Assembly (NCBI GenBank): GCA_021432635.1
Contig: MU270140.1
Coordinates: 1 to 64,000, forward strand
DNA: 64,000 nt
Direction of reading: 5' to 3'
Source of the DNA: Thozetella sp. PMI_491
Taxonomy: Eukaryota; Ascomycota; Sordariomycetes; Chaetosphaeriales; Chaetosphaeriaceae
In this document: positions 1 through 64,000 of the stretch, piece by piece
Layout: every line of letters begins with the position of its first letter
Position numbering within the stretch: the first letter of the stretch is position 1
Made by a program: the position numbers and the translations under genes
Notes under the pieces: generated by a model
The model's database searches: none
What the model saw: only the letters and a program-made list of their open reading frames with translations
What the model was told of the DNA's origin: nothing

Positions 1-1315
1 GTTCCCGTACGTCGGCAGCGAAGACATTGTAAGGAGTGGGGAAGATAGAGGAGCCGTCCATGACCTGGAGCAGCGTCGGGTTGGCCCAGTCAAGAACCAG
101 ACTGCTGGTGTTGATGGTCCACTGGAAGTAGGCGTTGGCAGTGGTGAAGCTGACCAGCTCATCTGTGACCTGCTCGATGTTGCCGACGTTGAGAGGCAGG
201 TAAGGGACCAGGCTGGCGTAAGGCTCGTCCGCGCAGCTGTTGGCATCGGTGACGCTGCTGGTGCTCGTAGGCTCATCAGTGCTGGTGCTGTCGTAGCGCA
301 CGATGCCCGTGATGTTGGCTGCGTTGCCGTTGCCGGCGCAGTTGGTGTTCCAACCTCCACGTAGCCAGTAGTCTCCGGGAGTAGCGTTGGCCTCGACAAT
401 GACGTCGTAGCGCTGGCCGATGCTGACGAGGACGTTGTCAGTGGTGTAGGGCACCAGAGGGACAAGGTCGTTGCCAATGACGGTCAGAGTGTGGCCGTCG
501 ATGCTGAACTGGAAGTGACCGTCGATGGCGTTGTTAATAAGGCGCAGGAGGTACTTCTTGCCGCTCTCGAAGACGGTCTCGAACTTGGCACCTCCACCAT
601 TGTACGTGTTGGTACCGTTAATCAGACCGTTTTGTAGCGTGGGCGGGGCACCGGTCCGGGCCTTGGTAGCCCATCCCTCGAAAGCAGTCGAGTGGCCCCA
701 GTCAGAGAGGAACAAGACACCAAGATCCTCGTCGTAGTTGGCGGTGGCAGGGCCGTTGAGGATCATCCCGCCGTACAGACCATCGCCATACTGCAGGGTG
801 AAGTGGCTGTGGTACCAGGTGCTTCCGTACTGCTCGACCTTGAACTGATAGGTCATGGAGGTACCGGGAGCGATGGGGCATTGGGTGACACCTGGCACTC
901 CGTCGAACTCAGTGCTGTTGGACTGGCGGATACCGTGCCAGTGGATGCTGGTACCGTTCGTGATCATGTTGTTGGTCACATGGATCACCAGGTTGTCGCC
1001 CCAGTCAGCGATGATGGTTGGACCGGGGACAGTGCCGTTGAAGGTCATGCATGGCCTGGAGACGCCATCAGGAGCGCAGTCGGCCTCCTCGACCGAGAGC
1101 CAGTACTCCCTGGTGACACCGGTGTCGGGAACCTCTTCATACCAGTTGGTATCGATCGAGTAGTCGCCCCAGCAGTCCCGAGACGTCGCCGTGTTGTCAC
1201 AAGACGCGCGGGGCTTGACAGGGCGGGCGTCACGCTGAACGGCGCGGTCCATGGGGATGGACAGGGCGGAAGCACCCGCCGCGAGGGCAAGGAGCTGAGT
1301 GAGTGTGGTCTTCAT
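1..1315 (-). CDS. Laccase (secreted multicopper oxidase), 5' part; 3' end beyond window
   Basis: Reading the minus strand from the ATG at 1315-1313 gives an open frame to the window edge (about 438 residues, no stop, no intron needed). It begins with a secretion signal (MKTTLTQLLALAAGASA) followed by a short basic propeptide. Two copper-ligand motifs of multicopper oxidases are visible: HWHG with His125/His127 and WYHSH with His169/His171. The intervening TNGTSIHWHGIRQ and SDWGH-type stretches and the second cupredoxin domain (NDLVPLVPYTTDNVLVSIGQRYDV) match ascomycete laccases. The C-terminal third cupredoxin domain with the type 1 copper site should lie left of position 1. Laccases are extracellular and oxidise phenols with reduction of O2 to water. 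A TATA-like element lies about 105 nt upstream. The exact substrate cannot be told from this part. Confidence 0.93.
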   Translation of the reverse strand, partial: MKTTLTQLLALAAGASALSIPMDRAVQRDARPVKPRASCDNTATSRDCWGDYSIDTNWYEEVPDTGVTREYWLSVEEADCAPDGVSRPCMTFNGTVPGPTIIADWGDNLVIHVTNNMITNGTSIHWHGIRQSNSTEFDGVPGVTQCPIAPGTSMTYQFKVEQYGSTWYHSHFTLQYGDGLYGGMILNGPATANYDEDLGVLFLSDWGHSTAFEGWATKARTGAPPTLQNGLINGTNTYNGGGAKFETVFESGKKYLLRLINNAIDGHFQFSIDGHTLTVIGNDLVPLVPYTTDNVLVSIGQRYDVIVEANATPGDYWLRGGWNTNCAGNGNAANITGIVRYDSTSTDEPTSTSSVTDANSCADEPYASLVPYLPLNVGNIEQVTDELVSFTTANAYFQWTINTSSLVLDWANPTLLQVMDGSSIFPTPYNVFAADVRE

Positions 1316-4300
1316 GGTGAAGTGTTAAAGAGAGTAAGAGAAGAACCGCCTTTGGGTTGTCTCGGGATGCTGTTGAGAGGGGTGAGGAACAACACCAGAA
1401 GCATGGACATGACGGCCATATTTATATCATGATCAAACAACAGAGATCTCCAACTCTTGTCCAGGTATCCATGCTGTACACAGCCCGAACTGGCTCGACG
1501 TCTGTCCGAAAAGAGAACTCGATGCCCGGACTGTTCGGCCCCCTGAGTGCCTCCCCCTCAACACCACACTCGTGATGCACCATGTGGCACCGCATAGCGC
1601 TATCGACTTGCGACGCGTCACCCAGTACCATGTCGAGCGGCATCCTTAGCGCCATGCTCTCATAGCTCGGCTTCGCGGCCATGCACGAGCAGGCCTCATA
1701 GCGCTTGTCGCTATATTGTAAGGGGGTGAAGACGACGTATACGGAGAGGGTGTAATGTCCGTGCTGCCCATGCTGCGGCTGTCCCCGTGGCCTGTAAAGT
1801 GATATCTCACCGTAAGCCCCGGGCGGCGAGGTAGCAATAGTCCGGACAACCTAGTTGGACGGCCTTGATAGTGGATCTATAACACCTTTTCAAACAGCGG
1901 TCGGGCCAGGCACGATGGAGACGAGGGGTCCAGATGGGGTTGACGGTCCACGCTGCCCTCACATACATCAGGTGCGCGATGGTACTGTGCCGTATGGACA
2001 GCACAGCTACTGCCCCAGTATGCCAAGCTTTGTTATTTGAGATAAGGACAGGGTCTTGTGGATCAAGAAGCAAACACGAGCAAGACAAGCTTCACCAGGA
2101 GCAAGGAAGAGGCCGGATGTTAGGTTGCGGCGCCCGAAGTGGAATCCCGTCTTGGAGAGTGAGCCGCAGAGCTAAAATCAACGATACTACCCAGCTGCTA
2201 AACACTGTGAAAGTCTCTACCGAGCCTTACTAGCATCAAGAAGACCCTTGACCAGGGCTTGTGCTTCGCTGACGACGACGATCCCTTCCTGGCTAGGACT
2301 TCACAATGCCGCGGGGGGGGGGCCGTGTGCCTTGTTAGGGATCCAATAGTTTGGCGGGCGCTTTCCTATGCTTACCATGGTACGTCTCCCTACTTCGTAG
2401 GCCCTAGGCCAGGAACCCCTCGCAATCTAGAAGGGCGCTAGCCCCCGTCCCCCTCCATCGGCCGCCCGAGCTTAGACTTAAACGGGTTTTGGACTTAAAC
2501 GGCTCTTAATGGCTCTTGAGGTGGGGGGTGGAGGAGGCGGTTACGCTACTGCCGACTAGGAAGCGGCCTTGGCTTCGATTGGTGTATCGATCCCGGGGGG
2601 GTGCCAACGGAGCCGCCGCGGGTGGCATCGCATCGCATGGCCCGCTAGGATCCCCGGAGGCGAGAGCGAGCGGCCGGGGACCTTTTGCAGCCAGCATGCA
2701 AGCCTCGCGCCGCACCCGGCCCAGAGTCGCTGGTTGTTGTCGGCGAGCCAGCCGACGGTGGCGACGACCAATCCTACGTTTGCTTCCCTTCTAGTCTATC
2801 TTGATATCTTGAACCGGAGTGCTAGCACATGGCCGGCAGCTACCAAGCCGGCGCAATGGGTATACAATTGGTAATGGAACCGAGAGCACAGGTGCCGAGC
2901 GAATCACCAGGCTCAGCAACCCGCCTTTGGAGCATGCAAGATACTGCATGCACGACGGTCCAATACTCGTATCAGAGTTCAGCATCTGACCCCCCGCTCG
3001 CCCTCTACGTCCCGAGATGCCCGGACGGCCGCATCTATACCCCGATGACAGAGCGCGGGTGTGCAGAAGAGAAATGAGAGAAGAGGCGGAGTATGTAGTA
3101 AGTTTCAGGCCAGACGGAGACGCACGAGGCCCGCCGTCCGTGTGCGTGTACGTGATATTCGCCGGGGGGGATGCTATGCAGTCGTAGACGTGCGCGAGAG
3201 GCCTCTCTGTCGATGACCCTCTCGTGAGCACGAGCTCGAAGCCTTCTACGGAGGTTGGCCAAATGCCGCGCCCCTGCTCGGATCCTAGACGCTTAGCCCA
3301 ATGACTAGCAGCTTATTTCCGTGTTCGCAAAGACCCCCATGCAAGGTTCGCGGGATGCCATCGAAAGCGTGTAAAAAAATTCCCCGATGGTCAGGGGTGT
3401 CCAGTCTTGACGCGTCAGCTTGGTTTGCCAAGACATCGTTTGTAGGTTCCCCCCACTGGAACTTTAGGATGGAACTCCAGTTCTCCAAGCGCTCGAGCAT
3501 AGCGGATAAGATTGCCCAGTCGTATCAACTCTGTATACGAGTTTTTGTCTGTCAAGACGACGAAAAAGCTCCTGATTTTCAGTACGACATCCGAAATAGG
3601 TAACAGCAGGGTAACAGCCGAGCGTGGTGGTGAAAGATACTCCAGCGCGTGGCGGCACGGCGCGGGCGGCAGTTGTGCGGGCGTGGTTCGGATTACCGAG
3701 CAAGCCTACCTACCTACATACATGGCACTACCACGCTGCAAAACACAGGGGTATTCGACCCCTGCCCAAAAAAAAAAACCATAGCGGAGAAGGGTGGGCC
3801 AGAAACATGCACAATGACAGTCTGTATATTGCTACCGCTATCCACATGGATGCCGTCTCCGGGATAGGCTAACTGGTTTGGCCAGCCTCCGTTTCCCCTT
3901 TTCTTGGCTTTTTCGCCATGAGACGGCACGAGATACCTTATGCTTATCGACTGGCCATCGGGAGCCGAGATTGGGGCATGAGCCAAATCCTGTTACTCTG
4001 TGACGCATACGCAATCCCTAATTCCACAGCAACAAATTATTGCTCCTTTGTTGTTATTCCCGCCCCTTTTGTGCGTAAGCTGCAGCCTACTAGAGCCCAT
4101 TGCGCGGCAACCACCTGAAAGCAGCGCTTAATCCGTTGTGACCGAGATTCTATCTCTTGCTCTGCTCGGTACGCTTCTACCCAACGAGGACGGGGAAGAG
4201 TGTGCACGAGGCACGGAATACCCTATGGTCAGCCCCAGGGCAAATCCCCTCTCCGCCCCCCCTCCCCCTTTCGCCCCCGGTACCCGGCCGCTCTCCGCAC

Positions 4301-6863
4301 AAGACCAAACCACTGAAGTGGGTGTATCGCTGTCTTTCGTTACCGACTCCGGCCAAAGTCCCGCCTCGATCCATGCAAGGTACGCGCGGTGGCCCGAGAT
4401 TAAGGTAGACATCCGAACAGAAACAGCCAACGTGCTGCAGCAGTTCGTGAGCGCACTTCACCTCTGTCCCCGAACTCCGGATAACATGGGAAACGGGACT
4501 GCCCGCGCCCCGAAAACCCGAGTCTGCGAGAATTCCCACATCTGTCCTCGCACATCGCACTCGCTTCTGGCCGGCCCATAGCTTGGCATCTTGTTCGTCA
4601 ATAGCATTACGGCCCTAACCCAGGTACGTAGGGTACTCTGCCAGGTTCTTCGGTCTTACGCTTAGCTGCGAGGGTGGCGGACATGGGGCTGGGCTGCAGC
4701 GTTGCCCAGTTTAGAAGACTCTAAATTCAATATCTGATGCACCTGGCCCCTGCATATCCAAAATCAGAAGCCCCAACCGCGGAACAGATGGAGCCTCGTC
4801 AAGATCGATGGTGTTGCCTCTAGTGCATCGGATTGTGGGCGTGACAGCCCGAAACTAGGCGAGGCTCCTGAGCACCAGTCACTGGCTCGTCATATATTGG
4901 GCAGTGGGTGTTGCATATGCTGAACGGAAACCGCAAAAGGCGTCGTAGACGAGCCTCACAGACTAGTGGTTTCATGCAGCTTACCGCATCACCTGTGCGT
5001 GTGCTGCAGACGAGCCGTCCCAATCATCAACACCTGATACCGTCCCGGCGCCTCGCAAAACTTACTGAAGATTAAAGGATTGTGCCACCGGAGCTCCCTG
5101 CGATGGAAAAGTCATTCATGTCCCCGCCAGTCGTGCCCGGGTCGTCGGCTATTTTGTGACGCCCGACTCCGAGGGAGGCCTTGGTACTTCGTAATCTTTC
5201 CTTGGTCATCAAAGTTTTCCAAGGAGCATTGGACAAGATGCAGTAAGCGCATCCGATTTCAAGCCCCATGTATTTGCCTCGGAAGTATCGGAGATTCGGG
5301 CTTTCGTAACCTACCAACATGTGTAGCCAAGACATCCGTTCTGTAATCAATCGTAGGGGTCTCGAGGGGTGGAAGAGAAGGCTAGTTACGAACGAGTGCA
5401 TAACGCAAAGTTACGGCTTGCCAAGCTTGGTTAAGCTTTTTGGTCTCCCCAGGTCCGCAACGCCTCTCTCTTGGGATTGAAGGGTTTAGTACTTGGCAAT
5501 CCATTGGACGTGAGGAAATTCATGGTGGAAAATGGGACTGAGGGATGAATCCAAGGGACGGATATCCAGAAAGGCGGCAGAAGTTAAATCAACTTAAGCT
5601 TTCGTTATTCTATGCGGATCTACTGCTAACCTATAATATCAGCCGCAACAGCGACCAGGCTGGCGCAGATCCGGGAAAATCAATGCGTCGATCAAATATG
5701 AAATGCGGCGCCGGATTGGACGCAGTCACAGTTGTGCGGGAAGCAATATTAATGGGTGGGCTTGGGGAGGAGAATAGGGCCTTTTTTCTCTTCGGAATAG
5801 AACTGCGGCTCAGCCCATGGCGAATCAACAGCTTAAGACGGCATGATTCACTCTCTACAGTTTCAGGACAGCATTTGGGGGCCGCATTCGTTTGTCTCAT
5901 CCTAACCTTAAGCTTCACATTTGCCATTCCGCTCTGAAGTTGTCGTGACGAATGCCATCTTAAGTACACCTACTCCACACATTATTACATGGGATCGAAG
6001 CCTGGAAACACTAACCATGGGTTGTACGGCTCGGTGATGCATAGGCCCAGGACTCCATGGATGGTTTCGTTGGGTAGAGTCCGGGGGACTGAAGAAGTTG
6101 CCAATTTTTTTTTTCTCTTCTTCCTCTTCCTCCCTTATACTCGTGCATGCATCGGCCAAATTTGGAAAGGGACGGATAGTGGGGGCGGACCACTATTCAC
6201 CAAAGGCCGGCTGCATGCGACGGTACCCGGTACCTGGCTCTTTTGGGCGCTATAGAATAAGGCACCTATCAGCCCCACCATCACTGGCAACTGGATGACC
6301 AAGAAATGGAGCATGGGGCAGCAACCATTAAATCCTTATCGCTAGTTACCAAATTAATCTTTTCCTTTACACCAATACCTCTTTCTCTCCTCAGAGCAAT
6401 CCCCCCCCTTCCGCCCTCTTGTTTTTTTCTCCTTCCTTTCCGAAAGACGTTGAAACGCGTCATAGATAAACAAACTCCGCAAGAAATGTTACAGTATTCT
6501 CGAATAGTCCAGCATGTGTATTGTAAAGTCGTATCTCTCTGTACCTAGATAACCAGGTTTATGCTAGGTCATCGTGGCCACGATCGCATAAGTTTTAACA
6601 AATTTATGAGGTCTCCTCTGTAGCTGATGAAGTAAGGCTCTATTACATATTGTTAGCTGACCGCCTTGAGGGATTATTTCTACATATTTTCAAGCATCTT
6701 GTACATGTTCTCGTCCTGAACCTCTGCGGGGCTTTATGGGTCAACTTCTCTTATATCTAGCGATTTGCTCCGCGACGTCTAGGGCACACGCGAGCTTCCT
6801 AGCCTTTGGGAGAAAGAGTTTTAGTCGTCTTCTTCCTTCCTGAAATTATACCCGTGCATTACG
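1316..6863. other. Long stretch without a supportable gene (5.5 kb)
   Basis: The first ~110 nt hold the laccase promoter. The remainder contains only short open frames in all six frames, none with a recognisable domain or a convincing exon series. There are homopolymer runs (a G run near 2311-2320, an A run near 3771-3778, T runs near 6104-6112), short TACCTACC-type repeats near 3710 and pyrimidine-rich tracts near 6110-6140 and 6390-6440. I see no transposon ends or obvious RIP signature (GC content is mixed, not strongly AT-rich). Confidence 0.5.
1419..1426 (-). promoter_or_regulatory. TATA-like element of the laccase gene
   Basis: On the minus strand this reads TATAAATA, about 105 nt before the laccase ATG at 1315, a usual distance for a fungal TATA box. 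Confidence 0.5.
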
Positions 6864-7907
6864 CTATGAGAGTATGATGTTCACTTCGGGAACCAGATGG
6901 ATATCGAATCTACCGTAGACATCACCTTGAATCTCCTGGGCGAGACTTAATATATCTGATCCGTTACTTCCATAGTTCACCAAGACCAGAGCGTGCTTCT
7001 GATAGACCGCGGCAGCTCCCCTTCTCTTCCCTTTCCAGCCACACTCTTCGATCAGGCGCGCGGCAGAAATTGACACCATGTTGCCAACCGCGTGAGAAGC
7101 AGCCAGAAGACAAGGGTGCTCTGTGACCAGCTTATGGAACGTCGTGTTGGCGACTAATGGATTCTTGAAGAAGCTCCCTGCGTTTCCAACCATCGCGGGG
7201 TCGGGCAGTTTGCTCCTGCGGATGCTGCACACAGCCTCGCTGACGGAGCGTATTGTAGGTTCAAGTCCCCTGGCGTTAAGAGTTTGACGTATCGCAGGAT
7301 AGCTGTCGTTCGGTTGGTAATGATGTGCCTTTTTCAAGCGCATTGTCACGGCGGTGATGAACGGCTTCTCGGCATCCTGAAGAGTCGAGAATATACTCTG
7401 TCGGTGGGCGAATTTGCACTCCTTGTTTGTGTATATGTGCTTTATCCCCGTTGGGAGATCAATGGCCTCTAGCTCTTGAATGATGTCGCTGACCTGAGCT
7501 CCATATGCGCCGACATTCTGGACCGGGGTCGCACCAACAGTGCCTGGGATAAGTGCCAAATTTTCCACTCCACCTAAGTCGTGGTCAATGCAGTACGTCG
7601 TAACGTCCTTCCAGGGGACACCGCTGCCGATCCTCAGAATAACATTCACGGCATCCTCCGTCACGACCTGCATGCCGAGAACTTCATTCTTGAGGATGAT
7701 GCCATTGAAGAAGGGCTCTGCGAAAAGCACGTTGCTACCCCCGCCTAGGATCAACCGTTTTTGGCCATCTAGGAGGCCACATTTGACTAGCATGTGAAGA
7801 TCGTCTTCGCTCTGTATTCGTACGAGTGCTTTAGCTATGGAGCTAACAGAGAAGGTATTGTAGGGGCGTAATTCGACGCTCCACTCTATGTGGAGGGTGC
7901 TTGGCAT
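6864..7907 (-). CDS. murB: MurB: UDP-N-acetylenolpyruvoylglucosamine reductase (bacterial type I) in a fungal genome
   Basis: Single-exon 347-residue protein from the ATG at 7907 (an in-frame TTG 12 nt upstream is not a likely fungal start). MurB is an FAD enzyme that uses NADPH to reduce the enolpyruvyl ether of UDP-GlcNAc, giving UDP-N-acetylmuramic acid; in bacteria this is the second committed step to peptidoglycan. Visible signatures: NTF near residue 17, FAD-binding LGGGSNVLF (54-62), ENLALIPGTVGATPVQNVGAYG region (115-136), Arg169 in CKFAHRQSIF, catalytic Ser245 in GNAGSFFKNP, and the final catalytic Glu341 in LVPEVNII. The length and lack of the loop deletion fit type I (E. coli-like, 342 aa). 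The residue before Arg169 is His rather than the usual Tyr. It is transcribed divergently from murA 690 bp away. No Shine-Dalgarno sequence precedes the ATG. Origin by horizontal transfer is inferred. Confidence 0.93.
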   Translation of the reverse strand: MPSTLHIEWSVELRPYNTFSVSSIAKALVRIQSEDDLHMLVKCGLLDGQKRLILGGGSNVLFAEPFFNGIILKNEVLGMQVVTEDAVNVILRIGSGVPWKDVTTYCIDHDLGGVENLALIPGTVGATPVQNVGAYGAQVSDIIQELEAIDLPTGIKHIYTNKECKFAHRQSIFSTLQDAEKPFITAVTMRLKKAHHYQPNDSYPAIRQTLNARGLEPTIRSVSEAVCSIRRSKLPDPAMVGNAGSFFKNPLVANTTFHKLVTEHPCLLAASHAVGNMVSISAARLIEECGWKGKRRGAAAVYQKHALVLVNYGSNGSDILSLAQEIQGDVYGRFDIHLVPEVNIILS

Positions 7908-8597
7908 GGCGAGTGTCAATGAAAGCTGAGGTTACAGAATACGCACATATTCGATAGAGAGCTTGGGGAATTAGAAGGATAGGGCGATAAAGAAAGAGAC
8001 ATAGACCTCATAATGCGAAACCTAGGCAATGGCCGGACGGCAATTCTCGGCCACACTACATGGCTTAGCTTCCCTTTAGACGAGGCATGGCGCAGATTCT
8101 CAGACATCGTATTCGCTGGTGGTGCTTTGGCCACCACTGAAACCCAATATCAATAGAACATGTTCCACCACCTGTCTGTTAGAACAGCCAGTCGTGCGCT
8201 ACATGATTTTGTACACTAGGTAAGGTGGTACAGGTTCTGTCTTTGTGTGTCAGTTGAATAGCTAAGGAGCGGCAAGTATTGGCTACACTTCGGCTTCGCG
8301 AGCTCGGTTGCACATTGAGCTGTTGTCTTGGAATAGACTTTGCGTGGGAAACCTAACCGGGATGCTAGAGCACGCAAAAGACACGTTGCGTCGCGACACA
8401 GCTGTCACAAAAAGCAACATCATACACTGTCAAATTAGGCGTCGCAGCTATGCCAAGAAGTCCTTTCGTCTACCACCTCGCCTTTATTCTATCTAGTAAA
8501 TATGTTTAAATGCTTTTCTACGTTCCGATGAACTCTGGGTTATTCCCAACCCTCATGCTTGGCCGCGCTAGTTTTCGGCTTAGACACGCCTTCAAAC
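7908..8597. promoter_or_regulatory. Divergent intergenic (shared promoter) region of murB and murA
   Basis: About 690 bp separate the two start codons. It holds a CCAAT pentamer on the plus strand at 8144-8148 and one on the minus strand at 8278-8282, and AT-rich sequence near 8490-8515 before murA. No purine-rich ribosome binding site precedes either ATG, as expected for nuclear eukaryotic expression. Both genes could be co-regulated from here, which is inference from the layout. Confidence 0.5.
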
Positions 8598-9977
8598 ATG
8601 TCGACACTGTCACTTGCCCGGTGCTCCCAGATCCAACCCCCCCTAGAAAGCACGCCGCACTCGTCCCTGAAGGAGAAAGAGGCTGTAGACGCGAATGAGG
8701 GTGCGGCTTCAGCTCCGGCTTTGCTAATCGAGGGTGGCCGAATCTTGACCGGCCATGTTCGCGTCTCCGGCTCCAAGAACGCTTCACTTCCTATTATGGT
8801 AGCATCGTTGCTCGGGGAAGGTCAAAGTGTGCTCACCAACGTCCCCGAATTGTCCGACACCCGCACGCTATGCGCGATCCTCCAATCACTCGGCGCAGCA
8901 GCCTCCTTGGACCGGGGGATGTTTTGCTGCGAGCCTGGCTCGGGGGTGCTACAGGAGCCTCCTGGATGTCTAACGAACAAGATACGGGCCTCCATTCTCC
9001 TACTAGGACCTCTAGTTGCTAGGCATGGCTATGCGAGGCTCCCTCTGCCTGGCGGTTGTGCGATTGGCCCTCGGCCTATCAGCCTGCACCTTGAAGGCCT
9101 GAAGGCACTTGGAGCAGAGATCCATTTTGAAGGAGGAGATGTGCATGCCAAGGCGCCCCGGGGTTTGCACGGCGCCCAGGTTATGCTCGACGTGCCCAGT
9201 GTTGGTGCAACACAGACCATCATGATGGCGGCTTCCCGAGCGACGGGCATCACCGAACTTCACAATGCAGCCAAGGAACCAGAAGTGGTAGAACTTGCTA
9301 GAGTGCTTGCCTCGATGGGCACAGAAATCTCTGGGGCAGGAACTCATACAATCGTGATTCGAGGGCGCCGTAGCCTGCGACCATACCGACACCGCGTGGA
9401 GCCCGACCGGATAGAGTGCGGCTCCTGGATGATTGCGGGTGCCTTGGCAGGCGGCCCGCTGCTCATCGACGGGTTCATTCCCGAGCATCACGCTAGCCTG
9501 CTCGCCGTGCTTCGCGCAGTCGGGGTACACTTCGACCGGCTCAGCAATCATGCCGTGCAAGTATACCGGTGCCAGCATCCCAAGGCAGCGAACGTGGAAA
9601 CGGGGCCATTCCCTGCGTTCCCAACCGATCTGCAGGCTCCGCTTGGAGCGCTGCTGGCCGTGTCAGAGGGCACGTCGGTTGTGACCGAAACACTGTACGA
9701 CAATCGCTTCCTCCATGTAGCGGAGCTGGTCCGTCTCGGGGCCTCCATCCGCGTTAGCTGCGGTCGCGCAACGATCGATGGGGTCCAAGGGCTATCCGGC
9801 TCGGTCGTGCAGGCCACCGATCTGCGGGCTGCAGCGTGTCTTGTGATTGCCGGTCTGGTTGCAGAGGGAGAGACGTTGGTGCAACACATCCACCACCTGG
9901 ATCGCGGGTACGAGGCCATGGAGCAGAAGCTCGGTGCCATCGGCGGTTCGGTACATCGAATGCCGTCGAGCGGATAG
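8598..9977 (+). CDS. murA: MurA: UDP-N-acetylglucosamine 1-carboxyvinyltransferase in a fungal genome
   Basis: Intronless 459-residue protein. The first in-frame ATG is at 8598 with A at -3; the frame is open from 8559 but only via a TTG codon. MurA transfers enolpyruvate from PEP to the 3'-OH of UDP-GlcNAc. All key residues are present with a constant offset of +39 from E. coli numbering: Lys60-Asn61 (SGSKNA), Arg130, the catalytic Cys154 and Arg159 (PGGCAIGPRP), Asp344 (FPTDLQA), Arg370 (DNRFLHV), Asp408 (ATDLRA), Arg436 (DRGYE). The offset reflects a ~40-residue Ser/Glu/Ala-rich N-terminal extension with no clear targeting signal. This rules out fungal EPSP synthase, which is part of the large AROM protein. 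Paired head to head with murB, it should supply MurB's substrate. GH27 follows 850 bp downstream. Confidence 0.95.
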   Translation: MSTLSLARCSQIQPPLESTPHSSLKEKEAVDANEGAASAPALLIEGGRILTGHVRVSGSKNASLPIMVASLLGEGQSVLTNVPELSDTRTLCAILQSLGAAASLDRGMFCCEPGSGVLQEPPGCLTNKIRASILLLGPLVARHGYARLPLPGGCAIGPRPISLHLEGLKALGAEIHFEGGDVHAKAPRGLHGAQVMLDVPSVGATQTIMMAASRATGITELHNAAKEPEVVELARVLASMGTEISGAGTHTIVIRGRRSLRPYRHRVEPDRIECGSWMIAGALAGGPLLIDGFIPEHHASLLAVLRAVGVHFDRLSNHAVQVYRCQHPKAANVETGPFPAFPTDLQAPLGALLAVSEGTSVVTETLYDNRFLHVAELVRLGASIRVSCGRATIDGVQGLSGSVVQATDLRAAACLVIAGLVAEGETLVQHIHHLDRGYEAMEQKLGAIGGSVHRMPSSG

Positions 9978-10824
9978 GATCAGCTGGACAGGTCTAAATG
10001 CGGGGTTTTTTTTCCCTTTGTGCAATCGCAAGCGAGGCTGTCCTGTCCCGCGACAGGCCGCAGAGGCGGGGACCCCACCTACCCCAGATTGCAGATTGGA
10101 GAACAAAAAAACCTGGTTACCGGTTTTGGGTGTGTCAATATTTGAGCATCAGATGCCTCTGTCTTGCAGATTTTCAGGCTGTCTGGGTGTCAGGATACAC
10201 CAGGCTCAAGTCCAAGTTCGTCCTTCCTTTTCTTTTTCTTTTTGCGGTCAGCAACGAAGGGAAGCAGAGGCGAGACTAGTTAGCTTTCTGTGGATGGACC
10301 CAATGTGTTTGGAGTGGCTATGACATAATACCTAACACGGGCGACGGAACGAGACTCCGTCGGGGCCTGGGCTGGGCTGGGCTGTGGGCTTCCAAGGAAC
10401 AAGGGGTGCATGTGAAGGGTTGATCCTCCACCGCTGACGCCTGGCCCGCCTGGCCCGTCTGGCCCGCCCGACGCCGCCAAGTCGCCCCTTCAGTGGAATG
10501 GATGGCACGAGTTGCTGTGCTATTGGAGAACCCCGGATTGCCAGGCGAGCCAGGACGCCTCAAAGGAGGGGCAGGCGCTCCGAATGGGGGATGGATAGGC
10601 TCCTGACCCCCCCAAAGCCCCCAAAACTGGGGGGTTCACGCGCCATAAAAAGTGGAGCACACGGGGCGGTTGAAACCGAGGGGCAGCAGGGGCCACCAGA
10701 GCTCCTTTTTTGCGCCGCCTTCGCCTTCGCCTCGTCCGCCGAAATCTTACCCCGCTCCCTTGTTCTTCGTTCACGGCATCAATTCGGGCGGTCATAGAGT
10801 TCTGGGTTCCTGGGACGGTTCACA
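9978..10824. other. Intergenic, murA terminator side and GH27 promoter
   Basis: T-rich runs near 10005-10015 follow murA. The right half is the promoter of the GH27 gene: a C-rich/G-rich block at 10606-10634 that includes CTGGGG (10627-10632, a CreA/Cre1-type SYGGRG hexamer) and an ATAAAAAG element at 10645, about 180 nt before the ATG. No further gene seen. Confidence 0.45.
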
Positions 10825-12427
10825 ATGCGACAGAGCATACTTTTCTTCCTTTTGCAGGCCGCGCGCGAGGCGAGGGCGGCGGCGGCGGCGGACGCGGTGG
10901 GCAGGCTCCCCGCCCTCGGCTGGAACTCGTGGAACGCCTTCAACATCGACATCGACGAGAAAAAGGTCATCACGGCCGCCAAAAAGATTGTCGAGCTGGG
11001 TCTCAAGGTATTCCATGCGCCACGGGCTGTCCGGGGGCTAGACCGAGCTAACCGGCGGGCTCGCATAGGATGCCGGATACATCTATGTGAACATTGACGA
11101 CGGGTGGTCCGTCAAGGAGGGACGGCACAAGAAGACCGGCCGTCTCGTGCCGGACCCCAAGAAGTTTCCCAGCGGCATCAATGGCACCACGGCCAAGGTC
11201 CATGCCTTGGGGCTCAAGTTTGGCATCTACAGCTCCGCGGGGACACACACCTGCGCCGGCTGGCCTGCCAGCTTGGAGCACGAGGAGATCGATGCCGAGA
11301 CGTGGGCAGAATGGGGCGTTGACTGTGAGTGGCTTTGCGCCATAGCGTCGGCCGCATGATTGCTGACGGGCTTCTCAGATCTGAAATACGACAACTGCAA
11401 CGTCCCCTACCACTGGCTCGACGAGTGCGACGCCTGCAGCCCGGATAGCGATGGCGGACCCGGGCCGTATCCTAACGGCACCTGCAAGGGACTGTATGTG
11501 ATCGTGAAAGGCTGCGACTATGTTTCCGTGCGTGCGTGGCTGACTGCTCACAACCCATAGCGACGGCAATTGGTGCGAGGAGGACTACGACTACACCGAG
11601 AGCCGCACGGCCGAGCGGTTCAGGAGGATGCGCGACGCATTGCTGGCCCAAGATCGGCCCATCCTGTACTCTCTCTGCGAATGGGGCTTCCAGAAGGTAG
11701 AGACATGGGCCACCGACGTGGGCCAGTCCTGGCGAAGCAGCGGCGACATCTTCGGTAAGAAACAAACCCCAGGGCGCATCCCGCACAGGGGAGAGAAGAT
11801 GGTGCTAATCATGGACCCGCAGAGAACTGGCCTCGCGTGATGGAGCTCCTGAACCGCAACTCGTTCAAGCTCAACTATGTCGACTTTTACTCGCGCAGCG
11901 ACCCCGACATGCTGGAGGTCGGCAGCAAGCATCTCAACCTGTACGAGACGCGCAGCCACTTCGCGCTGTGGGCTGCCATGAAGGGCCCGCTGCTCATCGG
12001 CACCGACCTCGCCGTCATCAAGCCCGAGCACCTGGCCATCCTCAAGAACGAGGTGCTGCTGGCCTTCAACCAGGACCCCAAGATCGGCAAGCCGGCGATG
12101 CCGTACAAGTGGGGCACGAACCCAGACTGGACGTGGAACGCCTCGTTCCCGGCTGAGTACTGGTCGGGCGCCTTCAGCAACCCCAAGAGCGGCGCGGTCG
12201 ACACGCTCGTGCTGGTGCTCAACAACTACCCGAAGAACGGGACCCGCGACGTGGTCTGGGCCGAGATCCCGCAGCTCAGCTCCGCGAAGGGGGCCACGTA
12301 CGAGGTGACGGATGTCTGGACCGGCAAGTCTCTCGGCTGCTTCAAGGACCACATCTCGGTTTCCATCGAGAGCCACGACACGGCCGTCTTGGTCATCGCC
12401 GACCAGTGCGAGCCCAAGGATCTGTAG
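10825..12427 (+). CDS. Alpha-galactosidase, glycoside hydrolase family 27
   Basis: Five exons: 10825-11007, 11069-11324, 11379-11493, 11561-11754, 11823-12427; product 450 residues. All introns are GT...AG, 54-68 nt, with CTAAC/CTGAC/CTAAT-type branch sites, and all phases join. GH27 signatures in order: [10 protein letters not shown] (31-40), [24 protein letters not shown], nucleophile Asp151 in LKYDNC, acid/base Asp247 in SSGDIF, then SDPDMLEVG and the GPLLIGTDL segment, and a C-terminal beta domain ending with DTAVLVI. The enzyme removes terminal alpha-galactose from oligosaccharides and galactomannan. The N-terminus is hydrophobic but then Arg/Ala-rich, so the signal peptide is only a moderate match; secretion is likely but not certain. 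The exonic GC is high compared with murB nearby. Confidence 0.93.
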
Positions 12428-14963
12428 TTTGGATTATGCGCGAGGAAGAACTCGGGGTTAGAGATCGCGGGCTTGGTGGATCTGGGGCCGGTAGCACGAT
12501 CGGGCCCTGCTGCTCGAAATGCGGTTGCACGGTGCACATATGTATGAGCGCAGCTCGCACCTGAGGGGATGCTACCCTATATATATATAGAAGCAAGGTC
12601 CATGGCGTGACAATTCCGAGCTAGGGTTCTACCGGATGCTGTGCTACATACCTATGCCTCGAGCTATGCTCGAATTGTACCGCTGCGCAATTCGTATGGG
12701 ACTGCGTAGTTCTCCATCTCTCAATGGTGCTGTTCAGTTTTCGGCGAGACCCCGCTTCCAGTCTTATTCCGTAGTGCGGTGCAGTAGAGCTCGGGGGTGC
12801 TTTGTGTGGAGTTGATGTGAACATGTCCCTATATCCGCACTAATTAGCCTGCCTGCAGATATTGCCTTCACAGATCGTGGCTGACCCGTATCCCTGACTT
12901 TGTTTCCACCGCATCACAAAATCGAGATGCCAGAGTAGTTGTTGCTAATTATTTGCCATGGTGCTCGGCGAGGGTTGTGTTTGACGCATGACGCTCCTCG
13001 GACGAACGAGTCAAAAATTACGTACGAGAACCCGCTGTGCTAAGCAAAGTGAGGCTCCGCCCAATCGGTGGTCGCCCGGTGGGGGTGTGGCATGTTACTG
13101 TACTGTACCTCCGTAGACTTATGCTTATTTGCACCGAGCCGCGGGGCTTCCAGGGTACAGGCAGTACCTTAACCAGTAGCGCGGTTAGCGTATCGTGCCC
13201 GCAGCAGAGGAACCTGGTATTCTCGGAGTTGCAATTCCTCTTAGCGGCAACAAAGACATTCCCCGTTCTTGAGATGGGTATTTTTGGCTATGGAGGCTCG
13301 CTATACGGGGAGAAACGGCGTCCCAGCGCAAGTGCGGAAGCTCGGGTCTCTTCCCTAGTGACCCGCTAGCAGCTGTGTTCGGGACGGCGCTAGGCGGGGG
13401 CCCATTAAAAACGGCGAATCTAGCGGGAATCTCGGCTTGGAAACGTTAAATTTCATCTCCGGCAAGGTGCCGCCGCATAGGGGGACCCTGGGCTGGCCGC
13501 TCTTCTAGCATGTCGACCGGCGGAGGTCGCTCAAGGGCGGTGGGTAGGGGAGATAAGCTTGATAAGGCACTGCATATGGTATTGTACAGGCATGTAGTGG
13601 CTTTCAGCGCAGTACAGAGTACCTTACAAATAGGGGGGTGAAAAGGGGCCAGCCATGCACTCTTCGCAGCGCCTCATCACTAGAGTTGGCTTAATTAGTC
13701 GGGGCCGTGTCTTTATGGCAAAGCCCCTTTCCAAAGTTACACGAACCACAATTGGTGGAGAAGCAGCAAGCGCTCGCTGTGTGTCGCGAAAAGTACATAT
13801 TTTACGCAATGCGACGTCTTGGCGCGTGGGCGATCGCGTACCCGCGTGCGTTTCGGCCGCCTCTGGTCCCCACCACCAAACATCTTTTTTTAATTACCTT
13901 ACTTTGCACGGCCGGGAGCCTCCTCCCGGACCCGCGAGACAAGTCGATCCACGAGCGAGCGACGAGGCGATGGTCGTGCGAGGCAGCCGTGGAAAGTAAA
14001 GGGCGAGTGGGGACCAACTGGATTCCATCCTCGCTGCAGGCTCGCCAACAGGCCAGCGAGCGATGGAAAGAGATCGGGTAGATCATTGAAGGCTGCCTGG
14101 CTCGCGCCTGGTGAGAAGGATCGAGGCAGCGTCCCTGTTTCGCGAGACACTAGGCCCTAGGAAGAGAGGCCCCATCAAACGGGATCCATCTTACTGGTCT
14201 CACTGGCGGGCCCACCAGAGCTGCCAAGTGGCACTTCTCGGCCGCCGTTGGTTCATGCGTAATATTACGCGTGTCGCTCACTCAGAGAGAGCCTGTTTGC
14301 ACCCAAAAGACCACCCCAGTTGTACCTCTGGACACGGGCCGGAAGAAAGGGGGCTTTTTTTTTTTCTCTCTCCCGCGAGCTGGAAAGCTTGTGACAGGCT
14401 GTAGCACGCTGCCGGCAAATGGCGCCAGGCGCTCTGCAATCTTACGATCCACGTCTACAGAGGTATGTACCTCATACATGGTACTGCAGTCACATCCACC
14501 TACGTAGTGCTACGGGAAGAAAGAGGCACAGCATTACAGCGTTTTGGGGCTGGGAGCTCGCGGCGATCCGTGTCGACCGCCCAACTTCTCCTTCCATTCT
14601 TTTCGAATTTCACCCTGTAATTTTTTAGCCCGAACGCCATCCGCATCGCCGGCGGCACCACGTCCTCGTCCTCCTGCTTCTGCTGCCCTAGGCCCGCGTG
14701 CCGCAAGCTGAATCTAGACGCTCGGCTGGCCCATCGCCCTCCGGAGACGTGTCATCGGTAGAGCGCCGCTCCTGCGAAGGGGGTAAAGACAGCGCAACCC
14801 TCCCGCGCACCAACCGTCGTTCGCGCGTCTCTCCCTGGCCGCGAGATCCATCGCCTCCCTGCCCCCGGAGAGTGCGCGACGGAGGACCAGGAAAAGCGGG
14901 CCTGCCTAATAGTCGAGAACCGCACCTCCAAGTCGACCACGGGGCTTTTTCAACCTCCCCAAG
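12428..14963. other. Intergenic, 2.5 kb without a supportable gene
   Basis: Only short open frames without recognisable domains. The last few hundred bases before 14964 are C/G-rich and pyrimidine-rich, as in a 5' leader of the glycosyltransferase gene. A T run lies at 14356-14366. Confidence 0.4.
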
Positions 14964-16539
14964 ATGGCGTGGAATCGCACCTTCATGGTCTACTGCGGCG
15001 CCGCGCTGGCGCTGCTGCTCCTGCTCACCTGGTACTCGCGAGACTGGAGTCCCACCTACGGCACCCATACCGTCAACACAGACTACAACAACCCAGCGAC
15101 AGTCCAGACGTCTTCCTCAAGCGCCAACTACGGCTCCCCTTCGGCCGAGACGCAACTGCAGAAGGTCCCTCAGAACGCCGCAGAAGCGACTACTGCAGCC
15201 GAGACAGCCCAGGCTATTGTGTAAGATTCCATCCCCCTGTGTCGACTGTCTCATCCCGTCTTCGCACTTCCTAGCATATATATGTCTACATTGCATTCCC
15301 TCCCCTCGCCTCGGACCTCGGTCACCCCCTCCTCGAACTCCATCCCGGCATTACCCCTCCAACCGCCCCAATACCAACTGACATGGCACTCCCAGATCAT
15401 CCACCAGTGCCGCACGGCTCACTAGCAGCAGCGCGGCGCCTGCTGCTGCACAGCCGACTGCCTCGAGCCCGCCACAGCTGGAGACGCCCCAGGGTTCGCC
15501 GTCGGGCCTGGCGGTCCAGCTCGCTGCCCTGTTCCAGCCACTCAAGCTGGCCGTCGATGCCCCCGTTTGGACCGACTCTGACGGCGCCGAGTTTAAGATC
15601 ACGCAGACCCCTACGTGGACTAAGCCGCTAGGCAAGCGCTTGTGTCTCATCGACATCGACACGCGCCCGCTGAACGGCACGAACGAGATCCTGGACAATG
15701 GCCACTTCAACTGGACCGAGCACGCCACGACCTCGGCTGGCATGTTGGGGCACTATCTCTATGGTGAGTAGTCGGTTTTGGGCGGTGCTGGCCCGAAAAG
15801 ACGGGCGGGTGTCGAGACGGCGCGTTTTCTCGGCATCATGTACTGACCACCGGTTTTAGCGCAAATTCATGGCTACGACTACAAGTTCGTCCGTACGCGC
15901 AACTTCCCGGACCGCGCCTCGTACTGGACCAAGATCCCCGCGCTATCGGATACGCTCCGCGACTACGAGTTCGTCATCTCGATCGACGCCGACGCCCAGA
16001 TCAACCACCCCGAGATCCCATTCGAGTGGCTCCTGAACCGGTGGAACGTCACCAAGGACACGGCGCTGACCATGACCATCGACCCGGACAAGGAGTTCAA
16101 CTGGGACCCGTTCGGCCGGCCGATGAACAACGCAGGGCTCGTCATGGCGCACAACATCCCGCGCACGCACGAGATCCTCAAGGCCTGGGCGTCGTGCCCG
16201 GATGAGCCGCGTGAGGAGTTCAACCGCTGCTCGCGCTGGAAGAACCCCTGGCCGGCCGAGCAGGCCGCCTTCGGCGAGTACATCCGCTACATGTACAACG
16301 AGCCCAACGACCTGCGCGAGGTGCCGTGCGACGAGGCCAACGGCTACCCCGAGAGCGAGTCGAACTGCAGCGGCCGCTTCATCCACCATCTCTGGCTGGA
16401 CAAGGGCAAGACCAAGGACGTCATCAACACGGGCTTCATGCAGATCGTCATGAAGCGGCTGCACGACCAGTTCCTGGCCGACACGTCGGTCGTCATCGAG
16501 CGCGAGTCCAACGCGTTTGAGAGGGACGGCGCCCAGTAG
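14964..16539 (+). CDS. Type II membrane glycosyltransferase, GT34-like (GMA12/MNN10 family)
   Basis: Three exons: 14964-15220, 15396-15763, 15860-16539 (introns 175 and 96 nt, branch AACTGAC in the first); 434 residues. A short cytosolic N-terminus, one membrane anchor (about residues 8-23, FMVYCGAALALLLLLTW) and a Ser/Thr/Ala-rich stem give the type II topology of Golgi transferases. The catalytic part has the nucleotide-sugar fold: HGYDYKFVRTRNFPDRASYWTKIPAL, a DxD motif in SIDADAQI, then NNAGLVMAHN and a Trp/Cys-rich region. The context AQIHGYDY...W.KIPAL...DxD fits GT34 alpha-galactosyl/mannosyltransferases acting on protein glycans in the Golgi, but the donor and acceptor cannot be read from the sequence; a related nucleotide-diphospho-sugar transferase family is possible. 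Confidence 0.68.
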
Positions 16540-17264
16540 CGAGCGCGCGTGGGCCGAGGGGACATTCGGGGCTGGTCGTGGCGTGATGATGCGCGGGGCT
16601 GTTCCGCCCCAGTTGCTCGCCCGCCTGCCGTCCCCCAGATTGACCACACTTGACTCTTGTTGTACATATATAATGTTTTAATGGCCATATTCGAAAAGGC
16701 GATCGGAGCAATAGAGCTGCATAGGAAATCTGGGTTTCTATAGAAATGTGGATTTAGCGATCTTGGGATAAGAAACATGGGTATGGAGGCCAGGCCAACG
16801 GCCAACTTTGGTAGCTACGCGAATCTCACACCCCGTTGATCATACATAACCCTTGCTCCTTCTCGCTCTGCCTCGAGCTTGTGAAGTTCTGGCCAACCCT
16901 CGATGCCTGACAGAAACAGGACATGACGTTGAAAGAGAGCCAGGCTCTCGTCTGGCCAGCGGCGGGTGTGGCCGCGTGGCGTTTGGGCTCCGATTTGTAG
17001 GGTGGGCCGACAGGGCTAGGAACGGCCGGGGTGCCCCTTTAGTCGATCCAACCCACCCGAAGTCCCATTTCTTGCCGGGTACACATATCTACGCGTGCAA
17101 GTGGGGATCAAGGTTTCCCTTTGCCCTTTTGGTTCAGCCCCCGAGCGGTGTCTAGAATGAGCAGCGAATCGTATTAATATATGGGTATAAAATGAAACCT
17201 CTAGCCTTGCCCGCTGGCCCTTGTCTATATCCCCCGCGCCAATTGCGTTGCTTCTCCCCGTCTC
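16540..17264. other. Intergenic between two convergent genes
   Basis: Lies between the 3' ends of the glycosyltransferase (plus) and the MDR gene (minus). AT-rich near 16660-16750 with AATGTTTTAATG-like sequence suitable for 3' end formation. No gene seen. Confidence 0.4.
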
Positions 17265-18311
17265 TCAAGCCGCCTTCCCAGCCTGCACCAGAAGTGACCC
17301 CATACCCGCGAGCTTCCCCCAGCTCTTGTGCGCTTCCTGTATGCTCTCCGTGGTGAGTGGCCACACTGCCTTGATTGGCACGAAAATCTTGCCTTCCTCC
17401 AGCATTGCCACCAAGGCAGCGAAGTCGGGCTCGTACCAGGAGCCGCTGGGGTCGATGTAGTAGAAGGTCGTGCGCCTGTCCTCGAACGGCATCCATCCTC
17501 GGGTGAGCAGCTTCAGAATGGATGGGTACGGAGCGCGCAGCTTCTGGTGCTCGTTGAGGACCGGGCTGTTGCCGCCATACCCTACCAAGAGGCCGGCGGG
17601 AGACAAGATGGACCACGACTCGTCCCAGCTCTCGAACCCCAGGGGATCGAACACCACATCGGCGCCGCCTAGGCCCTGCATCGACTCGATCCAGTCCTTG
17701 TTCTTGTAGTCGAAGACGGCCGCGGCACCGAGATCGGCAAGGGCTCCGTGGTTTCGGGGCGAGGCTGTCCCGTAGATCTGGGCGCCCTTGAGCTTGCAGA
17801 GAGTCAGGAGGCCGTAGCCGACGGCACCGCTCAGACCATGGATGAAGACCTTCTGGCCCGCCTGGACCTTGGCCGCCCGCTCAACCATGCCGTAGGCGGT
17901 GCTCCAGTCCAGGCAGAGCGCGCAGACCTGCTGCAGGAGCTCGTCGCTGCCGCTCAGCGCAGATGGGACTGCCAGCAACAGCGACTCGTCAATGTTGGCG
18001 AGCTGTGATTCTGCGTTGTACTTGGTAACCGCCGCAACGACATCTCCGGATTTGAACTTGTTGCACTTGGAGCCGTTTTCTCTGACTCGGCCGACCAGAG
18101 TGTAACCCGGGGTGAGCGGTGCGCTGCGTTGCATGGGGTACCGGCCCATGCGCATGCTGATATCGGCCCCGCTGAAGCCGGCGTAGAGAACCTCGACTTG
18201 CACCTCGTGCTTGGCGGGGGCCGGGATGGACTCCTCGACCACCTGGACGTTGCTAACATCGTCCTTGGTGCCGAAGGAGGAGATGACCACTTTGCGGGTG
18301 AGTGTCGACAT
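17265..18311 (-). CDS. Medium-chain dehydrogenase/reductase, zinc-less quinone-oxidoreductase type
   Basis: Single-exon 348-residue protein with ATG at 18311. An N-terminal GroES-like domain (IPAPAKHEVQVEVLYAGFSGADISMRMGRYP) is followed by a Rossmann domain with GLSGAVGYGLLTLCKLKGAQIYGTAS for NAD(P)H binding. The structural-zinc cysteine cluster and the catalytic zinc ligands of alcohol dehydrogenases are missing, which points to the quinone oxidoreductase/enoyl reductase branch of the MDR superfamily. The physiological substrate is unknown; cytosolic. A good TATA-like element lies about 110 nt upstream. Neighbours are unrelated in obvious function. Confidence 0.85.
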   Translation of the reverse strand: MSTLTRKVVISSFGTKDDVSNVQVVEESIPAPAKHEVQVEVLYAGFSGADISMRMGRYPMQRSAPLTPGYTLVGRVRENGSKCNKFKSGDVVAAVTKYNAESQLANIDESLLLAVPSALSGSDELLQQVCALCLDWSTAYGMVERAAKVQAGQKVFIHGLSGAVGYGLLTLCKLKGAQIYGTASPRNHGALADLGAAAVFDYKNKDWIESMQGLGGADVVFDPLGFESWDESWSILSPAGLLVGYGGNSPVLNEHQKLRAPYPSILKLLTRGWMPFEDRRTTFYYIDPSGSWYEPDFAALVAMLEEGKIFVPIKAVWPLTTESIQEAHKSWGKLAGMGSLLVQAGKAA

Positions 18312-18963
18312 ATTAGGGGATATTGCACTGGCGTTGGGGATTTAGTCTTTGTCTTGACTTGATGCTTTTTTGCTGGATGCACCGGAAAAGAGACGGCATA
18401 CTTGCAGCAGCTTCACACTTATATAGAGGGTGTATTACATGTATTCCTACCCAGGCTTGTATTTGGAGGCTTCCGTCTGCTTCGCCAATGCGCCATGGGA
18501 ATATGGCTTAGCAGGCGGATGGTATACGGCAACCGAGGACGCGTGCCACCGTGTCGCCTAGTCCGGCCCATGCCATTAGCGGTTTATTCGGAGAGCTCGC
18601 TATACGTTCGCACGTTCAACCACATGTGGCGCGCCGCTTGGCTGCATTGAATGGCATTCCACGTAATGCGAACTGAGCCTGGTGGTAAGCCGATCCTATA
18701 GCCCGGCGCGAATCTCGCCCGAGTCGGCAAGTTCTCGCGCGCTAGCGTGCCGAGAACTACGCGAGCCGATGTAGTACAGCACCACCACACATTAAGCTTA
18801 ATACTTGCAATCGCCTGGTTGGCCAATCTTCAAGCTAGACGTAGCTTCGGCAGCTATGAAGTCCAACTAGACAGAGTGTCTGCAAGAATACAAGCCAATC
18901 GCGTTGGCCCTAAAGTCCTTGTGGTGCTCGCTTTATCCCCGCCCAGGCAGAACACCTACGCAT
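18312..18963. other. Intergenic with MDR promoter
   Basis: The left part is the promoter of the MDR gene, including the TATA-like site at 18418-18426. The rest holds no recognisable gene and ends at the stop codon of the GH106 gene. Confidence 0.4.
18418..18426 (-). promoter_or_regulatory. TATA box of the MDR gene
   Basis: Minus-strand CTATATAAG about 110 nt before the ATG at 18311. Confidence 0.5.
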
Positions 18964-21900
18964 CTAGTGATGAATCACCACGCGTCGTAGGAATTGAACC
19001 TCTACAGGGCCGACGAGCCCATACCCCGCATACGGCACGTCCGTGTAGTGCTCACTATCCCAGGGCACCTCCCCGTTGGTATGCAGGCTACCAATGCGTG
19101 CCTTGACCGCGTTAAACAACGTGCTCGATACCTCGACTCGTACTTCGTTGCGACCCGCCGTTACCAGATCTGAGATGTCGGCGACGGCATTTGAAGTGTC
19201 CAACGGCGGTACGGGGCGTTCGTTGACCCACGCCCGGATCGTGTTGCTCACCCTTCCGAGGCTCAATAAGACAGCATAGGATGATTGCGACGGCGCCGCT
19301 GCCAAGGGGATCGAGATGTGGGCGACGTAAGTGCCTACCCCACTGACGTTTTGCATACCTTCGATCTGCACCCACGGCACCAGAGTTGGGAGATGTTGGG
19401 TGGGGAGTGTTACGATCTGGCCTTTGGCATCCGATAAATCCTCGAGCGGCACATACGACTCGATTGTCAGGTCCCAAGGGCCTACCGTAATGTCTTCGAG
19501 CTCCTTCTTCTCCAGAAACGTCACACGGGACCCATTGCTCAGGTGTACAGTCGCGGCGACACCGTCGCTGTAGACCAGCGCCTCGACTTGCCCGGCGGAA
19601 TTATACTGGACCGTTTCTATATTAGACGAGTAGGACACGACACGAGTAGTGGCTACGCTAGCCGTTCTGGTAAAGGCGAAGATTTTGGTCTGGCCGTTCC
19701 TGAGGCTGACGTCGATGGTGATGCCGCTATCGTCTGCGTCGTACGCCGCCAGCGGCGATTGCTTCCCAGTCCACGCATCTAGTATCCACGGCGTAGAACC
19801 GATGGGAGGCGTGAAGCGGACAGTAAAGACCGAGTCGAACCCGTTGTTCCACATATACGCCGTGTCGACGCCGGAAGCCTTGTCAGAGCGCCAGGCGATA
19901 AACATGCTCTCAGGCCCGCCTCCGGCGAATGACAGTACCGCTGCGCGAGGAGTCACGTTGAATTGCGCGAGGATTCCGGGCCCAAAGTCTGACAAGGGAA
20001 TGGTATGAACAGAGGGATACGATGATAGCTCCTCCATGTTCTTTGTCACCTCTGCCTGGCCGGCGGCGCCAACCGTGACGCTGGGAGCAGATCCTACGAT
20101 GAAGATAGGCAGACCGCCCTGCGCAAAGCGGACCAGGGCGGACGAGGCTTCTGGGGTGATGTATGTCTGGTCATATACGACAAGCGCCTTGTAAGCTGGG
20201 CCATCAGGGGCCAGGAGTCCGTCTGAGACGATAGCCTCGGGCCAGGCGAGGTTTGCAAACCCCAAATATTCGTGAGAGTAGCCTATTGGACTTAGTCCAT
20301 TGTTCTCCTGGGCATAGCACCGCCTAGAATACGGAAAGGGGAGAGATTACATACCCGCAGAGGTCAGGTCTGGCCCAGGATAAAAGTCGATATCCTCGTA
20401 GTAGTGGACGTCGATGTAGAAAGCTAAGTCGACCTTGGGCACTCCGAGCTTTCCGACGAGTGAATTCCGCGCGGCGTAAAGCAACGAGTCGTTCAGGTGC
20501 CGCCACGCCGGCATGCGTGGGCCCCACATGTCGGTGAAGCGGTACTCAAACGTCGTGAGGCCGGGCCAGGTCGTTCCCGGGTAGTTGCCGCTATATGCGT
20601 AGCCGTGCAACACAAGCGTGTTGACCCCGACCGCGAAGGACCCCTTGAGCATGCGCAGCAGTTCTGGCACCGAAAACGCATAAGCGCCGATCGAAATTGC
20701 ACCAACCTCTGTTGAGATGACCTCGGAACCGGCGAGATGGGCCGCGCCCATGAACTGGCGGTACCTGTCAATGTTCTCGAAGAAGGCCAAGGACTCGAGC
20801 TCCGGTGCTCCCATGAAAGGCACAGCTGCAGCCTACGACCAGTAATGCGAGCAGGGCCCCAGCGTCAGCCTACAACGAACTGATACTCAGGGCTACGAGC
20901 GGGTGGGGCAACATGAGCTAATACGCACCATATCAAGAGGGAGGTTGTAGGCTGGTTGGGAAGAGTGGTTGAGCCCTAGTGATTGAGCCCACTGCTCTAG
21001 GTGTGTTAGGTATTCCTGGTATCCTTCGTTGAGGACTTCCCGGTAGTCCTGAGTGCATGTAGTAGTGTTGCCGTATTCGCCCGTGTCGTAGATATATGTC
21101 ACCTCATACGGCGTCAGATCATGCCAAGCGCACCAGATATGGTAGAGCACTGGCAGACACGGGGTGATGCTGTAGCCGCGCGATTTCTCAAAGCGTTCCG
21201 CGAATCCCTGAGTCCACCAGAGTGTTGCTATCATCTCCAAGCTGTCTTCCCAAGCTGCATATCTGGTCAGTGTGTGGTGCTCCATGAAGCATCGAAGGTC
21301 TACCGGGAGGGGAAGGATGACGCACAATACTCTCCGACCTCTCGGAGCAACCTTTTAACCTCCGCATCGTCCAGTAGATGCTGATCCCAAAAGTCGGTGA
21401 TCTTCTTCGCGCCAGTGGCACTGAAGTGGTCGACAAACCAGGAACCGTTACCAATGGTGGTGTTGGCTTCGGGCACCGAGATGGCGTTTTTTGCATTGGT
21501 ATATCTCTCATAGAAGGCGAAGAGCCTGTACTCGCCGCTCGCCGGTGGTGGAGTCCACTCCAAAGTGCCGTTTCGAACCAAGGATGTCAGATCGACGACA
21601 CTCGTCTGGTTAAGAACCACAATATTCTCATCGGGATCGAGCCCTTCTTTCCTGACTACCTCAGCAGCCACCACAGCAGCTAGGGAGTTTTTTTCGCCCC
21701 AGTCTTGTGGTAAATGCATCCAGCCCTCCAAGCCTTGGGTATTGAACGAGGCACTGGCCGTGGGCACTAACCCATTAAACGTCTCGCCTGCATTCACAAC
21801 GGTACTGCTGTAAACTAGTTGGTAGCCAAGGCCCGGAGTCTCGGGTTCGCTGGGCACACCCTGGCCCTGATTCGGCCCGAGGGCAAAGTCAAACAGCAAG

Positions 21901-22302
21901 CCGTCCGCAGCGCTGGCGTTGAGTGCAGCTCGGAGCACATCCTTGAACGCCTCGGTGCCGAATCCATAGATGGACCAGTCAGTCACGACAGGCCCATTGC
22001 CGTAATTGAAGAAGGGCAGGAACTCGACGCCGCCGCACCCGACGTCGGCGATAGCGTGTATGTCCTGCACTACCTCGTCGATCGGAACACTTGCGTCCGG
22101 CAGCCTATGAAGGTTAGCGGAATCTCCCGAGAACTAGAGTGTCCTCGGGGCGAAGGAACAAAGAACCGCGGACGCACCAGTATCGGAACTTAGGCCGGTA
22201 GTAGTTTGGCGGTGTATCGAAGTCGGCAATAGGGATTGTTGGAGCGCCGGATAAGAAACTGCCCAGGGGAAGCTGGCCCACCGGGATGAGATCTAGTACC
22301 AT
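18964..22302 (-). CDS. Alpha-L-rhamnosidase-like protein, glycoside hydrolase family 106
   Basis: Five exons on the minus strand: 22302-22178, 22104-21326, 21254-20929, 20832-20355, 20282-18964; introns 71-96 nt, all GT...AG with matching phases; 1008 residues. Order: PPNYYRPKFRYWLPDASVP near the N-terminus (split by intron 1), DIHAIADVGCGGVEFLPFFNYG, a long central region, EYSWEDSLEM, YNLPLDM...APELESLAF, SEVISTEVGA, GVNTLVLHGYAYSGNYPGTTWPG, then AGYSHEYLGFANLAWPEAI...LAPDGPAYKALVV and a C-terminal galactose-binding-like beta domain. These match the GH106 (PF17132-type) family, which releases L-rhamnose from pectic rhamnogalacturonan and glycosides. No clear signal peptide is present at the chosen ATG, the only in-frame ATG nearby, although several N-glycosylation sequons suggest secretion; a further 5' exon may exist. 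Confidence 0.82.
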
Positions 22303-23926
22303 TTTTGAGAAGGTGAGGACCGTTGTATGACGACAGAGGCACTCAATCACCCCAGGAATAAGGGCCTAACGGTGTTCAGGGGCTTGTACGGCTCTTCGCC
22401 TACTTTATCTAGCCCAAACGACCAGCTCCACACTTAGAAGAGATACACTACAATTTCGGACTCGGTTCCGGCGAGATGCGACGAGAGAGTGTTCGTGAAG
22501 GTGAGGCTGGTCGTGATCGCGGCGTCTGGCGCTCAAGCACCAGCGACCGGGGCTCTGCTACGGCGCTGCGCCTGTATGCGGGGTTGCCATTGTTTCACCC
22601 CCATTGGCCATTGGGGTAATCGAGCAGTAGTCAAACGCAGCCCACCTCCAAACAAGTTCGTGTTTGTCATGGCGTCCCGCGGCGCTTGCCTCTCATTCGC
22701 TCCTTCAGCAGAATGGCCCGAGGGTCCAAATCGACTGCTTTACGTCACTGCTGTTGATCCTGCTTGGCGCTCAGCATGGCCTAGTTTGGTGTATGAGAAG
22801 AACCCCCACCTTACCACTGACTTGTCTTCAAGAGGTCACAGCGAGGGAGGCAGAGGAATTATCCGTCCAAAATATTCAGGCGCATTCATGGATTAAGTGT
22901 ATTAACTGGCGACGCTGCTAGGGTAATAGACATGCAGTCCATCTAACCAGATTAGAATAAGAACTGGCGTATAAATGTCCAGCTAGCCAATGCCTATCAA
23001 GGAACACGTTCAGATCAAGTGCGCAATAGGTAGTACCTAGTACCTTAGCCAACGGCAATAAAATGAAACCAAGGACAGTTTGGTCAACCTCGGTCAGCAG
23101 GAAGGTCGTATGTCGCATTCAAGAAGAGCCCGGTGGATGCAAATTTCACGTCGGTTAGCGCCAACATGCCTGCCAAGCTGGCTGGCAACTCCTAAAAAGC
23201 GAGTTGTATGAGAGGCCTTGCGGGGATATCCATCAGTTCGGAGCTGACAGGGTTGAGGTAGCACTACTCGCTGACGAAATATTGGTTTCTTGTGCCGACA
23301 GTATAGTCCCGTCCATCGGACTTGGCACAACTAACTGGGGTTAACCCAATGTTCTTCAAAGACATCTTCTTCTTGGCGTTCTCCTGCCAGTCATCTGAGG
23401 AGAAGAAACCATAAGCTATGCAACTAACTCAGTAGCTTTTTGGGACCACTTCACTGATCCTTTTAGACAATTGGGTCCATATACGGAATCTCAGGCCGTC
23501 TCGATGGCAAACTTAGGCGACCGCGCCTTGGCCTCGGCCTCTTGGCGTCTTTTACGGGATTCAACATTAGGCTCCCATCAATTGGCTAGCTAGAAATAAC
23601 CCTATACGAAGATTCGGCCCCCTAACCTAGCTGCAACTGCACCGTTATTCGGAAGATCATGCCCGGAAAGATTGTGCGATCCAAGTGCAACGATGCTACC
23701 TCCCAAATACAACCCTCATCACGGACTTGTGACAGTCGAGGCAGGGCAAGCGCCGAGAGCGGTGGGTAGGTCACATGGGAAGACTCTATGGGTGATGGCC
23801 ATCTAACCTATAAAAGGGTCTTTGGATGGAGCGGCCACAGGAGAAACGATATATCATAGCCGTTCATCAGGCAATACTAGCAAGTTGATACAATACTGTA
23901 GTTCTCCTCAACTAATTGTCTTCAAT
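22303..23926. other. Intergenic between GH106 and protease genes
   Basis: Divergent promoter region of the GH106 gene (minus) and the protease gene (plus). Apart from the protease TATA box no feature is evident. A short run of CAAT-like sequence (ATTGG) occurs near 23281 and 23580. The open frames here carry no recognisable domain. Confidence 0.4.
23809..23816 (+). promoter_or_regulatory. TATA box of the serine protease gene
   Basis: TATAAAAG, 118 nt upstream of the ATG at 23927. Confidence 0.6.
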
Positions 23927-24826
23927 ATGTCTTCCATGACCCTCTTCAAGGCCACGACCATTCTCTCCTTCTGCACGTCAGTCTTTGCGGCACCCACTGC
24001 AGAAGTGAGGAGGGAAGAGGTGCAGTGGACTCATCCCATGGGCCATGCGAGCAGCAGTGAAATATCCGCACTAGCTGCTAGCCCCCAACCACAGACCATT
24101 TCCTATACCGAGGCCGATCTCCAGGGCTTGAACAGCACCGCAGCTCCCTGGAGCTCCGCAGGCCCAGGGCTACAGGAGCGCGGCATCATCGGGGCCGATA
24201 ACCGCGTGCTCTGGGACCACCAAGAGTATCCTTATAACGCTATGGGTCGGGTGACCACGTCGACTGGCGGCATCTGCAGCGGGACCTTGATTGGACCCCG
24301 CCATATGGTCACCGCAAAGCACTGCACATCCGCCGGGGCGACTTACCGGTTCGCGCCCAACTACTACCAGGGTGAGCGGTTGGGCAGTGCGGGCACCGCG
24401 GCAGTCATCACCATGGACGCTCCTTCGGGCTCGTGCGGGTCCAAGGAGGACTGGGCCATCATCATTCTTGACCAGCGTCTGGGCGATAAGTACGGCTATC
24501 TCGGGGCCAAGGTCATCGACCCGAACACGCAGCTCAACAAGCCCATCTTCTTTCACTTTGGCTACCCGGGAGACCATGGGGCGGACAAGCCATACCGACA
24601 GGAGGCCATCTCGGCGTCGAGCTCTAATGCGTGCGAGCCCGGCGGCCCGATCGAGACGGACGCGGACGCGGTACCGGGCCAATCAGGTGGCCCTCTATGG
24701 ATTAACGAAAACGGGTCGCGATACCAGTACGGGGTTCTGAGCCTCACGAGCTCGACTGGCAGTGGATTTGCCGCTGGTGGAAATTTTGTCAATGCGATCG
24801 TGAGGGCGCGGAACGATTTCCCGTGA
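23927..24826 (+). CDS. Secreted V8-like (glutamyl endopeptidase type) serine protease
   Basis: Intronless, 299 residues from the ATG at 23927; the frame is open further upstream only through a TTG. A signal peptide (about residues 1-21, ending FAAPT) is followed by a propeptide up to about residue 85 (ERGIIGADNR). The chymotrypsin-fold protease domain keeps the full triad: His132 in VTAKHC, Asp175 in EDWAIIIL, Ser253 in GQSGGPL. The cysteine pairs (C117/C133 and C170/C236) fit disulfides of a secreted enzyme. Spacing and the GTLIGPRHMVTAKHC motif match the V8/glutamyl endopeptidase-like branch of family S1 found in fungi and bacteria; the exact cleavage preference is not readable. Confidence 0.88.
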   Translation: MSSMTLFKATTILSFCTSVFAAPTAEVRREEVQWTHPMGHASSSEISALAASPQPQTISYTEADLQGLNSTAAPWSSAGPGLQERGIIGADNRVLWDHQEYPYNAMGRVTTSTGGICSGTLIGPRHMVTAKHCTSAGATYRFAPNYYQGERLGSAGTAAVITMDAPSGSCGSKEDWAIIILDQRLGDKYGYLGAKVIDPNTQLNKPIFFHFGYPGDHGADKPYRQEAISASSSNACEPGGPIETDADAVPGQSGGPLWINENGSRYQYGVLSLTSSTGSGFAAGGNFVNAIVRARNDFP

Positions 24827-26624
24827 GTGAGAGTGAGCCCAGGATGCATCTACGCTATTATATACCGTGAAGTTTGTAAACAAGTTATTCCTGAAAGGCG
24901 AATCAAAGTAGATACGTACGAGCAGGTACTGTCTCGCGTGGTTACGGCATCTATATTTTTGCTCGGATGTTGGTGCCGATGGCCAAGAGGTAATGCAGGT
25001 GGGAACACAACCTTGTTATCAACAGAACAGGAATTGACTTGCTTGTTTTCTACCTTTTTATTTTTATTTTTATTTTTGGTTTTGGTTTTGCCTCATACTG
25101 TAGAAATCGATCCTTTCTAATAAATCTGGCCGTGGTGCGCTGCTTTCAATGCGAACCATGGGCTGCTTATAATCCTCATTTGCCTGATATTCCATCTGCA
25201 GTTATACTCGTACAATACGCCCCGTGATTTAAGGGACATGTGAAGGTAGCAGCACAGAGCCGTGATGAGGCCTCCGAAGAAACAAGCCGTGCTCAAAGTT
25301 TGGACCGTCCCCCTTGAAGATCCTTCTTGATTGATGATACAGCAGCAATAAGGTTGTCGTGTGTGCTGTTTCTGGAGCTAGTTGAGCTAATGTTGTACTG
25401 CATCTGAACAAAGCGGTCGGACGAAGAGGATGTGTCGTACAGATACGCTAGCATTCTTAATGGATCGCGATCTGACAGCCTGGCAATGTTAGCCAAGTGC
25501 GTGACAGCTGCAGTGCACTGCCTTACCGGTATGTGACGGGAGATTTTTGGGGTCTTTTCGGTTTCAACCCCATAGGCATGGTCCAAGAAGCAATTCGGAT
25601 AGGTGTGGTAATTCACTAGTAGCTCTTCGTACTGTTTTGCAAGTTCCGTTTGCTAAAGACATTGCTCTATCCCTCCAGATCCAGGAGGGCCTTCATATAA
25701 TTACCTAGGAAGCTAACATACAAGACGGCGGATGTTTTCCTGCCCAAGAAACTGCTAGCGATCTTTTCGGAAGTTGGATATGCCATGATCGTCATCTGGC
25801 TCAGCATGCACGTTCGTGTTCGTCTGAAATAAACTCTTGCAAGAGACTGTTATCCGCCATGTGGCGTCCGGACACCTAGTAAGTAAGGGTGTTTGCACGG
25901 ATGCTCGGTTCTGCTAGCTGGGTGATGCGATCTTGTGCATCAAGGCCGTGCGGAGGGTAGATCAGCTGTACAATGATCCCTGTAGAACCCCGGTTTGCAT
26001 CCCGAAGGACGCGGCGAGGAAGCAGGTGAGACCTACGTCTGTCCGATTTGAACGGAAGTTGCGTCCCGGTAAGAATAGGCGAAGCCGGTTCTTGCCGTGA
26101 CCAAGCTCTAGGCACTCATCTCTAGGCTGCCAAGTGATATGGCATTGATATCGTCGGCCCTGTTTCTAGAGCTTGCAGCATTGATGGTCTGATCTTTCCG
26201 GACCAAGCAATTGCCACGGGGCCGCGATTCTGAGCCTATTCATTTCGGACCGAGCCGAATTTATCTCGTTGAGCCTTGCCTGGGCAGAATTTGGATAGTA
26301 AGCGGAAGGCTGCAACCGCGACAGTTTCAGACAGGGGGTATCCTAACTAGGCCGCCGAGCCCATAACCCAATGATGTCCACCGAAAGGGTTATTCGCAAC
26401 AAGAGTTCGTCGGGTTTCAAAATTATCTAGGAAAGAGAATATCGGAACATGCGGCATCCCGTAAGGCAGCCGAAAGCTTAGTAGGCACACCGCGAGAGGG
26501 CTATGTGGAGGCTGCTTCACGCCGAACGCGTCATCTGGACAAAAAGGTGAACTCCGCCTGGTGCACTAATACCATCTATAGTCATTGTTTTGGTAGGCGC
26601 CCGGCACGTCGCATTTCGTTAAAC
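24827..26624. other. Intergenic, 1.8 kb, no firm gene
   Basis: Contains a T-rich run of TTTTTA units followed by GTTTTG units at about 25047-25090. A minus-strand open frame of 107 codons at 25293-25616 has some coding look and a possible 50-nt intron inside it, but it matches nothing I know, so it is not called. The last ~130 nt are the promoter/leader of the zinc-finger gene. Confidence 0.4.
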
Positions 26625-28661
26625 ATGGGAATCGAACCACACGAGCCCGGGGAGCCTACCAGTGAACCGACGAGCCGGCCACTTTCACCTTCGACATACT
26701 CTAGCGTCCTGAATATCAAGCTGGAAGTCGCCAAGAGAAACGAACAATCGGTAAGATGCCGCATCTGGCGGCAGAACAAGGATTACAAGCTAATTGGGAG
26801 CACGTCAGCACCCCCGGTCCCTCCTGCAGGTCGATGCTACCCTACCAGTCCCGTTGGCATCCCCGTCGACTCCATCCACTGCAGCATCTAGATCAGTCTC
26901 CGAGTTTTACACTACGGCCTTGATGAGTCCACTATCTAGTATAGATAGTGGGCATACGTCGAACCTAGAAGTTTCTCCTCGAGGAGACTTCAAGTCGAAT
27001 CTTCAACGTTGCCCTTTTCACATAAAACCTGGAGGGGAGGCGTCGGGTCCTACTTGGCACGAATCTGAGCATGGCGCAAAGGAAACTTCTCATAATGTCG
27101 AGGATGTCACCTCCAGTATCCAAAGACTTGGTCTGGGTGGGCCTCCGAAAAACCGCCTGCCGATGCCACAATCGTCGCAATGGACAGGGGACTTCTCCAG
27201 GTCATACTCACGGGACGGCTCCGGTGACCCGCACTCCAGCGGAACTCAGAGAGAACCCTCAGAAGACGAGAGCTGGGGAGGAGTTGGGGGCTCAAATGAG
27301 GCGACAAAGGACAACATTTCACGTTTCAGAAGCGCATTCCTGGACGGAAGGGGAAAGATTTCTTGCCCCTATCGGAAGCGAAATCCAAAGCGGTTCAATG
27401 TTCGCGACCACCATAACTGCGCCCTAGAATCGTTCGATACCATGACAAATATGCGGCAAGTACAACAGTTGCTCATCTATACGTTTTCGCACTTGCTTAC
27501 TCCTCTCAAGCCAGCACGTCAAATTTCATCACAGGGTTGGGCATGTACGATGCCCTCGTTGTAATGTCTTCTTTGTTAGCGAAGCGGAGCTATGGTCACA
27601 TAGCCGATCAGCAGTGCCATGTGAGGTTCTGGAGCCCGACCCGGAGGATGGAGTTTGTGACGCCAAGCTGAAAAAGCTCATGAGCAAAGAGAACAGGAAA
27701 GGGCTGGAACATGACTGGGCAGTTGCTTGGTCAATCCTCTTTGGTGACGAGGACGAGGTGAAACCACTGAGTAAGTCCATCTACCCACAGTTATGTGCGT
27801 CTACAAGCTCAGCTCACCGTGGCTGCAGACTTTGAGCCTGTTCTGGAACATGTTGAGATGGCACAGTTCGTGCCCCTAGTGCTACAGTCCTCTCTGAGCG
27901 AGCCGCAGATAGACTCCCTTGAACAGGACGCGCTAGAAACGGTCGAGCAAATATGCCATGCACACTTCCAAGAGGTTGCATTCCATGCATTCAGTGCACT
28001 GTTCAGTGGCAGCGAGGAGCGAGACTTTGGGGTTGTTTTCGCTTCTAAATGTAACGAGATGGCACCCAGACTACGGCACAGCATCCAGACGAGCGGCCTA
28101 GCCATCTTCCCCGGTACAGGCCACATCCCTATCCTTGATATTTTGCGGGGCTGCTGCCCAAAGGCACACGCGGTCTTGAACCGTCGCTCCCAAGACTCAG
28201 CAATTGGAAGCATAGGTGGGGACAACACGGTGCCGGTGAGCTTTGCCGCTCCAGAGATGAACCCAGAAGGCCCACTTCCATACGAAAGGAACACGATGCC
28301 CGAGCATCCTAGCTTCCGCGCGACCGAAGCACGTGTAACACGACCTCCACCACCGGAGCCCCTTTTCTTTCCGTCTCAGGAACCCATACAGCCACCGGTC
28401 CCTCCGACTGAGGCGTATGGGTGGCCGCATCCCCATCAAAACTATCGAAACCCCCTTCAAAGGCTGACTCTCGCTTCCACCATGTCGTCCCAATATAGCC
28501 TTGGCCCCGGTGGGGTACCGGCGACGCAACAGCCCAATCTCTCCATGAATAGCACACTGAGGCACAATGGGCCTAGGTCTCCTCGTTACCAAAATGATGG
28601 TGAATTAGATTCTTACCAAGGTCAGCCCGACAGTCGGCGTGGAGGTCAGGGTGGACAGTAA
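26625..28661 (+). CDS. C2H2-like zinc-finger domain protein (fungal, function unknown)
   Basis: Four exons: 26625-26750, 26809-27459, 27515-27770, 27829-28661; introns 55-58 nt, GT...AG, consistent phases; 621 residues. The N-terminal 225 residues are Ser/Pro-rich and disordered. A cysteine/histidine core spans about 228-300: CPYRKRNPKRF...HHNC...HVKFHHRVGHVRCPRCNVFFVSEAELWSHSRSAVPCEV, the pattern of a large fungal family with a degenerate C2H2 pair often annotated as C2H2-type domain-containing protein. The spliced junction MRQ|HVKFHH restores the expected His spacing, which supports the intron call. A helical region (about 346-460) follows and the C-terminus is Pro/Gln/Ser-rich. Probably nuclear; DNA binding is not shown. 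Confidence 0.8.
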
Positions 28662-29252
28662 CGATCGTCAAGGAGGGTTGGACTGTGGAGATGGTGCTTC
28701 TTCGAGCACATGTAACTTGTACCTTCAGATAAGTTGGTTTAGAGGAGAACATCTAGATGTACGATAAGTAGCTGCCACAGCGGAAGTATACAGGAGCCAC
28801 AAAGGAATGCAACAAGTTATACTACATAACCTACGAGGGTTTCTGCATGCCAATGCCTGCTACCTCGGCAATATCTGCTGACCACCGCGTCTGGCATTTT
28901 TTTTTAGTTGTTGGGAACGGCTTTGGCTGTGCAATGGCTAGCGCGGCGTTTTACAAAATATAGGGACATTGCTAGCGAATTTCTAAAGAATTATACAGTA
29001 CGTAGTAGCATTGCACGCGCCTCTAGATTAGCGAGACAGGGGGTTGCTTGCTTGATGCCAGCCAGACTCAGCCGCCGGCATCAAACTACCATCTGCAAGA
29101 AGCAGCGGGAAGAATATTGCGCCGGTCTGACGTTTACCCTTTGCAACAAACGTATCGCTGAAGGCGCCGCCAATCTCCTCCCCGCCACAATATCTCATCG
29201 AGCGACTATTGAGACGCGTCGACAGATTTGTGGCACCCTCCCTTCCGGCGAA
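28662..29252. other. Intergenic, zinc-finger gene to ankyrin gene
   Basis: Includes the 3' end of the zinc-finger gene. An open frame runs into the ankyrin gene from 28908 without an ATG at its start; its composition differs from the downstream coding part, so it is treated as leader. Confidence 0.4.
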
Positions 29253-30041
29253 ATGTTCAAGCGATTGAGAAACACGCTCAAGAAGAAGCTCCAGCGGGGG
29301 GGAGCCAAGGAGAAGCGGAAGGCGACTGACCCTCCCGCCGCAGTGGCCCCGCTCCCCAGGCCGAACCCGAACCCGAAGCCCAAGGCCGCCCAGCCCGAGC
29401 CACCGCGATCGCTGCTGTGGGCGGTCAGCAACAACCAGGCAGACTTGGCCCGCCGATTACTCAGGGAGGGGGCCAGCCCACATACCAAGAATAAGGCTAA
29501 AATTTCGGTTCTGCATATCGCTGCGAGGGACGGCAATGAGCCGATAGTGCAACTGCTGCTCGAAGCCGGTGCTAGGCCCACACCTAGGGACCCAGATACC
29601 GGCGCGACTCCGCTACATCGGGCGGCGGAAAACGGCCATAGCGCTGTAGTGCATCGTCTTCTCAAGGCCGGCGCAGTCGTCGACGCGAAGGACACCTTCG
29701 GGCTGACGCCGGTCAACCTGGCCGCGCGAAACGGCCACGATCCGGTGGTGCAGATACTACTTGACTATGGCGCAACTGGGTGGGCGAAAGATGGCTGGGT
29801 AACCACCGCCTGCCGCCCGACGATTGTTCAGCTTGACAAGCAAGACGGGAACGCGAGACCCAGTGAAGGCTCTTCCATTGGCCTTCTCGATAACCCGAGT
29901 GTATGGGATGCACACTGGGAGGCGGAGATGGGCTCCCTCCGCCAGCGAGAACGCCTGCCGGCGCTGCCTGATATCGAAAGCTACACGAGCTATTCTCGGG
30001 CTATTCCTGTCAGCGCGGGTGCCATCTCTATACATCGCTAA
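29253..30041 (+). CDS. Ankyrin-repeat protein
   Basis: 262 residues, no intron, start at the ATG at 29253 (MFKRLRNTLKKKLQ). An upstream in-frame ATG at 29055 would add 66 residues of unlike composition. A very basic, Pro/Lys-rich N-terminus (1-52) is followed by three to four ankyrin repeats (about 55-175) with textbook pieces: SVLHIAARDGNEPIVQLLLEAGA, TPLHRAAENGHSAVVHRLLKAGA, TPVNLAARNGHDPVVQILLDYGA. The C-terminal ~80 residues have no known domain. Ankyrin repeats bind partner proteins; no catalytic domain is seen, so the role is unknown. It may be a whole small protein or the remnant of a larger NLR/STAND-like gene, but no NACHT or NB-ARC sequence is nearby. Confidence 0.75.
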   Translation: MFKRLRNTLKKKLQRGGAKEKRKATDPPAAVAPLPRPNPNPKPKAAQPEPPRSLLWAVSNNQADLARRLLREGASPHTKNKAKISVLHIAARDGNEPIVQLLLEAGARPTPRDPDTGATPLHRAAENGHSAVVHRLLKAGAVVDAKDTFGLTPVNLAARNGHDPVVQILLDYGATGWAKDGWVTTACRPTIVQLDKQDGNARPSEGSSIGLLDNPSVWDAHWEAEMGSLRQRERLPALPDIESYTSYSRAIPVSAGAISIHR

Positions 30042-30750
30042 TGAACCACCGCCTCATACAAATCAAAGCACAGATTCATCAATCTTGTTGCTGTTGTTGT
30101 CTATAGCATCTCTCTACCTACCACAAGATATGCCCACTTGCTTGGCTAGCTAAAGTCCGGCCCTCCAAAGCCGACTGACTCGGGGCGATGCGGCAGAATC
30201 ATAGTGCTGTCAACGTCCACTCTTCTTAGTTAATTGCAACGCAGTTCCTAGATTTTGCGCTTCCCAGGGAACTGTTGACAATGAGATCGGGGATATTGGT
30301 TACTTCTATACATACCGTCCAAGGCATAGAGCTACCGATGAACATATAAAGCGGATCGAATATTCAATGCTTCTCCACTGGCACCTCCCGCTCTAGGACT
30401 TGTGATCTCTTCGTGGAGCATGACACCTCTTCATCACAGAGGACCACGATCCTCCCACTCAACTTGGCCATCCTACGCCGTAATGTGGTCCTTATTCTGT
30501 GATAGCTAGTTATTGGAATTGCCGTACGCCGTATCTATGAGATTACGGCTAAAATTTTCGTGTGCCGCTGTCAAAGCTCCGCAGCCGATGCGTGAATTAG
30601 GCCGGGAAAATAGGCCGAAGTCGACGGTAGCACCCGTAGGCCCTTGCTCACCCCGCTCCGCGCCTGGATACAAATGGAGATATGTGCCTCTCCGATGTCA
30701 TCATAGGCATTCTATGCTAGCGACATTGTAGGTGATCCAAAGCAGGAGCC
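30042..30750. other. Intergenic, ankyrin gene to DUF8021 gene
   Basis: 3' flank of the ankyrin gene, then promoter of the secreted-protein gene. CATATAAAG occurs at 30343-30351, about 400 nt before the next ATG. Nothing else recognised. Confidence 0.4.
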
Positions 30751-31545
30751 ATGTTCATCTCGGCTCTCCTCACTGGTCTCGGCCTTGCCGCAAGGCCTTC
30801 GGCGGTTTGCACGCGAGAGATGCTCAAGGAGGCCACTGGAGGGTACCTCGAGGCCCTTGCTGCAGGAAAGACAGCATTTTCGGCGCTGTCATCGGCCACG
30901 GTTCCATATCAGGAGAACGACGTAGTCATGGACATCTCCAAGGGTGTCCTGTCCCAGGGCATCCAGATTGACTTTAACCGCAGCCTCTACGACACGACCC
31001 TGTGCGCCTCGTACACGGAGATCGTTGCAGCCACCAAGCACCCATATGTCATTGGGACGCGGCTGGCCTTGACCGATGGCAAGGTCACCAAGATCGAGTC
31101 CAACGTCTGCGACGACGGTGACTGGCTCTTCAACGCGACCACATCCCTGAGCTACAATAACAAGGAAACGTGGGATCCAATCCCTGAAGGCAAACGAGAC
31201 TCACGTGAGGTTATTAAGGCCGCTGGCGATGCCTACATTGACGCTTGGGGCGACTCGAGCGTTCAACCTCCCTTTAACCCCAACTGCACCCGGCTAGAGG
31301 GCGGGTTGTATGTCACTGGAAATTGCAAGTTGAACTTCCCGCCCCCTTTTAATGTTACAAACCGCCGGTATACCATTGATGAGGAGCTGGGCGCCATTGA
31401 CATCTTTCACAACTTCCCCTTCCTCGACAAGGCCCTTCCGAAGGACCCGGGCACGACAACCAACAATTTGATGAGGATTGAGGGGGGTCAGATTCGATAT
31501 ATCCACGAGAACACTGTCTGTTCAAAAAAGGGTTGCGCGAAGTAA
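30751..31545 (+). CDS. Secreted protein with a DUF8021-type domain
   Basis: 264 residues, intronless, ATG at 30751. Signal peptide about residues 1-20 (MFISALLTGLGLAARPSAVC). The mature part has the pattern of a fungal secreted family (DUF8021 type): a helical N-terminus with LKEATGGYLEALAAGK, then beta-rich segments including RSLYDTTLCASYTEIVAATKHPYVIGTRL, CNVCDDGDW-like VCDDGDWLFNA, AGDAYIDAWG, NCTRLEGGLYVTGNC and the C-terminal MRIEGGQIRYIHENTVC. Cysteines are paired in number, fitting disulfides. Function of the family is not known to me with certainty. Length is normal for the family. Confidence 0.72.
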   Translation: MFISALLTGLGLAARPSAVCTREMLKEATGGYLEALAAGKTAFSALSSATVPYQENDVVMDISKGVLSQGIQIDFNRSLYDTTLCASYTEIVAATKHPYVIGTRLALTDGKVTKIESNVCDDGDWLFNATTSLSYNNKETWDPIPEGKRDSREVIKAAGDAYIDAWGDSSVQPPFNPNCTRLEGGLYVTGNCKLNFPPPFNVTNRRYTIDEELGAIDIFHNFPFLDKALPKDPGTTTNNLMRIEGGQIRYIHENTVCSKKGCAK

Positions 31546-32711
31546 CGGTCTTATCCCAGTTCTCTTAAAGCTCTAGCAAATGCCTACTTGCTCTGACATC
31601 GCTCCGTGCCTTACACCTCAAGTTGTTCGTAGGTTGATTAAACCATTCGTTGGCAGTCTTCCAAATTCATCAAATTTCAGTTACTAAAACCAAAGAAAAA
31701 CCACAGGAACCGATCAAAAAGATTTGTGCGCACCTTACTTAGGAAAGGGGGGAAAAAGAATGCGTCGGCCGGGAATCGAACCCGGGGCCCACGCAGATAT
31801 GCTTGCTATGGCAAGCGTGGATTTTACCACTAAACCACCGACGCTTGTTGAAGTGCCGGCTCCAATTGTTTCACTATGTAACTTTCTCGCCATTGGTGCC
31901 ACATACAGCAACTAGCCCCGCTTTTAGTCGTGCCAAGTAACGAAGTAAACCAATCAGGTCTGCCCATGTCGGCGGTAGGAGGGACTGCTGAGTCTTTGGC
32001 TGCTTTAACCAGGATTTTCACATACGCGAATAGTAGGCATAGAATCTTGTAGTTAATAAAGGCGGGTCAGATGAAAAGGGTATCATTGCTAGCATGCTAA
32101 CCTCTCTGGCATTAAATATCAGACAGAGGCCCTGGCATCTGACAGTTGACATGCAATGATCCTCCCCTTTGGCACCTGAAAACTGCTCAATTGCGATGGC
32201 TCTTCAAGCAACTTCGTCGTCTAGCCACCAGCTACTAGCAGATAAATGCGAATGTGCATTAGTCCAGATCAGCTTATTACATACAGGATCAACTCTAACA
32301 AAGTTCAACTCAATAGCAAACCATTAAAGAGATATGGAGGGCATGACGCCCGTAGTGCTAGCTGTCAGGGATTACTAGTGCCTCGACATTATTGAAAGAA
32401 GCCTGGTTTGCCTAAATAAGGTAGTTTCTGATTATAACCGTACCCATTGAATACCACTCTCGTTTCCCTAGACACACGGAGGCGATATGGCATGCGCCTT
32501 TCGAGGAAAACATATAAAGGAGATTATAGTACGCCAGAAGTCAGTACGTCTTGGGGCCGTTTATTCGGTACAGTTATTGTAGCGATATTTTAACGACGAC
32601 AGAACAACAGACGAAGGTGGTTTAGGCGCAAAACCATTGTATGCTTTTTTTTCTTTGAGACAGACTACCACCACGCTTTTGTGCGCGACATTTGCTTCTA
32701 TGGCATGCTAA
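31546..32711. other. Intergenic holding one tRNA-Gly gene
   Basis: Apart from the tRNA gene at 31761-31844 this stretch is AT-rich with no supportable coding region. T-rich sequence at 32644-32655 may serve 3' end formation of the convergent SDR gene. Confidence 0.4.
31761..31844 (-). tRNA. tRNA-Gly(GCC) with short intron, copy 1
   Basis: 84 nt on the minus strand. Acceptor stem GCGTCGG/CCGACGC with discriminator A, D arm with TTTAGTGGTAAAAT, T arm GGGTTCGATTCCC. The anticodon stem CACGC/GCGTG encloses TT-GCC-A followed by an extra 13 nt that start TAGCAAGC; these pair with GCTTGC of the anticodon arm, the usual pre-tRNA intron helix. Anticodon GCC reads GGC/GGT. A run of five T on the minus strand (31757-31753) follows as pol III terminator. 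Confidence 0.93.
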
Positions 32712-33734
32712 TCACGCCTTCTCCTTACCAATCACTTCAAGATACTGCTCTGCGACCTCCACCACTGCCGCCTCGAAGTTCTTCAGCTCCCGACCCAGCA
32801 GGTCCTCGATGGCACCTGAATCATACTCGACAGGCATGGTAGGCACAGTTCCTCGCTTCAATACACCTTCTTCGACAGCCTTGGGAAATGTCTTCTCAAC
32901 GTGGTCAAACGCAATTTTGAAATCCACCTTGGTTACAACGCCAAAATCTTGAATCGTCCCAGGAGGAGGCTCCAGGAAAGCCGCTCGTAGATGGACATCA
33001 GCGACGTCGTCGATGTGCGCGAAGATGCCGTAGATGGGAAAAGGCAACTCCGCACCCACCATGCACATCACTAAGAAATTATTGGAGCTGTTCTGCGTCT
33101 GCATCATGTTGGCATCGAGCATGAGGGGGTTGCGGCCGAAGACATAGCCTGGCATCACGCGAGCGACGGTGAATGCAGGTTTGTGCTCCTTCATGAAGGC
33201 ATCCGTGCTGTACAATTCGACCGTTTTGGCGGCCACGTACGCGTCAAAGAGACTATCGAACGTTTTCTGGTCGGCGCTCGGCAGCGGGAGACGGGTGGAG
33301 GCCGTGACAACCGTGGTTGGGGACGGGTAGGTGCCGAGGTTGGCCGCGACGGATGAGGTGATGACGACCCGCCGAACACTGGGTGTCTTGAGCGCGGATG
33401 CCAGCAGGCTCTCTGAGATTTTCACTGTCGGCTCAAATACCTGCGTGATGGGATCGTAACCCGGCACCGGCACCGGCGCGCCGGCATGAATTATGTGGGT
33501 GACGCCCTCCAGAGCGGAATCAAAGGCGCCAACGACGGTTAAGTCTGGGATGACAATAAAGCGGAGGCGGTCGCCCGGCGCGAGGCTTTGAACCGTGGAG
33601 TTCGACGACACCCGCTGGGCTCCTCCCTCCGAACGCACGGCGCAGCGCACATTATGACCGGCAGCGAGGGCGGCGCGGAGAATGCGGAAGCCGATGAGGC
33701 CGGTTGCTCCGGTAAGAAGAATAGTTGCGGCCAT
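32712..33734 (-). CDS. Extended short-chain dehydrogenase (dihydroflavonol/cinnamoyl reductase-like)
   Basis: 340 residues, single exon, ATG at 33734. The N-terminal Rossmann motif TGATGLIG (8-15) binds NAD(P); the catalytic Ser is in VVITSSVA (about 127-128) and the YxxxK pair is Tyr166/Lys170 in DAYVAAK. Extended-SDR features follow: ARVMPGYVFGRNP and HIDDVADVHLRAAFLEPP. This is the DFR/3beta-HSD-like group of NAD-dependent epimerase/dehydratase family proteins that reduce aldehydes or ketones in the cytosol. Substrate unknown. No secondary-metabolite core gene is next to it. Confidence 0.85.
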   Translation of the reverse strand: MAATILLTGATGLIGFRILRAALAAGHNVRCAVRSEGGAQRVSSNSTVQSLAPGDRLRFIVIPDLTVVGAFDSALEGVTHIIHAGAPVPVPGYDPITQVFEPTVKISESLLASALKTPSVRRVVITSSVAANLGTYPSPTTVVTASTRLPLPSADQKTFDSLFDAYVAAKTVELYSTDAFMKEHKPAFTVARVMPGYVFGRNPLMLDANMMQTQNSSNNFLVMCMVGAELPFPIYGIFAHIDDVADVHLRAAFLEPPPGTIQDFGVVTKVDFKIAFDHVEKTFPKAVEEGVLKRGTVPTMPVEYDSGAIEDLLGRELKNFEAAVVEVAEQYLEVIGKEKA

Positions 33735-36086
33735 TGTGCTGTTTCGTAGTGTTTCCTTCAGGTTCGAGATGCTGACTTAGTCTACGCTTTTCCCTAGGCA
33801 CTGTGGAGCGTGGGATTTTGGTCCTGCCTTCTGCCTGGACCGGCGGCCGCCATTGCTCCTCCGGCCCATCGTTTCGACCGGGGAAAGCGGAGACGCGGCG
33901 TAGCGTCGTGTGGATCAGAGAGAGAGAGTAGTTCCACAGTGACATAAGCAGGCTCGGGAAGGATGATAAATAGATACAAAAGTTCGGGACTAGTCTAAAC
34001 TTGTCAGTTAACCTCGATCCGTATTTGGGATAATGCGGCGCCGCCTTCCTCGGAATTTTCATACCAGGCACGTTATCGGTAGCTTTTGCTAGCCTACTTT
34101 GGCTTCTACTTAACTACTACTCAAATGTGGATAACACTGGGGCCATGCTTGATGAGCAAGGTAAACGATAAGTATGAACCCCAGTAGTAACTCTACTCAA
34201 TGGCCCCATTAACTATCACTACCAGCTCGGCTCTTGTGGCACCCAATGCATGTTATGCTATGCGATGTGATCTGCGGCGGACGAGTCCGGAGGAGGGGTG
34301 AGGGAATAATAGAATGCTCAACCCGCAAAGAGGCTCCCGGCTACGTCACCATCGCTGGCATAAGAGATTAAAATGTATCACGGACAATTCTATAGAATCC
34401 TCATACATACTCTTCAATGGGCGGGTAAAGGCCCGTGCGACCAATTCGGAGGAGGACAGGGCAATATATTAAAGGCAACCAACGACAGGCCGGAGCGCCA
34501 GCGAGTGCCTTCGGAGCCCAGATCTAGAGCATAGGACTTGAATTCGACCAGTAGAAAATGGTGCTACATAGGGAGCTTGCATTAGCGATTTCAATGGGCT
34601 TGGAATAAGAGGCGCACCCGGAACTCACGGCACAAGCTTGCACGACGAATACGGAAATCCTCTTGCGGCCGTCTCGATCCTAGCGCATTCCGACGATGCT
34701 ACTCATCAGTTTGCTTATACCCGCTGTGTATATTGCCCTGAAGTGCTTGCGTTGCGATTCTCGGCCGAATCGATGGCTTTAGGAGGTGTGGTTGGTATTG
34801 AGCCGCGAAGCGAGTCCACAGGGTTATAGAGAGAGGTAGTCGAGTTATCCTCGGCCGGCCGCAGGGTGGCGCATCTGGCCCCGCAAATCGGCCCGCACTT
34901 ACGAGCAATTGTTCAATCATGGCTATTTTCCAACCCTCTAGTGGTGTGGTCGTTTCCGCGGTGGAACGCCGCCTGGGTCCGGGGGGGTGCTGATTCGACT
35001 AGGCGCAACGGATTTGGGGAGAGAATGGTCCGGACGCCCAGAGTAAACACACTTAAATACTACGGGCAATGGAGATGATGCGAAACCTTCGAGTTGGGAA
35101 TGTTGAGAAAGAAAGACCTGGTATGGGGCCTAGGGTTGGGAAACCTGGCCTTCCTCGCCTACTCTCGGCTAGATTCCCGAGTACTTTTGCCCCTCTGGGT
35201 GGTCCAAATCGTGGGGTGAATGACACGATCTGTCAAACTAATATATTCCACGGCTACGTGGCATGCAGAGCCACTAGAATTCGCATGTGGTGTAATCCTG
35301 ACATCATAATGTTACATGCCCTGTACTTAGGCAGGAACGCAGGTTGTAGCGAGGGAACACGCACTGACTGGAGAACCGCGATGCAATCAAGTGACAGGGG
35401 AAGCCTTGACAGACGCTTATGGGCCATTGTCTGATTCGCCCACAGGCCTGGGAGGTTACGGCTATTGACATGTCTGCGGACTCTAGATTCCTCTGGGTAG
35501 CTCCGTCTTCCGTGTCTGTGCATAGGCTGTTGAGGCCCTGCATCGCGCTCCTAGACGCCTCTTGACGCCATAGCTATATAGAATCTCTCGAGACCGAGGC
35601 TTCACGGTCCGTTGGCAGCAATCGGCTGATGTCCCCAAGACACCGGCCACATTGTGCGTCAAGATCGGCATCGTGACTTCCTCATTCACCTGAAAAAATG
35701 AGCAGTTTAATCTGATTTCATGGGCGGTGCAGATGCACCTTCACTTCAGGACCGATGCTGATCTCGTATTTGGAACTGAATTACGCTGAAAACTCTGGTC
35801 GGCAGTCGCTGGCATCACCATCGTCACCATCAACGCCCCTCGCTTCGCGCGCCTGGGCACTTTAGGTGCTCGGCGGAGAAGTCCGATCCCGCACGATACA
35901 CAAGTCGAGGCAATCCATTTTCAGCAGAGCGAGAATCCGTGGAAGTAGCTAGGAGCATAAATAGAGCCTAGGGCCTCAGGAAGAAGTGCTTGATGGCCAG
36001 ATCCACAGACTCATCCCTTCGACTCACAGCCCCCGGCCCTCCTCCTTCGTGTATATCCTAGCCTCGCCACTTTCAAAGCAACAGCC
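33735..36086. other. Intergenic, 2.35 kb without a supportable gene
   Basis: Promoter of the SDR gene on the left (pyrimidine/GA repeat GAGAGAGAGAG at 33919-33928 region) and of the small secreted protein gene on the right. Open frames in between are short and match nothing. Confidence 0.4.
35957..35964 (+). promoter_or_regulatory. TATA-like element of the small secreted protein gene
   Basis: ATAAATAG, 130 nt upstream of the ATG at 36087. Confidence 0.45.
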
Positions 36087-36741
36087 ATGAAGGCCGCCAT
36101 CTTCTCTCTGTTCGCGCTTGTCGCCTCGGCCATCGCCACTCCCCTCGTCTCGGAGCGACAAACGGACGCCCAGGAGGCAACAATCGAGAAACTTTCGGCC
36201 ACTGTCCAAGGCTACACTGCCAATATCAGTAGGCCCCCTTTGAGTAAATTCTGTGTCTGCCATTAAGGTTACTAATCAAGATCTCTAGACAAGACCATTA
36301 ATGCTCTGTCCGACAACCCCTCGCTCGCTGAGCAGAGCGCTGCTGTGGCCGCCATCGCTCCCAGCCTCCAGGGCATCACGGATGCCCTCAATGGTGCCAA
36401 CACTGCTGTATCTAAGCGTGATTCCTATACAACTCAGGCCAAGGGACTCCTAGCCGTTGTCACGCTCTTGGTGTGGGAGATTGTGGGCACTGTGAAGCTT
36501 CTTCTCAAGAAGATCGGACTTGGTGAGTGCTCAAATAGATCCCGCGGCCCCGTGATGTCGACGAAACCTAACATATACGATTGCAGGTCTTGTTCTGGTC
36601 CACTTGACACCCCTTCTCGTTTCCTTGGCGGGCCTGGTGAAGTCCCTGGATCGTGTCGTCGGCGGCCTTTTGATCGCCGTGAAGGTGATCGTAGACTCCT
36701 TGCTGGGCGCCGTGGCTGCTGGTCTCCTGAAGCTCTTCTGA
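36087..36741 (+). CDS. Small secreted hydrophobic protein, function unknown
   Basis: Three exons: 36087-36228, 36289-36522, 36587-36741; introns 60 and 64 nt with ACTAATC and CCTAAC branch sites; 176 residues. A strong signal peptide (MKAAIFSLFALVASAIATP) precedes an Ala/Ser/Asn-rich helical part (SATVQGYTANINKTINALSDNPSLAEQSAAVAAI...) and a hydrophobic C-terminal half (LLAVVTLLVWEIVGTVKLLLKKIGLGLVLVHLTPLLVSLAGLVKSLDRVVGG...). It has no cysteine, so it is not a hydrophobin. The pattern resembles sordariomycete secreted proteins with conserved helical repeats and amphipathic tails, but I do not recognise the family. The three exons are short and would be missed by single-ORF searches. Confidence 0.75.
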
Positions 36742-37176
36742 GTAAGCATCATCATGGTGTCGTGAAATAGCACGCCAGGGAAGCAGGGTAGCAAATTCTC
36801 AAGGGGATTGGGCGCGTACGCAACGGCCAAGACGAGACTTTAGCATGATCAAGTCGCTTGGAGTGACTATCTATTCCGTAGCATAGTCCTTAATACGATC
36901 TGCAAGTATGCAGTTCCTACGCTCTAGGAGTGGGAGATCCCGGTGAATCCGCAGATGATCACAGACGTAGCTCCTTTGGTCTGCGCAACACACATTAGTG
37001 ATTGCTCTTCGTGCATCTTTGCTCCCGTCAAACTGCAGTGCAGCAGTCGGACCGGCCAATGGTGGGGCACGCTCAGACAGGGGTTGTATTATCGTCTAAC
37101 TGACGCGGGCTATGCCCTAAGCTATAGAGATGATGTTTTCGTAGTCTCCGTCACAAAAAATTGTTGAACATTCTCA

Positions 37177-37260
37177 GCGTCGGTGGTTTAGTGGTAAAAT
37201 CCACGCTTGCCATAGCAAGCACTTCTGCGTGGGCCCCGGGTTCGATTCCCGGCCGACGCA
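37177..37260 (+). tRNA. tRNA-Gly(GCC) with short intron, copy 2
   Basis: 84 nt, same acceptor, D, anticodon and T arms as the copy at 31761-31844 and differing only inside the intron, which here ends CACTTC. Followed by six T at 37273-37278 (pol III terminator). Confidence 0.93.
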
Positions 37261-37887
37261 TCAGGACTTCAATTTTTTGTAGGTTTCTCTAATTTTTGCC
37301 ACCTATAATTCCTTGGGAACCTCGATCCAGCCTGAATGGTGTTAGCCCAGGTACCCAGGTGACCTGGTCAGTAAACCATACCCTCATTTTGCGCTTTTGG
37401 TAAATACCTACAGCTATCTTAGGCTTCTTAAAATGTGTGAAGGCTGCCGAGGAGACTGTGGGCACGGAGGTTGCTCCCAGAGACTTGCGACGTTTGGGCA
37501 AGCGTGAGACGGGTGATGCCTACTGTGCAACGAAAATTAGTTGACCATTGACATGCCATAGATAAAATTTTCTTCTCTAGAAGTAAAGTGCCAAGTCTAC
37601 ATATTTAGGACGCTCTAAGTGCTACATGGGATGCTTGAAGCTCGATCTAAAGCGACCCAGATGTTGTTCGTGAATATGGAGAGCGGAGAGGCTTCCTTAC
37701 AGAAAACTTGACCGCTGCTGTAAAGGATACTGGCAAGAGACCGGCACAATTTTGGGCGTGCTAAACCCCACTAACATCTGCCGAGGCCGGGTGCGAAGCT
37801 CCTCTTTTTCTGTAGCGGGTGATACAGATTCTCACTTTTTAGTTTCCGCATCCATAGACTCTAAATTGACCCCGCTCTTCAACAAAT

Positions 37888-37971
37888 GCGTCGGTGGTTT
37901 AGTGGTAAAATCCACGCTTGCCATAGCAAGCATTACTGCGTGGGCCCCGGGTTCGATTCCCGGCCGACGCA
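37888..37971 (+). tRNA. tRNA-Gly(GCC) with short intron, copy 3
   Basis: 84 nt, mature part identical to copies 1 and 2; intron ends CATTAC. T-run terminator at 37977-37981. It lies 627 bp from copy 2 in the same orientation. Confidence 0.93.
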
Positions 37972-39362
37972 TCTGCTTTTTCTTTTGCTTTTTTGCTGGA
38001 ATTTGTTACTCTTTTTGGATGTGTTGGAAAGGTATGCAGGTACTTGATTCTTTCTCCAGTGGCTCCCATTGAAAATACATTGGCAACGCTTCGTTAAATA
38101 GCCTTCCTTGTTCTTAAGAAATCCTACTGAAGAATACACTGATTGGACTGGCCTTTTTACCTAGGTTATAAAGTCATTATTGAACCACTGCAGTGAGGTA
38201 ATTGAGCTAGAAACAACGTATCGAAATCGTAGCTACGTGGCATTGTGGGACATATGGGACTTCCGACGAGGCTCAGGAAACTTCGTGCTTCGTATTTGGA
38301 GCTAATTGCTGAAAATATACAAGGCTCCAACACCTTTGAAGCTCGCAAAGGATATCCGTTCGGAGGTGTCCCCGATTCACTTTTCACGTCTGCATAACGT
38401 AGTCTGGCCAGAAGTCCTAAGTGAGGGGCATTACCTTATCTAACACCGTACGCACAAGTACCCAGGGCGACAAGCCGAGGACTCTAGAACAAAACGGAGA
38501 TTGTACAGTCTGCTCATTAAAACAAAAGGGTAAAGACGAGTTCAGCCTCTTCTTAATAATGCATTATTTGTCACCTATGTTCTTCCCCAGAGAGACAACA
38601 TGGACTATTCTGGGTTGCCCATGCCCTTCGGTAGTTGGCATAGGTGGAAATTAGGGTGATCAGGTCAGGGTTTATCGACCAACCGAACTCTTAGGTCCTC
38701 ACTAGAAAAATCAAAGTAGGTCTAGGATTGCTGCACGGAGACACATAGTAGCTTTACTTGCTAACTGGCTTGGACTATAGCGAAACAAAGAGGTGAGAGT
38801 GGATTCGTCTTTGCTGTTTGGTATAGTGGGCGTCTTTGTACGACACTATCACACTGGTGCGGCGTTGGAGGGGTAGACTGCAGTAGTAGCAAATAGCTCG
38901 GTGCCGACCTAAGTGCCGACGCCCAACTCTCACTTGTAGCAGGTAATGGACGCACCAATCATCTTGGCGGATGCACCGAGCAGACTAGAGAAGTACTAGG
39001 TTACTAGATCCCCGCCACATCAGGACGATCTACTGCAAGGGATGCATTGTTGCACCATGGGACACTCGATCCTCAATAGCCGTCCTCAACTGCCGCGTTC
39101 CGCTCGGCCGCCGCAGCAAGCAAAAACTAGGCCACTGCACTACGTGATTCGTGGCTGCACTGCTGTTTCGGCTGGCAAGGGCCTATGAGTTGCTAGTTTC
39201 ACTGGTGTCCGGACACTGACTCAGTTGCTTCGAGTCTCATGCGCCCGAGAGGTTGCGCTATTAAGACCGTTGGGTTTTGAAGGGCGCACGGTGGGTAAGC
39301 GCGATATCAGCTCCTCTTCTGATCTCATCGAACTTGCGTGCAGAATCACACATCTGTTGAAC

Positions 39363-41168
39363 ATGGCGACATACGACTTCATCATCGTCGGCAGTAAAGC
39401 ACCCGATTATACAGACATAAAGAATAGAGCTAACTTGAGGCAGGCGGCCCAGCTGGGAGCTCTGTGGCGTATGGCTTGGCGAACTCTAGCGCACGGCCTA
39501 AGATCCTGCTGCTGGAGGCAGGAGGGGAGAACCGAGATCCTAATCTACGCGTCGATGGGCAACGTTGGCTCACCTTCATGAAGCCGGATATGAACTATGG
39601 CTACAAGACAGTGCCACAAAAGAACTGCGCCAACCGCGAGGTGGACTACTCCCGGGGACGCGGCCTCGGCGGCTCAAGTGCCATCAACTTTGGTGTTTTT
39701 ACCATCGGGGCCCAGGGTGACTACGACGAGTGGGCAAGAGTTGTCGGCGACGAATCCTTCGCATGGAAGAACATCCAGTCGAGATTCAAGTCGCTCGAAA
39801 CTCTGCACGGGAGCCGCCCAAAGGGGGTCGCCGCCAAGTATGCCGACCCCAAGCCCGAGGACCACGGGCTGTCGGGTCCGTTGCATACCGGATATGCGGC
39901 TGAGTGGGAGGACGACCTCCCGCCGCTCCTCGACGTCTTCGAGGAGGCAGGATTCCCTCTCAATCCAGACCACAACTCGGGAAATCCCATCGGGATGTCT
40001 GTTCTAATCAGCTCCGCCCACAAAGGCGTGCGCTCTACCGCCAATGATTTACTGACGCCGCTACCGCCCAACCTCACTATCCTGACCGGGTCTGCGGTGC
40101 AGAAAGTGATCCTGGATGGAAAAACGGTAGTCGGGGTCGAGTCGCACGGGATGAGGTACATGGCCTCGAAGGAAGTGATCCTTTGCGCCGGTGCGCTCGA
40201 CACCCCTCGCATCCTCATGCATTCGGGCATCGGACCAGCGGACCAGCTGGAAAAGTTCGACATCCCCGTAGTGCTCTCTGTTCCAGCTATTGGCAAAGGC
40301 CTACGGGATCATGCTTTCTGCCCGCTGGTGTACAAACGGTCCGACTCGAGCACGAGTCGCGCCTCGTTCTACGGTGCGCAGTCCACGATGGACGCCGCAC
40401 TCGAGCAATGGAAGAAAGATGGCACGGGGCCGTGGGCCAAGTTCGCGTGCGAGACAGGCATCGGTTTCTTCAAGCTAGACAAACTCCCATCATGGTCGGA
40501 GTTCCAGCGCCTTCCCGCGGAGGAACAGCGCTACCTCCAGCACGATACAGTGCCGCACTACGAGATGCTCACGCACTTCCCCATGCACTGGTTCATGCCG
40601 GATTTCCCCAAGGAGAACCTCAACTATTCGTGCCTCCTAGTATTTCTCTACAACGGGCAGACACGTGGCGAGGTGACTTTGCAGTCTGCAGATCCTAGTG
40701 TACCGCTGCTTTTTGATCCCAAGTTCCTTGGCACCGACTTCGACCGCCGCCTAGCCATCGAAGCGCTCCGCGACGCCCTGCGCATCACCAGGGCCCCGGG
40801 ATACGCCAAGGATACACTGGGGGTGATCGCGGCACCCCCATCGGAGACGGATGAAGACCTGCTTGGCTACTGGCAGCAGACCATCTCGTCCAGCTGGCAC
40901 ATGACGGGCACGGTCAAAATGGGCAAGCCTAGCGATGCCGACGCTGTTGTAGATCGCGATTTCCGTGTGAAAGGTATCAAGGGGCTCCGCGTCGCCGACA
41001 TGAGCGTCGTGCCGATTCTCGCCAGCGCCCATATCCAGGCGGTTGCGTGTAAGTCCCTCTCCCCAACTCCTTTGAGAGTTTACTAATAGGAGCACAGATG
41101 TCACCGGCCTTACCTGTGCTGAGAAGCTGGTGCAAGAGTACGGTCTTGGATATCAGCAGCGACTCTAG
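39363..41168 (+). CDS. GMC-family FAD oxidoreductase
   Basis: Three exons: 39363-39393 (31 nt), 39444-41048, 41098-41168; introns 50 and 49 nt with GCTAAC and TACTAAT branch sites; 568 residues. The tiny first exon is required: splicing creates the FAD dinucleotide motif VGSGPAG (residues 9-15). Further GMC signatures: RGRGLGGSSAINFGV, the CAGALDTPRILMHSGIGP signature, and the C-terminal active-site His496 in SSWHMTG and His540 in ASAHIQAVA. GMC enzymes oxidise alcohols (aryl-alcohol, choline, glucose types). There is no signal peptide, so an intracellular dehydrogenase/oxidase is likely. Substrate unknown. The HET gene lies 650 bp downstream. Confidence 0.9.
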
Positions 41169-41817
41169 GTAGCTTCTATGCTCCAGGGAAGGCGATAGGG
41201 AGTAAGAAGGGGCAAGAAGGGGCGGCTACTGACTCGGGTCGTCTTCGACAACTTGGATTCCACTAGTGCTGTTAGCCATAGCCCTGTAAGAGTAAGGAGT
41301 TGGTCGACGCCTGAGAAATATTCCCCCCCCCCCCAATAAAAACAGATCCCAAGGACACTAGATAGCATCCCTCGGTCCTAGTTTGCTTTTCGATGATGAT
41401 GCTGGATGTATCTGGGAGGCTAAGACAGCTCCAACTCAATGCAGCTCCAGGAATGCTATGATGAAAACAGCTAGATGATGTTTGAGCAATATAAGTGGCA
41501 GTCCGAGACGCGCCTTCCATAAGCGTTCAAATTTCTTTGGAGTTATTTAGTCTGCTGTGCAATGTGTTCTCCTCATCACTACCTCTCGATACTTGAGGTA
41601 GAGACCGGGCACAGCTAGCTCAAGGATCGCTGGAGTGTGGCCTCGGCAACCAATCAAATTGCGCGGTGAAACAGGTCGGTCGCACCTTTTCCCAAATCTC
41701 AGCTTAGCACCGCCTTCTCAGACTCATTCCCTCATCCCTTCGTCAAGCTTGGTCATCCTGCATTGTCACCCTTCTAAGCGCTGAGCCATCTATACTTTAC
41801 ACTGCACCCCGCGGAGG
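41169..41817. other. Intergenic, GMC gene to HET gene
   Basis: Contains a run of ten or more C at 41324-41334. Otherwise the 3' flank of the GMC gene and the promoter of the HET gene, with CAATCAAATT at 41651. Confidence 0.4.
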
Positions 41818-43736
41818 ATGGGATCCGGATACCAGCCATTGACCGATGACCGTAGCATCCGAATTCTGACGTTGCACCCGAACCCCGACTTCGCCGCTCC
41901 ATTGGAGTGCGGATTGTGCGAAGTCTCGCTCGATCCGGCCCTTGCGCCTCCATTCCACGCTCTCTCCTATGTATGGGGCACACCGGCCGGCGAGGAACCG
42001 ATCCTGTGCAACGGAGATGTGCTGCCGGTGACCAAGAACTGCGCCGAGGCCTTGCGGTACCTCCGGCAGGCGAAGGAACCGGTTGATCTCTGGGTCGACG
42101 CCCTTTGCATCAATCAGCAGTCAGTGGAGGAGCGCGGCCAACAGGTCCCACTTATGGGCGACATCTACATGGCAGCGCAGAAGGTATACATTTTCCTCGG
42201 GCCGGGATCGGCAGAGACGAGGATTTTGTTCCGCGATATGCACGTCCTATTTTGGATCTTTCGTATAACGCGCGCCGTGAAGCTTAGCTTGCGGTGGCAA
42301 GAGAGCCTCATCTCATTTCTAGGTGTGTGGATACCATGGCTACCGGAAAGGGAAATTCTACTTCTCGCGTTCTAACGCTTTATCGTCCAACACCAGGGTA
42401 TACCGGCTATTCGGCTGCCCTAGCTCGTATCGGCCTTGGCGAGTGGTTTGAAAGAATCTGGACCCTGCAGGAGTTCGTGTTCGCCCGCGACCCTGTATTG
42501 GTGTCAGGATCTAGCCAGGTCTCGATACGAGCCCTCTGCGAGCGGCCCGACGACTACTACGGCGTCTTCGAGGTCGACCGCTACCCGCTGCGGCTCGGGC
42601 TGACGCGCCTTTGGGACAGGATCACTTTTCGCGATGTGTACTACCGGACTGCCAAGCGGCTGGCTACTGAGGTGCTCACCGGTGCAGGGAACGCTTACTT
42701 CGTCTGGCCCCGCCTGCTGTGCGAATGCAGCGCCAACAAGGCCACCGACCCGCGCGACAAAGTGTACGGCATTCTTTCCTTGCTAGGACATCTTGACGCT
42801 AGCCTAAGCATTCCACGCGTTGACTACGCCGCCGACCTCCCTCTCGTCTACGAAACAATAGCACGCCATATCATACGAAACACTAGGCGCCTCGATATTC
42901 TACAGCTCGCAGGCATTCACGCGACGCATCCAGGCTCCCCAAGCTGGGTGCCGGACTGGATCAATCACCCCGGCCAGCTTGAGCCGATGCCAGCTGGCCA
43001 GAATCAATCCCGATATTGTGCCACCGAACACTCTCTTTTTGACGACGAGGAATCTCTCGTATCTCGTCAAGGCCAGCTAACTATAAGGGGAAAGCTCGTC
43101 GGCGTGGTCGATAAGGTGGGCTCCAGGGCTCCCCCCGCGGGCCAGACAGCAGATGGATTCCACACTGTCTTCCTCGACTGGATCCGGTTCGCTGATGGAG
43201 GCTCTTCCACGAGCGACTCTATAGAGGGTAGTTCTCTGGGACTGTTCTCAGCACTCGCCCTGTGGACAATGAACGGCGCCCGTTTCACGCTCGCTGGCCG
43301 TGCCTCGGTTAATGCGAGTGAGCGGTACACGGCCCGCTGGTCTGGGCTGTCAGAACTCGCTCAGGACAATGAGAGCAAGCTGCGTGACTTCCAGTTCCTC
43401 ATCCATACAATAGCGAAGAGATTGCAGTCCCCGGAGGCACCAGGACGTGACGTGCTCCGTCGGTTAGAGGCCTGGCTGCCCAAAGTCGACAGGCTCGCCG
43501 ATCATACCTTGTTTACTACGATAGAAGGGAGACCAGGGTTTACCAAAGTGGACGTGATGTCCGGGGATCGCCTATTCCTTGTAAAGGGCATCGATTGTCC
43601 TGTCCTCGTGCGCAAAATGCCAAGCGATCATAATTGCTATGTGGGCCCGGCGCATCTGCAGGGGGTCATGCAGGGGGAGCAATGGCCAGCGGCAACTAGA
43701 GAGGTTAACGAGCTTCAGATGCTAGTCCTGTCTTAA
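41818..43736 (+). CDS. Heterokaryon incompatibility (HET) domain protein
   Basis: Two exons: 41818-42322 and 42397-43736 (74-nt intron with TCTAACGC branch site, joined in phase at FLG|YTG); 614 residues. The HET domain has its usual blocks: SIRILTLHP, PFHALSYVWG, LWVDALCINQ, ERGQQVPLMGDIYMAAQKVYIFLG and, after the intron, ERIWTLQEFVFA. Downstream blocks TDPRDKVYGILSLL, VDYAADLPLVYE and SWVPDW are typical of fungal HET proteins, and RLFLVKGID-type sequence closes the C-terminus. HET proteins act in non-self recognition and trigger cell death on fusion of unlike strains, or in other immune-like responses. The partner allele and trigger are unknown. Confidence 0.92.
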
Positions 43737-43999
43737 ATCCGATCGTATCACTGCACCATCTAATCTGCTAGCCTGAGGTGAGGTAGATAGCGGGGCCCGC
43801 GTAGTCAGCGCACAGGTGCCCAGCCGAGGGCGGTGCCCAGGGTACTCTGTAGAAAGGGATCGGTCTTCTCTTAACAATTAGGTACTCTTGATTATGGATT
43901 AAGATCTACAGTAAAACGTAGGTAATTATGTACAAGGAAAAGGCGATCTGCCTTGATGACCGGGTATCTCTCTCCCGGGGGAGTTTGTAATAGTGATAT
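43737..43999. other. Short convergent intergenic region
   Basis: 263 bp between the stop codons of the HET gene and the GH5 gene, AT-rich; no further feature. Confidence 0.4.
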
Positions 44000-45909
44000 T
44001 TAGTAATATTCGGGCAGGCTCCCGAAGCTCGGGATCGACTTGGAGCAGTCCCATGACCGCTCGTAGGCCACGGGGGGCATGTACTTGCCATCCAGGCCAG
44101 CCTTGTAGCTCCACAGGGGCGCTGACTCGGTCTTCCACGTCCAGTAGAACCACCCCCAGGACTTCTCGAAGGTGGACATCTGGGCCTCGGCCCAGGTCAG
44201 GAGGAACGACTTGTAGTCGGAGCTGAAAGTCGAGGGGTCCGCGTTGGCCTGGTCGCAGCTGCACTGCTTGTCTTGAGTAGGGCACTTGGGCGAGTCGCCG
44301 TTGGCCGAGAACGTGCCGACCCACCGCGCCCCGTTTCCAACGCCGTTGAGGTACTTGGTGCAGTCGGTATCGGCCTGCGACCACTCGCCGACCATGGTAG
44401 GGCCGAAGCCGGTGGATGTGTCGACGCTCAGCGTGACCTGCTCCGAGTAGGTCTGGCACGCAAACTGGATCTTTCCGGCGTGCTTCAGGGCAATGAGGTT
44501 GTCGTCGAAGAGGGTATACTGGTGGGCATCGACCACCAGTGAGTCGCCGTAGCCCTGGAGCTTACCCTTCCAAGCTGGTAGCCCGAGGAGACAGTCGCTG
44601 AAGACCTGGGCAGCGGTCACTCCGTTGTCCTTGACGATCTTGTAAGCCTCGGCATGCCATGTCACGAGGTCGTCTTGCGTGATCGCCTTGCCCGGCTCGT
44701 TGACCAGTCCGTAGAAGGCGATCACGTTCTTGTATCGATCCTGGGCGAAGAACTTCGACAGCGAGTTGTGGATGTCCAGGGACCGCTGCGCATTCACCGC
44801 CCCGTCGGACCCCGCCAGCCAGCCGATCGTGCCCTGACGCCCGCTGTGGTTCCAGCCGTTCTGGCTGCCAGGCACGGCGTGGAGGTCCAGGTTGACGCGC
44901 AGTCCGTACTTGCGAGCCCACTCGATTCCCCGGAGGAGATAGCGCCACGAGACGCCGAACACGTACGGGTCGCCGTCGTACGTCTTGACGGCCCAGTACG
45001 AGTAGGGAATCCGCACGTGGTCGAGTCCCGCCGCAGCCATTTGTTTAAAGTCGTCCTCTGTAATAAAAGTGGCATAGTGTTTCTCGAGCGTCTTGGCAGC
45101 TTGGTCCGGCCCCAGAGTCGAGCACAGGGTGTACTCGTCTCCGATGGACTTGCCCCCGATGGGGTCGAAGAGCGAGGGCGTGATGAAGGGCTCCAGAGAG
45201 AGCCAGCCGCCCAGGTTGACGCCACGGATGGGGCGCTTGCCGTAGGAATCCCACGGCTTGTTGAGGGCTGGCACATTCGGGTTCGCTTGAGCGGAGTCGT
45301 CCCAGCTTGAGTTTAAGCCGACGATGGGGAGATCGCCAACCGTCGCGTCGGTGAAGGTGCAGTTGAATCCCGTCATATCGGCCCACGACGTCACGTCCAT
45401 CCAGGTGCCTTTAAGCGACGAAGGAATACCGTCTGACTTGGTGCATGCGACCGGGGTGGGGGTGCTGGTTGCCGTCGAGCTGGTGGCAGTGGACGCACGG
45501 GTGGAAGTGGCCGTAGGTGTCTGCCCGGCAGCGCCACCAGTTACTGTGCTCCCCGCCGAGGCGCTGCCGCTCTCATTCGGAGAAGCAGTATCCGAGTCGA
45601 GGCGGACGTCCTCGTTCCCACCTACGTGTATCACCTTCTTGGCGATCAGCACACCAACGGTGATACCACCAGCGGCCAGGACAGCAAAGATCAATGCAAG
45701 ACAGATGACTGTTGTCTCATGTCAGCAAACCCGAGGGGCACGGCGCGAAACCGCATTCTCGACTCGGGGGTCCCCTCACCTATCCGCCTGGTCCTCGAGG
45801 GCCGGGTACGGCCATAGGTCTCTCCAGCGCCGTTGAGCTTCTCGGTGCTGGCCGCGGCTCCCGGCCCGACGCGCTCGGCGGAGCTGTTCCACCCGTCGTC
45901 TCTCGCCAT
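44000..45909 (-). CDS. Exo-1,3-beta-glucanase, GH5 (subfamily 9 type), type II membrane-anchored
   Basis: Two exons on the minus strand: 45909-45780 and 45708-44000 (71-nt intron); 612 residues. A ~43-residue Arg-rich cytosolic tail is followed by one membrane segment (about 44-66, VICLALIFAVLAAGGITVGVLIA) and a Ser/Thr-rich linker, as in fungal ExgD-type membrane exoglucanases. Catalytic domain: RGVNLGGWLSLEPFITPS, GLDHVRIPYSYWAV, LRVNLDLHAVPGSQNGWNHSG, the acid/base Glu at about 381 in GLVNEP, the His in VVDAHQYTLF, and the nucleophile Glu at about 485 in MVGEWSQAD. The enzyme trims 1,3-beta-glucan at the cell surface during wall remodelling. Confidence 0.93.
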
Positions 45910-47992
45910 AGTTGCTAGAGGGTGCGCAGGTTAGAAGGATGGAAATCCAAGGTGCTCCCAGCTCTCCTGTTCGTTCGGTGCGATGATGGCTCTGGTAGTA
46001 GTTCCTCTCTTAAGAACCACTGCTACAACTCCATGCAATATGGAGCGCCCCTTAAGCGGCCATCAGCAGGGCACAGCGTGCCAGCGAGCGCAGTCGAGTC
46101 CCGGATCCGAGAGGAAAACAGCCACCAGTCGTGTACTTGGCGCTGCTATCGTGAGGGGGGAGACAGAGCCGACTCGCGAACGGGGTGTTGCTCGATTCGG
46201 GCGTCTTGACGAGTCTCCGGACTGAGGTGCGCGGGCATGTGTCTAGAACACCGCCGATGTTTTAAACCGGCCACGCTCTGCTCGCATAGCAAATAGCTAG
46301 CGCTGCTTCTCTCTAGGACCGGCACAGACCCGAGGCTAAGTAGGGTGTGCCGTGCCGGAAGCGGACGAGAGAGCGCCGCTTCTTGACACGAGGCGCCCAG
46401 CTGAGCCGCGATCCAAATTTCGTATTCCCCTCGAAGGGTGCTGAACGGCGCGTGGGCGCGACGGCACCCAGACGGACCCCTGCACTATCGTATGTAGCGG
46501 GGACTGGCTCGGCGCTAATCGCAGTGCTAGCCCGCCGCCGAGGTTCCAATACGAGCAGACGCCATAGCGGGAAGGCACCTGGGCAGCAGCGTGCCTGCTC
46601 GTTTGCCCATGCCAACATCAGGGGCTCGGGCGGGACCAACACCCTGTGCGGGCTCGTGCCCGACAAGTCCGCCAAAAAGGTGGTGCCAATCCGGGGTGAC
46701 AGGGTCCAATGGGGCTTCAGTCGACTGAAAACGTCTCAGTCGGGTCTCTGTTATGGGTCTCTCACGGTGCTGTTTACGTATTGGAATGCCTTAGTGGCGT
46801 TCCTTAGACTGGCTAAGCGAGCGGCACGGCTTCGATCAGATGATGAACGGCACCCTGCGGCTGAGAAGGAAGAAAGAAAAATAAACACTCGCACGCAACG
46901 CATAAACGGTGGCTCGCCCCCGCTCGCTCGTGTCGAAAGACTATTCACGGCCGGTGCTAGTCCGCAAGTTCGGAGGGCGAGCCCCGTAAAGAGCCGCGCG
47001 AGCTCGGCCTCTCGCCTCAGTGGCGATGCGCCGCGTGGGAGACGAATGTGTGTCTCTGCGAGGATGGATCCGCAGATGTGGCCGAATTATTTAATTTTGT
47101 CCTGAGGACGGGGCCGAGCCCAAGTTTAATTAACACGCCGAACGTGCTTCCGCCCCCACCACCCTAACCGCCTCGGTACCAGCCTCGCTTCTCCCCACGC
47201 TTCCCACGCTAATACCCCTACTTTTAATATTGAGCCGCCTCCGCGCAACGCCATGCGGTGCCCAGGGCTTGACGATAATTAGTGACATGGTGACATCACA
47301 CGGCATCGGGCATAAGCCTATACCTTACTTACTCCACGGTACTAGGACGAGAAATGGGTACAGTAGGTACTACTGCAAGAAATAGAGCGTACCTAACTAC
47401 CCCCTTGGGCGCGCGCAGGGCACACGTGCCAAGACGGCACTGCACCTTTTGTGCGACGATGTCCGGACATATTTGATAGTTTCACGTGAGGCTGTACAGA
47501 GTGGTCCTGTTCTGCAGCTTCCTCGGGGAAGGTAGAAGACAGGTGAAGAGCTCGGTTGTTTGCCTGTTGTATCCTCGAGTCCACCTTGTCTACCTAACAG
47601 CCTATCTGGATTTCCGTGCCGCTTCGCTTCTCGCAATGCGAGCTCGCGAGAGCGCAGATTCAGGACTCTGATTTACACAATCGGAGTCCGTCGCACTCGG
47701 TCTTTGCAGTTCGGCGGGTCGGCCGGCAACGACGGAGTTGTGGCTTGCTCCTTGCAAGTCCCGCCCCGAGATAATCCTCCAGCCTCTGAACCTTATCTTA
47801 CCCTGCAGCTGCCACACAGTACGGGACCTGCTTGCTTATAACCTGGTTATTACCTTATCTTAGGGCGGGCATGCAGTACGGTGCAAATATGGGTGGGTAC
47901 CTGCAGAGAGCTCAGGGAAAAACGCGCACGTCCGCAAGGGGGGAAAAAAAAATTTGGTGCGGCACACAAACGCACACCAAAAATAACACCTT

Positions 47993-48076
47993 TGCGTCGG
48001 CCGGGAATCGAACCCGGGGCCCACGCAGATATGCTTGCCATGGCAAGCGTGGATTTTACCACTAAACCACCGACGC
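47993..48076 (-). tRNA. tRNA-Gly(GCC) with short intron, copy 4
   Basis: 84 nt on the minus strand, mature part the same as the other copies; the intron begins TGGCAAGC instead of TAGCAAGC and ends CATATC like copy 1. Five T on the minus strand at 47983-47979 as terminator. Its 5' flank resembles that of copy 1 (GCCGG... and TTCACT... blocks in the same order). Confidence 0.92.
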
Positions 48077-50342
48077 TGTTGTTGTTGCCGGCGTCATTTT
48101 CTTCACTCATAAAACTTAGGTGCCCCCACTGCGGTTGAAACGTTGTGCTCTGACCCCGGAATTGCGGATCCGCCTGCTCAAGATACACTAGGAAAGAAAA
48201 GAATCTGCGATGTAGTTGACAGGAGCAGACGAAGTATCGCATCTCGATACTGAAAGGGGTGGTGGGTGGGTAAGCATGGCCCTTCTCTTCGCCAGCGCGG
48301 CTGGGAGATCGGTAGCGAAGACGAGTTGCTTCACAGCTCTGGTAGCTGAAGTATTTGCGTTGGATAGCTAGTACCGATCATTTCCCTTTCCGGCTGCGCA
48401 GCGTACTTGGGAGTACCCCCTCGCCTAGATTGATTAGTGTAGATGGCAGCCAAGACTCTACTGCTTGTAGGAGCAATTAAGGCTGATGCCAAGACCGCTA
48501 ATCTGTAAATCGACATGATTTAAGCAAGGCCCGTGCTATACAGCCTGGGCCGTCTATACATCCGCGACAACCTCAATGTAGGGTTCAAGGCTGGGGACAG
48601 CCCATTTCGATGTAATGAGATGGGTAAATCCGTGTCCTGCTGGATGAGAAGGGCAGCGGTGAGCAGGCCCCAGATAAAAAGAGGCGCAAGAACTGTAATG
48701 GAAGAGAACCCCGCTCTCGGTTTCACAAAGCAGTCGCGCTGCGGGATTTTGAAGAGATATGGAGCCGTCTGGTTCCGCTGGATCTATGGAGGACCTTGAG
48801 TACATGTTCTGTGGATACCTGTGCGAGCTTAGAGTCACTTCTGCGCGTTGTAGAGAAGGAAAAGCGGTTCATGCCGCCTCTCTATCTTCGGCAAGCTGCA
48901 TGGTCTCGGGACGCGATTTCTCTGCGACTAGCGACAATGCCGGCGATTGATACAGTACCGATCGCTCTTCTTGCATCGAAATATTCGGGTATAATGTGGC
49001 GTGCTAGCGGGGGCCATGTCGAGGCGTGGTACTGATACCCGACAGTGCCAAATTGATGCTGCTTGTACCTAAAATGCCACTACACCCCGGCATGTCGGCA
49101 ATACACCGACGACTATAGTTACTCACAACAGGGCACATCCATACTTTCCAGACTCTGGCTCGGTGCAATCGGGTGGTGGCTTAGATAGTCCCGTCCCAGG
49201 CCTCTCCGAGCCGGGATCCGGCGCTATCGAATGTACAGAGCATGGCCGGATCCGACACCTATTTTCTGCGTGGTTTATTTTATGTATTTTGATTTTTTTC
49301 TGATGAATTTAAGAAATTCTTTTGAGGTATTTACGCCGCAGCCCACTAGCTATTGGTCTTGTCTTCCTTGCCGTGGTGGCCGCACATCCGAAAAACACGG
49401 CAGTGTGGAAATTGGTCCGTTTGGCATAGTAGGGGTGGGCAATTTCTAGCCAGAAGTTCCTGCATTCGCTCGGGCCACAATGTAAGATGTGAACAAACTG
49501 CGTCCCTGGATTGATCCTCTTATATCCATACCTGTCAGCATGTCCTACAGCACCCTCCAGCTCGTACCCGCTATAGACCTGTCAGTAGTCGGCTCCCTTT
49601 AGGCCATGGCAATCTGCCCCCGGGGGTGTTCCTGACGCCGGGGAGCGAAGAGGTTCTTCTTTAGGCATGCAAATTAGGCGATCCAACCTTCGGGTCGTGC
49701 ATTCGCGGTATTCGCGGCAGTTTTCCTTCCAGATCCCCAAGGGGGAAGCTGTACTACGACATGAAACCGAGATCGCCTTGACGGTTTTTCGCCGCGCCGC
49801 CCCGTCTTTTCGGTTGATGACGCACGGGTAGGATGATGACTGCCGCATCTTTCGTGGCGGCGGCAACGGATTTGGGCGGGCATCCTGATACGTAAGCCAC
49901 ATGACCTACCTAGACGGTACACAACTTTCGGTCTTGTGCAACGTGAAGGCGACCGCGCGGCAGAGTTTATCTGTACGAAATATCTAGGCGAATAGGAACC
50001 TGTTTTTTGTACCGAAGGAGAATTGCCTTCTCAGGTAACATGTATACCTGTGGAAGTACAGCAGAAATCCTGGAGCCGAGCCTCGCGAACTTGCCTCCTG
50101 GTACGCCAGGATTGCCCCGGGGAGCTGGGGTAGTCATAGCCCACGAAACCGGTCGCGAATTGTTATGTCGTTGTGCGCTGCGTGGTGTATTACGCCGTCT
50201 TATTCGCTGTGGCGGCGCTATGGAGCTGCAAGAATCGAGACGGCCGAGTCCTGTCGTGGCTCCGGGTGCAAGGACCAAAGTCAACCCGGTCATGTAAGCA
50301 CTCGCTACCCGAATATGCGGCGCGCGCGAGCATATCCCATGA

Positions 50343-50350
50343 TATAAATT
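50343..50350 (+). promoter_or_regulatory. TATA-like element of the secreted NTF2-like gene
   Basis: TATAAATT, 95 nt before the ATG at 50438. Confidence 0.45.
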
Positions 50351-50437
50351 GCTTGCTACGTCCCTCGAATCGTCGTCCTGGATAGCTAGGCAAGCCCGGA
50401 ACTCTGCTACAAAGCCCGATACTTTCTCGAGAATACC

Positions 50438-51382
50438 ATGTTGACCCCAGTCGCCTTCGTAACGGCCGCCGCCCTGGCCTTCGCCGGTATTACCACGGCG
50501 TATCCGACAGACAACACGACCACCACCACTCTACCCTACCCGGATATCGCGGATACTACTTACGCCAGCCCTGACCTTGTCGACTTCTTGCACAAGTTCT
50601 TCACCGCTAAGACCCTCGCGAACCTGGACACCCTGCAGAGCCTCTTCACCCCGACGGAGAATGGCGTCTATTATGACGCCGTGATGGGCCTTTCGATTCC
50701 GCAGGCCAACCTCTCGGCCGTTTATAAGCAGCTCTACGGAGATGCTCAGCCCGGCGGCGCATCCTACCCGCTGCAAGTCATTGGCGATATGAACAGCGCC
50801 GTCATCCGTTTCGTGGACACGCCCGAGATGTTCGGAACCGAGGTTCGCGGCATCTCTGCCGTTGATTTTCTGAACGGCAAGGTGCTACGCTGGATCGACT
50901 ACTGGGACGCTCGGCACGACCCGCTCATTCTGGAGAGGGGCCCTATGCCGGCAACCTTCGGCGAAGAGCTCGTCACGGCGGCGCCTAACAAGTTTATGGA
51001 GTGCATTGTGACCAAGCTCAACAGCGCTCTTGCAACCCAGAACAGCACAGCGGTTGCGGAGCTCTTCACCTTCAACGCAGTCTTCGAAGACCGTGTGCTG
51101 CGCACTCGCATTGAAGGCCAGGTCAACATTGAGAGCTACCTGAGCCGAGCGCTGCCCACGCTCCCCTATGGTTCCGGGGTCCAGATACGGCATGTCGTTG
51201 GCACCGCGCACGGCGGCGCCTACGAATGGATCGCGAAGCCGGGCGGCGCGACCCCCAGCGGCATCTCCCGAATCGAACTCGACAGCACTGGGCTGATCTC
51301 CGGGTTCGCCAGCCTGTGGGATAGCTCGCTGACCACCAACGCGACGCTTGAGGCGCTCACTGGGCTGGTCACGAACTTGTAA
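50438..51382 (+). CDS. Secreted protein with two NTF2/SnoaL-like domains, function unknown
   Basis: 314 residues, intronless, ATG at 50438. Signal peptide about residues 1-21 (MLTPVAFVTAAALAFAGITTAYP), then a Thr-rich stretch. The rest looks like two cystatin-like alpha+beta (NTF2/SnoaL) halves: residues ~45-165 (LVDFLHKFFTAKTLANLDTLQSLFTP...VLRWIDYWDARHD) and ~180-314 (KLNSALATQNSTAVAELFTFNAVFEDRVLRTRIEGQVNIESYL...ISRIELDSTGLISGFASLWDSS). This fold holds enzymes and binding proteins; the catalytic residues of SnoaL cyclases cannot be recognised with confidence. Four sequons are seen. Extracellular. Confidence 0.7.
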   Translation: MLTPVAFVTAAALAFAGITTAYPTDNTTTTTLPYPDIADTTYASPDLVDFLHKFFTAKTLANLDTLQSLFTPTENGVYYDAVMGLSIPQANLSAVYKQLYGDAQPGGASYPLQVIGDMNSAVIRFVDTPEMFGTEVRGISAVDFLNGKVLRWIDYWDARHDPLILERGPMPATFGEELVTAAPNKFMECIVTKLNSALATQNSTAVAELFTFNAVFEDRVLRTRIEGQVNIESYLSRALPTLPYGSGVQIRHVVGTAHGGAYEWIAKPGGATPSGISRIELDSTGLISGFASLWDSSLTTNATLEALTGLVTNL

Positions 51383-51811
51383 GGGGTAATCGAGATATAC
51401 GGTCGGCGTCGTTCGAATGGGGTCTTGTTTGCACAGGTGTCTGGTCGGGGTCTGTAGAAAGGTTCTTTATTCCATCTGGACCTAGACAAGTCGCTCCGTG
51501 GTGTACCGGCGGTCGTCAAAACTTTTAGATTCATCCCTTCATTAGAACTAGAATTCCCGCGATATAGAGATAGAGTGTATTTGATATATCGAGATGAATA
51601 TACTGAAAGGAGGGGGATAAGCGCATTGCATCTGCATCAGATACAGCCTTCACTCCAGCCATTACTCTTCATTAATTCGTTGTCCGCGCCGAGATCAAGC
51701 GTGTGCAGAGTACCGCTTGAAGCCAGAGCATCACTGACTCGAGAACCAACGGTACTTTGGTAACCTTTTCCATTTTTCCGTTTGCCTCGGTGCGAGCCTC
51801 TAAATTGGTGC
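51383..51811. other. Convergent intergenic region
   Basis: AT-rich 3' flanks of two convergent genes; nothing further seen. Confidence 0.4.
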
Positions 51812-52645
51812 TCAGACCAGCGGCTCAAACTGCTCTGGCAGTGGCCTGCCTTCGATCCAGGCTAAGACTCCATCGGCAAACAAGACGGGCAGTTGTAGGT
51901 CCCAGGCATGCACAGCCGCCTTGACCACGACTGCCCTGCTATCGGGGTGTCCGGAATCCTTCCAGGCTAAGCCCATCTTCCTCGTAGGCTCTACGGGGTC
52001 TTGTCGGCCGCCCGCGATAGCGAGCACGCGCACCTCTTTGATACCCCTGACCTGTTCCAAGTTGACCTCCAGTATGCTGGAGAACACGCTGTGAACGACC
52101 TCCCACCGCCGGTTCCGCCGCGTCTCGGCGCGCAGGTCCTCGTGCCGCAGGAGCCCCAGGTTTCCTGTCAGCAGCCAGTATACGGCGTCAGGCAGGGCGT
52201 CTATCGCGGTCATGAGGTACCAGGGGATGCTGGGATGGGCGGCCATGAACCTCTGTGACCCCTCAAAAGGCGCGGACCCGGTAGCCCAGGCCGAGAGAAC
52301 AAGCTCGGGGAAGCGGCGGGCGAGATTGAGAGTGATGAAGCCGCCCATAGACAGTCCCACCACGTGCGCGCGCCCGCCATGCGCCCTGCGCCGTATCAGG
52401 GCAGCAACAAGGTCCGCCGCATCGGGGATACGTGCCGGAAGCAGGTGGGACGAATTGGAATGACCCGGGGCGTCAACGACCAGGAGATGGTAATTCGTCA
52501 AGTGCGGCGTGACGTTGTCCCATTCCCGGTGTGAGGCCAGGAGGCCGTGGATGAGGACGATGGTGGTCTCTGCCGCAGGATGGAGGGATAGATGGAAGAG
52601 CTCTTCCTGCTCTCCCGCAGGCGTCAACAGGGCCTCGTTCTCCAT
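51812..52645 (-). CDS. Alpha/beta hydrolase (AB hydrolase-1 type)
   Basis: 277 residues, intronless, ATG at 52645. The fold is clear: oxyanion HGLLASHREWDN (33-44), nucleophile elbow Ser99 in VVGLSMGGF, acid Asp216 in AGGRQDPVEP, and His246 in AAVHAWDLQLP. No signal peptide, so probably cytosolic. The family covers esterases, lipases, epoxide hydrolases and C-C hydrolases; the substrate cannot be assigned. Neighbouring genes give no metabolic hint except that the transporter/GH78 module lies beyond. Confidence 0.85.
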   Translation of the reverse strand: MENEALLTPAGEQEELFHLSLHPAAETTIVLIHGLLASHREWDNVTPHLTNYHLLVVDAPGHSNSSHLLPARIPDAADLVAALIRRRAHGGRAHVVGLSMGGFITLNLARRFPELVLSAWATGSAPFEGSQRFMAAHPSIPWYLMTAIDALPDAVYWLLTGNLGLLRHEDLRAETRRNRRWEVVHSVFSSILEVNLEQVRGIKEVRVLAIAGGRQDPVEPTRKMGLAWKDSGHPDSRAVVVKAAVHAWDLQLPVLFADGVLAWIEGRPLPEQFEPLV

Positions 52646-53449
52646 GTCAGACGCTGTGCTCCTGCACTGCTATGCACGCGCCGATTATAAAAGCGAGCTG
52701 AAACGGGGCCGAGTTTTCGGAAGGATTTTATACGTCAAAGTAAGGTACTTGTCAGCCGTGGAGGCCGGAATCCCGGGATGAAACCAACCCCCAAAGCCCC
52801 CCACACCGGCGTATCTCAGAGCACGCCAGCCAAAACGAGTCGCTTATCGTTGGCCCAAGCCCTACTTCGTAACATCCTGACAGGCGGTAGCTCTGTATAT
52901 CGGATACTTTTCCTGCACTGTTTCTGCTAGTTGCTGGCCCGATTGGGACAGCTCACCGATCTAGGCACTATTGACATCGATCACTCTGTCTTGGCACCCT
53001 GCCTTGCCTAGGTACATTGCCTAGATTGGAATTCTACCTAAGACCTATTCTCGTACCTGCGCCCCCCGCCAAGAAAACTCTCTTGCGCAATGTACCTTAT
53101 CCGGTGAATCATGGGTAGGCACGAAACGGATTCACGCACGGCCCACTACGCACCTAATCCTCCAGATAGGACCCTTGAGCCAACCTCTGGGGGGCCCGAG
53201 TGCACGTGTAGTAATAATGCTGTTTACAGTATGGAACTCGCATTCAGTATATTGCATGTATTTTCCAACCTAGCATTAGCTTCACGCAAGCGAAAGTGTG
53301 CGTCCTCTCCTCACAATCCATCCATGTGCTACCCTATAGACTATGGCTATTCTCGAAAAGCGGGCAGGCAAGCCGCGCTAAAGCAGTCGTGAATATTGCA
53401 AGGCCGGGCCGCCGTCGTAAGCGCGGCCGAGGGGAGGGGGCTTTTGGCT
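52646..53449. other. Intergenic, hydrolase promoter side
   Basis: About 800 bp between the hydrolase (minus) and the end of the transporter (minus). A C-rich block (CCCCCAAAGCCCCCC) lies at 52788-52802. No other gene recognised. Confidence 0.4.
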
Positions 53450-55237
53450 TTACTTCTGCTCCTCCTCGACATGGGTCGTCGCTGGAACTTCCTTGTTCAT
53501 GGCCATCGCTCCCTCGGGATCATCCAAAGCATGGGGTACCAGCTGGTCGCCGAAAAGCACATCCATCTGCTCCAACGTTCGGCCCTTGGTCTCAGGGTAA
53601 AAGAACCAATAGGACAGCAGGGCGATGATGTTGAAGACGAAGAAGATGTAGAAGTAGGCAAACCCAATCCTCGTCAAGGCGATCGGCGAGAACTGCGCGA
53701 ACTATCCAGGTTCCTCAGTCAATAATTGCCTTTCATGTGTTTGCTTAGGAGTATGTCTCGGAAGCAGTGCTCGTGAGACATATACGGAAAGGAAGAAATC
53801 AGCTGCGAAACAAGACTTACGACGAGGTTAATGAGCCAGTTGGTAAAGGTCGTAATTGCGTTGCCCAGCGCGCGCACCTCGACCGGGAAGATCTCGGCCG
53901 GGTACACCCACGAGATGATGCCGAGGGGCGTGTAGAAGAGACTGAAGATGAAGTTCATGGCCACCATGGAACGCAGCTGGTTGGCGTTGTCCGGGTTGAG
54001 GTACTGGGCCTGGACCGCGTTGACCAAGAGGGCACCGCCTAGACCGGCGGCCGACACGATCAGGGGCTTGACACGCCCAACCTTGTCGAGCATCCACAGA
54101 CCAATTGTGCAGTACACGATGGAGAGCGCGCCGCTGATTCCAATAATCATGAGCGAGGTCTGTGTGTCGATCCCTAGGATCTCATAAATGGTCGGTCCGT
54201 AGCTTTGCAACCTTGGTCAGCACCACATCCCGACAGCTCTAACACGCGCAATAACAGGTTTACCCACTAGTTGATGACGTTAATGCCCGAAAGAGGACCA
54301 AAGGCCTGGACTCCGCAGCCGAGAATAAGCCGCTTCCGCCACGAGGGCTTGGTTAGGATGGACATGGTCGTAACCTTGCCGATCTCTCGGTCGGCGGCGA
54401 TGACGTCGCGGATCTCCATGAACTCGAGATCAATCCGAGAGGCGTTCTCTCCATTCCGGAGCTTCTCTAGCACGGCCCGCGCTTCATCATGCTTGTCCTT
54501 CTCCATGAGCCAACGTGGCGACTCCTGAAGAAACCATACACCAGCGACGAGGATAATAGCAGGGACGCATTGGAAGCCGAGGGGGAATCGCCCTGAGAGT
54601 GGAGCAGGCTGGTTAGAGACTGAAGAGGCGGTAGTAGCGGGCTAGGAGAGACTCACAGGAGAAAGCAGTTGTGGAAAACGAACACCCGTAACCGAGCCAT
54701 TGGGCGACCAGAAATCCCCAGCTGAGGAACCACTGGAGCAGGCCGGAGAGGGCACCTCGCCACTTGGGCATAGACAGCTCCGAGGCGTACATCGGGATGG
54801 TACTCGTCAGCATGCCGACGGCGATGCCACCGATGAACCGTCCAGCGATGAGCATGCCCATGCTGTTGGCGCCGGACTGCAGAGATGAGCCGAGGAGGGA
54901 GACTAGTGCACCGAGGAAGATAGTCCGCTTGCGGCCGATCATATCGGCAAAGATCTGTGACGCGAAACGGCCTAGTTAGTTGGTACTCTAGACAGTACGT
55001 TGACTTCTCGCAAACTATGGTTCAACTGACCATGTTAATCATGGTTCCAAGGACCGCTCCGCCCTGGAAAGAGCTGACGATGCCGCCCTTAATGTCATCG
55101 CTGGGGTTGTCGAAGTATTCCTTAAAATGAGGAAGTGCAATGGTGGACGAGATGATGCCGGAGTCGTAGCCAAAAAGGAAACCTCCCACGGCCAGAAAGG
55201 CCGCTGAGGCGATAGTGAGGGTATTGCCTCTGGCCAT
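53450..55237 (-). CDS. MFS sugar transporter (hexose transporter family)
   Basis: Five exons on the minus strand: 55237-55031, 54954-54657, 54592-54268, 54202-53821, 53701-53450; introns 64-119 nt, all phases match; 487 residues. ATG at 55237 (an in-frame GTG upstream is not used). Sugar-porter signatures: GFLFGYDSGIIS in the first segment, DMIGRKRTIFLG after the second, GRFIGGIAVGM, QESPRWLMEKD after the sixth, NVINYYGPTIYEIL created by splicing, VYPAEIFPVEVRALG, and YPETKGRTLEQ at the end of the twelfth. Imports a sugar or related substrate across the plasma membrane; the exact one is not readable. Divergent from the GH78 gene with ~750 bp shared promoter, so rhamnose or rhamnoside import is a reasonable guess. 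Confidence 0.93.
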
Positions 55238-55988
55238 AGCTGTTATACGCGCCACAAGATCAAGTCGCGAGGGGTAGGGAACTGGGCGTGTTCGTGAAGC
55301 AGTTGGGGAGCACTAGCGGTGGGGACCAATGCTTTATATACCTTTGTCCTCTGGCCCAAAAAAGGGGGACGTCTTCCGGTGTGGCGGCGCGAGGGACAAG
55401 GGCACACAGATGGCACCTCGGCTCGATGCATGCGAGGACCGAAGGAGGCAAGCTGCACACTGGACCGAAAGTCTCGGTAACCTCCAGCCCGAATGATGGC
55501 TAGGTAGACTTGCGAGTCTCAAGAGGTGGCATGGTTTCCATGCCCCAGGTCTTCGGGCTTCCCACTCGCGCACTTTTCTGGTCTCCCCGAACTGGTCCAC
55601 TTTCACCCCATCTACCTACCCCATCCCCCCCTTCATCTCCATGCAGGGCACTAGTTGCTAAAATGATGCCAGGCGATAATCACACCCCTCCCCCACCCAA
55701 ACCCCAACGGGTGGAGGCCATGATGCGGCAAGTGGGGTTTGGGGCAGTCTGGCGCCATGGCGAAGCTCGCTTCTGCTCCCTGCAGCACGACTGCCACGCT
55801 CGTGTGGATTGCTCCATCTAGCGGACTATGTTGACCCGAGGAGGAGGAACGAGCGCAAGAGGTCGGGAAGCAGACTCGCCGTCTTTGACTCGCGCATCTA
55901 GAGTTCGTGGTTGATAAGCGAAGCTGCAAGTTTGCCAGGAGCACCCTCGGCGCCAGTAACAACAGCAGAAGCAGCAACAGCAGCTACG
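55238..55988. promoter_or_regulatory. Divergent promoter region of the MFS transporter and GH78 genes
   Basis: 751 bp between start codons. For the transporter a TATA box at 55332-55340 and an ATTGG/CCAAT pentamer at 55326-55330 region are seen. Several G-/C-rich stretches (CCCCC at 55624-55630, 55687-55705) occur toward the GH78 side. A common Zn2Cys6 regulator could act here, which is inference. Confidence 0.45.
55332..55340 (-). promoter_or_regulatory. TATA box of the MFS transporter gene
   Basis: Minus-strand TATATAAAG, 95 nt before the ATG at 55237. Confidence 0.55.
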
Positions 55989-58909
55989 ATGGAGGTATTG
56001 CGCTGTGGAATCCACGGGTTTGGCGAGGCAATTGGTATCGATGTTGATGAGTTCCGAGTATTTTGGAAGCTCAGATTTGCCGGTGAGCATGCGAGGCAAG
56101 CAGCGTATCGCCTTATCGTGTCCACGCGCAAGGACGTCGATGCCCAAGAAGGCTCACAGGACGTTTGCTTCGATTCGGGCCGCCATGAGAGCAACGAGCA
56201 GCGCAACGTCCTTTGCAAGCCCAAGGGCGGCTTCCGCTCGACAACGCTCTACTACTGGACAGTGCGCGTCTGGGATCAGGATGGAAACGAGGCTACGAGT
56301 GCGGTCAACGAGTTTTACACTTCATATCCGCGTTCGTCCAGACTTTTGCCGCCTTACAGCATGAACCAAACCTATGTACAAACCCTGCTGCTGACCCCAG
56401 AAGCGCTCGATGTGTCTTTATTTGTCTGGTTGCTGACCGCGCGTGATATATCGAAGATGCCGCACACCAGCCTCATATTCCGGACGTGGTTCGAGGACGA
56501 AGCGAATCGCTGGAAAGCGGTGTGGATCGGCGACGGCGGTGACAAACCCATATACCTAAGGAAATCGCTTTCCTTCGAGCGCAAACCATCGCGCGTCATC
56601 GTTCTTGCCTCCGGGCTCGGCCACTTCAATCTGAGCGTCAACGGACAGCCGGCATCCCCCCATGTGCTGGATCCCGGCTGGACCAACTACCACAAGACGG
56701 TGCAGTTCGTGGGGTACGACGTGACGGACAAGGTCTTGAACGGGGAGAACGTTGTTGGTGCCCATGTCGGCAACGGCTTCTACGCCGGGGACCAGGGAGA
56801 CCGATTCTTCTGGCCCATGTACGAAGACAATACGTACGTGCGCTACGGGAACGAGCTCTGCTTTTTCGCCGAGATCCATGTGCACTACGAAGACACACAC
56901 GAGGTCATCATCTCGGACCCTACTTGGAAGGTCCGCAAGAGTGCCACGACGCTGGCAAACATCTATGCATCCGAGAACCACGACCGAGGACTGTACCCGG
57001 TTGGCTGGGATGCGCCGGGCTTCGATGCGGCCGATTGGCAGCCCGCAAAGCCACTTACTGGACCAAGGGGCAAACTGAGGTACCAGAGCCAGCCTCCAGT
57101 CGTGCTGCATGATACGCTGGTACCGGTCAGCCAGAAGACGGTCAAACCGGGCGTGATCATGTATGATCTCGGCCAAAATTCATCCATTATGGTACGAGTT
57201 GCGGCCACCGGCCTCGCCGGTACCGAATATCGCGTCAAGTACTCCGAGACTATCGGCGAGGATGGGTTAGTCCTGATGCCGGACCCTCTGTTCAAGGAGT
57301 TCGAGACGGGCGTCTATTCGAAAATCCGGTTGGCTGGGCACGGTGAGCAGGAGGTCTGGACGCCAGATTTTAGCTTTACCAGCGCCCGATATATCCAGAT
57401 CGAAGGTGCTTCCCTCGATGGAGAATGGGGCTTGCCCATTATCCACTCGCTCACCGCCCGCCACGCTTCGTCTGCCGCACAGCGCCTTGGGTTCGTCAAG
57501 ACGGACAAGGAGGACGTCAACGCCTTGATCAATGCTTGCTATTGGACCTTCAGTTCCAACATCTTCAGCTACCATACCGACTGTCCGCAGATCGAGAAAT
57601 TCGGCTGGTTAGAGGTGTCGTCTCTGCTCTTCCCTGCTACCCAGTATGTCCGCGACATGGAGGCCGTCTACTCCAAGATCCTAGATGATATTATCGACAC
57701 CCAGGAATCGTCCGGTCTGGTACCTACCATGGCCCCCTTGGTTCGATACATGTACGTGACCGATGAGGCGACCATCTATCTCCTATTCTATGCACTCGCA
57801 CTGTCCATTGCTAACCTGTTTCCGATAGGTGCGGGCCGATGCACGACACCATCACCTGGGGAGGTGCGGTATGTCTCCTACCGGAAATGATTAAGCGCTA
57901 CTACGGAAGCACCGCGGTATTTGCCAAGATATACCGACCGTGCGTACAGTACATGGAATACATGGAAGGGAAAGAGCGAGTTGGCGGACTTATAGAGCAC
58001 GGACTAGGGGACTGGGGCCGAGATATCGCCTTCGGCAATCACCAGGCTAACATCGAAACAGCCATCTACTACAAGTGCCTGCGCAATGTGGCTCTGATGG
58101 CGCGAGAGTTAGGGTACACCAGCGATGAGTCGAGGTTCACAGGCTGGGCCGAGCGTATTTATGCAGTCTACAACGAGCAGCTGCTCGTCGTCGACAAGCA
58201 AACCTACCCCTACGCCTTCTACACCTCGCGCGACAACCCCGGGAGTCAGGATCGCACGATGGTGGCACAGGCCGTCGCTCTCCAGTTTGATCTCGTGCCG
58301 CCGCAACACCGCTCGGATATCATCGCGGCGTTCGTGGCCGCCGCGGAGGACTCGGGCCATGTGATGCTGGCCGGCGAGATCGGGCTCAAGTATCTATGGA
58401 ACACGCTGGGCGAGCCGGACGTGGACCGGCCTGACATCGTGCTCGACATGGCGCGGCAGGAAGAGCACCCATCATACATGCGCTTCCTGCGCCGCGGGGA
58501 GACCAGTCTCTTGGAATTCTGGCAGGACAACTGCCGCTCCAAGTGCCACGACATGCTGGGCACCATCTACGAGTGGTTCTACGACTACGCGCTCGGCGTA
58601 CGGCCAACCGCCGATGCGTACCGTACCTGGAGCCTCCGGCCGTGCTTCCGGGCCGAGTTCGACTTCGTGGAGGGCGAAGTCGAGTCGCCGTACGGCTTGA
58701 TCTCTGTCCGGTTCGATCGCCGAGATAGGCAGGATGGCAAGGCCGTAGTGGAGGTAACGGTGCCGACGGGGACTATTGCCACACTGATCCTCCCCGGCGC
58801 GAATAGTACGGCTGAGTTTTCTCGACTGCCTGCCGACGACGCGCGGAGGCACGAAGGGAGGACGCTCGAGCTACTACAGGGACAGTATAGACTAGAGATT
58901 ACACCTTAG
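55989..58909 (+). CDS. Alpha-L-rhamnosidase, glycoside hydrolase family 78 (intracellular type)
   Basis: Two exons: 55989-57751 and 57829-58909 (77-nt intron with GCTAACC branch site; splice restores RYMCGPMHDT); 947 residues, ATG at 55989. Without signal peptide, so it likely works on imported rhamnosides. Order: Ig-like domain (~30-130, YWTVRVWDQDGNEA), beta domain (~175-390, with LRKSLSFERKPSRVIVLASGLGHFNLSVNG, HVGNGFYAGDQGDRFFWP), beta-sandwich (~390-500, MYDLGQNSSIMVRV), (alpha/alpha)6 catalytic domain (~510-860) and C-terminal beta domain. Catalytic region DCPQIEKFGWLE starts at Asp531, with Glu536 and Glu542 at the acid positions, and LLEFW Glu817 near the C-terminus. The Arg of the usual DCPQRE is Ile here. 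Forms a divergent pair with the sugar transporter. Confidence 0.9.
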
Positions 58910-60239
58910 GCAGGCCGCACAAGCGGGCACATGGCTCACACCTCTTTAGATTATGAGTAATAGAGAATGACAACAGAAAGCCAGATAAAGCGGGCTCCTG
59001 GCCAAGTCCTGTGGAGGTCTCTTCCCCAATTTTGGGTACGCTTTCCGCGTATAAGGACTAAGTGCAGCCTAGACCGCCTTACCCCAAATCCTCCAAACCT
59101 AGCTAGTTAGGTACTGTAGGTATCTTAGCCACACCATCCTGCCCTTGCTGGCCCAGGTTGGTCCCCGTCATTCGGGTCAACACTTCTCTAGCATCGGACA
59201 AGGAGCGGAGAGTGGGCTGACCGACTCGACGCATGGTGTCACAAGAACAGGTAGACTTTTTCTCATGAGCCAGCCACCGTAACATCAATAACCGAGCTGG
59301 ATCTAGATCGGAGATCTGTGGGGGGGGCCATCAAAGCTTTGCGTCGTGTTTGTGCGGAGGAACCGTCTAGCGCCGGCTTTGAGATTGCATGATTGGTTTC
59401 TCCTGGCGGAGGCAATCATAGATGATTGGGTTTTCGGCCGCCGGCTTTCGGCAGTTTTCATTGGTGGTGCGGTTCGGCTTTGAGTTGTTATCATTGGCTT
59501 TCTGCTCCGGCTTTGAGAGCCCGCTATTGGCTGTTGGAGGCCGGGTTTGAATTTCGCTATTACCACCCCCCTCCGGCCTCCCCGCATTTCTCCATGCCCT
59601 CCGCACTTTCTCCACTGGGAGGGCGCGTGGGAAAAGTCGGTTGCATGTTTTGGGGTGGGACTTGCATTAACTAACGGCAACGCGAATCCAAACGAGTCGA
59701 GGCCAGGGGAGAGGTAGGTTCGTTCAAAGGTACTACAGGGATGCCCAAGGCACGGCGCCTGGGAAGCAAAGAAACGATGTTTTCTCTAGTGTCTTCCGTA
59801 CTACCCCCCCCACTTCCCTGCCGACACTACTCAACCCTCGCTAGTTCTGGGTGGAGACGGCGCACCGGTTCCGTGGGAGCAACGACGGGAAGGACCAACC
59901 GATGTTGCTTGTGATATTCCATAAATGGGGGTATCGTCGAGATATGCATATAAACTAGTGATTCAAGCATCTAGAATACGGCTATGGCTGCTCATCTTCC
60001 TACCGCGAGTGAGGCAACGGAAGATATGGAACAGGAGCCTTTGACAGCGAGGCGAATATAAGGAACTACAGGGCTGTAGTGTAGCAAGCCTCCGGGACTC
60101 GCTTGCTTCGGAATTTATTACCACTGGCCGCTATGAGCTTAAGAAGTGAAAACTATCTACAGGACACACTATTGCCCCAGGATCAAGAAAGGATGGCCGG
60201 AGAGCTTCGAAATAATGCTGACATGTCCTACGAAGGCAC
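58910..60239. other. Convergent intergenic region with a tandem repeat
   Basis: 1.33 kb between the stop codons of GH78 and of the Zn2Cys6 gene. The middle holds a 33-34 bp imperfect tandem repeat (listed separately). The rest shows C runs (near 59314-59323 and 59806-59815) but no gene. Confidence 0.4.
59373..59562. repeat. 33-34 bp imperfect tandem repeat, about six units
   Basis: Units start at about 59373, 59407 (degenerate), 59441, 59474, 59507 and 59541. The best units read CCGGCTTTGAG, then 8 variable bases, then ATTGG at a fixed distance of 19 bases from the unit start (ATTGG at 59392, 59425, 59460, 59493, 59526), then a variable tail. ATTGG is CCAAT on the minus strand. Unit spacing is 34, 34, 33, 33, 34. 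Divergence between units indicates an old or fast-decaying minisatellite. Confidence 0.75.
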
Positions 60240-62016
60240 TCAGCCATAACCCGCATCTGTGTTTTGGATATCCATCACCATGGTTCGCGTGATTCGGCTT
60301 CTCTCTAGGCGCTCGTTTCCGGTCGTTTGGTCCAAACCGAACTCGGGCTCGCGATCGAGCATGTCGTCTACCTTGTTCTCCACCGCGAGCGCGTGCGCAA
60401 TGAGAAACTTGACCATCCACTTGTCAAAGCGGTGGGTGTTGCGGCTCAGGGACCGCATGCAATTGTTCTGGAACACAACGAGCCGATTAATCTATGGCAG
60501 CCATGGGGTCAGCTAGTGTATTGGTGGCATCGAATTGGGGAACACCATCGTACCATCAGCTCCACACTTGACCAGTAACCGCGCAGTTGTACCAAGGACT
60601 CCAAGTTGGACTCCAGACGGTGCTTGGAGTCTGGGAGCTCATGGGCCTCTCCGAACAGATAAGTGTGAAGCAAAACGGAGGATGACACAATTGTAACATG
60701 GCCCACGATGTTGTACAATGCCTCCGCCCCCGGTTGACCCCGAGACGCTTTCAGCACGTCACAAATAATAGTAGCATGAGCCTTGCAGCGTGCGGCGTAT
60801 ATCTTGCCGTTTCTTGTGGACGGTCGACGCTGGTCCAGGTAGAGATAAAACAGCAGCGTGTAGTAGTGATGATATCCAAGATGGAAGGCAATAAAGACGC
60901 TACCCAAGCCTTGGTCCACGTAGATGGCTAGATTCTCCAGCGAAAAGTGCATCTGCGGCTCAAGGTTCTGCTCAAAGGCGAATAACTGGGCATCGAGGCC
61001 GCGGACAGCCTCGTCGATCAGATCCTCGTCCCACTCGATCGTCTCGGCGAGGTGTTTGTGAAGGTCCTGTATTTGACTGTATATCTCAACCAACCTCACC
61101 ATGTGGCCCCAGAGTCCAGGTTTCCACTCTTCATCAGGAATATCGGGGTCTCCAGTTCTCATCTCGTAGAAGCACTTCTCGTCCATGGGTACTCGTGGTC
61201 GCTTAGGTTGCGAGCGGAACTGGCGCGATAAGTCCGAGCCGCCGCTAGCCCAGGTGTCGGTGATGAAACACGTCCAAAAGATTCGTCGTTTTGTCTCCCT
61301 GGTGACACCATCTTCTTCCGGGTTGCTGACCCCGAGGTTGAGGATCTGCGCCATACGGTTGGCATACGCTGCCATGGTTCTCTCTGTCAGCACCCTGGAG
61401 AGGGAGGTTACGAGGGGCTCCAGGAAAGGTGTACCGAAATATAATGACTCAGCATCAGCACCACCGTCGCCAAAGCAGATATTTCCCACAAGAATTGACG
61501 ATTGGAGATTGTCGATGCAGATATGCTCGAGATCATCCTTCAAAGCGGCCTTTGCTTGGGACGCGTACAACTGACCACGGGTTCGTACGTCGGTATGCGT
61601 GGCAAACCTAAATCTCTGTTACCCTTTGCGTATCCAGACAACCACATACTGGGATAGCTAGCGCAATCGTATAATTACCGTGCGGATAAGCCCATCATCC
61701 CCAGCGTTACCGTTCGCGAGGCCGTCCCCGCGGCGACGCTCGCCTTAAAAGTATGCTCATGGAAGAGGCTGTGAGGCTGGTCGTTGATGAAGCGAAAGTA
61801 TAGGTCTACAAGATACATCATCTCTTCCTCTGCCCGCGTCTGCACAACGGTGGGGAGAGGCTGCAGAGCCACGGGGGCCTGGGACTCGGGCTGGGCATCT
61901 GCAGCGGCCGAGCACGCCAGGTTTCTCTGTACGCACTGCGAGCATGTCTCCCCGCGAGCCCCATCGCATCGGCGCTTACCTGTTCTGCACTGCAAGCACG
62001 CTTTCACGGGCCGCAT
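60240..62016 (-). CDS. Zn2Cys6 (Gal4-type) fungal transcription factor
   Basis: Three exons on the minus strand: 62016-61679, 61607-60554, 60491-60240; introns 71 and 62 nt; 547 residues. The ATG at 62016 lies just before the zinc cluster; an in-frame ATG at 62229 would add 71 residues of no known domain. The binuclear cluster CLQCRTGKRRCDGARGETCSQC...C has Cys7, 10, 17, 25, 28 and 35. The rest is the fungal-specific regulator domain: YLVDLYFRFINDQPHSLFHEHTF, then ETKRRIFWTCFITDTWASG and ending at the spliced SVELMINRLVVFQNNCMRSLSRNTHRFDKW. A nuclear DNA-binding regulator, usually of sugar or secondary metabolism. Position next to the GH78/transporter pair suggests control of rhamnoside use, which is inference. 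Confidence 0.9.
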
Positions 62017-63444
62017 GTTGCTGAGGATGGCCCGAACTAGAATCCTCGGTGTAGGGGTGTCGTCAAAGTTTTGCAATTGCCGAGGCGGGGTTTGTTGCCA
62101 AACTCCACTGGCCGTGAAACTAAGCTCGAGGAGAAACCCCGCTAATCGAATTGTTCGCCCATGCACTGATCCTGATGGCGGGATAGAGGCGACACGCCGT
62201 GCCAACAAAAGAGCGCCGGTTTTCAGCATACCACGAGCTGTTACCCTATCGAGTTTATCGGCTCAGTTGGCGCGTTGTATCATTTTGCGCGCCGGAGCAC
62301 AAGCAGGGACGATAGAGGCGGCAGTGCACCACTTCTTTTTTAACTATCTAAAGGTTAGCTTTACAGCTGACTTACGTTTTGGACAAGCTGTACGTTCTAT
62401 AGCAAACTACTTAACACTCACAAAACAATATCTTGATCTAATTGTGGTCGCCCGACAGACCCTATGTCTCGAAGCTTACAACTCCAAAAGTCCCTAAGGG
62501 ATTATCAACGGTCGCTATTACACCGATCACTTGCATCGTAGACGGCCCGAAGTAGCCTTGGCAGATGGCATGCCCCGCATAAATCATATAACATCTGGAA
62601 CATCCCACGGAATACAATACACCGAGGTTGAAGGTATCGACATGAAGGCAAAGACAGGGGTTATGAGCCTTGCCATGGGGACGAAGTGCGCTTCCATAGC
62701 GCTAGTTTATACGGTAATGAGATAGCTATTCCTATTGTTCCCTGTACGGTCAAACCTTCTCCAAAGGAGGTTAGATGGTACAAAGGGACTAAGACGACGA
62801 GGATGTGGCTTGCGAGCGATTCCCGCTGGCATGTGGGACAGTGGGAGCGTCGCATGATGAATGGCGAAGCTCATCTCTCCATCATGGACCCGCAGTACAA
62901 CGAGATCGCTCAGCTCATCTCCAACCCTTGACCTATTCCAGCAATATCCGAGAGACGTAATCGAGTAGGTCTTGTGCTATAGGATACTGCCACTGTTGGG
63001 GAAACTCAGCTGGGGAGAAATTGGCCAGAGTACGGGACGCTAACGCACGGAATGTGGAGGTAACACCGAGCTCCACTCCTTCTCTGCACCCCTCCCCCCA
63101 GGAAACCCCCGCAGTTGGGGATGGGAAGCAGGGGGACAATGGACGGGAACTAAGACAGCTCGTTTAGCCCGCCAAGGACATATGGCTCGCGGTGTAATGG
63201 TAATAACGACAGCTGGGTGTAAAAGTTGGTCATCCAGTGAGCGTAGCCGACCAGAGAGGGTCAAGTCTATGTGTCATCGGACCATAGTGGTCACGGTTGC
63301 CGAATTCCGTCCCGGCGCTGAAGCTTATAAGAGAGCTATATGCCACCTATGTAAAAGGAACGAACGAGCACCGGTATCCCCTCCACCTCGTCCTTGAACC
63401 TCTTCTCTCAGGGTAACCTGCTTAGCTCTTGAAGCATCTGAAGC
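62017..63444. other. Divergent intergenic region of the regulator and the GH3 gene
   Basis: 1.4 kb. Near the GH3 side, CCCCAG (63096-63101) and CCCCGC (63107-63112), both matching the reverse of the CreA/Cre1 hexamer SYGGRG, lie 5 bp apart. A TATA-like element follows at 63326-63333. The rest holds no supportable gene; the left half is AT-rich. Confidence 0.45.
63326..63333 (+). promoter_or_regulatory. TATA-like element of the GH3 gene
   Basis: TATAAGAG, 119 nt before the ATG at 63445. Confidence 0.45.
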
Positions 63445-64000
63445 ATGGACAAGCACGTTCTGCGGTCGGTATTCCTGGCTACTGCCCTGGGAGCAGTGAC
63501 TGCGTGGGCCCAACAGCCCCCTTCAGGTTTGGTCGGAGATGGTGAGTGACTCTGAAGTGGTCGGCTAGTGGCCACCAATGTCGTTGTATTCTGCTGGGCC
63601 CGAGCTAACCGTAGCTCGTACAGTCGCCCTCGGCGAGTGGCAGACTGCCTATAACCAGGCTGTCTCGTTTCTTGCCGACCTGACGCTGGCCCAGAAAGCG
63701 GCAGTTGTCACTGGCAAAAACGCGACGAATTCCGTCACGGGAGAAACCTTTCCCGGCGTGCGGATTTCCGACGGCCAGCAGGGACCGAACTCCCAGTACT
63801 TTGTCACCGGATGGGGTCAGCCGTTGGCCCTGGCCATGACCTTTGATCGTGAGGCCATCTACCAGCAAGCTAGGTCCGTTGGTGTAGAGTATTACACTCG
63901 GGGCTACAACGTGGTTGATGGCCCGACAAGTTCGCCCATGGGCCGCACGCCGTGGAGCGGGAGGCTTCCTGAGGGGATGGGGTTTGATCCTTACCTTAAC
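63445..64000 (+). CDS. Beta-glucosidase, glycoside hydrolase family 3, 5' part
   Basis: Two exons so far: 63445-63541 and 63624 to the window edge (82-nt intron with GCTAACC branch site). Signal peptide MDKHVLRSVFLATALGAVTAWAQ, then the start of the GH3 N-terminal TIM barrel: VSFLADLTLAQKAAVVTG, FPGVRISDGQQGPN, WGQPLALAMTFDREAIYQQARSVGVEYYTRGYNVVDGPTSSPMGRTPWSGR and the conserved EGMGFDPYL of secreted fungal GH3 enzymes. The nucleophile Asp (SDW motif) lies beyond 64000. Cuts beta-glucosides and cello-oligosaccharides outside the cell. Confidence 0.9.

Follow-up and report, generated by a model that had tools for sequence, protein, structure and literature searches.

A divergent murB-murA gene pair in the fungus Thozetella sp. 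PMI_491 that probably serves to make UDP-MurNAc

Introduction

Muramic acid is commonly taken to indicate bacteria, and the locus described here raises the question of what two adjacent genes of bacterial type, one of the MurA and one of the MurB family, are doing in a fungus. Both lie in the window, that is, the whole stretch of 64,000 bases analyzed here, which begins an 82,147-bp contig in an assembly of 72.3 Mb and 157 contigs. Our answer is that the fungus probably keeps an anciently acquired bacterial MurA and MurB as a divergent pair, with which it would make UDP-MurNAc from UDP-GlcNAc. We found no report of a fungal MurA or MurB in the open-licence literature, of which our coverage was partial, and similar genes have quite likely been annotated by automatic pipelines in other fungi.

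A head-to-head pair between fungal genes

The initial annotation had described two intronless, full-length genes lying head to head, 690 bp apart, and both the coordinates (Table 1) and the family cut-offs given below bear this out. Upstream of its first ATG, the MurA frame remains open as far as a TTG at 8559. The stretch between the genes would hold the promoters of both, and the head-to-head layout suggests joint control of murA and murB.

The pair had also been placed in fungal DNA, between a laccase and a five-exon GH27 gene. Fungal genes do flank it on both sides of one contig. The multicopper oxidase scored 602 bits to 3v9e, an entry named laccase, while the Melibiase pieces of the GH27 gene fall in different frames (11087-11359 and 11759-12424), the pattern that introns would make; its first exon may begin at 10825, where the frame has no family match. 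Both neighbors were recovered, the GH27 gene in pieces, and the laccase suggests that the fungus is an ascomycete. Farther along the window, the family scan identified a GMC oxidoreductase, a GH5-type cellulase, and an alpha-L-rhamnosidase split over two frames, together with matches below the cut-off to GH106, Glyco_transf_34, and a fungal transcription-factor domain. No telomere repeat was matched within the 64 kb.

Table 1. Position and character of the murB-murA pair and its flanking genes within the window
Feature	Coordinates	Strand	Description	Evidence
Laccase-type multicopper oxidase	2..1324	(-)	Flanking fungal gene, cut by contig start	
MurB-like gene	6864..7907	(-)	347 aa, no intron; uninterrupted (ATG 7907, stop 6864)	Open frame, family matches, fold
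Inter-gene stretch	7908..8597	.	690 bp separating two divergent start codons	
MurA-like gene	8598..9977	(+)	459 aa, no intron (first ATG 8598, stop 9977)	Family matches, fold
GH27 alpha-galactosidase	11087..12424	(+)	Flanking fungal gene, in pieces	

Family membership and predicted structure

The MurB frame contains the Pfam domains FAD_binding_4 (PF01565) and MurB_C (PF02873) and exceeds the NCBIfam equivalog cut-offs of both TIGR00179 (210.7 bits, cut-off 144.5) and NF000755 (346.8 bits, cut-off 277). The solved structure nearest to it by sequence is 4jay, the MurB of Pseudomonas aeruginosa, which was also the top Foldseek match (TM 0.92) of the AlphaFold2 model, itself derived from an alignment of 25 sequences with a mean pLDDT of 90.3. 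Residues R169, Y203, K233, S245, N249, and E341 do not vary among the 105 bacterial rows and are shared by the fungal protein, so that Ser245 and Glu341, already named as catalytic in the initial annotation, were correctly identified. We take R169, S245, and E341 to be the catalytic Arg/Ser/Glu and the protein to be of the kind whose loop bears a Tyr, which Pseudomonas and E. coli also have. The gene encodes a full-length UDP-N-acetylenolpyruvoylglucosamine reductase (MurB) family member, for which NADPH-dependent reduction of EP-UDP-GlcNAc is predicted. It shares with bacterial MurB the FAD domain, the MurB C-domain, the catalytic triplet, and the Tyr-bearing loop, and is nearest to the Bacteroidota and Pseudomonas-type enzymes, but differs from them in the loss of three invariant residues, in its fungal setting, and in that no MurC-F was found with it.

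The MurA frame contains an EPSP_synthase domain (Pfam) and scored 481.4 bits to the NCBIfam equivalog TIGR01072 (cut-off 392.7). The solved structures nearest to it by sequence are MurA entries, the first being 3sg1 and 3r38 (Bacillus anthracis, Listeria). Its AlphaFold2 model (alignment of 20 sequences) has a mean pLDDT of 86.9, and the top Foldseek matches were again MurA entries, with TM values of ca. 0.88 over the query length; by target length, TM was 0.92 to 0.97 for most MurA entries among the best 50 matches and 0.89 at the lowest. By pLDDT and TM, the model has the two-domain enolpyruvyl transferase fold. The alignments behind the two models drew on 24 of 105 MurB and 19 of 49 MurA bacterial rows. 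K60, N61, R130, R159, D344, R370, and R410 are identical in 48/48 bacterial rows and the fungal protein, while position 154, Cys in the fungus, is Cys in 42 and Asp in 6 of these rows; the Cys154 and key Lys/Arg/Asp residues previously noted are thus all in place. Presumably, Cys154 is the catalytic loop residue and the conserved Lys/Asn/Arg/Asp are the substrate residues. The N-terminal residues 1 to 37 have pLDDT values of <50 and contain three Lys/Arg against five Asp/Glu, for which reason we do not claim an import signal. On this evidence the gene encodes a full-length MurA family member, with a predicted enolpyruvyl transfer to UDP-GlcNAc. Fold, Cys154, substrate residues, and equivalog score are common to it and bacterial MurA, whereas its fungal contig, the ca. 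37 extra low-confidence N-terminal residues, and changes at four invariant columns set it apart.

Other wall genes in the genome

Profile searches of the whole genome were carried out in six frames, exon by exon, a design in which a much-split gene could be missed. MurB_C gave a single match in the assembly (control found in 10/14). EPSP_synthase gave two, the second being an AroA in an open frame of 1,591 residues, which presumably fits the fungal AROM protein. Neither the Mur_ligase N-domain (PF01225) nor the penicillin-binding-protein transpeptidase (PF00905) had any match in the assembly (control 10/14 for each); the sole match of Mur_ligase_M (PF08245) was FolC rather than a MurC-F ligase, and that of the MurQ etherase reached only 24.8 bits (cut-off 302), inside a GlmS match. 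The earlier proposal that the fungus has taken up just these two steps fits the four families sought, none of which gave a true match. A complete peptidoglycan pathway is unsupported by the outcome for PF01225, PF00905, and PF08245, and MurNAc catabolism was set aside on the MurQ result. As far as the families tested go, the module would end at UDP-MurNAc, and no etherase that could break the product down turned up. Peptidoglycan is an unlikely use of the product because MurC-F were not found, and we think that a soluble metabolite of small size or a glycan of the fungus that has been modified is likelier.

Host-encoded Mur genes occur in some insects, and by analogy the fungus might feed UDP-MurNAc to an endohyphal bacterium that has no MurA and MurB of its own. 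UDP-MurNAc is indeed a peptidoglycan precursor, and the families sought yielded no step beyond the first two, but the bacterial 16S model had no match in the assembly (a weak test, since the control was found in 9/14 only), we know of no export route, and nothing ties this fungus to such a symbiont, all of which makes the arrangement very improbable.

Identity to bacterial proteins and possible donors

In bacterial samples taken around Caldimonas and Hymenobacter, MurA was matched in 287/299 and 147/148 genomes, and MurB in 141/150 genomes sampled around Caldimonas, at least 31 of them with E < 1e-40. The best identity of MurB to bacteria was 46 to 48% (47% in the tree set, 46% for the best segment, and 48% for one row), the 46% segment coming from a contig scan represented by the best 80 of 583 confirmed relatives. 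For MurA, the best identity among the matches listed was 47 to 49% over most of the protein, and one further bacterial comparison gave 50.3% over 71% of it. Full identity to one bacterial genome, which the initial annotation had named together with absence from other isolates as telling against the reading, was not seen, the best value among the bacterial matches listed being ca. 50%. Since no sampled bacterium rose above this value among those matches, we favor an old gene transfer over contamination, and both murA and murB appear to have been acquired long ago from bacteria.

That the pair instead belongs to a bacterial contaminant or a chimeric contig is scarcely credible. Both families are bacterial and the assembly was taken as deposited; against this stand the identity ceiling, the fungal genes on either side of the pair in one 82-kb contig, the lack of 16S matches (weak control, 9/14), and the lack of any other wall gene sought, Mur_ligase N-domain and transpeptidase included. 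Contamination was set aside on these grounds.

In the MurB tree (57 of the 105 bacterial rows), the fungal protein fell among Bacteroidota on a starred branch (98/96) for which the bootstrap had not settled, and its placement with the nine remaining rows was not rejected (AU p 0.463). This tree set is biased because the scan retained the best 80 of 583 confirmed relatives. In the first MurA tree, the fungal protein stood apart from six Bacteroidia MurA (98/94*; AU p 0.034) that come from genomes holding close MurB genes; five of these six rows, inspected singly, have Asp at the catalytic Cys, where the fungal MurA has Cys. A starred set of the same tree (99/95*) united the fungal MurA with ten other MurA rows of the Hymenobacter phylum, two rows of the Caldimonas phylum, and one Ignavibacteriae row, a grouping that weighs against a clear two-donor story. 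The second MurA tree comprised 31 of the 49 rows plus seven plasmid rows. The rows added were four of Bacillota, one of Actinomycetota, and two of Pseudomonadota, and here the fungal protein fell in no starred set. Around the bacterial murB genes, no MurA match with E < 1e-20 appeared in 80 loci with a mean length of 10.1 kb (again the best 80 of 583). It is possible that MurA and MurB had different donors and that two acquisitions were joined in the fungus.

Conservation and codon usage

Conservation was assessed by aligning the fungal proteins to 105 MurB rows and 48 of the 49 MurA rows from bacteria, one having been dropped for its low score. The fungal MurB keeps 35 of the 38 columns that are invariant in bacteria, and the fungal MurA keeps 56/60. 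At columns with ≥97% but not full invariance, the values were 14/19 and 8/8, respectively, while at columns where the commonest residue accounts for <60%, they fell to 58/178 and 48/186. Because invariant columns were mostly kept and variable ones mostly not, we consider both proteins to have been under past selection; had they drifted to 50% identity without constraint, invariant columns should have changed as readily as the rest, which again argues for constraint. The pattern fits functional enzymes.

This constraint nevertheless looks looser than in bacteria. The changes at invariant columns are Y168H (adjoining R169), K279S, and W284R in MurB and A59S, L94I, A450G, and I452V in MurA, and none of the bacterial rows (0/105 for MurB, 0/48 for MurA) had an invariant-column share as low as that of the fungal proteins. 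Given the MurB losses and these lowest shares, function may be shifted or relaxed.

Codon usage was compared with a model built from eight open frames of the window, taken from stop to stop as rough stand-ins for genes. Under this model, the per-codon scores were -1.24 for MurB and -1.271 for MurA, against -0.97 to -1.20 for the eight frames themselves when each was left out in turn. The pair scored nearer to the window frames than to murB of Hymenobacter (-1.558 for MurB and -1.541 for MurA), while under murB of other Bacteroidota (Cytophaga/Chitinophaga-type) the values were -1.268 and -1.376. GC3 was 0.60 and 0.63 in the pair and 0.68 to 0.81 in the eight frames, a weaker codon bias. Codon usage is weak evidence because of this weaker bias and because MurB scores nearly equally under the Cytophaga/Chitinophaga-type model (-1.268 versus -1.24).

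The same observations bear on whether the pair is a decaying relic of a transfer, formerly selected and now little used. Such decay would agree with the long branches in the trees, with the shares of invariant columns below every bacterial row, and with the reduced codon bias, but hardly with two intact frames, core catalytic residues in place, and confidently predicted folds, and we regard it as quite unlikely.

Proposed function and known systems

In the pathway that we propose, chitin synthesis would supply UDP-GlcNAc, a cytosolic MurA would transfer enolpyruvate from PEP to its 3'-OH, and MurB would reduce the MurA product with NADPH and FAD to UDP-MurNAc. This reaction sequence is the established chemistry of both families; for the fungus, we infer expression, catalysis, and substrate identity, and from the shared 690 bp also co-regulation. 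No consumer of UDP-MurNAc is known to us, and we count this against UDP-MurNAc as the product. As to its use, we put forward only tentatively that a stand-alone two-gene module, perhaps from two donors, makes UDP-MurNAc, which then goes into a fungal glycan or metabolite carrying muramic acid.

NikO, which acts in nikkomycin synthesis, is an enolpyruvyl transferase with no part in building a wall, and the pair could by analogy have been recruited to a different, related reaction, placing an enolpyruvyl or lactyl ether on another nucleotide or sugar within a specialized metabolite. The fold of NikO is the same as that of the MurA model (TM 0.82), MurB has lost invariant residues, and the two genes stand without the later genes sought. 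However, NikO is 28% identical in the fold alignment and reached 126.6 bits where the best MurA reached 374.6; the fungal MurA lies far over its equivalog cut-off (481.4 versus 392.7 bits) with its substrate residues kept; and the 20 window frames that were scanned matched no natural-product core family, five of them having no match at all. We therefore hold recruitment to be unlikely and retain UDP-MurNAc as the probable product.

The closest eukaryotic case that we found is the peptidoglycan pathway of moss chloroplasts, in which UDP-MurNAc-based precursors were detected (PMC9434261). There the intermediates reach UDP-MurNAc pentapeptide and lie in the chloroplast (PMC9434261), whereas in the fungus only MurA and MurB were found.

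If our reading is true, muramic acid would be used by a eukaryote without peptidoglycan or plastids, and part of the chitin precursor flux would go to a sugar nucleotide of bacterial type. Counts of bacteria in soil and tissue that rely on muramic acid assays would be affected. The MurA inhibitor fosfomycin would gain a target in some fungi, since the fungal enzyme is of the Cys kind, the one linked to this drug. As a separate observation, a D-Ala-D-Ala ligase and a carboxylate-amine ligase appear in the tables of PMC5005798.

Residue departures in MurB and MurA

The fungal MurB (6864 to 7907) carries H168, S279, and R284 at columns that are invariant in the 105 bacterial MurB sequences aligned with it, one of the three adjoining R169. 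These departures may be a sign of altered cofactor or substrate handling. In MurA, the catalytic Cys is replaced by Asp in all five Bacteroidia sequences checked from genomes that hold close MurB relatives (L091 to L095), and in 6 of the 48 bacterial sequences overall. Asp-bearing enzymes are of the fosfomycin-insensitive kind.

Other features of the contig

On inspection of the sequence, no gene was recognized in the ca. 5.5 kb between the flanking laccase and MurB (1325 to 6863), where GC falls towards the MurB/MurA pair (0.50 at 5 to 6 kb and 0.46 at 6 to 7 kb). This stretch perhaps consists of decayed repeats. Four tRNA-like genes, clustered in ca. 16 kb, were near identical, with five of the six pairs at 95 to 98% over 85 to 92 nt and the remaining one at 89% over 115 nt. 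ARAGORN assigned a four-base anticodon (gcca) to all four, which by eye look like tRNA-Gly(GCC) with a short intron. The same contig bears two alpha-L-rhamnosidase-like genes of differing families.

Positions of the tRNA-like and alpha-L-rhamnosidase-like genes
Feature	Position	Strand	Basis
tRNA-like gene	31761-31844	-	ARAGORN
tRNA-like gene	37177-37260	+	ARAGORN
tRNA-like gene	37887-37973	+	ARAGORN
tRNA-like gene	47993-48076	-	ARAGORN
alpha-L-rhamnosidase-like gene	21303-22133		GH106 match, below Pfam cut-off
alpha-L-rhamnosidase-like gene	55902-58906		Bac_rhamnosid match, in two overlapping frames
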